NCBI RefSeq assembly: GCF_018122735.1
Contig: NZ_JAGRRD010000001.1
Span: 902,209-949,876, forward strand
From: Azoarcus sp. L1K30
Lineage (GTDB): Bacteria > Pseudomonadota > Gammaproteobacteria > Burkholderiales > Rhodocyclaceae
DNA: 47,668 nucleotides
Reading direction: 5' to 3'
The position numbers and the translations under genes were made by a program. The notes beneath the pieces were generated by a model. The model saw nothing but the letters and a program-made list of their open reading frames with translations. It was not told where the DNA came from and made no database searches. Positions 1 through 47,668 of the stretch are shown here, piece after piece. Numbering within the stretch: the first letter of the stretch is position 1; every line of letters starts with the position of its first letter.

Positions 1-65
1 CCGACTACGGGCTGGTGGGCGATCTGTTCAGTGTCATTCCAGAACTGACGAGCGCCTTGGACTGA
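1..65 (+). CDS. etfA: Electron transfer flavoprotein alpha subunit, 3' end only
   Basis: Only the last 20 codons plus stop lie in the window. They read DYGLVGDLFSVIPELTSALD, with the frame entering through a split codon at bases 1-2. The D-Y-G-L-V-G-D-L-F stretch followed by a short hydrophobic helix is the usual carboxyl end of EtfA, the FAD-carrying subunit that takes electrons from acyl-CoA dehydrogenases and passes them to ETF:quinone oxidoreductase. An acyl-CoA dehydrogenase lies 730 bases downstream on the same strand, which fits. The call rests on a short tail, so the family is likely but not proven from this window alone. Confidence 0.8.
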   Translation, partial: DYGLVGDLFSVIPELTSALD

Positions 66-90
66 AACTGTCGGCGGAGGCCGTGCGCAC

Positions 91-756
91 ATGAACCTGC
101 CCGCTGCGTTGTTTCCGACAAGCTGGCATTGGTTTGCTCTTGCGCTCGCGTTGATCGTGCTGTACCAGGCAATCCTGAAGGCGCCGTGGAAGCGGCTGCG
201 CGAGTCGACCCAGGTCAACCTGTTGCTCGGATTCGTTGTCGGCTTGAGCCTGACGTGGAGCATGAAGGCCGGCGTCAAACCTGGCCTTAATCTCCATATG
301 CTGGGGGCAATGGCGGTGACGCTGACCCTCGGTCCACGGTTGGCGATCATCGCGCTGGGGCTCACGCTGACCGGTATCGGGTTGAATGGTGCGATCGAGT
401 GGAGTGCATGGCCAATCAATTTCCTGCTCATGGCGGTGCTTCCCGTGATGATTGCGCATGGTTTGCATCGCCTCGCAGTGCGTACGTTGCCCGCTCACTT
501 CTTCATCTTCATCTTCGTGATCGGATTTGCAGGCTCGGCGCTGACCGTCATGCTGCAGGGCGCATTGACATCAGCGGCGATGGTTTTGTCCGGTGCCTAC
601 GGCGCCGAATTCCTGCTCAACGAGTATCTGCCGTATTTTTTGCTGCTCGGCTTTGCTGAAGGCTGGCTGAGCGGCGCCCTGATTACCGTCATGGTGGTTT
701 ACCGGCCCGAGTGGGTGGCTGCGTTCGATGATCGCCGCTACCTGTGGAACAAGTGA
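91..756 (+). CDS. CbiM-like (energy-coupling-factor type) integral membrane protein
   Basis: A 221-residue, strongly hydrophobic protein with about six or seven membrane segments. Glycine-rich stretches such as M-L-G-A-M-A-V-T-L and an N-terminal region resembling the CbiM/ECF permease family support the call. Known CbiM proteins are substrate-binding membrane subunits for cobalt or nickel uptake and work with CbiQ- and CbiO-type partners. No CbiN, CbiQ or ATPase gene is seen nearby, so this is an orphan subunit in the window. It begins 25 bases after etfA and is followed after 42 bases by an acyl-CoA dehydrogenase, so it may be co-transcribed with fatty-acid oxidation genes. The metal-binding N-terminal motif of classical CbiM is not obvious, so substrate and function are uncertain. 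Confidence 0.55.
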   Translation: MNLPAALFPTSWHWFALALALIVLYQAILKAPWKRLRESTQVNLLLGFVVGLSLTWSMKAGVKPGLNLHMLGAMAVTLTLGPRLAIIALGLTLTGIGLNGAIEWSAWPINFLLMAVLPVMIAHGLHRLAVRTLPAHFFIFIFVIGFAGSALTVMLQGALTSAAMVLSGAYGAEFLLNEYLPYFLLLGFAEGWLSGALITVMVVYRPEWVAAFDDRRYLWNK

Positions 757-798
757 ATTCCTGGGTCGTTCATATCTGTTCATTCCGGAGAGAGACAT

Positions 799-2592
799 AT
801 GAGTAACTACGCCGCACCGATTCGTGACATGCAGTTCGTGATGAATGAACTGGCCGATTTCGATGCCGTCGCTGCATTGCCAGGCAACGAGGAGGTTTCG
901 GTCGACCTGGTCGATGCCATCCTTGACGAAGCAAGCAAGTTTGCCGGCGAGGTCCTGGCGCCACTGAACTGGAGTGGCGATCAGGAAGGCGCAACATGGA
1001 CCAAGGAAGGGGTCCGGACCGCTACCGGCTGGAAGGAAGCCTACAAACAGTTTTCCGCGTCCGGCTGGACGGCATTGGCGTGCGATCCGGCCTATGGCGG
1101 CCAGGGCCTGCCGAAACTGCTGTCAACCGCGGTCATGGAAATGTGGAAGTCGGCCAACATGGCGTTTTCGCTGTGCCCGATGCTGACCACCGGTGCGATC
1201 GAGTCGCTGATGCTGCGTGGCAGCGACGAACAGAAGGACATGTACCTGCCGAAGATGGTCAGCGGTGAATGGACGGGGACGATGAACCTGACCGAGCCGC
1301 AGGCCGGATCGGATCTCGCCGCCGTGCGCACTCGGGCCGAACCGCAGGGCGACGGCACCTACCGCATCTTCGGTCAGAAGATCTTCATCACCTATGGTGA
1401 GCACGACATGACCGACAACATCGTTCATCTGGTGTTGGCACGTCTTCCGGATGCGCCAGAGGGGGTAAAGGGCATTTCGCTCTTTGTCGTACCCAAGTTC
1501 CTGGTCAATGCCGACGGTAGCCTGGGCGCGCGCAATGACGTGCATTGCGTATCGATCGAACACAAGCTCGGCATTCACGCCAGCCCGACCTGCGTACTCG
1601 CATTCGGCGACAACGGTGGCGCCATCGGCACGCTGATCGGCGAAGCGAATCGCGGCCTGGAGTACATGTTCATCATGATGAACGAGGCGCGCTTCGCGGT
1701 GGGCATGGAAGGTCTTGCCCTGTCCGAGCGGGCCTACCAGCACGCCTTGCAGTATGCCAAGGACCGTATCCAGGGCACCGAAGCTGGCGTTCGCGGCGGG
1801 CCCAAGGTCAGCATCATCCATCATGCCGATGTCAGACGCATGCTGATGTCGATGAAGAGCAAGACCGAAGCGATGCGTGCGCTGGCCTACGTCGTGGGTG
1901 CCGCAACCGATCTGGCACATCATCACACCGACCAATCCGTTCGGGCACAGAAACAGGCTTTCGTCGATCTGATGATTCCGGTGGTCAAGGGCTGGCTGAC
2001 GGAGAACTCGATCGATGTCGCCTCGACCGGCGTCCAGGTTCACGGCGGCATGGGCTTCATCGAGGAAACGGGGGCGGCCCAGCACCTGCGCGACGCGCGT
2101 ATCACGACGATCTACGAAGGCACGACCGCCATCCAGGCCAACGACCTGATCGGGCGCAAGATTGCGCGCGAAAACGGGGTCACCATCAAGGCGCTGATTG
2201 CAGAGATGCGCGCGGTGGAGGGGCGTCTCGATGCAGCGGATCCCGCACTCGCAGCCATCCGTCGCTCGCTCGCGGCCGGGATCGCGGCCGTTGAGGAGGC
2301 CGTGGGCTACATCCTTGCGACCTACAACGACGATATCAAGGCGGCCTCGGTCGGTTCGGTTCCCTTCCTCAAATTGCTGGGCATCGTCGCCGGTGGGTGG
2401 CAGATGGCACGCGCGGCGCTGGTCGCGAAGGAAAAGCTAACACAGTCGTCCGGTGACAAGGACTTCTATACGGCAAAGTTGGCCACCGCGCACTTCTATG
2501 CGGACCACGTGCTCTCCGAGGCGTCCGGGCTGGCCTATACGGTGGTGAACGGGGCGGCCAGCGCGCTGGCGTTGCCCGACGATCTGTTCTGA
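799..2592 (+). CDS. Acyl-CoA dehydrogenase, long form with extra C-terminal domain
   Basis: 597 residues, longer than the usual 380-400 of the family. This matches the subfamily with an extra N-terminal segment and an extra C-terminal domain, which includes 3-methylmercaptopropionyl-CoA dehydrogenases (DmdC type) and many enzymes of unknown acyl chain. The FAD-binding middle part shows T-E-P-Q-A-G-S-D-L near residue 170. The catalytic base is probably E440 in I-Y-E-G-T-T-A-I-Q. It oxidises an acyl-CoA to the 2,3-enoyl-CoA and passes electrons to ETF, whose alpha gene ends just upstream. GGAGAGAGA precedes the ATG by a few bases. A close paralogue of the same length, with its glutamate at the same position, is at 35238-37034. 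The chain-length specificity cannot be read from the sequence. Confidence 0.9.
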   Translation: MSNYAAPIRDMQFVMNELADFDAVAALPGNEEVSVDLVDAILDEASKFAGEVLAPLNWSGDQEGATWTKEGVRTATGWKEAYKQFSASGWTALACDPAYGGQGLPKLLSTAVMEMWKSANMAFSLCPMLTTGAIESLMLRGSDEQKDMYLPKMVSGEWTGTMNLTEPQAGSDLAAVRTRAEPQGDGTYRIFGQKIFITYGEHDMTDNIVHLVLARLPDAPEGVKGISLFVVPKFLVNADGSLGARNDVHCVSIEHKLGIHASPTCVLAFGDNGGAIGTLIGEANRGLEYMFIMMNEARFAVGMEGLALSERAYQHALQYAKDRIQGTEAGVRGGPKVSIIHHADVRRMLMSMKSKTEAMRALAYVVGAATDLAHHHTDQSVRAQKQAFVDLMIPVVKGWLTENSIDVASTGVQVHGGMGFIEETGAAQHLRDARITTIYEGTTAIQANDLIGRKIARENGVTIKALIAEMRAVEGRLDAADPALAAIRRSLAAGIAAVEEAVGYILATYNDDIKAASVGSVPFLKLLGIVAGGWQMARAALVAKEKLTQSSGDKDFYTAKLATAHFYADHVLSEASGLAYTVVNGAASALALPDDLF

Positions 2593-2597
2593 TCGCA

Positions 2598-2671
2598 CGC
2601 GGGCAATTGCCCGCGCCGGTCACGGCAGAGAATAAGAAAGCGGCGGGTGGGAATCTCTCCCCCCGCCGCTT
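2598..2671. terminator. Two hairpins between convergent genes, bidirectional terminator
   Basis: Between the convergent acyl-CoA dehydrogenase and parvulin genes lie a perfect 18-base palindrome (2598-2615, CGCGGGCAATTGCCCGCG) and a second hairpin. The second has perfect 10-base arms AAGCGGCGGG (2638-2647) and CCCGCCGCTT (2662-2671). Read on the minus strand, the second stem is followed by TTCTTATTCT, a good U-rich tail for ending the parvulin transcript. The first stem lies directly after the plus-strand stop codon and probably ends or protects that message. Confidence 0.7.
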
Positions 2672-2692
2672 GTTCATCCAGCCTTCAGTGCC

Positions 2693-3475
2693 TTACTGGA
2701 CCTTGGCTTTGGCGCGCAGATCAAGGATATGTTTCTCCACGATCTGTTGCTGCAGGCGTTGCTGGATCTGCGGCTTCACTTCTTCGTACGGCGGGGCCTT
2801 CAGATCACGTACGTCCTCGAGGTAGATGACGTGGTAACCGAAGTCGCTCTTGACCGGGGTCGTGGTGAACTTGCCCTTGGCGAGCTTGACCATTGCCTCG
2901 GAAAAGGGTGCGACGAACATGCCGGGATTGCTCCAGCCCAGATCGCCACCGCGGTCCTTGGAGCCCGGATCGCGTGAGTCCTTGGCCAGATCCTCGATCT
3001 TGGCACCGGACTGCAGCTTGGCGATCACCTCCTTGGCCTGATCTTCGGTCTCGAGCAGCACGTGACGCGGCTTGTATTCCTTGTCGCCCATGTGGCTCTT
3101 GATGTTGTCGTACTCTTTCTTGAGATCCGCCTCCGTGACCGGATTGCTCTTGACGTAGTCCTGCAGGTAAGCGCGAATCAGGATGGCCTGGCGCGCGATG
3201 TCCATCTGCGCCAGAACGTCTGCCTTCTTGTCCAGGCCCTTCTTGACGGCAGCCTGACCCAGGATTTCACGGCGCACCAGTTCCTCGCGCACTGCGTCAC
3301 GCAGCTGGGGGCTGTCCGGTGCGCCTTGCGCACGCTGCTCACTCATCATGGCTTCAGCGCGGGCGGCGGGGATGGCAGTGCCATTGACCGTGGCCACCGC
3401 ATCGGCGGCGAAGCTCGCGTGTGTGACAAAGCCCGCAAGCAGGGCGATGGCCAGACGGCTCGGGAAAAGTTTCAT
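2693..3475 (-). CDS. Periplasmic parvulin-type peptidyl-prolyl cis-trans isomerase
   Basis: 260 residues. An N-terminal signal peptide (K-L-F-P-S-R then a hydrophobic core ending A-S-F-A-A) directs export. An alpha-helical SurA/PrsA-like part (about residues 30-130) is followed by one parvulin domain (about 135-230) with R-H-V-L-L, the G-G-D-L-G-W loop and F-G-Y-H-V-I-Y. Such proteins isomerise prolyl bonds and help outer-membrane proteins fold. It is the last gene of a minus-strand run headed by ompR and an envZ-like kinase, 9 bases after the bolA-like gene. A hairpin terminator follows. The upstream gene order with YciB, YciI and BolA proteins is, as far as I know, common in betaproteobacteria. 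Confidence 0.92.
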   Translation of the reverse strand: MKLFPSRLAIALLAGFVTHASFAADAVATVNGTAIPAARAEAMMSEQRAQGAPDSPQLRDAVREELVRREILGQAAVKKGLDKKADVLAQMDIARQAILIRAYLQDYVKSNPVTEADLKKEYDNIKSHMGDKEYKPRHVLLETEDQAKEVIAKLQSGAKIEDLAKDSRDPGSKDRGGDLGWSNPGMFVAPFSEAMVKLAKGKFTTTPVKSDFGYHVIYLEDVRDLKAPPYEEVKPQIQQRLQQQIVEKHILDLRAKAKVQ

Positions 3476-3484
3476 TGGTAATCC

Positions 3485-3760
3485 TCAGGTGGTATGTTTG
3501 GCTTCATCAGCCGTTTGAGCACGAATGGCAAGGGCATGAATCTCGCCTTTCATCAATTCACCGAGCGCGGCATAGATCATCCTGTGTCGCGCAACGGTAT
3601 TCTTGCCGGCAAATTCGCCGGATACGATATGCAGATTGTAATGTCCACCGCCACTTCTGGCACCGGCATGGCCGGCGTGGCGTGCGCTGTCATCCTCGAT
3701 CTCGATGAACTCCGGCGACAATACCTCGAGACGTTGCCGGATACGTTCCGCAACCGTCAT
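3485..3760 (-). CDS. BolA family protein
   Basis: A 91-residue protein starting M-T-V-A-E-R-I. It has the BolA fold signature: a central H-Y-N-L-H-I-V strand, then F-A-G-K-N-T-V-A-R-H-R-M-I-Y with the conserved R-H-R-M. BolA proteins partner with monothiol glutaredoxins in handling [2Fe-2S] clusters and affect cell shape and stress responses. The ATG at 3760 overlaps the stop of the YciI gene by four bases (ATGA), so translation is probably coupled. A longer upstream reading frame exists but lies inside the YciI gene. It is slightly shorter than E. coli BolA (105 residues) and could be one of the BolA paralogues rather than BolA itself. Confidence 0.88.
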   Translation of the reverse strand: MTVAERIRQRLEVLSPEFIEIEDDSARHAGHAGARSGGGHYNLHIVSGEFAGKNTVARHRMIYAALGELMKGEIHALAIRAQTADEAKHTT

Positions 3761-4056
3761 GGCATGACCTTGCGGAACGGGCGCACCGAGGTCGACGCAA
3801 AAACACCCTGTTTGACATAGGGATCTTCGGCCATCCAATCCTGTGCGTCGCTCAAGGACGCGAACTCGGCGACGACCAGGCTGCCGGTAAAGCCGGCCGG
3901 GCCCGGGTCGGGCGAATCGATGGCCGGCAGCGGGCCCACCAGCAGCACCCGGCCTTCATCACGCAACTTCTCCAGCCGCGCGAGGTGTTCCGGACGGGCC
4001 GCCATCCGCTTTTCGAGCGAATTCGGAACGTCTTCACCCATCAGGACGTAGAACAT
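3757..4056 (-). CDS. YciI family protein
   Basis: 99 residues beginning M-F-Y-V-L-M-G-E-D. It fits the small YciI/YCII ferredoxin-like fold family: early R-P-E-H-L-A-R-L-E helix, G-P-L-P-A-I loop, and the A-E-D-P-Y-V-K-Q-G-V-F motif near residues 76-86. The histidine and aspartate of these motifs form the proposed active site in the family, but no cellular reaction is firmly established. The start codon overlaps the yciB stop by one base (TGATG) and its stop overlaps bolA. The tight coupling with yciB and bolA is a conserved arrangement in proteobacteria. Confidence 0.88.
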   Translation of the reverse strand: MFYVLMGEDVPNSLEKRMAARPEHLARLEKLRDEGRVLLVGPLPAIDSPDPGPAGFTGSLVVAEFASLSDAQDWMAEDPYVKQGVFASTSVRPFRKVMP

Positions 4057-4664
4057 CAGTTTGCATCCTCCTGCATGTGTTTGGAGAGATAAAAGCCTTG
4101 GCCAAGAACGAAGGCGAGCATCAGTCCCATCCCGCCGAATAGCTTGAAGTTCACCCAGGCCTCTTCGGAAAAGCTGTAGGCGACATAGAGATTGAGCACG
4201 CCCATGCCAAGGAAGAACGCAGCCCACGCGAGATTGAGCCGCGACCAGACCGCATCGGGCAACTGTATCTGGGCTTCGAGCATGTTGCGAATCAGATTGC
4301 GCTTGAGGACCAGCGCCGAAAAGGCCAGCGCCCCACTGAACAGCCAGTACAGCGCGGTCGGCTTCCACTTGATGAAGGTCGGATTATGAAACAGCAGCGT
4401 CGCGCCACCAAACACCACGATGATGGCGAGACTGACCCAGAGCATGCGATCGACCTTGCGGTGCTTCAGCCACACGATCGCGATCTGCAGCACGGTCGCG
4501 CAGATCGCAACGATGGTCGCCACCAGAATCGGGGCCTGGCTGGCCTCGATATCGCCCTGCAGTACGCCGCTCAACAGGGTGAGCGCGCCCTCGGGATCGG
4601 CACCGGCAAATTTGTAAGCGACAAAAAACAGGATGACCGGCAACAGGTCGAAAAGAAACTTCAT
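4056..4664 (-). CDS. yciB: Inner-membrane-spanning protein YciB (septation protein A)
   Basis: 202 residues, starting [14 protein letters not shown], the hallmark N-terminus of the family, with about five membrane helices. The motif [12 protein letters not shown] (about 115-126) is also typical. YciB (IspZ) is an inner-membrane protein linked to cell-envelope synthesis and septation and interacts with elongation and division proteins in E. coli. The long frame extends upstream to 4823, but the M-K-F-L start at 4664 matches the family. The globin gene ends 35 bases upstream on the same strand. Confidence 0.93.
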
Positions 4665-4699
4665 GGATTCGTATCGTGCATCGGGGTGGATCGGAAAAT

Positions 4700-5116
4700 T
4701 CAGGCTGTCTCGGCGCGATTGCGCATATGGTTCGCAAGCGCGGCGAAGGACTCGTGCAAGCGCTTGCGCAGCGCCTCGTCCTGGATGTGCTCCTGCAGCG
4801 CCTGCGACATGCACAGCATCCACTGGTCGCGTTCGGCGCTACCGATCGAAAACGGCAGGTGTCTTGCGCGCAGGAAGGGCGGGCCGAAACGTTCAACGTA
4901 AAGCTGTGGTCCGCCGAACCAGCCCGACAGAAAGAGAAAGAGTTTTTCCTCGGAACCGGCAAGGTCTTCGGCGTGCATCCGGCGAATGCCGTAGGTTTCC
5001 GGGAGCATGTCCATGAGCTGGTAAAACCGCTTGACCAGCGCGCGGACGACGACCTCGCCGCCGATTTCGTCATAGGGGGTGAGTTGCGGCAGGGTATTTC
5101 GCGCGTCAGGCTGCAT
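4700..5116 (-). CDS. Group II truncated haemoglobin
   Basis: 138 residues with the truncated globin pattern: T-P-Y-D-E-I-G-G near the start, F-Y-Q-L-M in the B/C region (B10 tyrosine candidate), [11 protein letters not shown] in the E-F region, and the R-H-L-P-F proximal histidine region. A conserved tryptophan at G8 (R-D-Q-W-M-L-C-M) points to group II (GlbO type). Such globins bind O2, NO or sulfide and protect against nitrosative or oxidative stress. The gene start overlaps the end of the preceding sulfur-metabolism hydrolase gene by 11 bases, so the two are probably co-expressed. Confidence 0.9.
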
Positions 5117-5819
5117 GAATGTCGATCATATCCTCGCTGCGTCCGCAGCGCTGGTTTGCCGGTACGGCTTCATCGATCAGCCGCGGGCGGGGAAGCTTGA
5201 GCTCGCCCATCTGTTCGATGAACGAATCGCGTGTCTGGTTCCTGAAGCGTGAGTTGGTGAGCGCTTCCTGCCCTACCGAACTGACCCGCATGCCCTTGTA
5301 GTCGTGTCCGGGGTAGATCAGCGTTTCGTCCGGAAACGACATGATGCGGCTGATGCTGTCGAACAGCGCGCCTGCATCACCGCCCTGAAAATCAGTCCGG
5401 CCACAACCGCCAATCATCAGGGTATCACCAGTGAAGAGCCGATCACGCCAGTGAAAGGTCATGCAGCCTGCCGTGTGACCGGGGGTCGCCATGGCGCGAA
5501 TCACCTCGTTGCCGAAAACGATGACGTCTCCGTCCACGAGCTGGCGGTCGGCACAACTGGCACCGGACAGTTCACCGGTGGCACTGCGGGCACCGGTAAC
5601 TTCGCGCAAGCCCGCAACACCGGTGATGTGATCCGCGTGCGCATGCGTCTCGAGCAGCCAGGTCAGCTGAAGATTGAGTTCCTGCAGCAGCGTCAGATAC
5701 CGTCCGACATGCTCGCGCACCGAATCGATCAGCACAGCATCCCCTGTTTGCGGGTCCGCAAGCAGGTAAGTCAGCGTGCAGCTAGTGTCGTCGAACAACT
5801 GACGGAATTCGATACTCAT
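5106..5819 (-). CDS. Metallo-beta-lactamase-fold persulfide dioxygenase (ETHE1-like)
   Basis: 237 residues. Metal-binding motifs are visible: T-H-A-H-A-D-H-I-T-G (about 58-67), T-P-G-H-T-A-G-C (about 112-119), G-D-T-L-M-I-G-G-C-G-R-T-D-F (about 130-143) and Y-P-G-H-D-Y. The spacing and the G-C-G-R-T-D-F-Q-G-G signature fit ETHE1/Blh-type persulfide dioxygenases, which oxidise glutathione persulfide to sulfite, rather than glyoxalase II. The start ATG overlaps the stop of the histidine kinase by four bases and the stop overlaps the globin gene. This ties a sulfide-detoxifying enzyme to an OmpR/EnvZ-type signalling pair. Confidence 0.88.
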   Translation of the reverse strand: MSIEFRQLFDDTSCTLTYLLADPQTGDAVLIDSVREHVGRYLTLLQELNLQLTWLLETHAHADHITGVAGLREVTGARSATGELSGASCADRQLVDGDVIVFGNEVIRAMATPGHTAGCMTFHWRDRLFTGDTLMIGGCGRTDFQGGDAGALFDSISRIMSFPDETLIYPGHDYKGMRVSSVGQEALTNSRFRNQTRDSFIEQMGELKLPRPRLIDEAVPANQRCGRSEDMIDIHAA

Positions 5820-7246
5820 TGATGATGCGCTCCGGCCTTGACTGCCGGCATTCTAACGCGGCTGGATGACGCTGCGGTGAGCGGAACCCGCAGTATTGCA
5901 CGCAAGCCCCCCTCGGGGCGTGGAAGCAGGTCCAGGTGTCCGCCGTGAGACTTGACGATGCGCTCGACAATGGCCAGCCCGAGGCCAGCCCCCTTAGTGT
6001 TGCTGCGCGCCCCCTCCATGCGCGTAAACGGGTGGCGCATGCGTTCGATCTGGTCCTCTGGAATGCCGGGCCCCCTGTCCGCAACCTCGATACAGGCGTC
6101 GTCGTCATCCACGAACGCCGAGATGTCGATCGACTGCGTTTCGCCGGCATAACGCAGCGCATTGTCGATCAGATTTGCCAGCGCCCGGCGTAGCGAGAGC
6201 CGCCGCACGGGCGCTTCCAGCCGGGCGGGCAACGACAACTCGAGCGGGAGCCCGCGCAGCCGGTAAGGTTCGGCAAGCTCGGCAACCAGCGCGGACAGGT
6301 CGGTCTCCTGCAGGGGCTCTTGTGGCGCGCCGCGACCGAAATCCAGAAACTGCCCGATGATGCGGTCCATTTCCTCGATATCGGTCACCATCGCGGTCAC
6401 CTCGCCGTCGGGCGCGCCAGACATCTCCACGCCTAGGCGCAGGCGCGCAAGCGGCGTGCGCAGGTCATGAGACACGCCCGCGAGAATCAGCGCGCGGTCG
6501 GCATCGGTTCGCGCCAGGTCTCCGGCCATCTGATTGAAAGCACGCGCGACGATCGCAATCTCCTGAGGACCGGATTCCGCAAGCGGGGGAGGCGTCTGTC
6601 CGTTTCCCACCATGCGCGCGGCGCGCGCCATCTGCCGCAAGGGCGCGCCGATGCGCGAGACGATGAGGTAGGCCCCGAGCAGCGCCGCCATCAGCGCTGC
6701 GCCTCCCCAAGACAGCCACTCGAGCGCGTGCGGCTTGGCAATGCGGTCTTGCGGCAGCATGGCCCAATACTCGTCCTGATCGTCGGGATCGAGTCGAAAG
6801 CTGATCCAGAAGCCATCGAGGGTTTTCCAGCGCGAGGCAAAACGGGTGTGTTCACCAAGGTTGCGCCGGACTTCGGCCACGAGAAGCCGCATCGGTCGGG
6901 TATCCTGCAGGGGGACGATCTCGTCCGTGCTTTCTGCCGGATACACGCGAATTCCTTCGAGTGCGGCCAGTTCGATCAGCAGTTCTCGCCGTCGTGCTGC
7001 GTCGCCGTTGATGAGTGCGGTACGGGTCAGATTGACCACGCTCACCACCATCTGCGCGAGGTCACGCGCCCTCGGCCCCTCTTCGAAATAGCGAAATATC
7101 TGACTCCAGGCGGCGAGTGCCAGCGTAAGCAGCAGCGCAACCAGCAGGAAGGTCTGCCACAACAGCGTGCGGGGGAGCAGACGCTGCGCAACGCGGTGCA
7201 GCTGATGGAGCCAGCCGGATGGCCGCCGGGCGAGGAGTTCAGTCAC
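5816..7246 (-). CDS. envZ: EnvZ-like sensor histidine kinase
   Basis: 476 residues from the GTG at 7246, chosen because the frame reads V-T-E-L-L from inside the ompR stop region (GTGACTGA) and ompR-envZ pairs commonly overlap. One membrane helix lies near residues 25-50 and a second near 170-195 (A-L-M-A-A-L-L-G-A-Y-L-I-V), with a periplasmic domain between. HAMP follows, then HisKA with V-S-H-D-L-R-T-P-L (phosphoacceptor His), N-box N-L-I-D-N-A-L-R-Y, and ATP lid D-R-G-P-G-I-P and G-A-G-L-G-L-A-I-V. It should phosphorylate the adjacent OmpR. The sensed signal is unknown. Confidence 0.92.
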   Translation of the reverse strand: MTELLARRPSGWLHQLHRVAQRLLPRTLLWQTFLLVALLLTLALAAWSQIFRYFEEGPRARDLAQMVVSVVNLTRTALINGDAARRRELLIELAALEGIRVYPAESTDEIVPLQDTRPMRLLVAEVRRNLGEHTRFASRWKTLDGFWISFRLDPDDQDEYWAMLPQDRIAKPHALEWLSWGGAALMAALLGAYLIVSRIGAPLRQMARAARMVGNGQTPPPLAESGPQEIAIVARAFNQMAGDLARTDADRALILAGVSHDLRTPLARLRLGVEMSGAPDGEVTAMVTDIEEMDRIIGQFLDFGRGAPQEPLQETDLSALVAELAEPYRLRGLPLELSLPARLEAPVRRLSLRRALANLIDNALRYAGETQSIDISAFVDDDDACIEVADRGPGIPEDQIERMRHPFTRMEGARSNTKGAGLGLAIVERIVKSHGGHLDLLPRPEGGLRAILRVPLTAASSSRVRMPAVKAGAHHQ

Positions 7247-7976
7247 TGACCGCAGGCTTGTTATCGTCGGGCACGAAGACGTAACCGAAGCCCCAGACGG
7301 TTTGAATGTAGCGCGGCTTTGCCGGATCGTCTTCCACGAGCTTGCGCAGGCGAGACACCTGGACGTCAATCGCGCGATCGAAGACGCCATATTCGCGTCC
7401 GCGGGCCAATTCCATCAGTTTGTCGCGGGAAAGCGGCTGACGCGGATGTTGCAACAGCACTTTCAGCAGCGAAAACTCTCCGGTCGTGAGCTGGATTTCC
7501 TCACCATCGCGCATCAGCGAGCGGGTGCCGAGATTCACGCGGATCCGCCCGAAGACGACGATTTCGTCTTCCGCAGTCGGTGCGCCGGGCAGGGGAGGGG
7601 GCTGGCGTCGCATGACGGCCTGGATGCGAGCCACCAGTTCGCGCGGGTTGAACGGTTTGCCGAGATAATCGTCGGCACCCATCTCGAGGCCGACGATGCG
7701 GTCGACGTCGTCACCCTTGGCAGTCAACATGATGATCGGAATCGCGCTTTCGGCGGCACGAAGACGACGACAGATCGAAAGACCGTCCTCACCCGGAAGC
7801 ATGAGATCGAGCACGATGAGATCGAAATGTTCCCGATGCAGCGCACGGTCCATCATTGGCGCATCGTTCACCGCCTTGACGGCAAATCCCTGCTCCTGCA
7901 AATAGCGCGAGAGCAGATCACGCAGACGGGCGTCATCGTCCACAAGCAGAACGCGGTATCTTGTTTTTCCATTCAT
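7239..7976 (-). CDS. ompR: OmpR-family response regulator
   Basis: 245 residues from M-N-G-K-T-R-Y. An in-frame ATG nine bases upstream (7985) is an alternative, but an AGGA sequence is better spaced for 7976. The receiver domain shows the acidic pair D-D-D, the phosphoacceptor in L-D-L-M-L-P-G-E-D-G, the switch T-A-K-G and K-P-F-N-P-R-E-L. A C-terminal winged helix with Q-L-T-T-G-E-F-S-L-L-K-V-L and D-V-Q-V-S-R-L-R-K-L-V-E-D follows, as in OmpR. It is followed by its kinase with an overlap. GTAAC-N5-GTAAG lies upstream and might be an autoregulatory site. Confidence 0.93.
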   Translation of the reverse strand: MNGKTRYRVLLVDDDARLRDLLSRYLQEQGFAVKAVNDAPMMDRALHREHFDLIVLDLMLPGEDGLSICRRLRAAESAIPIIMLTAKGDDVDRIVGLEMGADDYLGKPFNPRELVARIQAVMRRQPPPLPGAPTAEDEIVVFGRIRVNLGTRSLMRDGEEIQLTTGEFSLLKVLLQHPRQPLSRDKLMELARGREYGVFDRAIDVQVSRLRKLVEDDPAKPRYIQTVWGFGYVFVPDDNKPAVSD

Positions 7977-8042
7977 GCTGCGCATCCTATCGTTTGTTCA
8001 GGTGGCTCGCCAGCGTTGAGCGGGCGCGGACGGGATCTGCTG

Positions 8043-8059
8043 CGTAACGCTTCGTAAGG
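8043..8059. promoter_or_regulatory. Candidate tandem response-regulator box upstream of ompR
   Basis: CGTAACG (8043-8049) and CGTAAGG (8053-8059) are direct repeats with a 10-base period, on one face of the helix, about 67-83 bases upstream of the ompR start. Their core GTAAC-N5-GTAAG resembles the CpxR/OmpR-family pattern GTAAA-N5-GTAAA. This is a pattern match only. It suggests autoregulation but is not proof. Confidence 0.35.
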
Positions 8060-8190
8060 CCCCGAGGAAAGGCAACATCCCCTTACAAAGAGGGTACGGC
8101 GGAGAGCACCCAGACTAGCGTAGCGCCCCGTTGTCCGCTATTTTGACACCTGTGGACACGACGAGGGGTTCTAGCGGACCCTCAACGAAA

Positions 8191-8526
8191 ATGAAGCCGA
8201 ATCGCAAACCGTCAGCCTCAACAGAAGCGCCCCTGCGGCGGCGATGCAGAAAGCTTGTTCTTGCGCTGGCGGTATTCGGGGCCCTGGGCTCCACGGCCAT
8301 GGCCGAAACACTTCGTGAAGATGCCGAAGTCCTTGTCGAGGCGCCGATTGCGCACCCGACCAGTCGCCGCATCGAATTGCGCCGTGCGCTCGAATCCAAT
8401 GTGCAGGCCGGTACTGCTCATGACCGCCGGCGCCTGAGCCTGGAAGAACGCGAGGCGCTGCATCGCGACCTGCGTGCAGTGATGCGAAACGTCAACGCCG
8501 ATCATGGGGACGGCGAACGCCGCTGA
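8191..8526 (+). CDS. Small exported protein of unknown function
   Basis: A 111-residue frame I do not recognise. It starts with a basic stretch (K-P-N-R-K, then R-R-R-C-R-K), followed by a hydrophobic core L-V-L-A-L-A-V-F-G-A-L-G and a likely signal-peptidase site A-M-A|E, so the mature part is probably periplasmic. The mature part (about 70 residues) is charged and helical, with R-R-I-E-L-R-R-A-L-E and L-S-L-E-E-R-E-A-L-H-R-D-L-R. The repeated R-x-x-L pattern resembles small periplasmic proteins with an L-S-x-E-E-R motif that often sit beside signalling genes, but I assign no function. No strong ribosome site is seen. A TTG at 8131 could give a longer form. Confidence 0.5.
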   Translation: MKPNRKPSASTEAPLRRRCRKLVLALAVFGALGSTAMAETLREDAEVLVEAPIAHPTSRRIELRRALESNVQAGTAHDRRRLSLEEREALHRDLRAVMRNVNADHGDGERR

Positions 8527-8579
8527 AAGGTGCGCGTGAAAGTGGCCGCAGGCGCCCGAGACGTCGATTGCGGGCGCTT

Positions 8580-8600
8580 GTGCCGGTAGAATACCGGCAC
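8580..8600 (+). promoter_or_regulatory. Perfect inverted repeat with -10-like core abutting the tsaB start
   Basis: GTGCCGGTA (8580-8588) and TACCGGCAC (8592-8600) form perfect 9-base arms around GAA, ending one base before the tsaB ATG. The middle contains TAGAAT (8587-8592), a good -10 hexamer whose start point would fall at about 8599-8602. No Shine-Dalgarno sequence is present before the ATG. The sequence therefore allows a leaderless or near-leaderless tsaB mRNA, with the palindrome serving as a promoter operator rather than an RNA hairpin. Confidence 0.4.
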
Positions 8601-8601
8601 C

Positions 8602-9288
8602 ATGAAGCTACTTTCTCTTGAAACGTCCTGCGAGCACGCGAGTATCGCGCTCAACCTCGACGGGGCCATCGAAGATCGTCAGATCGACGGTCACAACAAT
8701 CATTCAGAGAATATCCTGCGCATCATTCATGCGCTGCTTGCCGACGCCGGCGTGACGCCGGCCGCGCTCGACGGAATCGCTTTCGGTAGTGGCCCAGGGG
8801 CATTCACCGGCTTGCGTCTTTCCTGCGGGATCGCGCAGGGATTCGCACTTGGCGCGGGAATCGGCGTGGTGCCGGTCTGCAGTCTGGATGCGCTTGCCCT
8901 GCAGAGCGCGCTGTCGCGAATCCTGGTGGCGACCGACGCCCGCATGGGCGAGATCTATTGCCGCAGCTATGCGCTTGAGGACGGGCATTTGTCCGCTTTG
9001 AGCGATGCTGCGTGTGCATCTCCCGACACACTGCCGCTACCGGATGGACAATGGTACGGGATCGGGTCGGCTTTCGAGGCCTATCCGGCGTTGCGCTCCC
9101 GCCTCGGGAGCCGCCTGACGGGCTGCGATGCCCATGCGGTACCGCGTGCGCGAGAGGTCGCACTGCTGGCAGCAGAAGCCGTCGAGCGCGGTGAGCTCCT
9201 CAGCGCCGAGTTGGCCACTCCGCTCTACGTGCGCGACAAGGTGGCGCTGACCACGGCCGAGCGTCTTGCCCGCGGTGGCAAGGCATGA
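8602..9288 (+). CDS. tsaB: tRNA threonylcarbamoyladenosine biosynthesis protein TsaB
   Basis: 228 residues of the ASKHA fold: M-K-L-L-S-L-E-T-S-C-E, then H-N-N-H-S-E-N-I-L, and G-S-G-P-G-A-F-T-G-L-R-L (about 56-67), the signature of TsaB/YeaZ. It forms the scaffold complex with TsaD and TsaE that adds threonylcarbamoyl to A37 of ANN-decoding tRNAs. The stop codon overlaps the rimI start (ATGA), the classical tsaB-rimI pair. Length matches the family (about 230). Confidence 0.95.
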   Translation: MKLLSLETSCEHASIALNLDGAIEDRQIDGHNNHSENILRIIHALLADAGVTPAALDGIAFGSGPGAFTGLRLSCGIAQGFALGAGIGVVPVCSLDALALQSALSRILVATDARMGEIYCRSYALEDGHLSALSDAACASPDTLPLPDGQWYGIGSAFEAYPALRSRLGSRLTGCDAHAVPRAREVALLAAEAVERGELLSAELATPLYVRDKVALTTAERLARGGKA

Positions 9289-9740
9289 GCGTTTGCGCGC
9301 GGATTTCGTACGTGCCCATGACGACGGCCGATCTGAGCTGGGTGACAATGCACGAGTCTGACCTGCATGCCTGCCCGTGGTCGACAGGCAACTTTGTCGA
9401 TGCACTGGAAGCGGGTTACAGCTGCTGGGTCATGCATGACGCGGATGTGCCCATCGGATACAGCGTCGTCCTGAAGGTGCTCGACGAAGCCCATCTGCTC
9501 AACATCAGCATCCTGCGCACGGCGCAGGGCAAGGGCATGGGTTCGCGCTTCCTCGATTTCCTGCTCGCGCAGGCCAGAGACGGGGGGGCAAACCAGTTCT
9601 TTCTTGAAGTCAGGCCTTCGAACCAGCCGGCCATTGCGCTCTATGAAGGCAGGGGGTTTGTCGAGATCGGCAGGCGTCGCGACTATTACCGGATGGCGGA
9701 TGCTCGCGAAGACGCCATCGTGATGAAGGTCGAGTTGTGA
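9285..9740 (+). CDS. rimI: Ribosomal protein S18 alanine N-acetyltransferase RimI
   Basis: 151 residues of the GNAT fold. Visible are H-L-L-N-I-S-I-L (beta-4), the acetyl-CoA loop Q-G-K-G-M-G-S-R-F-L (about 83-92), N-Q-F-F-L-E-V-R-P-S-N (beta-5 with the V-R-x-S-N motif typical of RimI), and A-L-Y-E-G-R-G-F. It acetylates the N-terminal alanine of S18. Position after tsaB with a 4-base overlap, and overlap of its stop with the next GTG start, support a tsaB-rimI-udg operon. The N-terminus could begin at the internal M-T-T-A-D (about residue 12) instead. Confidence 0.92.
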   Translation: MSVCARISYVPMTTADLSWVTMHESDLHACPWSTGNFVDALEAGYSCWVMHDADVPIGYSVVLKVLDEAHLLNISILRTAQGKGMGSRFLDFLLAQARDGGANQFFLEVRPSNQPAIALYEGRGFVEIGRRRDYYRMADAREDAIVMKVEL

Positions 9741-10594
9741 ACACTCGTCGCGATGCCGTGCTCAGGGAGATGGGGCTCGGGCCGATCTGGCGCTTGCGCA
9801 CGAGCGTGAGCGAAGCCGCGCCAGACCTCGTCGACTCGCGACCGGACCCAGCGATGGTTCGCACCTTCGAACCCGAGACGGACGCAAGCAGGCGGGCGCG
9901 CTTGCCCGAGCAGAAGGCCGTACCCGCAAAGAGGTCTCCGGCACCACCTGCACCGGCGCGCGATTACCGGCCGGTGCCTGCTGAACCATCGCACACTGTG
10001 TCTCCGCGTCGCGATGACCGCCGGTCCGAACGTATTGCACAGATGGACTGGATGCAGCTCGATGCGGACATCCGCGCCTGTCAGGCGTGTTCTCTGTGCG
10101 AAAAACGCAAGCAGGCCGTGCCGGGCACGGGCAATCGCAATGCGCGATGGATGTTGGTCGGCGAGGGCCCCGGCGCAGAGGAGGACCGGCTCGGGGAACC
10201 CTTTGTCGGCCAGGCCGGCAAGTTGCTCGACAACATGCTCGCCGCGTTGGGTCTCACCCGCGAGGCCGATGTCTTCATTGCCAATGCAGTCAAGTGCCGC
10301 CCGCCCCACAACCGCACGCCTGAAGCGGACGAGCTCGCGGCCTGCCGCCCCTATCTGCTACGCCAGATCGAACTGGTCGAGCCGGACCTGCTGATCGCAC
10401 TGGGGCGGCCGGCTGCGCTGGCCCTGCTCGAGCGCGAGATCAATATCGGCGCGGCTAGGGGAAAACCGCATAGTTATCGGGATATACCTGTCGTGGTCAC
10501 CTATCACCCAGCCTACCTGTTGCGCAATCCGCAGGACAAGGGCAAGGCATGGGAGGATCTGTGCTTTGCGCGCAGACTGGTGCCGTTGAAATAA
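9737..10594 (+). CDS. Type 4 uracil-DNA glycosylase with [4Fe-4S] cluster
   Basis: 285 residues from a GTG start overlapping the rimI stop. The first ~95 residues are low-complexity and proline/arginine-rich, probably a flexible linker. The glycosylase domain (about 97-280) shows C-Q-A-C-x2-C (cluster ligands), G-E-G-P-G-A-E-E-D, G-E-P-F-V-G-Q-A-G-K-L-L-D-N-M-L, N-A-V-K-C-R-P-P (another cluster cysteine) and T-Y-H-P-A-Y-L-L-R. These motifs define family 4 enzymes that excise uracil from DNA. It lies at the end of a tsaB-rimI run and converges with lplT. Confidence 0.93.
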   Translation: MNTRRDAVLREMGLGPIWRLRTSVSEAAPDLVDSRPDPAMVRTFEPETDASRRARLPEQKAVPAKRSPAPPAPARDYRPVPAEPSHTVSPRRDDRRSERIAQMDWMQLDADIRACQACSLCEKRKQAVPGTGNRNARWMLVGEGPGAEEDRLGEPFVGQAGKLLDNMLAALGLTREADVFIANAVKCRPPHNRTPEADELAACRPYLLRQIELVEPDLLIALGRPAALALLEREINIGAARGKPHSYRDIPVVVTYHPAYLLRNPQDKGKAWEDLCFARRLVPLK

Positions 10595-10631
10595 CACCCG
10601 ACCGCGGCGCTTGGCTGCGTGAGATTCGTGA

Positions 10632-11882
10632 TCAGTGGTGGTGGTCGTCGAGTTGACCGACGGCATCGGCCACACGCTGGTTGGCTTCATGCTTGAGTTT
10701 GACCAGGAACATCGAGGCGGCGACGAATATCCCGAACAGCACGATCACCGCATTGATCGACAGGCCCGACATGATCAGCAGTGCATAGCCTCCGGTCATG
10801 ATCAGGATCGACAGGTTTTCGTTGAAGTTCTGGACCGCAATCGAATGTCCGGCCCCCATCAGGATGTGGCCACGATGCTGCAGCAGGGCATTCATCGGCA
10901 CGACGAAGAATCCGGCCAGTGCACCGACGACGACCATCAGGACCATGGCGATCGTTGCATCCGTGACGATGGTCATGACCAGCACCACCAGGCCCATTGC
11001 GATGCCAAGCGGAATGACCCTGACCGAACGTCGCAAGGTGACGAAACGCGCGGCCATCACCGCGCCGATGGCGATGCCGATGGCGACAACGCCCTGCAGC
11101 ATCGACGCCTTCGAGAGATCGAGGCCAAGGTTGTGCTCGGCCCACTTGATAACGATGAACTGCAATGTCGCACCGGCGCCCCAGAACAGGGTGGTGACGG
11201 CGAGTGAAATCTGCCCCAGCTTGTCCCGCCACAGCAGTTTGAGGCAATGGTTGAAGTCGTGAACGAGATAGAGCGGATTGTTCTTGAGCGGTTTGTGATC
11301 GACGCCGGTATCGGGGATGTGGAAATTGAACCAGGCGCCGATCAGATACAGCGTGCTGATTGCCAGCACACTGGCCTGGAAGGCGGAGCCGACGAAAGGC
11401 AGTTTGAGCGTGAGCAGCCAGCCGGATACGTCGGGGCGAATCAGCACCCCGCCCATGACCGTACCCAGGATGATCGCACCAACCGTCAGACCTTCTATCC
11501 AGCCGTTGGCGACAACCAGCAGACGATGAGGCAGATACTCGGTGAGAATGCCGTACTTGGCAGGGGAGTAGGCTGCGGCCCCCAGGCCGATGACCGCGTA
11601 TGCAAACAGCGGGTGTGCCCCGAGCAGCAGCATGAGGCAGCCGCCGATCTTGATCGTATTGCTGATCAGCATCACCCGCCATTTCGGCATCGAATCGGCA
11701 AAGGCGCCGACGAAGGCTGCAAGTGCAACGTAGGAAACGGTGAAGAACAGCTTCAGCAGCGGCTCATACTCTGCCGGTGAGCCCATGTCGCGCAGCAGCG
11801 CAATGGCAACGATGAGGAGAGCATTGTCGGCAAGCGCAGAAAAAAACTGCGCGGCCATGATGATATAGAAGCCAAGCGGCAT
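10632..11882 (-). CDS. lplT: Lysophospholipid transporter LplT (major facilitator family)
   Basis: 416 residues from M-P-L-G-F-Y, with twelve predicted membrane helices. The segments A-Q-F-F-S-A-L-A-D-N-A-L, A-F-A-D-S and G-L-G-A-A-A-Y-S-P-A-K-Y-G-I-L closely match the E. coli LplT pattern (A-Y-S-P-A-K-Y-G-I-L). LplT flips lysophosphatidylethanolamine inward for reacylation by the Aas acyltransferase/ACP synthetase. No aas gene is adjacent, which is unusual, since the two are often linked. The C-terminus ends in H-H-H-H-like repeats (L-D-D-H-H-H). A five-codon upstream extension is possible. Confidence 0.88.
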   Translation of the reverse strand: MPLGFYIIMAAQFFSALADNALLIVAIALLRDMGSPAEYEPLLKLFFTVSYVALAAFVGAFADSMPKWRVMLISNTIKIGGCLMLLLGAHPLFAYAVIGLGAAAYSPAKYGILTEYLPHRLLVVANGWIEGLTVGAIILGTVMGGVLIRPDVSGWLLTLKLPFVGSAFQASVLAISTLYLIGAWFNFHIPDTGVDHKPLKNNPLYLVHDFNHCLKLLWRDKLGQISLAVTTLFWGAGATLQFIVIKWAEHNLGLDLSKASMLQGVVAIGIAIGAVMAARFVTLRRSVRVIPLGIAMGLVVLVMTIVTDATIAMVLMVVVGALAGFFVVPMNALLQHRGHILMGAGHSIAVQNFNENLSILIMTGGYALLIMSGLSINAVIVLFGIFVAASMFLVKLKHEANQRVADAVGQLDDHHH

Positions 11883-11918
11883 CGTAGCGGTACACACCGT
11901 CGCGTTAGCGGAAGCGCG

Positions 11919-12030
11919 GTTTATATCACGAAGGGAAGAAACTTGTTACAGCATTGGTCGCCGCGATGCCCGATCCGGGGTGAACGGAAAGCGGATCTGT
12001 GGTGTAATTCACGATATAAACGGGATTTAT
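11919..12030. promoter_or_regulatory. Divergent control region with 9-base inverted repeat pair
   Basis: Between divergent lplT and the LysR gene, GTTTATATC (11919-11927) and GATATAAAC (12013-12021) are perfect inverted copies 94 bases apart. A second small palindrome, ATAAA-CGGGA-TTTAT (12016-12030), lies beside the LysR start. The AT-rich islands in otherwise GC-rich DNA are likely promoter -10 regions and regulator sites. No experimental basis is available here. Confidence 0.4.
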
Positions 12031-12037
12031 GTAAATT

Positions 12038-12976
12038 ATGGCTGATCGCAGACTGCAGGTATTTCATGCCGTGGCAAAGCACGGGTCATTCACACGAGCT
12101 GCCGAGCATTTGTTCATGACCCAACCGGCGGTGACCTTCCAGATCAAGCAACTGGAAGAGCACTTCAACACCCGCCTGCTCGAGCGCGGCCATGGCCATA
12201 TTTCGCTAACCCCCGCAGGCGAGGTCGTCCTTGCATATGCGGAACGGATTCTCGGGCTGTCCGACGAGCTCGAATCGAGGGTCTCCGAACTTACCGATGA
12301 ACTGGCCGGCGTCATCAACATCGGCACCAGCACGACGATTGCGGCCTACTGGCTGCCACAGCTGCTGGAGCGCTTCAAACGCTTGTATCCGCGCGTTCTG
12401 CCGCGCGTCGTGGTAGGCAACTCGCAGCTCACCGAGGACCGCGTGGCTGCGCGCGACCTGGACATTGGCCTGATCGAGATCGTCTCCGACCAGCCTGCGA
12501 TCGAGCGCTTCAGCGCGGCGAAGGACGACCTTCTCGTCATCTGCGCGCCGACCCATCCGCTTGCCAAGGCACAGTCGCTGCGTGCCGAGGACCTGGTCCA
12601 GCATCCATTCATCACGCGTGATGCAGGCAATGCGATACGCGAGCTGGCCGAAGAGTTCTTTAATGCAGCCGGCCTGCCGATGAGCGAGGTCAACGTGTGT
12701 GCGGAGCTCGGCAGCCTGGCCACGGTCAAGCATCTTGCGGCGGAGGGCATGGGCTATGGCGTCGCGTCGCGTGCCGCGATCCTGCGCGACCTGCGCGAGG
12801 GGAAACTGGTCGGCATTCCGCTCGAACCCAGGCTTTACACCCCGCTCGAAGTTATCATTCCGCGCGACAAGTTTCGCTCGCGCCTCATTACCGCCTTTGC
12901 GGAGCATGCCTGCAAGGTGCTTGCCGAAATGGCTGAAGACGTCGCCTTGCGGGCGAAAAAGCAGGGCATCGCCTGA
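12038..12976 (+). CDS. LysR-family transcriptional regulator
   Basis: 312 residues. The N-terminal winged helix-turn-helix is clear: L-Q-V-F-H-A-V-A-K-H-G-S-F-T-R-A-A-E-H-L, then T-Q-P-A-V-T-F-Q-I-K-Q-L-E (about 5-45). The effector-binding domain follows from about residue 90 (G-V-I-N-I-G-T-S-T-T-I). The H-x-F-N-T-R-L-L-E-R-G motif and general pattern resemble the CbbR/CysL-like branch, but I cannot name the effector. It is divergent from lplT and its stop overlaps the radA start by one base (TGATG), an odd coupling of a regulator with a DNA-repair gene. Confidence 0.92.
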   Translation: MADRRLQVFHAVAKHGSFTRAAEHLFMTQPAVTFQIKQLEEHFNTRLLERGHGHISLTPAGEVVLAYAERILGLSDELESRVSELTDELAGVINIGTSTTIAAYWLPQLLERFKRLYPRVLPRVVVGNSQLTEDRVAARDLDIGLIEIVSDQPAIERFSAAKDDLLVICAPTHPLAKAQSLRAEDLVQHPFITRDAGNAIRELAEEFFNAAGLPMSEVNVCAELGSLATVKHLAAEGMGYGVASRAAILRDLREGKLVGIPLEPRLYTPLEVIIPRDKFRSRLITAFAEHACKVLAEMAEDVALRAKKQGIA

Positions 12977-14340
12977 TGGCGAAGGCAAAGTCGGCGTATG
13001 TCTGCTCCGATTGCGGGGCGCAGACACCGCGCTGGCAAGGTCAATGTCCGCAGTGCCAGGCGTGGAACACGCTGGTCGAGACCATCGTCGAACGCGGCAG
13101 CGCCAGCGCACCGAGCCGGTTTGCCGCGCTTGCGGGCAACGCGTCCCGCCTGCAGCCGCTGTCCTCGCTTCAGCCGCGCGAGGAACCCCGGATCCCGACC
13201 GGTCTCGAAGAGTTCGATCGCGTGCTCGGGGGTGGGCTCGTTGCAGGCGGGGTGGTGCTGATCGGCGGCGACCCCGGCATCGGAAAATCGACCCTGCTGC
13301 TACAGGCCCTGTGCCAGCTGGCCGCGGCACACCCCGTGGTCTATGTGAGCGGCGAGGAGTCGGGCGAACAGGTGGCGCTGAGGGCGCAACGGCTGCAACT
13401 GCAGGCGGCCGAACTGCAGATGCTGGCCGAAATCAACCTCGAGCGCATTCTCGACACCTTGCGTAGCGCGGCCCCGCGCGTTGCCGTGATCGATTCCATT
13501 CAGACCGTCTATTCCGAGACCCTGCAGTCCGCGCCGGGTTCGGTCGGACAGGTGAGGGAGTGTGCGGCGCAGCTGACCCGCTTCGCCAAGCAGAGCGGGA
13601 CGACGCTGATCCTGGTCGGTCACGTCACCAAGGACGGCGCGCTGGCCGGTCCCCGGGTGCTGGAACACATTGTCGATACCGTGCTGTATTTCGAAGGTGA
13701 CAACCACTCCAGTTTTCGGCTTGTGCGCGCGATCAAGAACCGCTTCGGTGCGGTGAATGAGCTTGGGGTGTTCGCGATGACCGACCGCGGCCTGCGCGGC
13801 GTCTCGAATCCGTCCGCGCTGTTCCTGTCGCAGCACGCGGAACAGGTGTCGGGCAGTTGCGTACTGGTCACGCAGGAGGGCACCCGACCGTTGCTGGTCG
13901 AGATCCAGGCGCTGGTCGATGGCGCCCAGAGTCCGAACCCGCGTCGGCTGTCTGTCGGCCTCGAGCAGACCCGGCTGGCCATGCTGCTGGCGGTGGTGCA
14001 TCGCCATGCGGGGATCGTGTGCTTCGATCAGGACGTGTTCGTGAATGCGGTAGGCGGGGTCAAGATCACCGAACCAGCGGCCGATCTGGCCATTTTGCTG
14101 GCGGTCGTGTCCTCCTTGCGCGACCGGCCGCTCAAAAGCGGGCTGGCAGTGTTCGGCGAAGTCGGCCTCGCCGGCGAGATCCGTCCGGCACCACGCGGTC
14201 AGGAACGCCTGAAGGAGGCGGCCAAGCTCGGCTTCAATACCGCGATCATCCCCAAGGCCAACATGCCCCGTCACCCGATCGACGGCATGGAGATCCACGG
14301 CGTCGAACGCATCGATCAGGCGCTGGAACTGATCAGATAA
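12976..14340 (+). CDS. radA: DNA repair protein RadA (Sms)
   Basis: 454 residues, the usual length. An N-terminal zinc finger (C-S-D-C-G ... C-P-Q-C) is followed by a RecA-like ATPase with Walker A G-G-D-P-G-I-G-K-S-T (about 96-105), the RadA-specific K-N-R-F-G motif (about 254), and a Lon-protease-like C-terminal domain (G-G-V-K-I-T-E-P-A-A-D-L-A). RadA drives branch migration in homologous recombination. It overlaps the upstream LysR stop by one base and ends before a hairpin shared with the convergent TRAP operon. Confidence 0.96.
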   Translation: MAKAKSAYVCSDCGAQTPRWQGQCPQCQAWNTLVETIVERGSASAPSRFAALAGNASRLQPLSSLQPREEPRIPTGLEEFDRVLGGGLVAGGVVLIGGDPGIGKSTLLLQALCQLAAAHPVVYVSGEESGEQVALRAQRLQLQAAELQMLAEINLERILDTLRSAAPRVAVIDSIQTVYSETLQSAPGSVGQVRECAAQLTRFAKQSGTTLILVGHVTKDGALAGPRVLEHIVDTVLYFEGDNHSSFRLVRAIKNRFGAVNELGVFAMTDRGLRGVSNPSALFLSQHAEQVSGSCVLVTQEGTRPLLVEIQALVDGAQSPNPRRLSVGLEQTRLAMLLAVVHRHAGIVCFDQDVFVNAVGGVKITEPAADLAILLAVVSSLRDRPLKSGLAVFGEVGLAGEIRPAPRGQERLKEAAKLGFNTAIIPKANMPRHPIDGMEIHGVERIDQALELIR

Positions 14341-14362
14341 CGGGATCACGCCGTCCGTCGTA

Positions 14363-14397
14363 CCGTTGTGCCATGGCATGACGACATGGCACAACGG
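14363..14397. terminator. Hairpin between convergent radA and dctM
   Basis: CCGTTGTGCCATG (14363-14375) and CATGGCACAACGG (14385-14397) are perfect 13-base arms around a 9-base loop, centred between the convergent stop codons. There is no strong T-run on either side, so it may be a weak or Rho-assisted bidirectional terminator or an mRNA-end stabiliser. Confidence 0.6.
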
Positions 14398-14403
14398 CGG
14401 TCG

Positions 14404-15681
14404 TCAGCGGCCAGCCGACACTGCGGGCAGCCAGGTCGACAGGGCCGGCACCGCAGCGATCACGACCAGCAACAGCAGCACTGTGGCCAGGAAGGGCAGG
14501 GTCGCCCTGAACAGCGCGCCCATCGGTACATGCGCCTGAACCATGGCAATGTAGAGTCCGGGGCCGACCGGTGGCGTGACCAGGCCGATCACCGTGGCCA
14601 CCGTGCAGATCACGCCGAAATGAATGGGATCAATGCCGAGATGCTGGACCACCGGCATCAGGATCGGGACGACCACGATCAAGACGCTGATGCTCTCTAG
14701 GAACATGCCAAGCACCAGCATCAGGACGATGACCAGCAGCAGAAACAGAAACGGCGAGTCGGTCACGCCGGCGATGTACGCCACCAGCAGATCCGGAATA
14801 CCCTGAAACGCCAGCACCCAGCTGAACACCGATGCAGCGGCGATCAGGCCGGTGATGGTGGCGGTGTTGATCGCCACGGCTTTCAGGATGGCAGGCAGGT
14901 CGGACCATTTGATCTCGCCATAGGCGAATGCCAGCACGAGCGCGATGATCGACGCGACCGCGCCTGATTCTGTCGGGGTCATGGCGCCACTCATGATGCC
15001 GAGAATGACGACGGCGGGTATCAATCCCGGCACGACGCCGGCCACGATCGTTTTCCACGACTCGCGCCAGCGCGTCGGCGTGCCGTCGGGCAGGGTGTCA
15101 CCACGCAGTCCGTGAAAGAAGATCACCAGCGCGAGACCGACCACGATCAGCGTGCCCGGTACGATACCGGCGATGAACAGCGGCGCGATCGGCTGCACCG
15201 CCACCACCCCGTAGATGATCATCAGCATCGAGGGCGGAATGATCGGGCCCAGCAGCCCGGCGGAGACAGTAACCGCGCCCGAGAACGCGCGGTCGTATCC
15301 CTTCTTTTCCATCTCCGGAATCATCACTTTGCTCATGACGCCGATCTGCGCCACTGCCGAGCCCAGGATCGAGGCAGCCATCGCGTTCGTAATCAGATTG
15401 GCATAGGCAAGTCCGCCCTTGAGCCCGCCCACGAAAACTTCAGTCAATGCGATCAGGCGCTGCGTGAGGCAGCCCTTGTTCATGATCTCGCCAACCAGCA
15501 TGAACAGCGGAATCGCGAGCAGACCATTGATTTCCAGTGCGCCGTAGAACTGAATCGGTATCGAGTCGTACAGTACCGCCAGATCGTTCGTGGCCATGAA
15601 GGCGACGGCACCGGCCAGAATGGCACCAAATATCGGAAAGCCCGTCAGGAGCAGCCCGAAGAAGACGATCAGCGTCATCAT
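14404..15681 (-). CDS. dctM: TRAP transporter large permease subunit (DctM)
   Basis: 425 residues with about 12 hydrophobic helices. Signatures include I-P-L-F-M-L-V-G-E-I-M, G-S-A-V-A-Q-I-G and G-L-L-G-P-I-I-P-P-S, typical of the DctM ion-transporter superfamily. It is the sodium-coupled transport subunit that works with DctQ and the periplasmic binding protein DctP encoded upstream. The start overlaps the dctQ stop by four bases. As the last genes of the gentisate operon, the TRAP genes probably import 3-hydroxybenzoate, gentisate or a related aromatic acid. The substrate is inferred from context only. Confidence 0.93.
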   Translation of the reverse strand: MMTLIVFFGLLLTGFPIFGAILAGAVAFMATNDLAVLYDSIPIQFYGALEINGLLAIPLFMLVGEIMNKGCLTQRLIALTEVFVGGLKGGLAYANLITNAMAASILGSAVAQIGVMSKVMIPEMEKKGYDRAFSGAVTVSAGLLGPIIPPSMLMIIYGVVAVQPIAPLFIAGIVPGTLIVVGLALVIFFHGLRGDTLPDGTPTRWRESWKTIVAGVVPGLIPAVVILGIMSGAMTPTESGAVASIIALVLAFAYGEIKWSDLPAILKAVAINTATITGLIAAASVFSWVLAFQGIPDLLVAYIAGVTDSPFLFLLLVIVLMLVLGMFLESISVLIVVVPILMPVVQHLGIDPIHFGVICTVATVIGLVTPPVGPGLYIAMVQAHVPMGALFRATLPFLATVLLLLVVIAAVPALSTWLPAVSAGR

Positions 15682-16190
15682 GTGCGGGCCCCTTCATGGC
15701 GGATGAGATCGTGGGCATGGCGCATGACCGCAGCGAACTGATGAAATGACATCGCAAGCATCGCGCCGGGCAGCGCGGCGTAGTTGTACCAGCGCGGCAA
15801 CTGCGTCGTGGCGCTGATCTCGAGCTGAACGTCGGCGCGCATGACCCATTCCAGGCCAAGCTTGGCAACAAAGCCGAGCAGGGCGAGAAACACCACCCCA
15901 TGCAGGACCGCAAGCCAGTGCCGCCCACGTGCCGACAACGCCCGTGGCAGAAAGTCGATTGTCACCAGCTCGCCCTTGTGCACGAGGATGGAGATGCCGA
16001 ACAGGGTGATGAAGACCAGGATCTGCACCGAGATTTCCTCCGCCCAGAACAGCGGGGCGCTGAAGAAATAGCGCAGTACCACCTGCGTCATCATGATGCA
16101 GGTCAGTGTCGCGGTGAGCGAAATGGCCAGCAGGCGTTCGGCGCTGGCAAGCCAGCGATCGATGGCCTGAATCAGGGCATAGGGGGACAT
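15678..16190 (-). CDS. dctQ: TRAP transporter small permease subunit (DctQ)
   Basis: 170 residues from M-S-P-Y-A-L-I-Q-A, with four membrane helices (A-I-S-L-T-A-T-L-T-C, E-I-S-V-Q-I-L-V-F-I-T-L-F, L-A-V-L-H-G-V-V-F-L and a C-terminal one). The W-A-E-E-I-S motif after helix two is typical of DctQ. It forms the membrane complex with DctM. A longer upstream frame to 16415 is rejected because it is basic, low-complexity and precedes the conserved start. The 148-base gap to dctP carries a 16-base palindrome. Confidence 0.9.
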   Translation of the reverse strand: MSPYALIQAIDRWLASAERLLAISLTATLTCIMMTQVVLRYFFSAPLFWAEEISVQILVFITLFGISILVHKGELVTIDFLPRALSARGRHWLAVLHGVVFLALLGFVAKLGLEWVMRADVQLEISATTQLPRWYNYAALPGAMLAMSFHQFAAVMRHAHDLIRHEGART

Positions 16191-16245
16191 GAATCTCTCT
16201 CTGCTGCGTATTTTTCGGATGTCGTTCTTATGCGCGGAGCCGCGC

Positions 16246-16261
16246 CTCGATGCGCATCGAG
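16246..16261. repeat. Perfect 16-base palindrome in the dctP-dctQ gap
   Basis: CTCGATGCGCATCGAG reads the same on both strands. It lies in the 148-base gap between the binding-protein gene and the membrane subunits. In transporter operons such gaps often hold stem-loops that raise the level of binding-protein mRNA over permease mRNA. A protein-binding site is the alternative. Confidence 0.45.
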
Positions 16262-16338
16262 GGCGTGTCCCGCGTAATCGCGTACGCCAGCGCCGGCCGA
16301 GCGGCGCATGCGCTCGTCCGGTGTGGCGAAGCGTGCGC

Positions 16339-17328
16339 TCAGAGCGCTTTGGACTGCTTGTAGAAGTCGGCGATGAGGGGATTGCGCGCCATGTATTTCT
16401 CGCGAATCTGGCCACCGACCGCTTCGAACGCCTTCAGATCGGCGTCGATGACCTTCGCGCCGTCAGCGGTCGCCTTTTCCAGGTTGCCCTTGTCGGCCGC
16501 GATGGCCTCCTGGAAGCCCCAGCGCTCTGCATCGGCCACGGCCTTGAGAATCATCGCCCGATCGGCATCGCTGCGCGTATCCCACCATTTCTTCGACACC
16601 ACGATCACGCCCGGGAAGGCCATGTGGTTCGTCAGCGTGAGATTGGGCGCCTGCTGGTGGAACTTGAGTCCGACCAGCGCATCGAGGTCGACGTCCACCG
16701 CGTCGAGCAGGCGCGTGGTCAGCGAGGGCGCCACCTCCGACAGCGGCAGCGCGGTGGGTGCGGCGCCGTTGGCGGCCCACCAGTCGTTGTAGATCGGGCT
16801 GGGGAAGGCACGGATCTTCTTGTTGGCCAGATCGGCAGGCGACTTCACCGGGTCGAGCGAGAGCACATGGCGCATGCCGGCGAAGGTGTACCCCAGGCCG
16901 ACCAGGCCGTGTGGCTCCAGCCGCTTCAGCATTTCCTGGGCGGCTGGCGTCTTGCTCGCGGTGGTCGCGTGCGCAACATCCCGGAAGGTGTAAGGCAGCG
17001 ACCACCCGAGAAAGGATTCCTCGCGGTTTGCCAGGCCGCCTGCGGTCAGGACGGCGAACTGCACGGCCCCTGCCTGCATCAGGTTGATCATCTGGCCTTC
17101 GTTGCCCAGCTTCTGCAGCGGGCTGACGCTGACCTTGAGCTTCCCGCCGGAGGCTTCGCCAAGATTGTCGGCGATGCGTTCGGATACCTTGTGCCAGACA
17201 TGACTGGGCGGCGTGATGTGACCGAGCTTGAGCATCTCGGCGCTGGCCGGGACGGCGCTCAGCGAACCCAGCGCAAGCAGGCCGGCGGTGGCGAATGATT
17301 TCAGCGTATTCTTGATCGAGCGGTGCAT
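16339..17328 (-). CDS. dctP: TRAP transporter periplasmic solute-binding protein (DctP)
   Basis: 329 residues with a signal peptide (M-H-R-S-I-K-N-T-L-K, hydrophobic core, cleavage after P-A-S-A). The mature part begins E-M-L-K-L-G-H-I-T-P-P-S-H and shows the DctP-family patterns L-A-N-K-K-I-R and the conserved F-P-G-V-I-V-V-S-K-K-W-W. Family members bind carboxylates through a conserved arginine, and R-A-F-P-S-P near residue 185 is a candidate. AGGAGACCTCC precedes the ATG. It is located downstream of maleylpyruvate isomerase in the gentisate operon, so an aromatic carboxylate ligand is inferred. Confidence 0.92.
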   Translation of the reverse strand: MHRSIKNTLKSFATAGLLALGSLSAVPASAEMLKLGHITPPSHVWHKVSERIADNLGEASGGKLKVSVSPLQKLGNEGQMINLMQAGAVQFAVLTAGGLANREESFLGWSLPYTFRDVAHATTASKTPAAQEMLKRLEPHGLVGLGYTFAGMRHVLSLDPVKSPADLANKKIRAFPSPIYNDWWAANGAAPTALPLSEVAPSLTTRLLDAVDVDLDALVGLKFHQQAPNLTLTNHMAFPGVIVVSKKWWDTRSDADRAMILKAVADAERWGFQEAIAADKGNLEKATADGAKVIDADLKAFEAVGGQIREKYMARNPLIADFYKQSKAL

Positions 17329-17402
17329 GGAGGTCTCCTCTCTATGGGTTGCCTTGTGCGCAATGGCACAGGCGTTCTGGTTTGCTGCAGTGGTGAATCG
17401 AT

Positions 17403-18053
17403 TCAGGCAGACGGTGGCGGTGCATCCGGTTGTGCCGCCGGTGCTGCGCGGCGAAAGGCATCCAGCTCCGCGCAGGCGGCATCCACCGCGAGAATTTGGG
17501 GATAGGCAGACAGATCGACGCCGAAGCGGCGCGCACTCTCGACCTGGGGCACGAGATAGGCATCGGCGATCGTCGGTGCGTCGCCATGGCAGAACCGGCC
17601 GCGCTGTGTATCGGCGGCGAGAAGCGCCTCGAGCGCATCGAATCCGGCGCAGATCCAGGTTGCGCACCACACATTCACCGCGGCTTCGTCGCAGCCGAGC
17701 GTGTTGCGCAGGTACTCGAGCACGCGCCGATTGTTCAAGGGATGAATATCGCAACCGACGATCGCTGCCAGCGCGCGTACGCGGGCGCGGCCGTCGTCGT
17801 CGGCCGGCAGCAGCGCCGGCGTGGGGTAGCGCGCTTCCAGCCATTCGATGATGGCCGGGGTCTGGATCAGCGTCAGTTCGCCGGTTTCGAGCGCGGGTAC
17901 CAGCTGTTGCGGGTTGACGGCCTTGAACGCGGCGCCGAGATGCTCCTCGGTGCGCAGATTCACCGCGACGTATTCATACGCGATGCCTTTCAGGTTCAAT
18001 ACGATCCGCAGCCGGTGGGACGTACCACTGCGAAAGAAGTTGTGCAGTTTCAT
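17403..18053 (-). CDS. nagL: Maleylpyruvate isomerase, glutathione-dependent (NagL type)
   Basis: 216 residues of the zeta-class glutathione transferase fold. The start M-K-L-H-N-F-F-R-S-G-T-S-H-R-L-R-I and the N-P-Q-Q-L-V-P-A-L, Q-T-P-A-I-I-E-W-L and D-I-H-P-L-N-N-R-R motifs closely resemble NagL of the Ralstonia sp. U2 gentisate pathway. It isomerises maleylpyruvate, the ring-cleavage product of gentisate, to fumarylpyruvate using glutathione as cofactor. It follows the 3-hydroxybenzoate hydroxylase gene after 90 bases. The C-terminus is alanine/proline-rich. Confidence 0.93.
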   Translation of the reverse strand: MKLHNFFRSGTSHRLRIVLNLKGIAYEYVAVNLRTEEHLGAAFKAVNPQQLVPALETGELTLIQTPAIIEWLEARYPTPALLPADDDGRARVRALAAIVGCDIHPLNNRRVLEYLRNTLGCDEAAVNVWCATWICAGFDALEALLAADTQRGRFCHGDAPTIADAYLVPQVESARRFGVDLSAYPQILAVDAACAELDAFRRAAPAAQPDAPPPSA

Positions 18054-18143
18054 GACGGTCTCTGGTCTTGTGAGTGTCCCGCTGGCCACAGACGCCATGC
18101 CTGCAGCCAGCGGGTGAGCGCGTGCCGGGTGATGCCGCTGGAA

Positions 18144-19337
18144 TCAGTTCCTGGCCAGGCAGTTGTCCACGTTCCAGCCGTACAGCCATTCCATCGCATC
18201 GTAGAAGCGCTCGGCCGAGCGCCCGCGCCACAAGTCATTGCGGACCAGGCGCTCGACCCCCTTGGCGTGGTAGATGCGCCCCATTTCACGCGAACTCAGC
18301 ACGATGCGGGCAGTGCGCGCGATGCGCGAACGCTGGTATAGATCGAAGGCCTTGGCGAAATCGTTGTCATGCACGCGCAAGGCCTCGCCGAGCGTGACCG
18401 CGTCTTCGAGTGCCATGCACGCCCCCTGCGCCATGTATTGCGTGGTCGGGTGGGCGGCATCGCCGAGCAGGGTGACGCGACCGAAAGACCACTGCCCGAT
18501 CGGCTCGCGGTCGGCGGTGGCCCAGCGCTTCCAGCTCTTGGGCAGGTCGATGAGCTGGCGCGCTTTCGGACAGATGTCCTGGAAATAGCTTTGCACCTCT
18601 TCCGGACTGCCCTCGGTGACGCCCCATTCCTCCTTGCCGCGGCTGTGGAAGGTCACCACCACGTTGTATTGCTCGCCGCCCCGCAGCGGGTAGTGGACCA
18701 GATGGCAATTGGGGCCGACCCAGATACTGGCTGCGTTCCACTGCAGATCGGTCGGAAAGTCGGCCTTGTCGACCACGGCCCGATACACCACATGCCCGGT
18801 CACGCGCGCCGGATCGCCGACGTATTGATCGCGTACCACCGAGCGCACGCCGTCGGCACCAATCAGTGCGGCGCCGCGAAACGATTTGCCGCCACTGCAG
18901 ATCACGGTGACACCGGCGTCATCCTGTTCCACGCGTTCGACATGAGTCGAGGTGTGAAACTCGACCTCGCCGGTTTCCTGCGCACCCTCGAGCAGCGACA
19001 GATGCACGTCCACCCGGTGGATCACCGCATAGGGATTGCCGAAGCGCTTGATGAACGCTTCACCGGTGGGAATCTTGCCGACCTCGTATTCGTCGAGCGC
19101 GTCGTGCATCACCATGTAGTCGGTATACACCGCGCGTCCGCGCGCCTTTTCACCCACACCGAGGGCATCGAAGGCATGGAAGGCATTGGGGCCGAGCTGG
19201 ATGCCAGCGCCGATCTCGCCGATCTCCGCGGCCTGTTCCAGCACAAGCACCTTGAAGCCGCGCCGCACCAGCGCAAGCGCTGCTGCAAGACCGCCGATGC
19301 CACCGCCGGCGACGATGACGGGAAGTTTCTCACTCAT
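18144..19337 (-). CDS. nagX: 3-hydroxybenzoate 6-monooxygenase (FAD)
   Basis: 397 residues of the single-component flavoprotein hydroxylase family. The N-terminus has the FAD motif G-G-G-I-G-G-L-A-A-A (about 11-20), then E-I-G-A-G-I-Q-L-G-P-N-A. The mid region has I-G-A-D-G-V-R-S-V-V-R (DG motif), and the second FAD motif is L-L-G-D-A-A-H-P-T-T-Q-Y-M-A-Q-G-A-C (about 293-310). The Q-Y-M-A-Q-G-A-C-M-A-L-E-D-A pattern is typical of NagX/MhbM/XlnD enzymes that para-hydroxylate 3-hydroxybenzoate to gentisate with NADH and O2. Salicylate 5-hydroxylases are a different, multicomponent family. Its place between fumarylpyruvate hydrolase and maleylpyruvate isomerase supports the substrate. Confidence 0.92.
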   Translation of the reverse strand: MSEKLPVIVAGGGIGGLAAALALVRRGFKVLVLEQAAEIGEIGAGIQLGPNAFHAFDALGVGEKARGRAVYTDYMVMHDALDEYEVGKIPTGEAFIKRFGNPYAVIHRVDVHLSLLEGAQETGEVEFHTSTHVERVEQDDAGVTVICSGGKSFRGAALIGADGVRSVVRDQYVGDPARVTGHVVYRAVVDKADFPTDLQWNAASIWVGPNCHLVHYPLRGGEQYNVVVTFHSRGKEEWGVTEGSPEEVQSYFQDICPKARQLIDLPKSWKRWATADREPIGQWSFGRVTLLGDAAHPTTQYMAQGACMALEDAVTLGEALRVHDNDFAKAFDLYQRSRIARTARIVLSSREMGRIYHAKGVERLVRNDLWRGRSAERFYDAMEWLYGWNVDNCLARN

Positions 19338-19370
19338 GTTGTGTCTCCTTACGTTCTTATCGGGAATCGA

Positions 19371-20081
19371 TCACTCGGCTTCGCCAACGACGAGCGCGAC
19401 CTCACCCACGCCATCGATGTGACCGCTGATGCGGTCACCGCTCTTCACCGCGCCAACGCCTTCGGGGGTGCCGGTGTAGATCAGGTCGCCCGGTTCGAGG
19501 TGGTAGAACTTCGACAGGTCGGCAATGATTTCCCTGACATTCCAGATCAGCATCGACAGATCCGACGCCTGCCGGGTCTCGCCGTTTACCTGCAGACTGA
19601 TGGCACCCTTGTCGAGCGCCGCGCCGCCAGTCGCCGGCAGGATCGGGGCACAGACCGCGGACTTCTCGAAGTTCTTGCCCAGATCCCACGGCCGTCCCTG
19701 TTCCCGCGCCACCAACTGCAAGTCGCGGCGCGTCATGTCGAGACCGGCGGCATAGCCGAAAATCAGCGCGTCGGCATCGGCCTCGGCGACACGGAAGCCG
19801 GGCTTGCCGATCGCCACCACCAATTCCATTTCATAGTGGTAGTTGGACGTACCGGTGGGGTAGGGCACGGTGGCACCGGACTCGACCAGGGTCGAGGCGT
19901 CCTTCAGGAAGTAGAAGGGGCTCATCGTCGACTTGTCGACGGGGCGTCCCATCTCGACGGCATGGGCGTGGTAGTTGCGGCCGACACAGAAGATGCGTCT
20001 GACCGGCATGCGGGCATTGCTGCCGACGATCGGCAGCGAGTAGGTGGGCGATGGCGCCCAGATGAATTCGGGTTGGGACAT
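19371..20081 (-). CDS. nagK: Fumarylpyruvate hydrolase (FAH family)
   Basis: 236 residues from M-S-Q-P-E-F. The FAH fold signatures are present: I-F-C-V-G-R-N-Y-H-A-H-A, the metal ligands in Y-E-M-E-L-V-V-A-I and G-L-D-M-T-R-R-D-L-Q, and L-I-Y-T-G-T-P-E-G-V-G-A-V. It cleaves fumarylpyruvate to fumarate and pyruvate, the last step of the gentisate route. It lies between gentisate dioxygenase and the 3-hydroxybenzoate hydroxylase. The gap to the dioxygenase (129 bases) contains a 17-base tandem repeat. The first residues before M-S-Q in the open frame are not conserved, so the start is set here. Confidence 0.93.
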   Translation of the reverse strand: MSQPEFIWAPSPTYSLPIVGSNARMPVRRIFCVGRNYHAHAVEMGRPVDKSTMSPFYFLKDASTLVESGATVPYPTGTSNYHYEMELVVAIGKPGFRVAEADADALIFGYAAGLDMTRRDLQLVAREQGRPWDLGKNFEKSAVCAPILPATGGAALDKGAISLQVNGETRQASDLSMLIWNVREIIADLSKFYHLEPGDLIYTGTPEGVGAVKSGDRISGHIDGVGEVALVVGEAE

Positions 20082-20180
20082 GGACTGGCTCTCCAGGGGA
20101 CATTGCGGAAGGCATTCCCGGCACCAGCCAGGAAGCTTCCTTTTCACGAAACGGGACAGGGACCGGGCGAGGCGGCTCAG

Positions 20181-20231
20181 GCTCGCACTTCGCTCAGGTT
20201 CGTACTTCGCTCACGCTCTCACTTCATATAC
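20181..20231. repeat. Three tandem 17-base repeats at the 3' end of the gentisate dioxygenase gene
   Basis: Three units of 17 bases follow each other: GCTCGCACTTCGCTCAG (20181-20197), GTTCGTACTTCGCTCAC (20198-20214) and GCTCTCACTTCATATAC (20215-20231). The first two differ at three positions; the third is diverged. The third unit and part of the second cover the last codons and stop of the dioxygenase. It looks like slippage duplication of the gene end into the gap before nagK. Confidence 0.6.
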
Positions 20232-21251
20232 GCCGAGCTTTCGGTGCAGCGGAGTTTCGTCCGCGATGAAGATGAAGCTCGGCTCGGAGGCCGACAGGTT
20301 CTTCAGCGTGACCGGCGTGTAGCCCGGCGCGCAGCAGGTGTCAGCGGGCGCGAGTGAGAAAGTCGTTCCGTCGATATCCACACTGGCACCGCCTTCGATG
20401 AGGTGGAAAACCATTGCGGGCGAGCGCACCGGCAGTCGCAGCGACTCGCCGGGGCGAAGCATCAGCGCCGAGAAGCCGAGAATGTTCTGACAGTCGCCAC
20501 CGGTCTCGGGATTGACATAGGCAACCTGAACCGCCTCGGCCTCGGGATGGGCCTGCGCCTGGGCGACCAGTGCGGCACGCGCATCGACCCACGGGTAGCG
20601 CAGCATCGGGTAGCGGCGATCGCTGCCGCGACTGAACATCGGTGCCGGCAATACGCCACCATGCGCGTAAGCACGCTCGTTCATGGTGCCGGTCACGGCC
20701 TGCGCCTTGCCTTCGGTTACGTAAGAGGTTTCGGTGTAATAGACCAGCGGCAGGTCGAGGACATCGAGCCAGACCACGGGCGCGTTGCCGTCGTGACCGT
20801 GCTCGTGCCACAGCCCGGTCGGGGTGAGAATGAGGTCGCCACGACTCATCGGGCACTTCTCGCCATCGACGGTCGTATACGCCCCTTCGCCTTCGACGAT
20901 CATGCGCACGGCGTTGGGCGTATGTTTGTGCGACGGCGCCCATTCGTTCGGCATCAACAGTTGCATGCCCAGGTACATGCACGCGCTGGCCTGCATCTTT
21001 TCCAGGCCGTGCCCCGGATTGGCCAGCACCAGCACGCGGCGTTCCGCCTTCTCGATCGGGGTCAGTTCGCCGGCTTCCAGAAGCAGCGGGCGCAGCGCCT
21101 TGTATTCCCAGCAGGTGGGACGGGTGCGCAGCGTCGGTTTTCCCGGCGGGAGCACGGCACGCAGGCTCGGCCACAGGGGCACGAGGTTTTGCGCGGTGAG
21201 GGCCTTGCGATAGGTTTCGGGTAGATCTTCGAGTGTTCCAAGTGCCTGCAT
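20211..21251 (-). CDS. nagI: Gentisate 1,2-dioxygenase
   Basis: 346 residues, a bicupin of the usual length. The first cupin carries the Fe(II) ligands in P-S-H-K-H-T-P-N-A-V and L-W-H-E-H-G, with the typical M-I-V-E-G-E-G-A-Y-T-T-V-D-G-E between them. The second cupin (from about residue 255) is degenerate, as in the family. It opens the gentisate ring between C1 and C2 to give maleylpyruvate. AAGGAGG precedes the ATG. It is the first gene of the operon, divergent from a LysR regulator across a control region with TTGATC palindromes, so it is probably induced through that regulator. Confidence 0.95.
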   Translation of the reverse strand: MQALGTLEDLPETYRKALTAQNLVPLWPSLRAVLPPGKPTLRTRPTCWEYKALRPLLLEAGELTPIEKAERRVLVLANPGHGLEKMQASACMYLGMQLLMPNEWAPSHKHTPNAVRMIVEGEGAYTTVDGEKCPMSRGDLILTPTGLWHEHGHDGNAPVVWLDVLDLPLVYYTETSYVTEGKAQAVTGTMNERAYAHGGVLPAPMFSRGSDRRYPMLRYPWVDARAALVAQAQAHPEAEAVQVAYVNPETGGDCQNILGFSALMLRPGESLRLPVRSPAMVFHLIEGGASVDIDGTTFSLAPADTCCAPGYTPVTLKNLSASEPSFIFIADETPLHRKLGVYEVRA

Positions 21252-21297
21252 GATGAACCTTGCCTCCTTCTATCCACCCATTCCGGGGTGCGTTCTT

Positions 21298-21311
21298 TTG
21301 ATCTGGATCAA
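21298..21311. promoter_or_regulatory. Palindrome TTGATC-TG-GATCAA, candidate LysR operator (dioxygenase side)
   Basis: A perfect 6-base inverted repeat with a 2-base centre, 47-60 bases upstream of the gentisate dioxygenase start. Its half-site TTGATC recurs at 21355-21360 in the second palindrome near the LysR start, 60 bases away. Two related sites in a divergent LysR/target region fit a recognition site plus an activation site. Confidence 0.5.
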
Positions 21312-21354
21312 TGTTTTGCTGCCTTCGGGGCGAAATCTAGACGGCCAGCACCAT

Positions 21355-21400
21355 TTGATCCATGCAATGGATCGAATAGAATCCATTCCATAATCGAATA
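21355..21400. promoter_or_regulatory. Palindrome GATCCAT-GCA-ATGGATC plus ATCGAATA direct repeats, LysR side
   Basis: GATCCAT (21357-21363) and ATGGATC (21367-21373) form a perfect inverted repeat. ATCGAATA occurs at 21371-21378 and again at 21393-21400, 22 bases (two helical turns) apart, with the small palindrome GAAT-CC-ATTC (21379-21388) between. The block ends at the AAGGAG ribosome site of the LysR gene, a position where binding would also autoregulate that gene. Confidence 0.5.
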
Positions 21401-21411
21401 AAGGAGTGACC

Positions 21412-22338
21412 ATGCAGATGCTCGAAGTCCGCCTGCTCAACGTATTCGATGAGATCTACAAGACCCGGAGCGTGACGCGGGCGGCGGACAACCTGGGACT
21501 CGGGCAACCCGCGGTCAGCATTGCACTGGGCAAGCTGCGTGAGCACTTCAAAGACCCGCTGTTCGTTCGCACCTCGGGCGGCATGGAGCCCACGCCATTC
21601 GGGGAAGGGCTGGTGCAACCGGTACGCAAGGCGATCGACGCGGTCGAGGCCGCCCTCGGCCACCGCTCGGCCTTCGACCCGGCGGTCTCGCAACGCATCT
21701 TCCGCATCGCCATGACCGACATCAGCCAACTGGTGCTGCTACCGGGGCTGTTGAGGCGGATCCGCGAAGTGGCGCCCGGCGTGACCATCGACGTGGCACC
21801 CTTGACCAGTGAAACGGGCGCGATGCTCGAGTCCGGCGGGGTGGATATGGCACTGGGCTTCATGCCGCAGCTCGACGCCGGCTTTTACCAGCAAGCGCTG
21901 TTCCACCAGCACTATGTCTGCCTGGCCAGCGCCGACCACCCGAGAATTCGGGAGCGCCTGGATCTTGCGCAGTTTGAAGCGGAAGAGCACGCCGTGGTCA
22001 CGACGTCCGGTACCGGGCACCTGATCATCGACCATGAAATCGCCCGGCAGGGCATCAGGCGACGCGTCGCCTTGCGGATTCCGAACTTCGTCGGCGTCGC
22101 ATTCGTGGCAGAACGCACCGACCTGGTGGTGACCATTCCGTCCCGACTGGGCGAAATGCTGGCCGGACGCGGACGCTTCGCCATCTACCCGGTACCCTTT
22201 CCGCTGCCGGACTACGCCGTCAAACAGCATTGGCACGAGCGCTATCATCATGACCCGGGCAGTCGATGGCTGCGGGGGGTGATTCACGACCTGCTCGGCG
22301 ATTCGTGGTCCGACACTGCCGCCGCGGGGGCGGCCTGA
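21412..22338 (+). CDS. LysR-family regulator of the gentisate operon (NagR/MhbR-like)
   Basis: 308 residues from M-Q-M-L-E-V-R-L-L-N-V-F. The ATG at 21412 is favoured over the GTG at 21406 because AAGGAG lies six bases before it. The N-terminal helix-turn-helix reads S-V-T-R-A-A-D-N-L-G-L-G-Q-P-A-V-S, with F-V-R-T-S-G-G-M-E-P-T, the arrangement seen in the NodD/NahR/NagR/DntR branch that senses salicylate, 3-hydroxybenzoate or related acids. It is divergent from gentisate dioxygenase, so it is the probable activator. It converges with the TetR gene, only four bases separating the stops. Confidence 0.92.
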   Translation: MQMLEVRLLNVFDEIYKTRSVTRAADNLGLGQPAVSIALGKLREHFKDPLFVRTSGGMEPTPFGEGLVQPVRKAIDAVEAALGHRSAFDPAVSQRIFRIAMTDISQLVLLPGLLRRIREVAPGVTIDVAPLTSETGAMLESGGVDMALGFMPQLDAGFYQQALFHQHYVCLASADHPRIRERLDLAQFEAEEHAVVTTSGTGHLIIDHEIARQGIRRRVALRIPNFVGVAFVAERTDLVVTIPSRLGEMLAGRGRFAIYPVPFPLPDYAVKQHWHERYHHDPGSRWLRGVIHDLLGDSWSDTAAAGAA

Positions 22339-22342
22339 CGGA

Positions 22343-23239
22343 TTAGCCGGCGACGCCTTTTTTCAGCATCTCGACCATGACATCGGCAATTTCCTGAGGA
22401 CTGCGCTTGCCTTCGTTGAACCAGACCGAAACCCAGTTCATCGCGCCAAGCAGTGTCAGGCGCAGCAGCGCCCTGTCAACACCCGGGGCCAGCGGCAAGG
22501 CCGCAACGAGGTCGCGGAAGACCTGTTCGTAGGCGCGCCGCGCATCGATGATCTTGTCGTAGAGGGTATGGTCGCCGATCATCGCCAGGCTGTGGCCCGT
22601 GATGCGATCGACGGGAGAGCCCTCGACCATGCCGGCGACGTGCACCTGGCACGCCCTGCGCAGGCTGTCCCATGGATCGCTACCTTCTGCCGCCGCAGCC
22701 TTCACACGCTCGAGCACACGCCTGAAGCCCTCACGGTGGATGGCGAGGTACAAGTCCTCCTTGGCCGGGAAGTGATGGTATACCGAGCCCGGCAACAGCC
22801 CGACACTGCGCGCGATATCCCGAATCGAGGTGCGGTCGTATCCGTGTGCGGCAAAACGTTCGGCCGCCACATGCAGGATCAATTCGTGGCGGCTCAGTCC
22901 TTCTCCTTCCGCGCCGGTTGCCGACGTCTTGCCCGGGGTCGCGTCACCCGCCACCTTGACCTGCGCCAGACGCGCGCTCAGTTGCCCGCGCTCGAGCAGG
23001 CGTTGCTGATCCGGCGTCAAGGCGTCCGCGCCGTCATCGGCGAGCGCCTGCAGACGCTTGACCGCGGTTTCCAGTCCATGACGTTGCCAGATATAGCGCA
23101 CACCGGATGGCGAGATTCGGACACCGCTCGCGCGCAGGCGTTCGGCAACGGCGGCTTGCCCCATGGTCGGCTCTGTCCGTGCGAGCTGGAGGATGGCGGC
23201 TTCGATGCCGGAGCCTTCGTCGTTCGACTGCTGGTTCAT
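22343..23239 (-). CDS. TetR-family regulator with an IS481-transposase-like N-terminal domain
   Basis: 298 residues from M-N-Q-Q-S-N, about 90-100 longer than a normal TetR protein. Residues 117-163 form the TetR helix-turn-helix (R-H-E-L-I-L-H-V-A-A-E-R-F ... G-L-L-P-G-S-V-Y-H-H-F-P-A-K-E-D-L-Y), followed by a ligand-binding domain. Residues 11-85 carry a second DNA-binding-like module: Q-A-A-V-A-E-R-L-R-A-S-G, I-S-P-S-G-V-R-Y-I-W-Q-R-H-G-L-E-T and K-R-L-Q-A-L, then a helical segment. From memory this is very like the N-terminal helix-turn-helix of IS481-family transposases. The gene is divergent from the Liv/aryl-CoA operon, which it probably represses until an acyl-CoA or aromatic acid binds. 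Confidence 0.85.
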   Translation of the reverse strand: MNQQSNDEGSGIEAAILQLARTEPTMGQAAVAERLRASGVRISPSGVRYIWQRHGLETAVKRLQALADDGADALTPDQQRLLERGQLSARLAQVKVAGDATPGKTSATGAEGEGLSRHELILHVAAERFAAHGYDRTSIRDIARSVGLLPGSVYHHFPAKEDLYLAIHREGFRRVLERVKAAAAEGSDPWDSLRRACQVHVAGMVEGSPVDRITGHSLAMIGDHTLYDKIIDARRAYEQVFRDLVAALPLAPGVDRALLRLTLLGAMNWVSVWFNEGKRSPQEIADVMVEMLKKGVAG

Positions 23240-23390
23240 TGCTTCTTGCTTCCTGCATGGAGTCGGATGTGTGCGCGTGCCCAATGATAGCCGGGCTCGT
23301 GGCCGCTTAGCAGTGCGCCGGCATTCCTGGCCTCGGCGGCAGCGAATCACACGGCTCACGAAATTTATCTTAGCTTCTTTGGTCAGGTGT

Positions 23391-23419
23391 TTGACAAGTT
23401 AGTTTATCGCGTCTATCTT
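23391..23419 (+). promoter_or_regulatory. Sigma-70 promoter of the Liv/aryl-CoA operon
   Basis: TTGACA (23391-23396) and TATCTT (23414-23419) are separated by exactly 17 bases, a near-consensus promoter in an AT-rich island. Transcription would start near 23426, giving a leader of about 100 bases before livH. No other promoter of this quality was noticed upstream of the operon. A regulator must presumably repress it. The divergent TetR protein is the obvious candidate, but its operator was not identified clearly. Confidence 0.65.
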
Positions 23420-23528
23420 TGCACCATCGTCGCGTGAGTGACGAAGCGCAAGACAGAGCGGATCGATCCGCCGCCAATGCGCCCCCAGGACAACGGATTC
23501 ATCCGGACCGGACGAAGGTGGAGACAAG

Positions 23529-24566
23529 ATGGATTTACAAATCGCGATCCTGCTCGGGCAGGATGGCATCACCACAGGTGCGATCTACGCCCTGCTGGCA
23601 CTGGCGCTGGTGCTGGTGTTCGCAGTGACGCGGGTCATCTTCATTCCGCAGGGTGAGTTTGTCGCCTTTGGCGCGCTCAGCCTGGCGGCACTGCAAACCG
23701 GCAACGCGCCGGCGACCTTGTGGCTGCTGCTGGCGTGCGGGGCCTGTGTGGCCGTGCTGGACGGTCGTACCGCACTCGCACGGAACGACGGCCGGAAACT
23801 GGTCGCGGTGCTCGCCGCAAATCTCGGATATCCCTTGCTCCTTGCCGCGCTGCTGTTCGCCTTTTCGCCCGCGAACCTGCCGGTTCTGGTCCAGGTCGCG
23901 CTGACGCTGGCGATCGTGGTCCCGCTCGGACCCATGCTGTATCGACTTGCCTACCAGCCCATTGCCGAGGCATCGGTACTAATCCTGCTGATCGTCTCGG
24001 TGGCGCTGCATGTGATGATGGTGGGCCTCGGCCTGCTGTTCTTCGGGGCGGAGGGCGTGCGCACCCCGCCATTTTCGGATGCCCGTTTCGAGTTCGGGTC
24101 GATCCTGATCAATGGTCAGCAGATCTGGGTTGTGCTGGTATCGGCACTGCTGATCGTCGCGCTCTACCTGTTCTTTGACCGCACCATCTATGGCAAGGCC
24201 CTGCGTGCCACCGCGATCAATCGCAACGGCGCCCGGCTGATGGGCTTCTCGCCGGTGTTCGCCGGCAAGCTCACCTTCCTGCTCGCGGCCCTGATCGGGG
24301 TCCTGTCCGGGGTGTTGATCGCACCGGTGACCACGATCTACTACGACACCGGCTTCCTGATCGGGCTGAAGGGCTTTGTTGCGGCCATCATCGGCGGCCT
24401 GGCGTCCTATCCGCTCGCGGCCGCAGGTGCCTTGCTGGTGGGCTTTCTCGAATCCTTTTCTTCATTCTGGGCCAGTGCCTACAAGGAAGTGATCGTGTTT
24501 ACGCTGATCATTCCGGTCCTCCTGTGGCAGTCCCTGAATCGTCACCACGTCGACGAGGAGGAATGA
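23529..24566 (+). CDS. livH: Branched-chain-type ABC transporter permease (LivH)
   Basis: 345 residues, 40-50 longer than E. coli-type LivH. The LivH pattern is clear: G-A-I-Y-A-L-L-A-L-A-L-V-L-V-F and P-Q-G-E-F-V-A-F-G-A-L at the start, and Y-G-K-A-L-R-A-T-A-I-N-R-N-G-A-R-L-M-G with the following permease loop at about 218-236. The extra length is an insertion near residues 65-110 with one more hydrophobic segment. It is the first gene of the operon, behind a strong promoter. Known relatives move amino acids, but near aromatic pathways they often import aromatic acids such as benzoate or phenylpropanoids. Confidence 0.93.
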   Translation: MDLQIAILLGQDGITTGAIYALLALALVLVFAVTRVIFIPQGEFVAFGALSLAALQTGNAPATLWLLLACGACVAVLDGRTALARNDGRKLVAVLAANLGYPLLLAALLFAFSPANLPVLVQVALTLAIVVPLGPMLYRLAYQPIAEASVLILLIVSVALHVMMVGLGLLFFGAEGVRTPPFSDARFEFGSILINGQQIWVVLVSALLIVALYLFFDRTIYGKALRATAINRNGARLMGFSPVFAGKLTFLLAALIGVLSGVLIAPVTTIYYDTGFLIGLKGFVAAIIGGLASYPLAAAGALLVGFLESFSSFWASAYKEVIVFTLIIPVLLWQSLNRHHVDEEE

Positions 24567-26437
24567 ACATGCGCCAAACCGACTCCCGCCCCCTCGTCGC
24601 GCCGCTGCCAGCGCCTTCGATGACGCTCGATGGCCGTTTTCGCTGCTTCACCCCGCGCCAGGTGCTCGCTGCCTTCCTCGTGCTCATCGCAGTCGTGCCG
24701 CTGGTGCTGCCCGAGTTCTACGTCACGCTGCTCAACTATATCGGGCTGTATGCGATGGTTGCGCTGGGTCTGGTCCTGCTTACCGGCGTCGGTGGCCTGA
24801 CCAGTTTCGGGCAGGCCGCTTTTGTCGGCCTCGGCGCCTATACCACGGCCGTGCTGACCACATCGACCGACTTGCCGGGCTGGCTGGCCTGGGCCGGCGG
24901 CTCGCCGTGGCTGGCGCTCGGCGTCGGGCTGCTCATTACCGCACTGGTCGCGCTGCTGGTCGGTTCGCTGACCTTGCGCCTGTCCGGTCACTTCCTGCCA
25001 CTGGGCACCATTGCCTGGGGAATCTCGCTGTACTTCCTGTTCGGCACCATGGATATCCTCGGCGGCCACACCGGCATGAGCGGCATTCCGCCGATCTCGA
25101 TCTTCGGCTGGCAGCTCGACGAGGGCCACGAGATCTATTACCTGATCTGGATCTTCCTTCTCGCCGCCGCGCTGACGACGCAGAATCTGCTCGATTCCCG
25201 CGAGGGCAGGGCGATCCGCGCGCTCAAGGGCGGCATGGTGATGGCCGAAGCGATGGGGGTGAACACCTCGCGCTCACGCATGATCATCTTCGTCATCGCC
25301 GCGCTGCACGCCGCCGCCTCGGGCTGGCTCTACGCCCACATGCAGCGCTTCGTGAACCCGACACCGTTCGGCGTGCATATCGGCATCGAGTACCTGTTCA
25401 TGGCCGTGGTCGGTGGGGCCGGGCAAGTGTGGGGGGCGATCGTCGGCGCAGGCGCCATCACCATCATGAAGCAGTGGCTGCAGGACGTGCTGCCGGCAGT
25501 GCTGGGTGCCACCGGAAACTTCGAGGTCATCGTCTTCGGCCTGCTGATGGTGCTCATCCTGCATCGCGCCCGCGACGGGATCTGGCCGTGGCTGGCCCGC
25601 CTGGTGCCGGTGCGCGGCAACCAGATCGAGATCGATCATGCCGCCGCAGCGCTGCCCCGGCGCGAGATGCCGACCCGGGGCGAGGTCATCCTCGAAGCGC
25701 GCAATGTCACGCGCAGGTTCGGCGGACTGGTCGCCAACAACGACATGAGCCTGCATGTCGAGGCGGGTGAGATCCTGGCGCTGATCGGCCCCAATGGCGC
25801 CGGCAAGAGCACCATGTTCAATCAGCTGTCCGGCGTCGATACCCCGACCTCCGGTGAGGTGCTGTTCCGCGGCAAGTCTATCGCCGGTCATGAATCGCGC
25901 GAGATTGCGCATCTGGGTATGAGCCGCACCTTCCAGCACGTCAAGCTGCTGCCGAAGATGAGCGTGCTCGAGAACGTCGCCATCGGGGCCCACCTTCGCG
26001 GCAATCGGGGGGTGATTCCGTCCGCCTGGCGTCTCGATCGTGCCGAGGAGGCCCGCTTGCTGGCCGAGGCCGCGCGCCAGATCGAGCGTGTCGGGCTGGG
26101 CTCGCACATGCACGACGAAGCCGGCTCGCTCGCTTTGGGGCAGCAGCGCATCCTGGAAATCGCGCGTGCGCTGGCTTCCGATCCATGTCTGCTGCTGCTC
26201 GACGAGCCTGCCGCGGGATTGCGCCTGAAGGAGAAGCAGACGCTTGGCGACCTGCTCAGGAAACTGCGCGCCGAAGGCATGGCGATCCTGCTGGTCGAGC
26301 ACGACATGGACTTCGTCATGGGCCTGGTGGATCGCGTGGTGGTGATGGAGTTCGGCCAGAAGATCGCCGAGGGTCTGCCCGAAGACGTGCAGAAGAATCC
26401 GGCCGTGCTTGAAGCCTATCTCGGAGGCGTGGAATGA
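24563..26437 (+). CDS. Fused LivM permease and LivG ATPase
   Basis: 624 residues. Residues 1-340 are a LivM permease with several membrane helices and the motifs G-L-T-S-F-G-Q-A-A-F-V-G-L-G-A-Y and G-G-H-T-G-M-S-G-I. Residues ~375-624 are an ABC ATPase of LivG type: Walker A G-P-N-G-A-G-K-S-T, signature region L-A-L-G-Q-Q-R (weaker than L-S-G-G-Q but usual for LivG), Walker B L-L-L-L-D-E-P-A-A-G-L, and H-loop V-E-H-D-M-D. The fusion guarantees one permease per ATPase. It is a recurring variant in betaproteobacteria. The start overlaps the livH stop by four bases; an ATG two codons later is an alternative. Confidence 0.94.
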   Translation: MNMRQTDSRPLVAPLPAPSMTLDGRFRCFTPRQVLAAFLVLIAVVPLVLPEFYVTLLNYIGLYAMVALGLVLLTGVGGLTSFGQAAFVGLGAYTTAVLTTSTDLPGWLAWAGGSPWLALGVGLLITALVALLVGSLTLRLSGHFLPLGTIAWGISLYFLFGTMDILGGHTGMSGIPPISIFGWQLDEGHEIYYLIWIFLLAAALTTQNLLDSREGRAIRALKGGMVMAEAMGVNTSRSRMIIFVIAALHAAASGWLYAHMQRFVNPTPFGVHIGIEYLFMAVVGGAGQVWGAIVGAGAITIMKQWLQDVLPAVLGATGNFEVIVFGLLMVLILHRARDGIWPWLARLVPVRGNQIEIDHAAAALPRREMPTRGEVILEARNVTRRFGGLVANNDMSLHVEAGEILALIGPNGAGKSTMFNQLSGVDTPTSGEVLFRGKSIAGHESREIAHLGMSRTFQHVKLLPKMSVLENVAIGAHLRGNRGVIPSAWRLDRAEEARLLAEAARQIERVGLGSHMHDEAGSLALGQQRILEIARALASDPCLLLLDEPAAGLRLKEKQTLGDLLRKLRAEGMAILLVEHDMDFVMGLVDRVVVMEFGQKIAEGLPEDVQKNPAVLEAYLGGVE

Positions 26438-27192
26438 ACTCGATCGACAACCCGGTGCTTGAAGTGCGCGACCTCTGTGTGGCCTACGGCAAGGTCGAGG
26501 CGCTCACCGACGCCAACATCCGCGTCGGCGAGGGGCAGATCGTCACCGTGATCGGACCCAACGGCGCAGGCAAGACCACCATGCTGTCGGCCATCATCGG
26601 ACTGCTGGCTTCACGCGGCCAGGTCGCCTTCGACGGCAGTGTCGAGGTCAGCCCCGAAGTCGAGCGCATGGTCGCCAGCGGCATGAGCCTGGTGCCCGAG
26701 AAGCGCGAACTGTTTGGCGAGATGAGCGTCGAGGACAACCTCGTGCTCGGCGCCTTTCAGCGCTATCGCATGGGCAAGCGCGACCACGCGCAGACCATGG
26801 AGGAAGTCTTCACGCTGTTTCCGCGCCTGCGCGAGCGCCGCGCCCAGCAGGCCGGCACACTGTCGGGCGGCGAGCGCCAGATGCTGGCGGTGGGCCGCGC
26901 CCTGATGGGCAAGCCAAAGCTGTTGATGCTCGACGAACCCAGTTTGGGACTGGCGCCGCTCATTACCCGCGAGATCTTTCGCATCATCGCCGAATTGCGC
27001 AAGACCGGCGTGTCGATTCTGCTCGTCGAGCAGAACGCCCGCGCCGCACTTGCCGTTGCCGATTACGCCTATGTCCTCGAGACCGGCGCAATCGCCATGC
27101 AGGGCCCCGCGCATGCGCTGCGGGACGATCCGCGCGTCATCGAAGCCTATCTCGGTCTGGGGGGCAAGCATCAGGACATGCTGGCAAGCTGA
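26434..27192 (+). CDS. livF: Branched-chain-type ABC transporter ATPase (LivF)
   Basis: 252 residues with Walker A G-P-N-G-A-G-K-T-T (about 41-49), signature L-S-G-G-E-R-Q (about 144-150), Walker B L-L-M-L-D-E-P-S-L-G-L and V-E-Q-N-A-R-A-A-L, all typical of LivF. It pairs with the LivG half of the fusion protein to power the LivH/LivM channel. Its ATG overlaps the upstream stop by four bases. It is followed by a 167-base gap before the binding protein gene, with a small imperfect hairpin. Confidence 0.95.
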   Translation: MNSIDNPVLEVRDLCVAYGKVEALTDANIRVGEGQIVTVIGPNGAGKTTMLSAIIGLLASRGQVAFDGSVEVSPEVERMVASGMSLVPEKRELFGEMSVEDNLVLGAFQRYRMGKRDHAQTMEEVFTLFPRLRERRAQQAGTLSGGERQMLAVGRALMGKPKLLMLDEPSLGLAPLITREIFRIIAELRKTGVSILLVEQNARAALAVADYAYVLETGAIAMQGPAHALRDDPRVIEAYLGLGGKHQDMLAS

Positions 27193-27205
27193 ATGAAGCA
27201 GCAGA

Positions 27206-27232
27206 CAGCCGGTCCGGAAAACGGGATGGCTG
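27206..27232 (+). other. Imperfect hairpin in the livF-binding protein gap
   Basis: CAGCC (27206-27210) pairs with GGCTG (27228-27232), with an inner CCG/CGG pairing around a GAAAA loop. The 167-base gap between livF and the binding-protein gene has no other clear structure and no convincing promoter. A stem here could protect or partly separate the mRNA for the binding protein, which is needed in excess. Not a strong signal. Confidence 0.3.
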
Positions 27233-27359
27233 GGAGTAAGAAGTGAGAAGTGCAAAGCAGGAGGCCACGACAAGGGTGCCTAACGCCCGGGCCGGTATCC
27301 GACATGAACCTTGGGGAACATGGGCGGAAAATGAAACCAGAGGAGTCGAAGGAGAAATC

Positions 27360-28502
27360 ATGAAAATGAAGAAACTTGCATTGTTGTGTTCCACCGCTGC
27401 GCTGTTCGCCAGCCAGGCGGCGCTTGCCGACATCAATGTCGGCGTGTCCCTGAGCTCCACCGGCCCGGGTGCGGCGCTCGGCATTCCGGAGAAGAACGCG
27501 GTCGCCTTGCTGCCTGCCGAGATCGGCGGCGAGAAGATCAACTACATGCTGCTCGACGACGCAACCGACCCGTCTGCCGCGACCAAGAATGCACGCAAGC
27601 TCACCACCGAGGACAAGGTCGACATCCTGCTCGGCTCATCGGTGACCCCCACGTCGCTGGCGATTGCGGAAGTGGCAGTCGAGAGCCAGACCCCGCAGAT
27701 CGCGATCGCGCCGGCCAACCTGCCGCCGGAGAAGGACCGCTGGGTATTCCGCACGCCACAGCATGTGAACGTGATGGCCAGCGCGGTGGTTGCGCACATG
27801 AAGGCCAAGGGGGTCAAGACCGTCGGCTTCCTCGGTTATTCGGACGCTTATGGCGAAGACTGGCTCGTGGCCATGAAGCCGATGCTCGAAGCGGCCGGAA
27901 TCAAGTTCACCACGGTCGAGCGCTTCAATCGCACCGATACCTCGGTCAGCGGCCAGGTCCTGAAGATCGTCAGTTCGCAGCCCGATGCCGTCCTCGTGGT
28001 CGCCTCCGGCAGCCCGGCGGCCCTGCCGCAGACGGCGCTGGTCGAGCGTGGCTACAAGGGCCAGATCTACCAGACCCATGCAGCCGCCAATCCGGCCTTC
28101 CTCAAGGTTGCAGGCAAGGCGGCCGACGGCGCGATCATGCCCATCGGTCCGGTCGTGGTCGTGGACCAGATCCCCGACAGCCATCCGTCGAAGAAGCCCG
28201 GTCAGGCCTTCGTCAAGGCCTACGAGGAAAAGTACGGCGCCGGCACGTTCTCGTCCTTCGCCGGACATGTCCACGATGCGGGTTCGCTGCTGCAGGCAGC
28301 GGTGCCGGTTGCACTGAAAAAGGCAAAGCCGGGGACGAGCGAATTTCGCGCCGCGCTGCGTGACGCGATCGAGGGGGCAAAGGACGTCGTTGGCGTTCAT
28401 GGCGTCTTCAACATGACGCCGACCGACCATTTCGGCATGGACGACCGCGGCCGGGTGCTGATCCGGGTGGAAAACGGCGGCTACAAGCTGATCGCAAACT
28501 GA
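27360..28502 (+). CDS. Periplasmic substrate-binding protein of the Liv-type transporter
   Basis: 380 residues from M-K-M-K-K-L-A-L-L, with a signal peptide cleaved after S-Q-A-A-L-A. AAGGAGAAATC precedes the ATG. The mature part starts D-I-N-V-G-V-S-L-S-S-T-G-P-G-A-A-L-G and follows the type-1 periplasmic-binding fold (D-D-A-T-D-P-S-A-A-T-K-N-A-R-K-L near 60-76). In Liv systems for amino acids the pocket binds the amino group with acidic residues. The ligand here is more likely an aromatic carboxylate because the next gene is an aryl-CoA ligase. The longer open frame upstream (from 27243) is not conserved in character. Confidence 0.92.
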   Translation: MKMKKLALLCSTAALFASQAALADINVGVSLSSTGPGAALGIPEKNAVALLPAEIGGEKINYMLLDDATDPSAATKNARKLTTEDKVDILLGSSVTPTSLAIAEVAVESQTPQIAIAPANLPPEKDRWVFRTPQHVNVMASAVVAHMKAKGVKTVGFLGYSDAYGEDWLVAMKPMLEAAGIKFTTVERFNRTDTSVSGQVLKIVSSQPDAVLVVASGSPAALPQTALVERGYKGQIYQTHAAANPAFLKVAGKAADGAIMPIGPVVVVDQIPDSHPSKKPGQAFVKAYEEKYGAGTFSSFAGHVHDAGSLLQAAVPVALKKAKPGTSEFRAALRDAIEGAKDVVGVHGVFNMTPTDHFGMDDRGRVLIRVENGGYKLIAN

Positions 28503-28513
28503 GGAGCAGGGTG

Positions 28514-30391
28514 ATGGCAACAGGTACTCCGGACATGATCGCCGACAACACGAAGATGTTCGTCGATCCCGTCCTGCTGATCGAAGCTCGCGCTGACGGC
28601 ACGCGCATTCTGCGTTCCGGCATCAATCTGCCCGAGAACTATGCGCGCTGCGTTGGCGAATGGCTTGAGCACTGGGCGCGCACCGAACCGGAGCGCCTGT
28701 TTCTCGCCCAGCGTGATGCCTCGGGCGAATGGGTCCGCCTCACCTACGGTGCGGCCCGGCAGCGGGTGGTGGCGATTGCCACCTGGCTGCTGGGTCAGAA
28801 CCTGTCGCCCGAGCGGCCGGTCGCGATCCTGTCCGACAACTCGATTGAACATGCCTTGCTGATGCTGGCCGCCATGCACATCGGCGTGCCCGCATGCTCG
28901 ATCTCGCCGGGCAACTCACTGATGTCGAAGGATCACGGGAAGCTCAAGGGCAATATCGAGCTGCTGCGCCCCGGCGTGATCTATGCGGATCCGCTCGAGC
29001 GCTACATGCCTGCCATCGAAGCGGTTGCCGGGCTGCACAGCGGCGTGGTCGTGGCCGGTGGAATCAGCGGCACGGTGCCGGGTTCGGTCCCCTTCGCCGA
29101 GCTCGAGACCCGTACGGATGAAGTCGCCGTCATGTCGGCGTTCAACCGCATCACCCCCGATACGATCGGCAAGTTTCTGTTTACCTCCGGGTCGGTGGGC
29201 ACGCCAAAGGCTGTCATCAATACCCAGCGCATGATGTGCTCCAACCAGAAGGCCAAGGAACTGATGTGGCCCTTCCTCGCCGAGGAGCCGCCGGTGCTGG
29301 TCGATTGGCTGCCCTGGAGCCACACCTTCGGCAGCAACCACAACTTCAACATGGTGCTGCGCTGGGGCGGAACCATCCATATCGACGAAGGCAAGCCGAC
29401 GCCGGCAGGCCTCGACAAGACGGTGAGCAATCTCAAGGAAATCTCGCCGACGGTGTATTTCAACGTCCCGCGCGCCTACGACATGCTGGTGCCGCTGCTG
29501 CGCGAGGACAAGCAACTGCGCGACAACTTCTTCCGCCGGCTCAAGTTCATCTTCAACGCGGGGGCCGCCTTGCCCCACCACTTGTGGACCGCGCTCGAGG
29601 ATCTGTCCTTCGAGTCGACCGGCAGGAAGGTGCTGCTGGTGTCGTCCTGGGGCGCCACCGAAACCGCGCCGATGGCGACCGACTGCCATTTCCGCGCCCG
29701 CCGTCCGGGCGTCATCGGACTGCCGGTGCCGGGCACGGCGCTCAAGCTCGTCCCGTCGGCCGACAAGATGGAAGTGCGGGTCAAGGGCCCCAACGTCTTT
29801 CCGGGTTACTGGCGTCAGCCGGACATCACCGCCAAATCCTTCGACGACGAGGGTTACTACCTGATCGGCGACGCGGTCGAGTTCGTCGATGTGGCCCAGC
29901 CGACACTCGGCCTGCTGTTCGACGGCCGTGTCGGTGAGGACTTCAAGCTGCTCACCGGCACCTGGGTGCACGTCGGATCGCTGCGGGTGAGCGGGATCGA
30001 CGCGATGAAGCCGGTGGCCCAGGACATCGTGGTCACCGGCCACGATCGGGACGAAATCGGCTTCCTGGTCTTTCCCAACATCCCCGAGTGCCGCACCCTC
30101 TGTCCCGGTCTGCCCGCCGACGCCCCCGTCGAGCAGGTGCTCTCGAGTCCGGCCGTGGTCAACCAGGTCAGGGCGGGCCTGCAGGCACTGAAGCAGCAAG
30201 GCGGCGGCAGTTCGACCTATGCCACGCGCGCCCTGCTGCTGGCGGAACCGCCATCGGTCGAAGGCGGCGAAATCACCGACAAGGGCTACATCAACCAGCG
30301 CGCGGTGCTGAATCGCCGCGCCGATCTCGTCGAATACCTGTATGCCGACCTGCTGGACAAGACGGTCATCACCGTACACGGCGTCGTCTGA
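28514..30391 (+). CDS. Feruloyl-CoA-synthase-like aryl/phenylpropenoyl-CoA ligase
   Basis: 625 residues of the AMP-binding, adenylate-forming family. P-loop F-T-S-G-S-V-G-T-P-K-A-V-I is at about 220-232. The sequence D-W-L-P-W-S-H-T-F-G-S-N-H-N-F-N near 265-285 is typical of feruloyl-CoA synthases, as are S-W-G-A-T-E-T-A-P (adenine/aromatic pocket) and the C-terminal hinge with D-G-R-V-G-E-D-F-K-L. It converts an aromatic acid, ATP and CoA to the acyl-CoA. GAGGAG lies seven bases before the ATG at 28514; a GTG is one codon earlier. As the only ligase in the window, it might also serve the minus-strand monooxygenase pathway. Confidence 0.9.
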   Translation: MATGTPDMIADNTKMFVDPVLLIEARADGTRILRSGINLPENYARCVGEWLEHWARTEPERLFLAQRDASGEWVRLTYGAARQRVVAIATWLLGQNLSPERPVAILSDNSIEHALLMLAAMHIGVPACSISPGNSLMSKDHGKLKGNIELLRPGVIYADPLERYMPAIEAVAGLHSGVVVAGGISGTVPGSVPFAELETRTDEVAVMSAFNRITPDTIGKFLFTSGSVGTPKAVINTQRMMCSNQKAKELMWPFLAEEPPVLVDWLPWSHTFGSNHNFNMVLRWGGTIHIDEGKPTPAGLDKTVSNLKEISPTVYFNVPRAYDMLVPLLREDKQLRDNFFRRLKFIFNAGAALPHHLWTALEDLSFESTGRKVLLVSSWGATETAPMATDCHFRARRPGVIGLPVPGTALKLVPSADKMEVRVKGPNVFPGYWRQPDITAKSFDDEGYYLIGDAVEFVDVAQPTLGLLFDGRVGEDFKLLTGTWVHVGSLRVSGIDAMKPVAQDIVVTGHDRDEIGFLVFPNIPECRTLCPGLPADAPVEQVLSSPAVVNQVRAGLQALKQQGGGSSTYATRALLLAEPPSVEGGEITDKGYINQRAVLNRRADLVEYLYADLLDKTVITVHGVV

Positions 30392-30406
30392 ACCAAGGAA
30401 ACAAAC

Positions 30407-31177
30407 ATGACCGAGCAACTCGTCAAAACCGCGCAAGACGGCCAGATCTACACCATCACGCTGGCCCGGCCGGCCAAGCGCAACGCCGTGAGCGATCGAC
30501 TGCTGGCCGCGTTGGAAGCCGCCTTCATGGCCACCCCGGAGGGCACCCGGGCGATCATCCTGGCCGGGGAGGGCGATCATTTCTGCGCCGGCCTGGATCT
30601 GGCCGAACATCAGCACCGCGACCCCTTCGGCGTCATGCAGCACTCCCGCGGCTGGCACCGCATCTTCGATCGCATCGAGAACGGCGGCATCCCGGTGATT
30701 GCGGCCTTGCATGGCGCTGTCATCGGCGGCGGCCTCGAACTGGCCACCGCGACGCACATCCGCGTGGCCGAGCCGGACACCATCTACCAGCTTCCCGAGG
30801 GGCGCCACGGCATCTTCGTCGGGGGCGGTGCTTCGCTGCGGGTCGCACGCATCATCGGTCCGGGGCGGATGTGCGAAATGATGCTGACCGGCCGCGTCAT
30901 CGACGCCGAAGAAGGCTACCGGCTGGGCCTGTCGCACTACCAGGTGGGCAAGGGCGAGGCGATGGCGAAGGCGCGTCAGCTCGCCGAGCGGGTTGCCGAG
31001 AATGCGCCGATGGCCAACTGGGCGATGTGCACCGCGATCAATCGCATCGACAACATGAGCAGCGAGGACGGCCTGTTCGTCGAGTCGCTCACCGCCGCCC
31101 TGACTCAGACCAGCCCCGAAGTCGTCGGACGCATCGGCGAATTTCTCAAACGCAAAGGACAAGGACCCCGCACATGA
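30407..31177 (+). CDS. Enoyl-CoA hydratase (crotonase family), catalytic residues intact
   Basis: 256 residues. Both catalytic glutamates are in place and 20 residues apart, as in rat mitochondrial hydratase: E111 in G-G-G-L-E-L and E131 in L-P-E-G-R-H-G. The oxyanion hole is in F-C-A-G-L-D and H-G-A-V-I-G-G-G. It should hydrate an aryl-propenoyl-CoA to the 3-hydroxyacyl-CoA. A lyase of feruloyl-CoA hydratase/aldolase type is possible, but a thiolase and dehydrogenase follow in the same operon, which favours beta-oxidation. The stop overlaps the thiolase start (ATGA). Confidence 0.92.
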   Translation: MTEQLVKTAQDGQIYTITLARPAKRNAVSDRLLAALEAAFMATPEGTRAIILAGEGDHFCAGLDLAEHQHRDPFGVMQHSRGWHRIFDRIENGGIPVIAALHGAVIGGGLELATATHIRVAEPDTIYQLPEGRHGIFVGGGASLRVARIIGPGRMCEMMLTGRVIDAEEGYRLGLSHYQVGKGEAMAKARQLAERVAENAPMANWAMCTAINRIDNMSSEDGLFVESLTAALTQTSPEVVGRIGEFLKRKGQGPRT

Positions 31178-32436
31178 CCAGCACCCACGCTTTTGCCGCA
31201 TCCGAAGCGGCGGCCCTCTCTGCCACTTATGACGACATCTGGCTGGTCGCCGGCCAGCGTACGCCGTTCGCGGACTACAACGGACCGCTGCGCGATGCCT
31301 CCGCCACCGATCTCGGCATCGCCGCGGCACGCTCGCTGTTTTCGACAAGCGGCATTCCCGCTGGCGAGGTCAATGCGATCATCGCGGGCAACATGGCGCA
31401 GTCGAGTTTCGACGCCTACTTTCTGCCGCGCCACATCGGCCTGTATTCCGGGGTCAATTCGAATGCACCGGCCTTGCTGGTGCAACGCCTGTGCTGCACC
31501 GGTTTCGAGACCATTCTCACCGCGGCCGACCAGATCACCCTGGGCAAGGCCAGCGTGGTGCTCGCCGTGGGTGCCGAATCCATGTCGCGCAACCCGGTGG
31601 CGGCCTATACCCACCGCGCCGGCTTTCGCATGGGGCAGGTGGATTTTCGCGACTTCCTGTGGGAAGCGACGAAGGACACCGCACCGGGCATCGGCATGGG
31701 GGACACCGCCGAGAATCTTGCCAGGCGTTACGGCATCAGCCGCGAAGAGGTGGACCGCTTCGCCGCACTGAGTTTCGAACGCGGCTGCGCGGCGTGGGAA
31801 GCGGGCTGGTACGCAGATGAAGTCTCCGCCGTCACCAATGAAAAGTGGGAACTCGACGGCTACCAGCCCCGTGCCATCAAGCTGGCCGATCGTGCGGAAC
31901 GCTTCGAGCGCGATGGCCATGTGCGCCCCACCAGCTTCGACACCCTGCAAAAGCTCAAGCCCGCATTCGGCGGCGTACAGACCGGCGGCAACAGCTCGGC
32001 CATCGTCGACGGCGCGGCGGCGGTGATCGTCGCCCGCGGCGACTGGGTACGGGCCAACGGCCTCAAGCCCCTGGCCCGTATCGTCGGCGGCGCCGCCGTC
32101 GCCGTGCCGCCCGAGATCATGGGCATCGGTCCGGCGCCGGCCATCCGGGCCGCGGCCGCAAGGTGCGGCATCACGGTCGGCGATCTCGGCCGTATCGAGA
32201 TCAACGAGGCCTTCGGCGCCCAGTTCCTTGCCTGCCAGCGTGAGCTGGACTTCGACACCGAGCGCGCCAACAGTCGCGGCGGTGCCATTGCCATCGGCCA
32301 CCCGCTGGGGGCATCGGGCGTGCGCCTGACCCACACCGTCGCCCGCCAGATGAAGGCCGACGGCGTGCAGTACGGGGTGTCGTCGGCGTGTGCCGGCGGC
32401 GGGCAAGGCGTGGCGGTCGTGCTCGAAAACGTCTGA
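31174..32436 (+). CDS. Acetyl-CoA acyltransferase (thiolase)
   Basis: 420 residues. The nucleophilic cysteine is in Q-R-L-C-C-T-G-F-E (about 107-115), the catalytic histidine in G-H-P-L-G-A-S-G, and the second cysteine in S-S-A-C-A-G-G-G-Q-G near the end. The N-terminus I-W-L-V-A-G-Q-R-T-P-F is typical. The doublet C-C and the absence of the usual C-G-S-G-L sequence suggest a divergent branch with an aromatic acyl chain. It cleaves 3-ketoacyl-CoA to acetyl-CoA and a shortened (aryl) acyl-CoA. The ATG overlaps the previous stop by four bases. The open frame upstream to 30088 is a shadow. Confidence 0.93.
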   Translation: MTSTHAFAASEAAALSATYDDIWLVAGQRTPFADYNGPLRDASATDLGIAAARSLFSTSGIPAGEVNAIIAGNMAQSSFDAYFLPRHIGLYSGVNSNAPALLVQRLCCTGFETILTAADQITLGKASVVLAVGAESMSRNPVAAYTHRAGFRMGQVDFRDFLWEATKDTAPGIGMGDTAENLARRYGISREEVDRFAALSFERGCAAWEAGWYADEVSAVTNEKWELDGYQPRAIKLADRAERFERDGHVRPTSFDTLQKLKPAFGGVQTGGNSSAIVDGAAAVIVARGDWVRANGLKPLARIVGGAAVAVPPEIMGIGPAPAIRAAAARCGITVGDLGRIEINEAFGAQFLACQRELDFDTERANSRGGAIAIGHPLGASGVRLTHTVARQMKADGVQYGVSSACAGGGQGVAVVLENV

Positions 32437-32448
32437 GGAATCGCATCC

Positions 32449-33216
32449 ATGAAAACCGAAAGCCATAGCTTCCTGGTGACCGGCGGCGCCTCCGGACTCG
32501 GTGCCGCCACCGTGCGCGCACTGCATGCCGGCGGCGCCAGTGTCGTCATCGCCGATCTCAACGCCGACGCCGGTGAGGCGCTGGCTGCCGAGCTCGGCAG
32601 CCGCGCAGCTTTTGCACGCACCAATGTGGCCGATGAAGGCGACGCAAGGGCGGCGGTGGATCTCGCCCTGACCCGTTTCGGCGCCTTGCATGGCCTGGTC
32701 AACTGCGCGGGCATCGGCAACGCCGCACGCGTGCTGGGCAAGGAGGGGCCGATGCCGCTCGAGGCCTTCAGCCGCTCCATCCAGGTCAACCTGATCGGCA
32801 CCTTCAACATGATCCGCATCGCTGCCGAGGCGATGGCCAGGGGCGAGCCGGGCGCCGACGGCGAACGCGGCGTGATCGTCAACACCGCCTCGGTTGCCGC
32901 CTACGACGGCCAGATCGGCCAGGCGGCGTATGCGGCCTCGAAGGGCGGCATCGTGTCGATGACCTTGCCCATCGCGCGTGAGCTGGCCCGATCCGGCATT
33001 CGGGTGTGCACCATCGCACCGGGGCTCTTCCTTACCCCGATGATGCACACGCTGCCGCCCGACGTGCAGAAATCACTCGGCGAATCCGTCCCCTTCCCGC
33101 AACGTCTGGGGCAGCCGGATGAATACGCGAAGCTGGTGCTGTCGATCATCGGCAACGTCATGCTCAACGGCGAGACCATCCGTCTCGACGGCGCCATCCG
33201 CCTGGCCCCGAGGTAA
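32449..33216 (+). CDS. Short-chain 3-hydroxyacyl-CoA dehydrogenase
   Basis: 255 residues of the SDR fold. Nucleotide motif T-G-G-A-S-G-L-G (11-18), N-C-A-G at about 86-89, and catalytic S in N-T-A-S-V-A-A-Y, Y and K in Y-A-A-S-K-G. The sequence around [12 protein letters not shown] resembles the type II 3-hydroxyacyl-CoA dehydrogenases (HSD17B10 group) rather than sugar or ketoreductases. It fits the NAD-dependent oxidation step between the hydratase and the thiolase of the same operon. Confidence 0.92.
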
Positions 33217-33219
33217 GCC

Positions 33220-33639
33220 ATGTCCCGCTCGAACATCTTTCGCATGCGCATTGCGTTCTCGGACTGCGACCCGGCGCAGATCGTCTTCTTCGCCAACTAT
33301 TTCAAGTGGTTCGACACCTCGAGCCGCGAGTTCTTCACCGCCTGCGGCGTGCCGAGTTGGCGCGACACGCTGGCCGAGCGCGGCATCATCGGCACGCCGC
33401 TGGTCGACGCACAGGCGAAATTCCTGAACTCCGCCACCTATGGAGAAGACATCGAAATCGAATCGTCGGTGGAGGAATGGCGCGGCAAGAGTTTCGTCAT
33501 GCGCCATGTGGCGCGCCGTGGAGACACCGTGCTGTGCGAGGGGCGCGAGGTCCGCGTGTTCGCGATCCAGGACCCGGAGAATCCACTGCGCATCAAGGCA
33601 GTGACCGCACCCGAGGACTATCGCGCCATGTGCGCCTGA
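33220..33639 (+). CDS. 4HBT-type acyl-CoA thioesterase
   Basis: 139 residues of the hot-dog fold. The motif S-D-C-D-P-A-Q-I-V-F-F-A-N-Y has D17 in the position of the catalytic aspartate of Pseudomonas 4-hydroxybenzoyl-CoA thioesterase; the usual P-A-G is here P-A-Q. It probably hydrolyses an aromatic acyl-CoA made by the preceding thiolase, for example 3-hydroxybenzoyl-CoA to 3-hydroxybenzoate, which the neighbouring operon could use. The chain could also act on other acyl-CoAs. It starts three bases after the previous stop. Confidence 0.88.
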   Translation: MSRSNIFRMRIAFSDCDPAQIVFFANYFKWFDTSSREFFTACGVPSWRDTLAERGIIGTPLVDAQAKFLNSATYGEDIEIESSVEEWRGKSFVMRHVARRGDTVLCEGREVRVFAIQDPENPLRIKAVTAPEDYRAMCA

Positions 33640-33865
33640 TGCCCGGCCGTCGGGACTGAACCCGGCAAGGCCAAACGGGGGCCATTCACCACGCACCGGC
33701 TCCCACACGATCCAGAAGGGCGCAAGCCCAGCCCGATGCAGGCGAATCCGCGCTGCATGGGGCCGACTTGTGCCCAATTCCGGAATGCGCGGGCATTTCG
33801 ACGCGCATGCCTCGCCTTCGGCAGGCGCAATGCAGCAGCACCGTCAAAACAAGGAGACAGGAGAC

Positions 33866-35161
33866 ATGATGAAAACACCAAAGTGGGCAGCCTTCCGGCC
33901 GATGGCCATTGCACTCGCGGCAAGCATCGGACTGGGCGCATCATTGCCGGCATTCGCCGACAGCGAGATCGAGATGCTGAAGAAGGAACTGGCCGCACAA
34001 CGCGCGCTGATCGAGCAGATGCTCGCCGAGCGCAAGGCCGAGAAGGCAGAAAAGGCTGCGGCCCCCGCTGCGGGCGCCCGACAGGTCGCCGGCGCCGGCA
34101 GCAATGCGCCCACGGTAAGCTTTTACGGTGTGCTCGACGGCGGTGTGGAACACATCAGCGGCATCGGTGCGGACAAGAACAGTGTGACCCGCCTGCCCAG
34201 CATCACCGGTACCGTGGCCTCACGCGTCGGGGTGAAGGCATCGAAGGAATTCGCCCCCGGCTACAAGGTGATCGCCACCGCCGAAGCCGGCTTCAATCTC
34301 GACGACGGCACCCAGGGTCAGGCAGGACGACTGTTCGGCCGCCAACTGTGGGCAGGCCTCGATACGCCCTACGGCAGTTTCACCTTCGGCCGCCAGTATT
34401 CGATGCTGCTCGGCGCCTTGGGCGTGGCGGACTTCCTCGGCCCCAACATCTATGCCCTGGGCTCGCTCGATTCCTACCTCCCCAATGCCCGCTTCGACAA
34501 CTCGGTTGCTTGGCGTACCAAGCTCGACAAAGTGTCGCTCGGCCTGACCTACAGCACCGGCCGCGACACCGCCGGCGGCGCACCTGCCTCCGGCACCTGC
34601 GCAGGAGAAACGGTCGGCGATGCACAGGCTTGCCGCGGCTGGTCGGCAATGGTCCGCTATGACGACGAACGCTTTGCCTTCGGTGCCGGCATCGACGAAC
34701 AGCGCGGCGGCGGCGGGGCGAAGGCCTACTTCTTCAACGGCGCGGCGCCGGTGGACTTCTCCCGCTCCGGTGACACCGATACGCGCATGACCATCGGCGG
34801 CTCGGTCAAGATCGCCGGCGGCAAGGTCGGGGCAGGGTGGCTCGGCCGCAAACTCGACAGCCAGGCCAACGATATCGAGTCGAACATCTACTACATCAAC
34901 GGCGCCTGGCCCGTCATGCCGAAGCTGACCGTGGACGGCGGCATCTATCGTGTCACCAACGACGATCAGGATCGCGATGCGACGCTGTGGGTGTTGCGTG
35001 GCCTGTATGCGCTCGACACCAGCCTGACCGCCTACCTGCAACTGGGCCATATCACCAACAGCGACAAGGCCGCCTACCAGGTATCGGTGGGGGCGGGCAT
35101 TGCGCCGGCAGCGGGCAATTCGCAGACGGCGACGATGGTCGGCCTGCGTTACATGTTCTGA
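33866..35161 (+). CDS. Outer-membrane porin with N-terminal coiled-coil
   Basis: 431 residues, signal peptide (A-I-A-L-A-A-S-I-G-L-G, cleaved after P-A-F-A), terminal phenylalanine (Y-M-F), both typical of Gram-negative porins. Between signal and barrel is a charged helix, about residues 33-65, rich in K, E and A, predicted to be coiled coil. The barrel starts near S-F-Y-G-V-L-D-G-G-V-E, the usual start of betaproteobacterial porins, and has the family's F-T-F-G-R-Q-Y. A 226-base gap lies upstream, holding a short ATGCAG/CTGCAT hairpin (33736-33758), so the gene may have its own promoter. It probably lets the pathway's aromatic acid through the outer membrane. Confidence 0.9.
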   Translation: MMKTPKWAAFRPMAIALAASIGLGASLPAFADSEIEMLKKELAAQRALIEQMLAERKAEKAEKAAAPAAGARQVAGAGSNAPTVSFYGVLDGGVEHISGIGADKNSVTRLPSITGTVASRVGVKASKEFAPGYKVIATAEAGFNLDDGTQGQAGRLFGRQLWAGLDTPYGSFTFGRQYSMLLGALGVADFLGPNIYALGSLDSYLPNARFDNSVAWRTKLDKVSLGLTYSTGRDTAGGAPASGTCAGETVGDAQACRGWSAMVRYDDERFAFGAGIDEQRGGGGAKAYFFNGAAPVDFSRSGDTDTRMTIGGSVKIAGGKVGAGWLGRKLDSQANDIESNIYYINGAWPVMPKLTVDGGIYRVTNDDQDRDATLWVLRGLYALDTSLTAYLQLGHITNSDKAAYQVSVGAGIAPAAGNSQTATMVGLRYMF

Positions 35162-35178
35162 TTCTGCCCTGCAAGTGC

Positions 35179-35210
35179 GTGAAGGTGGCAAGCGGCCACC
35201 TTCACGTTTT
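35179..35210 (+). terminator. Rho-independent terminator after the porin gene
   Basis: GTGAAGGTGGC (35179-35189) and GCCACCTTCAC (35195-35205) are perfect 11-base arms around a 5-base loop, followed by GTTTT. It lies 17 bases after the porin stop and only 28 bases before the next start, too close for a separate downstream promoter, so the two following genes need readthrough. Confidence 0.8.
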
Positions 35211-35237
35211 CAACAAGACTTTCGTGGAGACACCCTG

Positions 35238-37034
35238 GTGACCGAGTACATCGCCCCGACAAGAGACATGACCTTCATCCTGACCGAACTGGCCGGTCTG
35301 AAGGCGATCGGCCAGCTGCCCGGTTGCGAGGATGCATCGCCCGATCTGGTATCGGCCATCCTGGAAGAGGCCGGTAAATTCGCCGCCGGCGTGCTCGCCC
35401 CGATCAACAGACAGGGCGACCTGCAGGGATGCCGGCTGGACGCAGAGGGCCGCATTGCCGCACCGGAAGGGTGGCAGGGCGCCTACGACCAGTTTCGCGA
35501 TGCCGGATGGATCGGCTTGTCGCTGCCGCCCGAGTTCGGCGGTCAGGGCTTGCCAAAGCTGGTTTCGACCCCGGTGTGGGAAATGTGGTTCTCCACCAAC
35601 ATGGCATTCACCATGCTGCCCCAGCTTAACGTCGGCCAGGCCGAGGCCTTGTTGATCGCCGGCAGCGACGAGCAGAAGCAGACCTGGTTGCACAAGGTCG
35701 TCAGCGGCGAATGGGCCAGCACCATGAACCTGACCGAGCCCCAGGCCGGATCGGATCTTGCGGCCACGCGCACGCGCGCCGAACCCCAGGCCGACGGCAG
35801 CTACAAGCTGTTCGGACAGAAGATCTTCATCTCCTACGGCGAACATGAACTGACGCCCAATATCGTCCACCTCGTGCTGGCGCGCCTGCCCGATGCGCCA
35901 CCGGGGGTGAAGGGCCTGTCCCTGTTCATCGTCCCCAAGTACCTGCTCGATGCCGAAGGCCATCCCGGCGCGCGCAACGATGTGCGCTGCATCTCCATCG
36001 AACACAAGATGGGCATCCACGGCAGTCCCACCTGCACCCTGTCCTACGGCGACCAGGGCGGGGCCACCGGCTGGCTCGTCGGCAAGCCGAACGAAGGCCT
36101 CGCAACCATGTTCATCATGATGAACGAGGCCCGGTTCGGCGTCGGCGTGCAGGGCGCCGGACTGGCCGAGCGCGCCTACCAGTTCGCGCTCGCCTATGCG
36201 CGCGAACGGGTGCAGGGGCGCGATGCCGTCACCGGCGAAGCCGGCAAGCCCATCATTCACCATCCCGACGTCAAGCGCACGCTGCTGTCCATGCGCGCAC
36301 GGGTGATGGCGATGCGGGCGCTGCTGTACACCGCGGCGGGCTGGTTCGACATCGCCCACAAGCATCCCGACCGCAAGGTGGCAGACAAACATCGTCGCTA
36401 CGTCGACCTGCTGATGCCAGTGGCGAAGGGATGGTGCACCGAGGTCGGCAACGATGTGTGCGACGACGCCATCCAGGTTTTCGGCGGCATGGGCTTCGTC
36501 GAGGAAACCGGCGTCGCCCAGTTCTTCCGCGATGCCCGCATCATCACCATCTACGAAGGCACGACGGGCATCCAGGCCAACGATCTGGTGGGCCGCAAGA
36601 TCCTGCGCGAAAACGGCGAAACACTGCGCGAACTCATCGCCGACATCGAATCGACGATCGCGCTGCTGCGCGCGGATGACACGCTGGGCGAGATCGCCGA
36701 CGGCCTCGCCGACAGCGTGGAAGCCTTGAGCGCGGCCGCAAACTGGATTCTCGCCAACGGCCGCGACCAGCTGGGCGAAGTACTCGCCGGGGCCGTGCCC
36801 TTTCTCTACGTGCTGGGCACCGTGTGCGGCGGCTGGCAGCTGGCGCGGGCCGCACTTGCCGCGCGTCGGTGCCTGGGCAGTGACGAACCGGGCTACGACC
36901 CGTCTTACCTGACGGGCATGATCGAGCTCGCGCGCTTCTACATGGCCACGATCGGCCCCCAAGCCACCGCCATGGCCGCCACCGTCCGCGAAGCAGGCGG
37001 CGCCATGATGCGCTTTCCCGAAAGCGCATTCTGA
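35238..37034 (+). CDS. Acyl-CoA dehydrogenase, long form, paralogue of 799-2592
   Basis: 598 residues from a GTG (35238), since the homologous start M/V-T-E-Y-I-A-P-T-R-D-M lines up with the first paralogue and GTGGAGA lies upstream. The catalytic base is E440 in I-Y-E-G-T-T-G-I-Q, the same position as in the paralogue. T-E-P-Q-A-G-S-D-L and M-F-I-M-M-N-E-A-R-F are also shared. It would oxidise the acyl-CoA made by the operon's ligase, for example an arylpropionyl-CoA to the arylpropenoyl-CoA. It lies beyond the porin terminator and 5 bases before the MaoC gene. Confidence 0.92.
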   Translation: MTEYIAPTRDMTFILTELAGLKAIGQLPGCEDASPDLVSAILEEAGKFAAGVLAPINRQGDLQGCRLDAEGRIAAPEGWQGAYDQFRDAGWIGLSLPPEFGGQGLPKLVSTPVWEMWFSTNMAFTMLPQLNVGQAEALLIAGSDEQKQTWLHKVVSGEWASTMNLTEPQAGSDLAATRTRAEPQADGSYKLFGQKIFISYGEHELTPNIVHLVLARLPDAPPGVKGLSLFIVPKYLLDAEGHPGARNDVRCISIEHKMGIHGSPTCTLSYGDQGGATGWLVGKPNEGLATMFIMMNEARFGVGVQGAGLAERAYQFALAYARERVQGRDAVTGEAGKPIIHHPDVKRTLLSMRARVMAMRALLYTAAGWFDIAHKHPDRKVADKHRRYVDLLMPVAKGWCTEVGNDVCDDAIQVFGGMGFVEETGVAQFFRDARIITIYEGTTGIQANDLVGRKILRENGETLRELIADIESTIALLRADDTLGEIADGLADSVEALSAAANWILANGRDQLGEVLAGAVPFLYVLGTVCGGWQLARAALAARRCLGSDEPGYDPSYLTGMIELARFYMATIGPQATAMAATVREAGGAMMRFPESAF

Positions 37035-37039
37035 AGCAG

Positions 37040-37510
37040 ATGGCGCAACACTTCGCACGGCTCTCCGACCTCGGCAACGCGGTCGGACACGAACTGGCGG
37101 TCGGCGAATGGCTGACCGTCGACCAGTCACGCATCAACGCCTTCGCCGACGTCTCCGGTGACGACCAATGGATCCACGTCGACCCGGTGCGCGCAGCAGA
37201 CTCGCCATTCGGCGGAACCATCGCTCATGGCCTGCTGCTCGTCTCACTCGCCGCCGGCGCAGTCCGCCAGGTGGAGACCGACGACACCGCCGCCGCCATA
37301 GTCTGCGGCCTCGACCACGTACGCTTCATCCACCCCGTACCGGCAGGCGCGCAAATCCGCGCGCGGGTGAGCCTGGCCGCATGGACGCCGCACGACAAGG
37401 GCGGAGAGGCGAGGTGGGCAGTGCAGGTCGAAGAGGCATCAAACCCGCGAACGGCCGCCACATTCGAGCTTGTCGTCAGATACCGGCGGGCGAACCAACA
37501 GGGGCAATAG
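37040..37510 (+). CDS. MaoC-type enoyl-CoA hydratase
   Basis: 156 residues of the hot-dog fold. It has the hydratase 2 motif F-A-D-V-S-G-D-D-Q-W-I-H-V-D-P-x-R-A with the catalytic D and H, and F-G-G-T-I-A-H-G. It adds water to trans-2-enoyl-CoA to give the (R)-hydroxy acid, unlike the crotonase in the same operon. The presence of both hydratase types is unusual for one substrate and may reflect two chain positions or a side role. It is the last gene before a 435-base gap with palindromic repeats. Confidence 0.88.
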   Translation: MAQHFARLSDLGNAVGHELAVGEWLTVDQSRINAFADVSGDDQWIHVDPVRAADSPFGGTIAHGLLLVSLAAGAVRQVETDDTAAAIVCGLDHVRFIHPVPAGAQIRARVSLAAWTPHDKGGEARWAVQVEEASNPRTAATFELVVRYRRANQQGQ

Positions 37511-37575
37511 CTCGCTGCAGCCAGCACGACAGCGCCTCCGGGCGGTGGCTACCGGCCTCGGGTGACGCCGTCTGG

Positions 37576-37850
37576 CTCCCTCCCCTTCAAGGGGAGGGCT
37601 GGGGTGGGGATGGGTTTGCCCCCCCCCTGCGCGCACAAGTAATTCCCCTCGCATGTGACTTTCTACAGAACAGAGCTCCTCCCCCTTCAAGGGGGAGGTT
37701 GGGAGGGGGATGGGTCTTGGTGGCCGCCCATGAAACCCATCTCCACCCCAGCCCTCCCCTTGAAGGGGAGGGAGTCAAACGGAGCCCCTTCGAACCTGAT
37801 TAGCTGCTTCCTTCCCTTTCCCTGAACATACAAGGGGAGGAACAAGCTGC
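37576..37850. repeat. GC-rich palindromic repeats between convergent operons (435-base gap)
   Basis: The gap 37511-37945 has no gene. Three 21-base hairpins with perfect 10-base arms, each closing on one base, are seen: arms CCCTCCCCTT/AAGGGGAGGG at 37578-37598, CCTCCCCCTT/AAGGGGGAGG at 37678-37698, and CCCTCCCCTT/AAGGGGAGGG at 37752-37772. The first two are followed by GGKTGGGRKGGGGATGGG-type sequence on the plus strand and the third by the same on the minus strand. A worn fourth copy lies at 37810-37840. A run of nine C lies at 37619-37627. The block probably ends or insulates both convergent transcripts. Confidence 0.75.
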
Positions 37851-37945
37851 CAACACATGACGTCATGCATTCAATTGCCGGGCCTCGTGGCCGTTCGCTC
37901 GCGCGCCTGCCTCACCCGCACCGGGCGCCATTCTTTCACAAACAA

Positions 37946-38341
37946 TCAGTCGGGAATGACCGCAGTGACCTCGATCTCGACCTTGGCTTCGTCCTCGACG
38001 AGGTCGGCGACCTGCACCGCCGTCATCGCCGGAAAGTTCTTGCCCATGACCTCGCGATACACCGCGCCGATCTCCTTCAGGCGAGCGGCATACTCCTTCT
38101 TGTCCACGAGGTACCAGGTCATGCGCACGATGTGCTCCGGACCGCCGCCAGCGACCCTGACGACGTCGACCGAGTTCTTCAGCGCGACGTAGATCTGCTG
38201 CACCAGGTCGTCGCTCTCGAACTCGCACGCCGCGTTCCAGCCGATCTGGCCGCCGACATAGATCTGGCGGCCACGCGCCTCGATACCGTTGGAGTAGCCG
38301 CGCGGTTTGGCCCAGCCTTCGGGTTGCAGCACCTTGTTCAT
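37946..38341 (-). CDS. Rid (YjgF/YER057c/UK114) family protein lacking the catalytic arginine
   Basis: 131 residues of the Rid fold with S-N-G-I near the start, Y-V-G-G-Q-I-G-W-N and F-P-A-M-T-A-V-Q-V-A-D-L. In E. coli RidA the corresponding F-P-A-R-S carries Arg105, needed to hydrolyse 2-imino acids; here it is M106. Rid subfamilies without this arginine are not known to be imine deaminases. A Rid-like 'translation inhibitor' gene is also reported in the Azoarcus evansii 2-aminobenzoate cluster. It is the last gene of the monooxygenase operon and its ATG overlaps the thioesterase stop (ATGA). A role in removing the amino group at ring-opening is possible but unproven. Confidence 0.9.
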   Translation of the reverse strand: MNKVLQPEGWAKPRGYSNGIEARGRQIYVGGQIGWNAACEFESDDLVQQIYVALKNSVDVVRVAGGGPEHIVRMTWYLVDKKEYAARLKEIGAVYREVMGKNFPAMTAVQVADLVEDEAKVEIEVTAVIPD

Positions 38342-38793
38342 GATGTTCTCTCCGTGAATCTGTTGATCGCCTGGCGAACGTCGTCAGGCCAGGGAATGGC
38401 TTTATGGTTGTCGAGCGAGGTCGCGACCAGCACCTGCCGCGCGCGCATCCGCGCCGAATCGGCGCCGACCACGACGTGCTGCAGCACCAGCGATGAAGTG
38501 CCGAGTCTCTCGACCGAAAGGTGAAAGCGGATGGTGTCGCCGAAGTTGGATGGCAGGACGAAGGACGTATCGAGCTGGACGGTCGGCGTACCCACCCGCC
38601 GCTTGCTCACCAGCTCCGTCCAGGGCTTGCCCAGGTGCGCCCACCAGTCCTCGACCACGCCGTTGAGCATGCGGAAATAGTTGGGAAAGAAGACGATCCC
38701 GGCCGGGTCGCAGTCGGAAAAACGCACCAGCCGCTCGGCGATGAACTCCACCGGCTGCACGTCCAGCTCGTCCGAATTCGCATCAGTTGTCAA
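38338..38793 (-). CDS. 4HBT-type thioesterase
   Basis: 151 residues from a TTG start at 38793, chosen because GGAGGGG lies at a suitable distance and no in-frame ATG precedes the conserved part. The catalytic motif is [16 protein letters not shown] with D29 in the position of Asp17 of 4-hydroxybenzoyl-CoA thioesterase. It fits hydrolysis of an aromatic or short acyl-CoA, perhaps gentisyl-CoA if the monooxygenase acts on salicylyl-CoA, or a rescue function for CoA. It stands between the glutaryl-CoA dehydrogenase and Rid genes in the operon. Confidence 0.86.
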
Positions 38794-38833
38794 AACATCC
38801 CCTCCCCTCTATTGGCCTGTCCGCTCGCCACCG

Positions 38834-40015
38834 TCAGTTGCTGAACGCAGCGATGCCGGTAATGGCGCGGCCGAGAATCAGCGCATGCACGTCGTGCGTG
38901 CCCTCGTAGGTGTTCACCACCTCCAGGTTCACCAGGTGACGCGCCACGCAGAACTCGTCCGAGATGCCGTTGCCGCCGAGCATGTCGCGCGCCATGCGGG
39001 CGATGTCCAGCGACTTGCCGCAGCTGTTGCGCTTGATGATCGAGGTGATCTCGACCGCCGCATTGCCCTCGTCCTTCAGCCGACCGACCCGCAGGCAGCT
39101 CTGCAGCCCCAGCGTGATCTCGGTGAGCATGTCGGCGAGCTTCTTCTGCACCAGCTGGTTGGCCGCCAGCGGACGACCGAACTGCTTGCGGTCCATCGTG
39201 TATTGACGCGCGGTTTCGTAGCAGGCCTCGGCCGCACCGAGCGCGCCCCACGCAATGCCGTAACGCGCCGAGTTCAGGCAGGTGAAGGGGCCCTTGAGCC
39301 CGCGCACCGTCGGGAAGGCGTTCTCTTCCGGGCAGAACACTTCGTCCATGACGATCTCGCCGGTGATCGACGCACGCAGGCCGACCTTGCCGTGAATCGC
39401 CGGCGCCGACAGCCCCTTCCAGCCCTTCTCCAGCACGAAGCCGCGGATCTGGCCTTCGTCGTCCTTGGCCCACACCACGAACACGTCGGCGATCGGGCTG
39501 TTGGTGATCCACATCTTGGAACCAGACAGGCTGTAGCCGCCGTCGACCTTGCGCGCACGCGTCACCATGCTGCCGGGGTCCGAGCCGTGGTTGGGCTCGG
39601 TCAGGCCGAAGCAGCCCACCCATTCGCCGGTGGCGAGCTTGGGCAGGTACTTCCGCTTGGTGGCTTCGTTGCCGAATTCGTTGATCGGCACCATCACCAG
39701 CGAGCTCTGCACGCTCATCATCGAGCGGTAGCCGGAATCCACACGCTCGACTTCACGCGCGATCAGGCCGTAGCACACGTAGTTCATGCCGGCGCCGCCG
39801 TACTCCTCCGGAATGGTCGGCCCGAGCAGACCGAGTTCGCCCATTTCGTTGAAGATCTCGCGGTCGGTCTTCTCGTGGCGGAAGGCTTCCTGCACGCGCG
39901 GCAGCAGCTTCTCCTGGCAGTAGGCGCGCGCCGTGTCGCGTACCATGCGTTCGACGTCGGTCAGCTGGCCGTCGAGTTGCAGCGGATCGGCCCAGTCAAA
40001 ATGGATCTTGCTCAT
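38834..40015 (-). CDS. gcdH: Glutaryl-CoA dehydrogenase
   Basis: 393 residues, the usual length. The N-terminus [14 protein letters not shown], the substrate-carboxylate arginine in [12 protein letters not shown], and the catalytic E368 in [16 protein letters not shown] fit GcdH. It oxidises and decarboxylates glutaryl-CoA to crotonyl-CoA and CO2, electrons going to ETF. M-S-K-I-H-F is used as start because a GGGAG lies before it; the longer frame to 40057 has no ribosome site. Placement inside this operon implies that the pathway produces glutaryl-CoA or a similar dicarboxylic acyl-CoA. Confidence 0.93.
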
Positions 40016-40060
40016 AGCGTGTTCAGCTCCCTTGGGGTTGGGTGGCAATTCAGTCATCGG

Positions 40061-41212
40061 TTATTTGAGGAGTTCGCGGGCGACGATCAGCTTCTGCACT
40101 TCGGTCGCACCTTCGTAGATGCGCAGCGCGCGAATTTCGCGGTAGAGCGATTCGACCTTGACGCCGACTCTCACCCCCTGCCCGCCGTGCATCTGCACCG
40201 CGGCGTCGATCACGCGCTGGGCGTTCTCGGTTGCGGTCATCTTCGCCATCGCCGCTTCGCGCGTGGTCGGCAACTTCTGCACATCGCGGCGCCAAGCGGC
40301 ACGCGCCGTCAGCAAGGCGGCCGCTTCGATGTCGGTAGCCATCTCACCGAGCCTGGCCTGGGTCAGCTGGAAATCGGCCAGGCTGTGACCGAACATCGGC
40401 CTGTTGCGGGCATGATGGAGACCCTCGTCGAGCGCACGCCGGGCAAAACCCAGCGCGGCGGCCGCCACCGAGGAGCGGAAGATGTCGAGCGTGCGCATCG
40501 CCACCTTGAAGCCCTCGCCCGGCGCGCCCAGACGATTGGCCACCGGCACTTTCATGTCGGTAAAGCGCAGGCGGGCCAGCGGATGCGGTGCAATGACCTC
40601 CAGCCGCTCGGCGATTTCGAAACCCGCCATGTCGGGATAGACGACAAAGGCGGAGATGCCACGCGTGCCCGGCGCCTCGCCGGTGCGGGCGAAAACGCAA
40701 TACACGTCCGCGATGCCACCGTTGGAGATCCAGGTCTTCTCGCCATTGAGCACATAGTGATCGCCGTCGAGCCGCGCATCGCAGGCCATGGCACCGACAT
40801 CCGAACCGGCGTCGGGCTCGGTCAGTGCAAACGCCGAGATCCACTCGCCGCTGGCGACCTTGGGCAGCACATGGCGCTTGATCTCTTCGCTACCCGACAA
40901 GGTGATCGCGCCGGTGCCGAGTCCCTGCATGGCGAAGGCGAAATCGGCCAGTCCGTCGTGGTAGGCGAGCGTTTCGCGGGCGATGCACAGCGAACGCGAA
41001 TCGAGCTCCGCCAGTGCGCCACCATAGGCCGCAGGCACCGCATAACGCAGGAAACCGGCCTTGCCCAGGGCTGCCACCAGAGTGCGGCAGGCGTTGTCGG
41101 TGTCGTGATGATCGATGGCAGGCATCGCAGTCGATGCCCAATCGAAGATCGCGTCCGAAAGCTGGCGATGCTCTGCGCCGTAGAACGGCAGATCGAGTAT
41201 GGAGCGGTCCAT
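40061..41212 (-). CDS. Acyl-CoA dehydrogenase
   Basis: 383 residues, standard length, from M-D-R-S-I-L-D-L. The FAD region shows [14 protein letters not shown] and W-I-S-N-G-G; the catalytic base is probably E367 in [14 protein letters not shown]. It would desaturate an alicyclic or ring-opened acyl-CoA in the monooxygenase pathway. It is upstream of the gcdH gene on the transcript (45 bases) and 11 bases after the crotonase. A much longer frame continues upstream but overlaps the crotonase in another frame. Confidence 0.9.
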
Positions 41213-41223
41213 GTGCGTGGCCC

Positions 41224-42069
41224 TCAATTGCCTTCGAAGGTCGGTTTCTGCTTCGACGCGAAGGCTTCGAAGGCACGGCGGAAGTCGCCGGTCATCATGC
41301 AGATGGCCTGGGCCTGGGCTTCGGACTCGATCATTTCCTCGATGCCCATCGCCCACTCCTGATTGAGCATGGTCTTGGTGACGGTATGGGCAAACCAGGG
41401 GCCGTCGGCTAGATTGCGCGCCAGTTTCTGCGCTTGCGAGAGCAAGTCGGCCGACGGATGCAGGGCGCTGAAGAAGCCCCAGGCGAGGCCCTCGTCCGCG
41501 CTCATGGCCCGGCCGGTCATCAGCAGTTCGGTGGCACGCCCCTGACCGATCATGCGCGGCAGCAGCCCGCATGCCCCCATGTCCGCACCCGCCAGACCGA
41601 CCCGGGTAAAGAGGTAGGCGGTCTTGGTTTCCGGCGAGCCGATGCGGAAGTCCGACGCCAGCGCAACCATCGCCCCCGCGCCGGCACAGATGCCGTCGAT
41701 GGCCGAGATGATGGGCTGCGGTGCGCGACGCATGGCCTTGACGAGGTCGCCGGTCATGCGGGTGAACTCGAGCAGTTCGGGCATGCTCATCTTGGTCAGC
41801 GGTTCGATGATCTCGAACACGTCGCCGCCGGAGCAGAAGTTTCCGCCCGCGCCCTGGATGACGACCGTGCGCACGTCGCTGGCGTAGACAAGGTCGCGGA
41901 ACAGGTTGCGCAACTCGGCGTAGGAGTCGAAGGTGAGCGGGTTCTTCTTGTCGGGGCGGTTCAGTGTGATCGTGGCCACCCTGCCGTCATCACTGCATTC
42001 CCACTTGAAGTGGCGTGCTGCGTAGTCCTTGAACGGACGTTTGTGGTCATTCATCGAAAGTTCTGCCAT
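41224..42069 (-). CDS. Crotonase-family protein without the two catalytic glutamates
   Basis: 281 residues from M-A-E-L-S-M-N-D-H, with GGAGAGAGG before the ATG. The family fold is clear: [25 protein letters not shown]. In place of Glu144 and Glu164 of rat hydratase stand M134 (G-A-G-A-M) and F154 (Y-L-F-T-R-V-G-L), while D163 in A-G-A-D-M-G is kept, as in dienoyl-CoA isomerase. Simple hydration is therefore unlikely; isomerase or ring-opening hydrolase chemistry (compare BadI, MenB) is possible. It follows the short-chain dehydrogenase gene after 231 bases that contain a palindromic repeat. Confidence 0.9.
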
Positions 42070-42164
42070 GGCCTCTCTCCGTTGATCTCTGTCGGTGCAG
42101 GTCTTCCCTGCCGTGTCCGTTATCGCTTGCATCTTCTGCTGCAGGAGGTGCCTGCGATTCCGAC

Positions 42165-42257
42165 GGGGGCACCGGGTGTTTTCTCCGCGGCTGCGGAACT
42201 CGCTTCGCTACGCTCGCTCGGACAGTCCTCGCCGCTGCGCAAACACCCGGCGCCCCC
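42165..42257 (-). repeat. Palindromic repeat, first copy, beside the short-chain dehydrogenase gene
   Basis: The arms GGGGGCACCGGGTGTTT (42165-42181) and AAACACCCGGCGCCCCC (42241-42257) pair with one mismatch, making a large stem around a 59-base middle. Inside, on the minus strand, is GGCGAGGACTGTCCGAGCG (42215-42233), found again exactly on the plus strand at 43179-43197 on the other side of the gene 42301-43110. It occupies most of the 231-base gap between crotonase and dehydrogenase genes. Confidence 0.7.
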
Positions 42258-42300
42258 ACCTTGTTCCGTGCTTTAGTGACCTGTGTTCATCCATTCGGTG

Positions 42301-43110
42301 TCAGCCAGCCATCACTTCGCCACCCGCCACCGGGATCGACTGGCCGTGGATCGCTTCCGAACCGGGCAGGCACAACCAGCCCACCGTGCGCGCCACATCC
42401 TCAGGCTGCACAAGGCGCCCCTGGGGATTGCTCGCAGCAAGCGTGGTCTTGGCTTCATCGCTGCTGCGACCGGTCTTGGCCACGATGTTGTCCACCGCGC
42501 CGCCCAGCAAGGGGGTGTCGGTATAGCCGGGACACACCGCATTCACGGTAATGCCCTGCTTCGCTACCTCCAGCGCCAACGAGCGGGTAAAGCCGATCAC
42601 GCCGTGTTTGGCTGCCGTGTAGGCAGACACGTAGGCGTAGCCGACGAGGCCGGCCGTACTGGCGATGTTCACGATCCGTCCCCAGCGCGCAGCCTGCATC
42701 CCGGCCAGCACCGCCTGGGTGCTGTTGAAGGTACCGGTCAGGTTCACCATCAGCATCTCGTTCCAGAGCTCGGGCGTCGTCTTGCCGACCGGGGCACTCT
42801 TCGCTGCGCCGGCGTTATTGACCAGGATCGAAATCGCACCGCGCTCCGCAGCTGCAGCCGCAAACGCGGCAGCAATGCCTGCATGATCGGTGATGTCGGC
42901 CGCTACGAGCCCGTGCCCCTGCCCCGCCAGCTTTGCGCGGGTGGCCTCGAGCGCTTGCGCACGACGGCCGACCAGGGTCAGCGTCGCCCCGAGTCGAGCC
43001 AACTCCAGTGCGATGGCCTCACCGATACCACTCCCCGCGCCGGTCACCACGGCGTGGCGACCGGACAAGGGCAAATCCGACCCTGCGGAATTCTCAGTAT
43101 TCAGATTCAT
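42301..43110 (-). CDS. Short-chain dehydrogenase/reductase
   Basis: 269 residues, SDR fold. Nucleotide motif T-G-A-G-S-G-I-G (about 23-30), N-N-A-G (about 97-100), catalytic S in I-A-S-T-A-G, and Y/K in Y-T-A-A-K-H. It resembles 3-hydroxyacyl-CoA/3-hydroxybutyrate dehydrogenases and would oxidise a hydroxy group or reduce a ring ketone. The Azoarcus evansii 2-aminobenzoate cluster also has a dehydrogenase at this stage. It is flanked on both sides by inverted copies of a palindromic repeat, so it might be a separately inserted or mobile piece within the operon. Confidence 0.9.
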   Translation of the reverse strand: MNLNTENSAGSDLPLSGRHAVVTGAGSGIGEAIALELARLGATLTLVGRRAQALEATRAKLAGQGHGLVAADITDHAGIAAAFAAAAAERGAISILVNNAGAAKSAPVGKTTPELWNEMLMVNLTGTFNSTQAVLAGMQAARWGRIVNIASTAGLVGYAYVSAYTAAKHGVIGFTRSLALEVAKQGITVNAVCPGYTDTPLLGGAVDNIVAKTGRSSDEAKTTLAASNPQGRLVQPEDVARTVGWLCLPGSEAIHGQSIPVAGGEVMAG

Positions 43111-43159
43111 GTCGCTCTGCTCTTAACGTCGATCCGGCAACCCGGGTTCAGGCGTGGGG

Positions 43160-43245
43160 AGAAGGCGTTTGTGCAGAGGGCGAGGACTGTCCGAGCGCGG
43201 CGAGTTCCGCAGCCCTCGGAGCAATCACCTTCACCCCGCCCCCCA
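43160..43245 (+). repeat. Palindromic repeat, second copy, inverted relative to the first
   Basis: It shares with 42165-42257 (on the other strand) the exact 19-base core GGCGAGGACTGTCCGAGCG (here at 43179-43197) and the flanking order GCGTTTGTGCAG upstream and GCGAGTTCCGCAGCC downstream. It ends in C-rich sequence at 43230-43245. The outer arms are worn compared with the first copy. It lies in the gap between the monooxygenase stop and the dehydrogenase start. Confidence 0.65.
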
Positions 43246-43289
43246 GCACCCGCGCTGCAAACGGCAGCCCACCTTCACCCAAGGCCCAT

Positions 43290-45605
43290 TTACTTCCCCG
43301 GCGCCACGTAACTGCGCTTGAGGTTGGTCTCGTACTGCCCGCGCCCCGAAAGGTACTGCTTCGGCCACGCGACGCCCTTGAACTCGATTTTCGCCGCTTC
43401 GTGCAATGTCCAGGCCGGATCGGCGAGGTGCGGACGTGCCACCGCGCACAGATCGGCACGACCTGCAGCAATGATGCTGTTGGCGTGATCGGCCTCGAAG
43501 ATCGCGCCGACGGCGATGGTGGGGATCCCCACCTCGTTGCGGATGCGGTCGGCAAACGGGGTCTGGAACATGCGCCCGAACACCGGCTTCTCACCCTTCC
43601 ACACCTGGCCCGACGAGCAGTCGATGATGTCGGCACCGGCTTCCTTGAACAGGCGCGCGATCTCGACCGCATCATCCGCGGTATTGCCGCCCGGGAACCA
43701 GTCGTGGCACGACAGGCGCACCGACATCGGTTTGTCGGCCGGCCACACCCGGCGCATTTCCTTGAACACCTCGAGCGGATAGCGGGCGCGGTTCTCGATG
43801 CTGCCACCGTACTCGTCCTTGCGCTGATTGGTCAGCGGCGACAGGAAGCTGGACAGCAGATAGCCGTGCGCGCAGTGAAACTCGAGGATGTCGAAGCCGG
43901 CCTCGACCGCCATCTTGGTCGAACGCACGAAATCCGCCTTGACCCGGTCCATGTCTTCGCGATTCATCTCGCGCGGCACCTGGGAGTTCGGCAGATAGGG
44001 CAGCGGCGACGCCGAAATCAGTTCCCAGCCACCCGACTCCAGCGGTTGATCGATACCTTCCCACGCCAGTTTGGTCGCCCCCTTGCGCCCTGCATGGCCG
44101 AGCTGGATGCCCATCTTCGCGTCCGAATTGGCATGGACGAAATCGACGATCCGCTTCCATGCATTCACATGCTCAGGCTTGTACATGCCCGCACATCCCG
44201 GGGTGATGCGCGCATCGGGCGAGACGCAGGTCATCTCGGTATACAATAGGCCGGTGCCACCCAGCGCCCGTGCGCCGAAATGCACCAAATGGAAATCGCC
44301 TGCCAGTCCGTCGTCGGCCGAGTACATCGCCATCGGCGACATGATGATGCGGTTCGGCAGCGTCAGCCCGCGCAACTTGAACGGGGTGAACATCGGCGGC
44401 GGCGCCGGCTTGTCTTCCGGCACCACGACGCCGGCCTGCTTCGCGAACCAGTGCTCGTAGCCTTCCAGCCAGGCCGCATCGCGCAAACGCAGGTTCTCGT
44501 GCGAGATGCGCTGCGAGCGGGTGAGCATGGAGTACATGAACTGCTCTGGCTCCATCGTGTTGCAATAGCGCGCGTCGCAGACCTCGAACCACTCCATCGC
44601 ATTCCACGCCGCATTCTGCAGGCGCAGCACATCCACGTTGCGCAATTCCTGGTAGCGCGTCAGCACGGCAGGAATGTTCTCCACCGCGTCGCCCAGCTCC
44701 TGGAACTGACGCGTCAACTCGATGGCGTCTTCGATGGCAAGCTTGGTACCCGAGCCGATTGCGAAATGCGCAGTATGAACCGCGTCGCCCATCAGCACGA
44801 CGTGGCTGTTGCCGTTGTTCAGCCACCACTTTTCGCACTTGACCTGCTGGAAGTTCAGCCAGGCGGAGCCGCGCAGATGGCGCGCATTGGTCATCAGGGC
44901 GTGGCCATCCAGATGCTTCTCGAACAGTTTCTCGCAGAACGCAATGGATTGCTCCTGATCCGCCTTGTCCAGACCGTGTGCCAGCCAGACATGCTCCGGG
45001 CATTCTACGATGAAGGTCGTGGTTTCGGCGTCGAACTTGTAGATGTGCGCCTGGAACCAGCCATGCTCGGTTTTCTCGAAGATGAAATTGAAGGCGTCGT
45101 AGAGCTTCTTCGTGCCCAGCCAGATGTAGCGGTTCGGACGCTTGATGATGTTCGGCTTGAACACCTCCTGATAACGCTCGCGTGTGGCGGAGAAAATGCC
45201 ATCGGACGCGATGATCAGATCCGCATCGGGATACTGGCGGTCTTCGCCTTCGACCTCGAAGACCAGTTCGACCCCCATTTTCTCGCAGCGCTCCTGCAGG
45301 ATGTTGAGCATCTTCTTGCGCCCGATGCCGACGAAGCCGTGACCGCCGCTACGGATGCTCTGCCCCTTGAAGTGCAGTTCGATATCGTCCCAGTGGTTGA
45401 AGGCGACCTGAATGGCATCGGCCGTCACCGGATCCCACTCACGCATGTTGTCCATCGTCGCGTCGGAGAAGACCACGCCCCAGCCGAACGTGTCGTAGGG
45501 CTTGTTGCGCTCGACCACGGTGATCTGGTGCGCCGGGTTGAGCTTCTTCATCAGGATCGCGAAATACAGCCCTGCAGGGCCTCCACCAATACACACGATA
45601 CGCAT
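43290..45605 (-). CDS. Bifunctional 2-aminobenzoyl-CoA / salicylyl-CoA monooxygenase with old-yellow-enzyme domain
   Basis: 771 residues (about 86 kDa) from [16 protein letters not shown] lies seven bases before this ATG, and the longer frame to 45701 is rejected. Residues 1-385 are a flavin monooxygenase with FAD motif G-G-G-P-A-G-L and [14 protein letters not shown] (273-286). Residues ~405-771 are an old-yellow-enzyme reductase with [21 protein letters not shown] (501-509) and [11 protein letters not shown]. This fusion is known from Azoarcus evansii 2-aminobenzoyl-CoA monooxygenase/reductase, which gives 2-amino-5-oxocyclohex-1-ene-1-carbonyl-CoA; close relatives are called salicylyl-CoA 5-hydroxylase. 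The substrate here cannot be fixed. It is the first enzyme gene after a MarR gene and a promoter with inverted repeats. Confidence 0.92.
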
Positions 45606-45671
45606 GCCATTGCTCCTTCTGGTTGAGCCGCCCGCCTCTCGAGACGAGATGATCCGGAACGGGTATGAACT

Positions 45672-45720
45672 GACTTGCTTGTTTAGTGAGCAATATTTCA
45701 TATCTAAACTATCAAGTCAA
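45672..45720 (-). promoter_or_regulatory. Promoter and nested inverted repeats upstream of the monooxygenase gene
   Basis: On the minus strand, TTGACT (45720-45715) and AATATT (45697-45692) are 17 bases apart, a fair sigma-70 promoter. Over it lies an interrupted palindrome: GACTTG (45672-45677) with CAAGTC (45713-45718), and TTTAG (45682-45686) with CTAAA (45704-45708), each pair separated by four bases from the next on both sides. TTGCT (45675-45679) and AGCAA (45689-45693) make a further repeat. These fit a MarR operator that blocks the promoter. Confidence 0.6.
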
Positions 45721-45751
45721 CAAGCAGCTGGCAATCCGCTGCCTTCCCCTC

Positions 45752-46276
45752 TTACTCCGCGCTTGAATCGTACTCGACCGACCCGCCAGGCGGATGCAGT
45801 GCCAGAAGTTCCTTCAGCATCGCGATCAGCATGTCTGCATTGTCCTGACCGAAAGGCGCCAGCACGCGCGTCTGATGTTCGATGGCTCGCTGCCGCAAGG
45901 TATCGGTCAGACGTTGCCCCTTGGGCGTGATCTTTACCACCGTCTGTCGCCGATCACTGCGCACCCGGGTGCGCGACACAATCCCTTCGGCCTCCATGCG
46001 CTGCACGACCTTGCTCAGCGTCGGCTGCTTGGTCAAGGTCAGCTGGCTCAGCGCGCCGATACTCTCCCCCGCGCTGCCGTCCAGACTGGCCAGCACCCGC
46101 CACTCGGTCACGGACACACCCGCCGCCTCGACCTCATGGTGAAACTCGCGCGAAATCCGGCTGCTGGCCTGGGCAAGCAGGAAGGCCAGGTAGTCCTCGA
46201 CAAAGCGCTGCGGATCGGCATTCGTCTGCAAACCGGATTCCGCCATCATCATGTCTTCGCCATTTATCGCCGCCAC
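45752..46276 (-). CDS. MarR-family regulator
   Basis: 174 residues from a GTG at 46276, preferred because GAGGAG lies six bases before it; ATG codons at 46252-46246 are alternatives. The winged helix-turn-helix is visible: G-V-S-V-T-E-W-R-V-L-A-S-L, then L-T-L-T-K-Q-P-T-L-S-K-V-V-Q-R-M-E and R-S-D-R-R-Q-T-V-V-K-I-T-P-K-G. Such proteins release DNA on binding an aromatic acid or acyl-CoA. A MarR-like gene also belongs to the Azoarcus evansii 2-aminobenzoate cluster. It sits at the head of the operon, between two control regions with inverted repeats. Confidence 0.92.
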   Translation of the reverse strand: MAAINGEDMMMAESGLQTNADPQRFVEDYLAFLLAQASSRISREFHHEVEAAGVSVTEWRVLASLDGSAGESIGALSQLTLTKQPTLSKVVQRMEAEGIVSRTRVRSDRRQTVVKITPKGQRLTDTLRQRAIEHQTRVLAPFGQDNADMLIAMLKELLALHPPGGSVEYDSSAE

Positions 46277-46323
46277 GCTGCGCTCCTCGACAAAGATCGC
46301 ACTTGCGATCCGTCCAACTTTGC

Positions 46324-46340
46324 TTATAAATTGTTTATAA
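46324..46340. promoter_or_regulatory. Palindrome TTATAAA-TTG-TTTATAA between marR and araC genes
   Basis: A perfect 7-base inverted repeat with 3-base centre, in the 106-base divergent region between the MarR gene (48 bases away) and the AraC gene (43 bases away). The preceding TTTGCTTAT resembles TTGCTTGTT in the monooxygenase promoter, so both may be MarR sites. It is AT-rich and may also contain the -10 elements of both promoters. Confidence 0.55.
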
Positions 46341-46382
46341 CTATACGGTAATCACCCTGCAAGCAAACCGGCGGAGCAAGTG

Positions 46383-47450
46383 ATGACATTCTTCCCCCAG
46401 CGCACCATTCCCGCTCGCGAACACCCTGGCGGACACATCGCCGTTACGATGCAGGACCGACTGCGCCCCGACCGCCTCTCCGCCTTTCCCTTCTTCAGCT
46501 CCAACGATGCGGACGAGGCGAGACTGAAGGTTGCCCGCGTCTTCTGTCCGCACGACCTGCGCCCGGTCAGCAGCCAGACCCCGTTTTCATCCCGCCACAA
46601 TCTGGTCAGACTCGGCGAGACCGCACTGAATTATCTGACTTACGGCACCGACGTCGATATCCTGCCGGGCTGCCTGGAGAGTTTTTACCTGGTCCAGGTG
46701 CCGCTGCACAGCACCGCGCATATCCGCTGCGGCGCACAGGAGGTGCTGTCGTCTCCTGCGACCGCCAGCATGCTCAATCCGCACGAACCCACGCGCATGC
46801 GCTGGAAACACGACAACGGCCAGCTCATGCTGTGGATTCCCCGCGCCTCGCTTGAGCGCCGGCTTGCCGAACATCTCGGCGACGAGCTGGATGTCCCGTT
46901 GACCTTTGACATCGCGCTGTCGCAGTGCGAAGGCCTGACCCGCAGCTGGTGCAGGATGCTGCACGACCTCGCCGGCAATATCGACGAGTGCGGTGCCGAG
47001 TGGCTGTCCTTCCGCCCCACCGTCGCCGCGCTGGAGGACTGCCTGTTGCGCGGCCTGCTGCAACTGCATCGTCACAACTACAGCGATCGACTGCATCAGC
47101 CGCAGCAGGCGGCACTGCCCAGACACGTCCAGCGCGCCATCGACTATATCCAGGCCCACCTCGAGGATGCCCTCACCGTGGGTGATCTTGCCCGCGTTGC
47201 CTGTGTGAGCGTCAGAGCGCTCGAGGAGGGTTTTCGCAAGCACTGCGGCACGACGCCACTCGTCTACCTGCGCGACGCCCGTCTCGATCGGGTACGCAAG
47301 GCGCTCGCCAGCCATGCGCCCGGCACCGACAAGGTCGCCGTGCTCGCACATCGCTACGGCTTCGCTCACCTGGGCCGTTTTTCCGCGTATTACAAGGCGC
47401 GCTTTGGCGAAACGCCGTCACAGACTGCAGCCAGGAGCCTTTGCAACTAG
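46383..47450 (+). CDS. AraC-family regulator with N-terminal AraC-binding-like domain
   Basis: 355 residues from the ATG at 46383 (a GTG is one codon earlier). Residues about 25-215 form the AraC-binding-like domain with S-F-Y-L-V-Q-V-P-L-H and S-M-L-N-P-H-E-P-T-R-M, the pattern of BenR/XylS/AntR-type activators of aromatic-acid genes. Two C-terminal helix-turn-helices lie at about 250-350 (D-L-A-R-V-A-C-V-S-V-R-A-L-E-E-G-F, and A-H-R-Y-G-F-A-H-L-G-R-F-S-A-Y-Y). It is divergent from the MarR gene and could add an activating response to 2-aminobenzoate, salicylate or benzoate. Confidence 0.92.
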   Translation: MTFFPQRTIPAREHPGGHIAVTMQDRLRPDRLSAFPFFSSNDADEARLKVARVFCPHDLRPVSSQTPFSSRHNLVRLGETALNYLTYGTDVDILPGCLESFYLVQVPLHSTAHIRCGAQEVLSSPATASMLNPHEPTRMRWKHDNGQLMLWIPRASLERRLAEHLGDELDVPLTFDIALSQCEGLTRSWCRMLHDLAGNIDECGAEWLSFRPTVAALEDCLLRGLLQLHRHNYSDRLHQPQQAALPRHVQRAIDYIQAHLEDALTVGDLARVACVSVRALEEGFRKHCGTTPLVYLRDARLDRVRKALASHAPGTDKVAVLAHRYGFAHLGRFSAYYKARFGETPSQTAARSLCN

Positions 47451-47500
47451 TTCAGTGTTGCGCGTCGTTCGGCACTTGAGTCCGCCTGTTTTAGCGGTCA

Positions 47501-47668
47501 AACCCATCCCCACCCCAACCCGGCAGCCAGCGCGATGACGCGCTCTCGTTCAGGCGGCAGCGAGCGATGCTCATTGAAACCCCGCCCTCACCCCCTTGAA
47601 GGAAAGCGACCCAACGAACCTCATTAGCAGGTGCCTTCCCCTTCAAGGGGAAGGACAGGATGGGGATG
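47501..47668. repeat. Second block of GC-rich palindromic repeats, cut by the window end
   Basis: After the AraC gene there is no further gene. The block has AACCCATCCCCACCCCAACC (from 47501), a worn inverted unit with CCCCCTTGAAGG near 47590-47602, the linker CGAACCTCATTAGC (47615-47628) and a hairpin with arms CCTTCCCCTT/AAGGGGAAGG (47634-47654). The same order of inverted unit, CGAACCTGATTAGC linker and direct unit is seen at 37734-37850 at the other end of the minus-strand operon. Confidence 0.7.

Follow-up and report, generated by a model that had tools for sequence, protein, structure and literature searches.

A putative 2-aminobenzoyl-CoA operon in Azoarcus sp. L1K30 with a distant ligase gene and a probable glutaryl-CoA exit

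Introduction

The window analysed here, a stretch of 47,668 nucleotides from Azoarcus sp. L1K30, carries an eight-gene operon for a fused aromatic monooxygenase/reductase and its companions, in which neither a CoA ligase nor an ABC binding protein is encoded. This raises the question of which substrate the operon handles, where that substrate is activated and in what the ring opening ends. In the accessible parts of the literature searched, the steps leading from 2-amino-5-oxocyclohexene-carbonyl-CoA, through nitrogen removal, to central metabolism have no enzyme-by-enzyme assignment. We argue that the operon probably provides dearomatisation and ring opening, one half of a CoA-thioester anthranilate pathway whose ligase gene lies 320 kb away and whose end product is glutaryl-CoA.

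Results

All eight genes lie on the minus strand (37946-46276), and each is an open frame in the window. In the order of transcription, they encode a MarR-type regulator (45752..46276; Pfam MarR_2, 1.3e-11; at the equivalent position in five relatives), a fused FAD monooxygenase/old-yellow-enzyme (OYE) reductase of the 2-aminobenzoyl-CoA monooxygenase/reductase type (43290..45701), a short-chain dehydrogenase (SDR; 42301..43110; adh_short, 1.1e-56), a crotonase-fold enzyme of the PRK08258 type (41224..42132; NF006107, 483 bits, cut-off 330), an acyl-CoA dehydrogenase (40061..41212; Acyl-CoA_dh_1, 1.8e-45; the frame is open from 41572, and the ATG at 41212 was taken as the start), a canonical glutaryl-CoA dehydrogenase (38834..40057), a 4HBT-type hotdog thioesterase (38338..38793; 4HBT_2, 2.2e-14) and a Rid/YjgF protein (37946..38341; Ribonuc_L-PSP, 1e-19). 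The intergenic gaps, in the same order, are 50, 179, 168, 11, 3 and 40 bp, followed by a 4-bp overlap. Open frames and profile searches thus confirm the gene families and their order as given in the initial annotation, which had also proposed a comparison with related genomes. Five relatives (G001, G002, G003, G004 and G030) keep the identical order, with protein identities of about 64-99%, indicating that the grouping is beyond chance.

The type of pathway was addressed through the fusion protein, which passes the NF006101 cut-off of 1078 at 1373 bits (positions 1-759 of 768) and is 50% identical over 771 aa to the fusion of the Arthrobacter plasmid pAL1 that adjoins an anthranilate-CoA ligase gene. 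The name that NCBIfam gives to the family, salicylyl-CoA 5-hydroxylase, counts against a 2-aminobenzoyl-CoA substrate. With the fusion above the family cut-off and an anthranilate-type ligase in the genome, the operon is nevertheless, judging from sequence, most likely a 2-aminobenzoyl-CoA operon rather than a salicylate operon, in line with the initial annotation. That annotation would have given way to a separate, complete 2-aminobenzoate cluster elsewhere in the genome; a profile search returned one full-length fusion and no second one above the cut-off.

To place the operon among its counterparts, we used the named fusion loci, the best 80 of at least 208 confirmed relatives, with flanks of at most 10 kb. 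Both flanks measure at least 5 kb in 56 of these loci; in the other 24, one or both are shorter. A neighbour was called as glutaryl-CoA dehydrogenase from 60% identity, as ligase or Rid from 45%, as dioxygenase or FAH from 40% and as thioesterase from 35%, cut-offs of our own choice. The SDR, crotonase and acyl-CoA dehydrogenase genes all adjoin the fusion gene in the window, and crotonase and acyl-CoA dehydrogenase genes are found near the fusion in 64 of these best 80 of at least 208 loci. Ligases of the anthranilate type lie within 10 kb of it in 56 of the same best 80.

The genome of strain L1K30 does encode such a ligase. Among 13 of its AMP-binding proteins (12 loci plus the window gene, drawn from 21 TIGR02262 matches, some of which are fragments of a single gene), the product of C1:617952-619631 clearly stands closest to the anthranilate-CoA ligase of pAL1, with 51% identity over 536 aa and 535 bits, against 277 bits for the runner-up. 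The gene is accompanied by ABC-transport genes (about C1:612-620 kb), and the binding protein that follows it is 64% identical to its counterpart beside fusion and ligase in Comamonas odontotermitis. Orthologs of the ligase (82-86%) occur in the five relatives that share the operon, all of them split likewise; a search of the ligase against plasmids (142 records), aimed at the Arthrobacter record, yielded nothing further. Activity of the pAL1 ligase was reported after expression in E. coli (PMC3534580), and we infer from its place that the AMP-binding gene beside the pAL1 fusion is the one assayed. Two other candidates were rejected: the CoA-ligase-like gene of the PRK12582 type in the window (28511-30391; 757 bits, below the cut-off of 777), with 64 bits to the pAL1 ligase, and a benzoate-CoA ligase at C1:4931800, with 277 bits. 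The absence of a ligase, read in the initial annotation as a property of the pathway, is therefore not supported as such, since a ligase of the right type and ABC-transport genes reside elsewhere, as in the five relatives.

Are the two loci under common control? A perfect inverted repeat, TTATAAA-N3-TTTATAA (46324..46340), lies in the interval that separates the MarR gene from the divergent AraC gene and is a candidate MarR operator. It is the single exact copy in the genome and is identical in five of six genomes, being degenerate in G030. At up to 2 mismatches, a reversed control pattern gave 4 matches per strand against 2 for the real repeat, and weight is therefore given solely to the perfect copy and to its conservation. 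Upstream of the ligase gene of strain L1K30, no clear second copy of the candidate operator is seen (5 mismatches, 407 of 1000 shuffles equally good), and the same holds in G001, G003 and G030 (90, 887 and 551 of 1000 shuffles as good). It does recur in G002 (2 mismatches, 0 of 1000 shuffles) and weakly in G004 (29 of 1000). A MarR operator common to operon and ligase is thus unsupported in strain L1K30.

The AraC-type regulator (46380..47450, plus strand; AndR-like at 164 bits, below the NF041686 cut-off of 350; at the equivalent position in five relatives) heads an indole-oxygenase-like cluster to the right of the window. A StyA-like oxygenase (Smoa_sbd, 6e-39), a flavin reductase (Flavin_Reduct, 4e-44) and an SDR stand together there, and the cluster is syntenic in the five relatives that share the operon. 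In such clusters, the conversion of indole to anthranilate is completed by IifA, a cofactor-independent oxygenase. As judged from its genes, the cluster may supply anthranilate from indole. Another possible source of anthranilate, kynureninase, is encoded near the fusion on Aminobacter and Ensifer plasmids and in 5 of the best 80 of at least 208 named loci.

Two proteins of the operon depart from the textbook residues of their families. Enoyl-CoA hydratases carry two catalytic glutamates. Both are absent from the operon crotonase, where an alignment with PaaF places Ala154 and Phe175 instead; these two residues and Asp184, the PaaG-type residue in an alignment with PDB crotonases, are invariant in 79 of 79 homologs of at least 50% identity. 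In the Rid protein, aligned with solved Rid chains, Met106 takes the position of the RidA arginine, and a methionine is found there in 70 of 71 fusion-linked Rids and in 69 of 70 sequences of the homolog alignment. That arginine is essential for imine hydrolysis by RidA (PMC4433059), and the operon Rid lacks it. The Rid co-occurs with the fusion, by a p value that ignores shared ancestry; the comparison covered 19 of 26 Rid rows, after 3 weak ones had been set aside and 4 others had yielded no alignment. A Met-type Rid gene is also present in G010, beside a 6-oxocyclohexene-carbonyl-CoA hydrolase gene, and in G021, a genome with no fusion above the cut-off, beside a gene of the anthranilate-ligase type.

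As to the end product, the operon glutaryl-CoA dehydrogenase matches the solved enzymes 3gnc (731 bits) and 1sir (578 bits), and its [11 protein letters not shown] and NTYEGTHD stretches, which we take to be catalytic, align with them free of gaps; against the curated NF045552 it scores 219, below the cut-off of 470. PaaF-, PaaH- and PcaF-like genes follow Rid in G001, G002 and G004, where the operon extends into them; a PaaF-like gene alone follows in G003 and G030, and in strain L1K30 the PaaF-PaaH-PcaF module is located away from the operon (C1:1458443-1462 kb). A canonical dehydrogenase together with this module supports a glutaryl-CoA exit, and the claim of the initial annotation that ring opening ends in glutaryl-CoA is thus supported as a likely outcome, as far as gene content can tell. 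Its further claim of a new branch is too strong, because other bacteria also place glutaryl-CoA dehydrogenase and thioesterase beside the fusion.

Alternatively, the dehydrogenase might be no more than a duplicate of the enzyme of lysine/tryptophan metabolism, with ring opening ending elsewhere. Each of the six operon genomes has two such genes; in strain L1K30 the operon copy is 98% identical to the second one (C1:1032294), and copies are homogenised within several genomes. The gene is also missing from most fusion loci: just 6 of the best 80 of at least 208 have it as a neighbour of the fusion, so that most fusion carriers do not link it. Against this, the gene is kept between acyl-CoA dehydrogenase and thioesterase in 6 of 6 genomes (window and five relatives), the PaaF-PaaH-PcaF genes come next in three siblings, and its label requires 7 changes on the fusion tree, indicating that the link was repeatedly gained or lost. 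We consider a mere extra copy unlikely.

More improbable in our view is a route in which salicylyl-CoA (or 2-aminobenzoyl-CoA) is hydroxylated at position 5 by the fusion and then cleaved by the thioesterase, so that a free 5-hydroxylated acid, for example gentisate, passes to the operon at 14.4-21.3 kb. The initial annotation had considered release of such an acid. The family name of the fusion fits this, as does the alignment of the thioesterase with 4-hydroxybenzoyl-CoA thioesterase (1bvq, 1.3e-14, DCDPAG aligned). Moreover, genes for a thioesterase, the fusion, a cupin (a putative gentisate dioxygenase) and FAH are consecutive on plasmid pSBC1_4 of Caballeronia, and pAL1 carries thioesterase, cupin and FAH genes near its fusion. 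The window itself holds a gentisate-dioxygenase-like gene, which at 244 bits falls short of the cut-off of 442. However, this route leaves the SDR, the crotonase, two dehydrogenases and Rid unused, the gentisate-type operon lies about 17 kb from Rid and includes a 3-hydroxybenzoate 6-hydroxylase of its own (701 bits, cut-off 459), and the Caballeronia fusion is a long branch nested among ligase-linked fusions, at a locus with no Rid match. Compared with the window dioxygenase and with the dioxygenase and FAH of Caballeronia, the best 80 of at least 208 named loci gave no match of at least 40% identity, and gentisate release was accordingly rejected as the main route. It is hardly probable either that the operon takes its aroyl-CoA from the neighbouring operon at 22.3-37.5 kb, for instance from phenylpropanoid side-chain shortening, in which case no aroyl-CoA ligase would be needed. 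The two operons adjoin and are convergent, and the neighbour, with an ABC transporter, the PRK12582-type ligase, crotonase, thiolase-like, SDR-like, acyl-CoA dehydrogenase and MaoC genes, resembles a complete beta-oxidation set; but it was not seen within about 5 kb beyond Rid in five relatives, and an anthranilate-type ligase is present in the same genome.

Discussion

In the anthranilate pathway that we favour, the substrate would be activated by the distant ligase, and the fusion would hydroxylate and partially reduce 2-aminobenzoyl-CoA to 2-amino-5-oxocyclohex-1-ene-1-carbonyl-CoA, the first product reported for enzymes of this type in other species. Beyond this product, we infer the order and the substrates of all steps. 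The Met-type Rid would strip the enamine nitrogen from the CoA-bound enamine, yielding dioxocyclohexane-carboxyl-CoA, after which the crotonase would open the ring or act in isomerisation and the SDR and the acyl-CoA dehydrogenase would adjust the redox level. PaaF/PaaH/PcaF-like enzymes would convert the resulting C7 dicarboxylyl-CoA to acetyl-CoA and glutaryl-CoA, and glutaryl-CoA dehydrogenase would form crotonyl-CoA and CO2. The thioesterase would most likely recover CoA trapped in dead-end thioesters, 5-hydroxy-2-aminobenzoyl-CoA being one example. Against the glutaryl-CoA route, the passage from the 2,5-dioxo ring to 3-oxo-pimelyl-CoA needs removal of a 4-oxo or 4-hydroxy group, for which no enzyme is clearly assigned. 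The conserved gene set nonetheless offers candidates for most steps after 2-amino-5-oxocyclohexene-carbonyl-CoA: the Rid for deamination, the crotonase for ring opening, and the PaaF/PaaH/PcaF-like enzymes with glutaryl-CoA dehydrogenase for the lower part.

More tentatively, and with some doubt, we propose that Met-type Rids form a functionally distinct group of dedicated deaminases of CoA-bound cyclic enamines (2-amino-cyclohexenyl-carbonyl-CoA), acting in the aerobic fusion pathway towards glutaryl-CoA and, in relatives, in the anaerobic benzoyl-CoA pathway. The arginine could be dispensable in them because the carboxylate of the substrate is masked as a thioester. An acyl-CoA with a C7H8O4 acyl moiety, found only in anthranilate-grown Arthrobacter and, according to its authors, possibly cyclohexanedione-carboxyl-CoA (PMC3534580), appears to support deamination at the CoA level. 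If true, this would offer a concrete substrate for Rid proteins without the arginine, whose subfamilies Rid4-Rid7 "remain mysterious" (PMC4433059).

How does the operon compare with known systems? The 2-aminobenzoate (abm) clusters of Azoarcus evansii, reportedly described by Schuhle et al. in 2001, are said to contain a ligase, an ABC binding protein, the monooxygenase/reductase, three beta-oxidation enzymes, MarR and a Rid-like protein. This content is shared with strain L1K30; here, the ligase and ABC-transport genes are at a second locus, and glutaryl-CoA dehydrogenase and thioesterase are added. The A. evansii clusters are mentioned in PMC8388817 and PMC4539516; no locus titled Azoarcus or Aromatoleum is among the best 80 of at least 208 named fusion loci, and no A. 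evansii plasmid record is among the 40 listed of 391. Plasmid pAL1 of Arthrobacter sp. Rue61a (NC_009453, quinaldine/anthranilate genes) shares the fusion (50%), the ligase (51%) and a Rid with Met at the same position. By contrast, SDR, crotonase and acyl-CoA dehydrogenase genes are missing beside its fusion (40 kb listed), where PaaX-type regulators, cupin, FAH and thioesterase-domain genes are found, indicating that other lower routes exist. Like the cluster next to our operon, the iif/ind indole clusters of Acinetobacter O153 and Cupriavidus SHE have SDR, StyA-like oxygenase and flavin reductase genes adjoining an anthranilate-degrading operon, and the 2-aminobenzoyl-CoA cluster of Cupriavidus SHE was called vital in a review of these clusters (PMC6221969); a FadL/TodX-type gene inside the cluster sets ours apart. 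The order of the operon is not unique, since an operon on a plasmid of Ensifer sp. PDNC004 (NZ_CP070354) has all eight genes, from MarR through Rid, in identical order, with a glutaryl-CoA dehydrogenase 81% identical to ours. There, the operon extends into genes for a 3-hydroxyacyl-CoA dehydrogenase-domain protein and a PcaF-type thiolase, and kynureninase is encoded nearby in place of the indole genes.

Operon and ligase are encoded at separate loci

The eight genes on the minus strand at 37946-46276 encode, in this order, a MarR protein, the fused FAD monooxygenase/old-yellow-enzyme reductase (the fusion), a short-chain dehydrogenase (SDR), a crotonase, an acyl-CoA dehydrogenase, a glutaryl-CoA dehydrogenase, a thioesterase and a Rid protein, exactly as listed in the initial annotation. 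The fusion scores 1373 bits with the curated model NF006101 (cut-off 1078), and no other protein encoded by this 4.98-Mb genome (6 contigs; completeness 100) exceeds the cut-off. The gene-order comparison that had been proposed recovered this operon in five relatives, four of the same genus (G001-G004) and one of the same family (G030), each time including glutaryl-CoA dehydrogenase and a thioesterase match at the corresponding positions.

No CoA ligase is encoded within the eight-gene operon. A TIGR02262 profile search of the genome gave 21 matches; 12 were taken as loci and compared, together with the window's ligase-like gene, with the AMP-binding protein adjoining the fusion of the Arthrobacter sp. 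Rue61a plasmid pAL1. The ligase gene next to the fusion of pAL1 is reported to confer anthranilate-CoA ligase activity in E. coli (PMC3534580). The best match among these 13 proteins, C1:617952-619631 on the window's own contig, reached 51% over 536 aa (535 bits; runner-up 277). The genes after it encode a binding protein, which shares 64% identity with its counterpart at the fusion and ligase of Comamonas odontotermitis, and Liv-type ABC proteins. Ligase orthologs (82-86%) occur in all five relatives, about 71-90 kb from the operon in G001, G002 and G030 and on separate contigs in G003 and G004; a matching binding protein adjoins the ligase in G001-G004 and was not found beside it in G030. 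The A. evansii-type cluster is thus divided here into the operon and a ligase-transport locus. The relative G013 is an exception: a contig end interrupts its fusion operon, and genes for Rid (79%) and the ligase (56%) are adjacent near the end of another contig, so that its cluster may be unsplit.

In G001, G002 and G004, three more genes of the operon come after Rid. Scored in G002, their products are a PaaF-like hydratase (342 bits, short of its cut-off, 371), a PRK08268-type 3-hydroxyacyl-CoA dehydrogenase (707 bits, cut-off 508) and a thiolase of the 3-oxoadipyl-CoA type (695 bits, cut-off 605). Only the PaaF-like gene was detected past Rid in G003 and G030, the latter carrying a second glutaryl-CoA dehydrogenase gene about 2 kb further on. 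In the Azoarcus sp. L1K30 genome the module lies at C1:1458443-1462 kb (identity to the G002 genes: thiolase 94%, dehydrogenase 83%, hydratase 89%). We conclude that the operon is a variant of a known pathway, spread over separate loci. The initial interpretation stands in part: good gene evidence points to glutaryl-CoA as the pathway exit, and the ligase, absent from the operon, is encoded elsewhere.

Three copies of a GC-rich inverted repeat (CCCTCCCCTTCAAGGGGAGGG type) lie directly past Rid (37568-37782), and the same element recurs beside the separate module at 1.46 Mb, where it precedes the paaF-like gene (about 9100-9400 of locus L209). Such repeats could mark a break, but they may be common genome-wide.

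A candidate operator

A perfect inverted repeat in the MarR-AraC gap (46324-46340) is a candidate operator. It has a single exact copy genome-wide, is identical in five of six genomes and is degenerate in G030. At up to 3 mismatches the window holds one match (0.01 expected); genome-wide, inexact matches per strand numbered 4 for the reversed control pattern versus 2 for the repeat pattern. Ahead of the ligase, a similar site is present in G002 (2 mismatches; 0/1000 shuffles as good) and, weakly, in G004 (29/1000) and G001 (90/1000); it was not supported there in the Azoarcus sp. L1K30 genome (407/1000), G030 (551) or G003 (887).

Predicted roles of the enzymes

The glutaryl-CoA dehydrogenase aligns with solved enzymes (731 bits to 3gnc) without gaps in the active-site stretches. 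The genome has two copies, at 38834-40057 of the window and at C1:1032294-1033478 (loci L034 and L035). The two copies seem to have been homogenised inside individual genomes: they pair here (97.2% DNA identity), in G004 (99.0%) and in G030 (95.3%) and are mixed in G001/G002, while the second copy of G003, truncated at a contig end, is distant (78%). Gene conversion between the copies is likely.

Enoyl-CoA hydratases use two catalytic glutamates. In the crotonase these are replaced by Ala154 and Phe175, and an invariant Asp184 occupies the position of the PaaG aspartate (79/79 homologs at at least 50% identity). By its residues, the protein is not a plain hydratase, and it may be a ring-opening or isomerising enzyme.

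The thioesterase shares the DCDPAG motif with 4-hydroxybenzoyl-CoA thioesterase, and the motif's second Asp occurs in 36/36 sequences. When NADH is limiting, the monooxygenase/reductase is described as forming 5-hydroxyanthraniloyl-CoA (PMC3534580, citing earlier work), and the simplest role for the thioesterase would be to release CoA from such dead-end esters. The initial annotation had suggested that it could instead release an acid such as gentisate. Thioesterase, fusion, cupin and FAH genes do occur together on Caballeronia pSBC1_4, and thioesterase-domain, cupin and FAH genes lie near the fusion on pAL1. The Caballeronia fusion, however, sits inside the ligase-linked fusions on the tree, and at the chosen identity threshold a gentisate dioxygenase gene was found within 10 kb of the fusion at none of the 80 loci of the named-genome scan (the best 80 of 208 confirmed relatives), which makes gentisate release less likely than hydrolysis of dead-end esters.

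A Rid group without the RidA arginine

The window's Rid has FPAM where aligned solved UK114-type chains have FPAR; the best-scoring solved chain, 5v4f, likewise lacks Arg at this position. This Arg is described as essential for imine hydrolysis, contacting the substrate carboxylate, and subfamilies without it, Rid4-Rid7, are said to "remain mysterious" (PMC4433059). With the window's Rid as query (E 1e-3), 71 of 103 fusion loci have a match nearby, with Met (70), Ile (1) or Arg (0) at this position; the 32 loci without a match include many short ones. Window-type Rids across 61 genomes, this one and 60 relatives, have Met in 19/19 cases, and 19 Rid proteins compared in seven genomes comprise 8 with Met (window-type), 9 with Arg and one each with Ser and Ala. 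Of the 61 genomes, 16 have a fusion above cut-off and 16 a window-type Rid (E 1e-10); 15 genomes have both (p 3.6e-12, ancestry ignored). No window-type Rid was found in G046, which has a fusion, or in G008, in which a partial fusion lies at a contig end. In G021, lacking a fusion above cut-off, a Met-type Rid adjoins an anthranilate-type ligase gene. The actinobacterial pAL1 Rid has Met too (35% identity). In G010 a further copy adjoins a gene for 6-oxocyclohex-1-ene-1-carbonyl-CoA hydrolase (588 bits, cut-off 464), an anaerobic ring-opening enzyme; in this locus (L266, G010:C80, 7144-13658) the Rid gene directly follows the hydrolase gene, and a glutaryl-CoA dehydrogenase gene follows two genes on.

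We read the Met-type Rids as a group that may act on CoA-bound cyclic enamines, which would give an arginine-less Rid group a new, testable role. A C7H8O4 acyl-CoA in anthranilate-grown Arthrobacter, which according to its authors might be cyclohexanedione-carboxyl-CoA, fits an enamine-deaminating Rid; the amino intermediate is described as acid-labile, so non-enzymatic deamination is also possible (PMC3534580). Our literature search, which covered few subscription journals, found no paper linking RidA with these cyclic CoA esters.

Neighbouring operons

Immediately right of the window (L059), the genes beyond the AraC gene encode a StyA-like oxygenase (Smoa_sbd 6e-39; 194 bits with the StyA model, cut-off 550), an SDR, a flavin reductase and a FadL/TodX-type porin. 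SDR, oxygenase and flavin reductase genes adjoin the operon in 5/5 relatives, the porin gene in 2/5 at the cut-off applied. We infer that the cluster may act on indole and thereby provide the operon with its substrate. The catabolic operon at 22343-37510 encodes TetR, a Liv-type ABC transporter, a PRK12582-type acyl-CoA synthetase, a crotonase, a thiolase-like protein, an acyl-CoA dehydrogenase and MaoC, as well as SDR-like and porin-like proteins named from sequence reading alone; its substrate is perhaps a phenylpropanoid. The gentisate-type operon at 14404-21251 encodes a TRAP transporter, 3-hydroxybenzoate 6-hydroxylase (701 bits, cut-off 459) and a gentisate-dioxygenase-like protein, whose 244 bits fall short of its cut-off, 442; it looks like an operon for 3-hydroxybenzoate.

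Comparison with other fusion loci

At the 80 fusion loci of the named-genome scan (the best 80 of 208 confirmed relatives), genes within 10 kb of the fusion encoded, at the chosen thresholds, crotonase and acyl-CoA dehydrogenase (64), anthranilate-type ligase (56), Rid (53), thioesterase (25), glutaryl-CoA dehydrogenase (6) and kynureninase (5). Among the 56 of these that are flanked by 5 kb or more on each side, the counts were 53, 47, 47, 23, 5 and 3, again with no gentisate dioxygenase. Indolepyruvate-ferredoxin-oxidoreductase-like genes lie near the fusion or a Met-type Rid at 6 of these 80 loci, on two plasmids and in G010 and G021 (L080, L084, L089, L091, L092, L122, L149, L153, L266, L267; the two that were checked score under the TIGR03336 cut-off). 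An unfused version occurs at about 9000-16000 of L265 (G005:C107), where the monooxygenase (385 aa) stands alone and adjoins a FadH/OYE-type reductase of 698 aa; this locus also encodes two ligases, one of them of the anthranilate type (58%), and a Met-type Rid.

On the fusion tree (n = 102, the window and 101 loci), the 14 members with glutaryl-CoA dehydrogenase require 7 label changes; this link has therefore been gained or lost several times. The variant with glutaryl-CoA dehydrogenase, put forward as a new branch in the initial annotation, is not unique to Azoarcus sp. L1K30: Ensifer sp. PDNC004 has the same gene order, with a glutaryl-CoA dehydrogenase 81% identical to the window's, and additionally encodes a PcaF thiolase and a protein with a 3-hydroxyacyl-CoA dehydrogenase domain, with kynureninase nearby.
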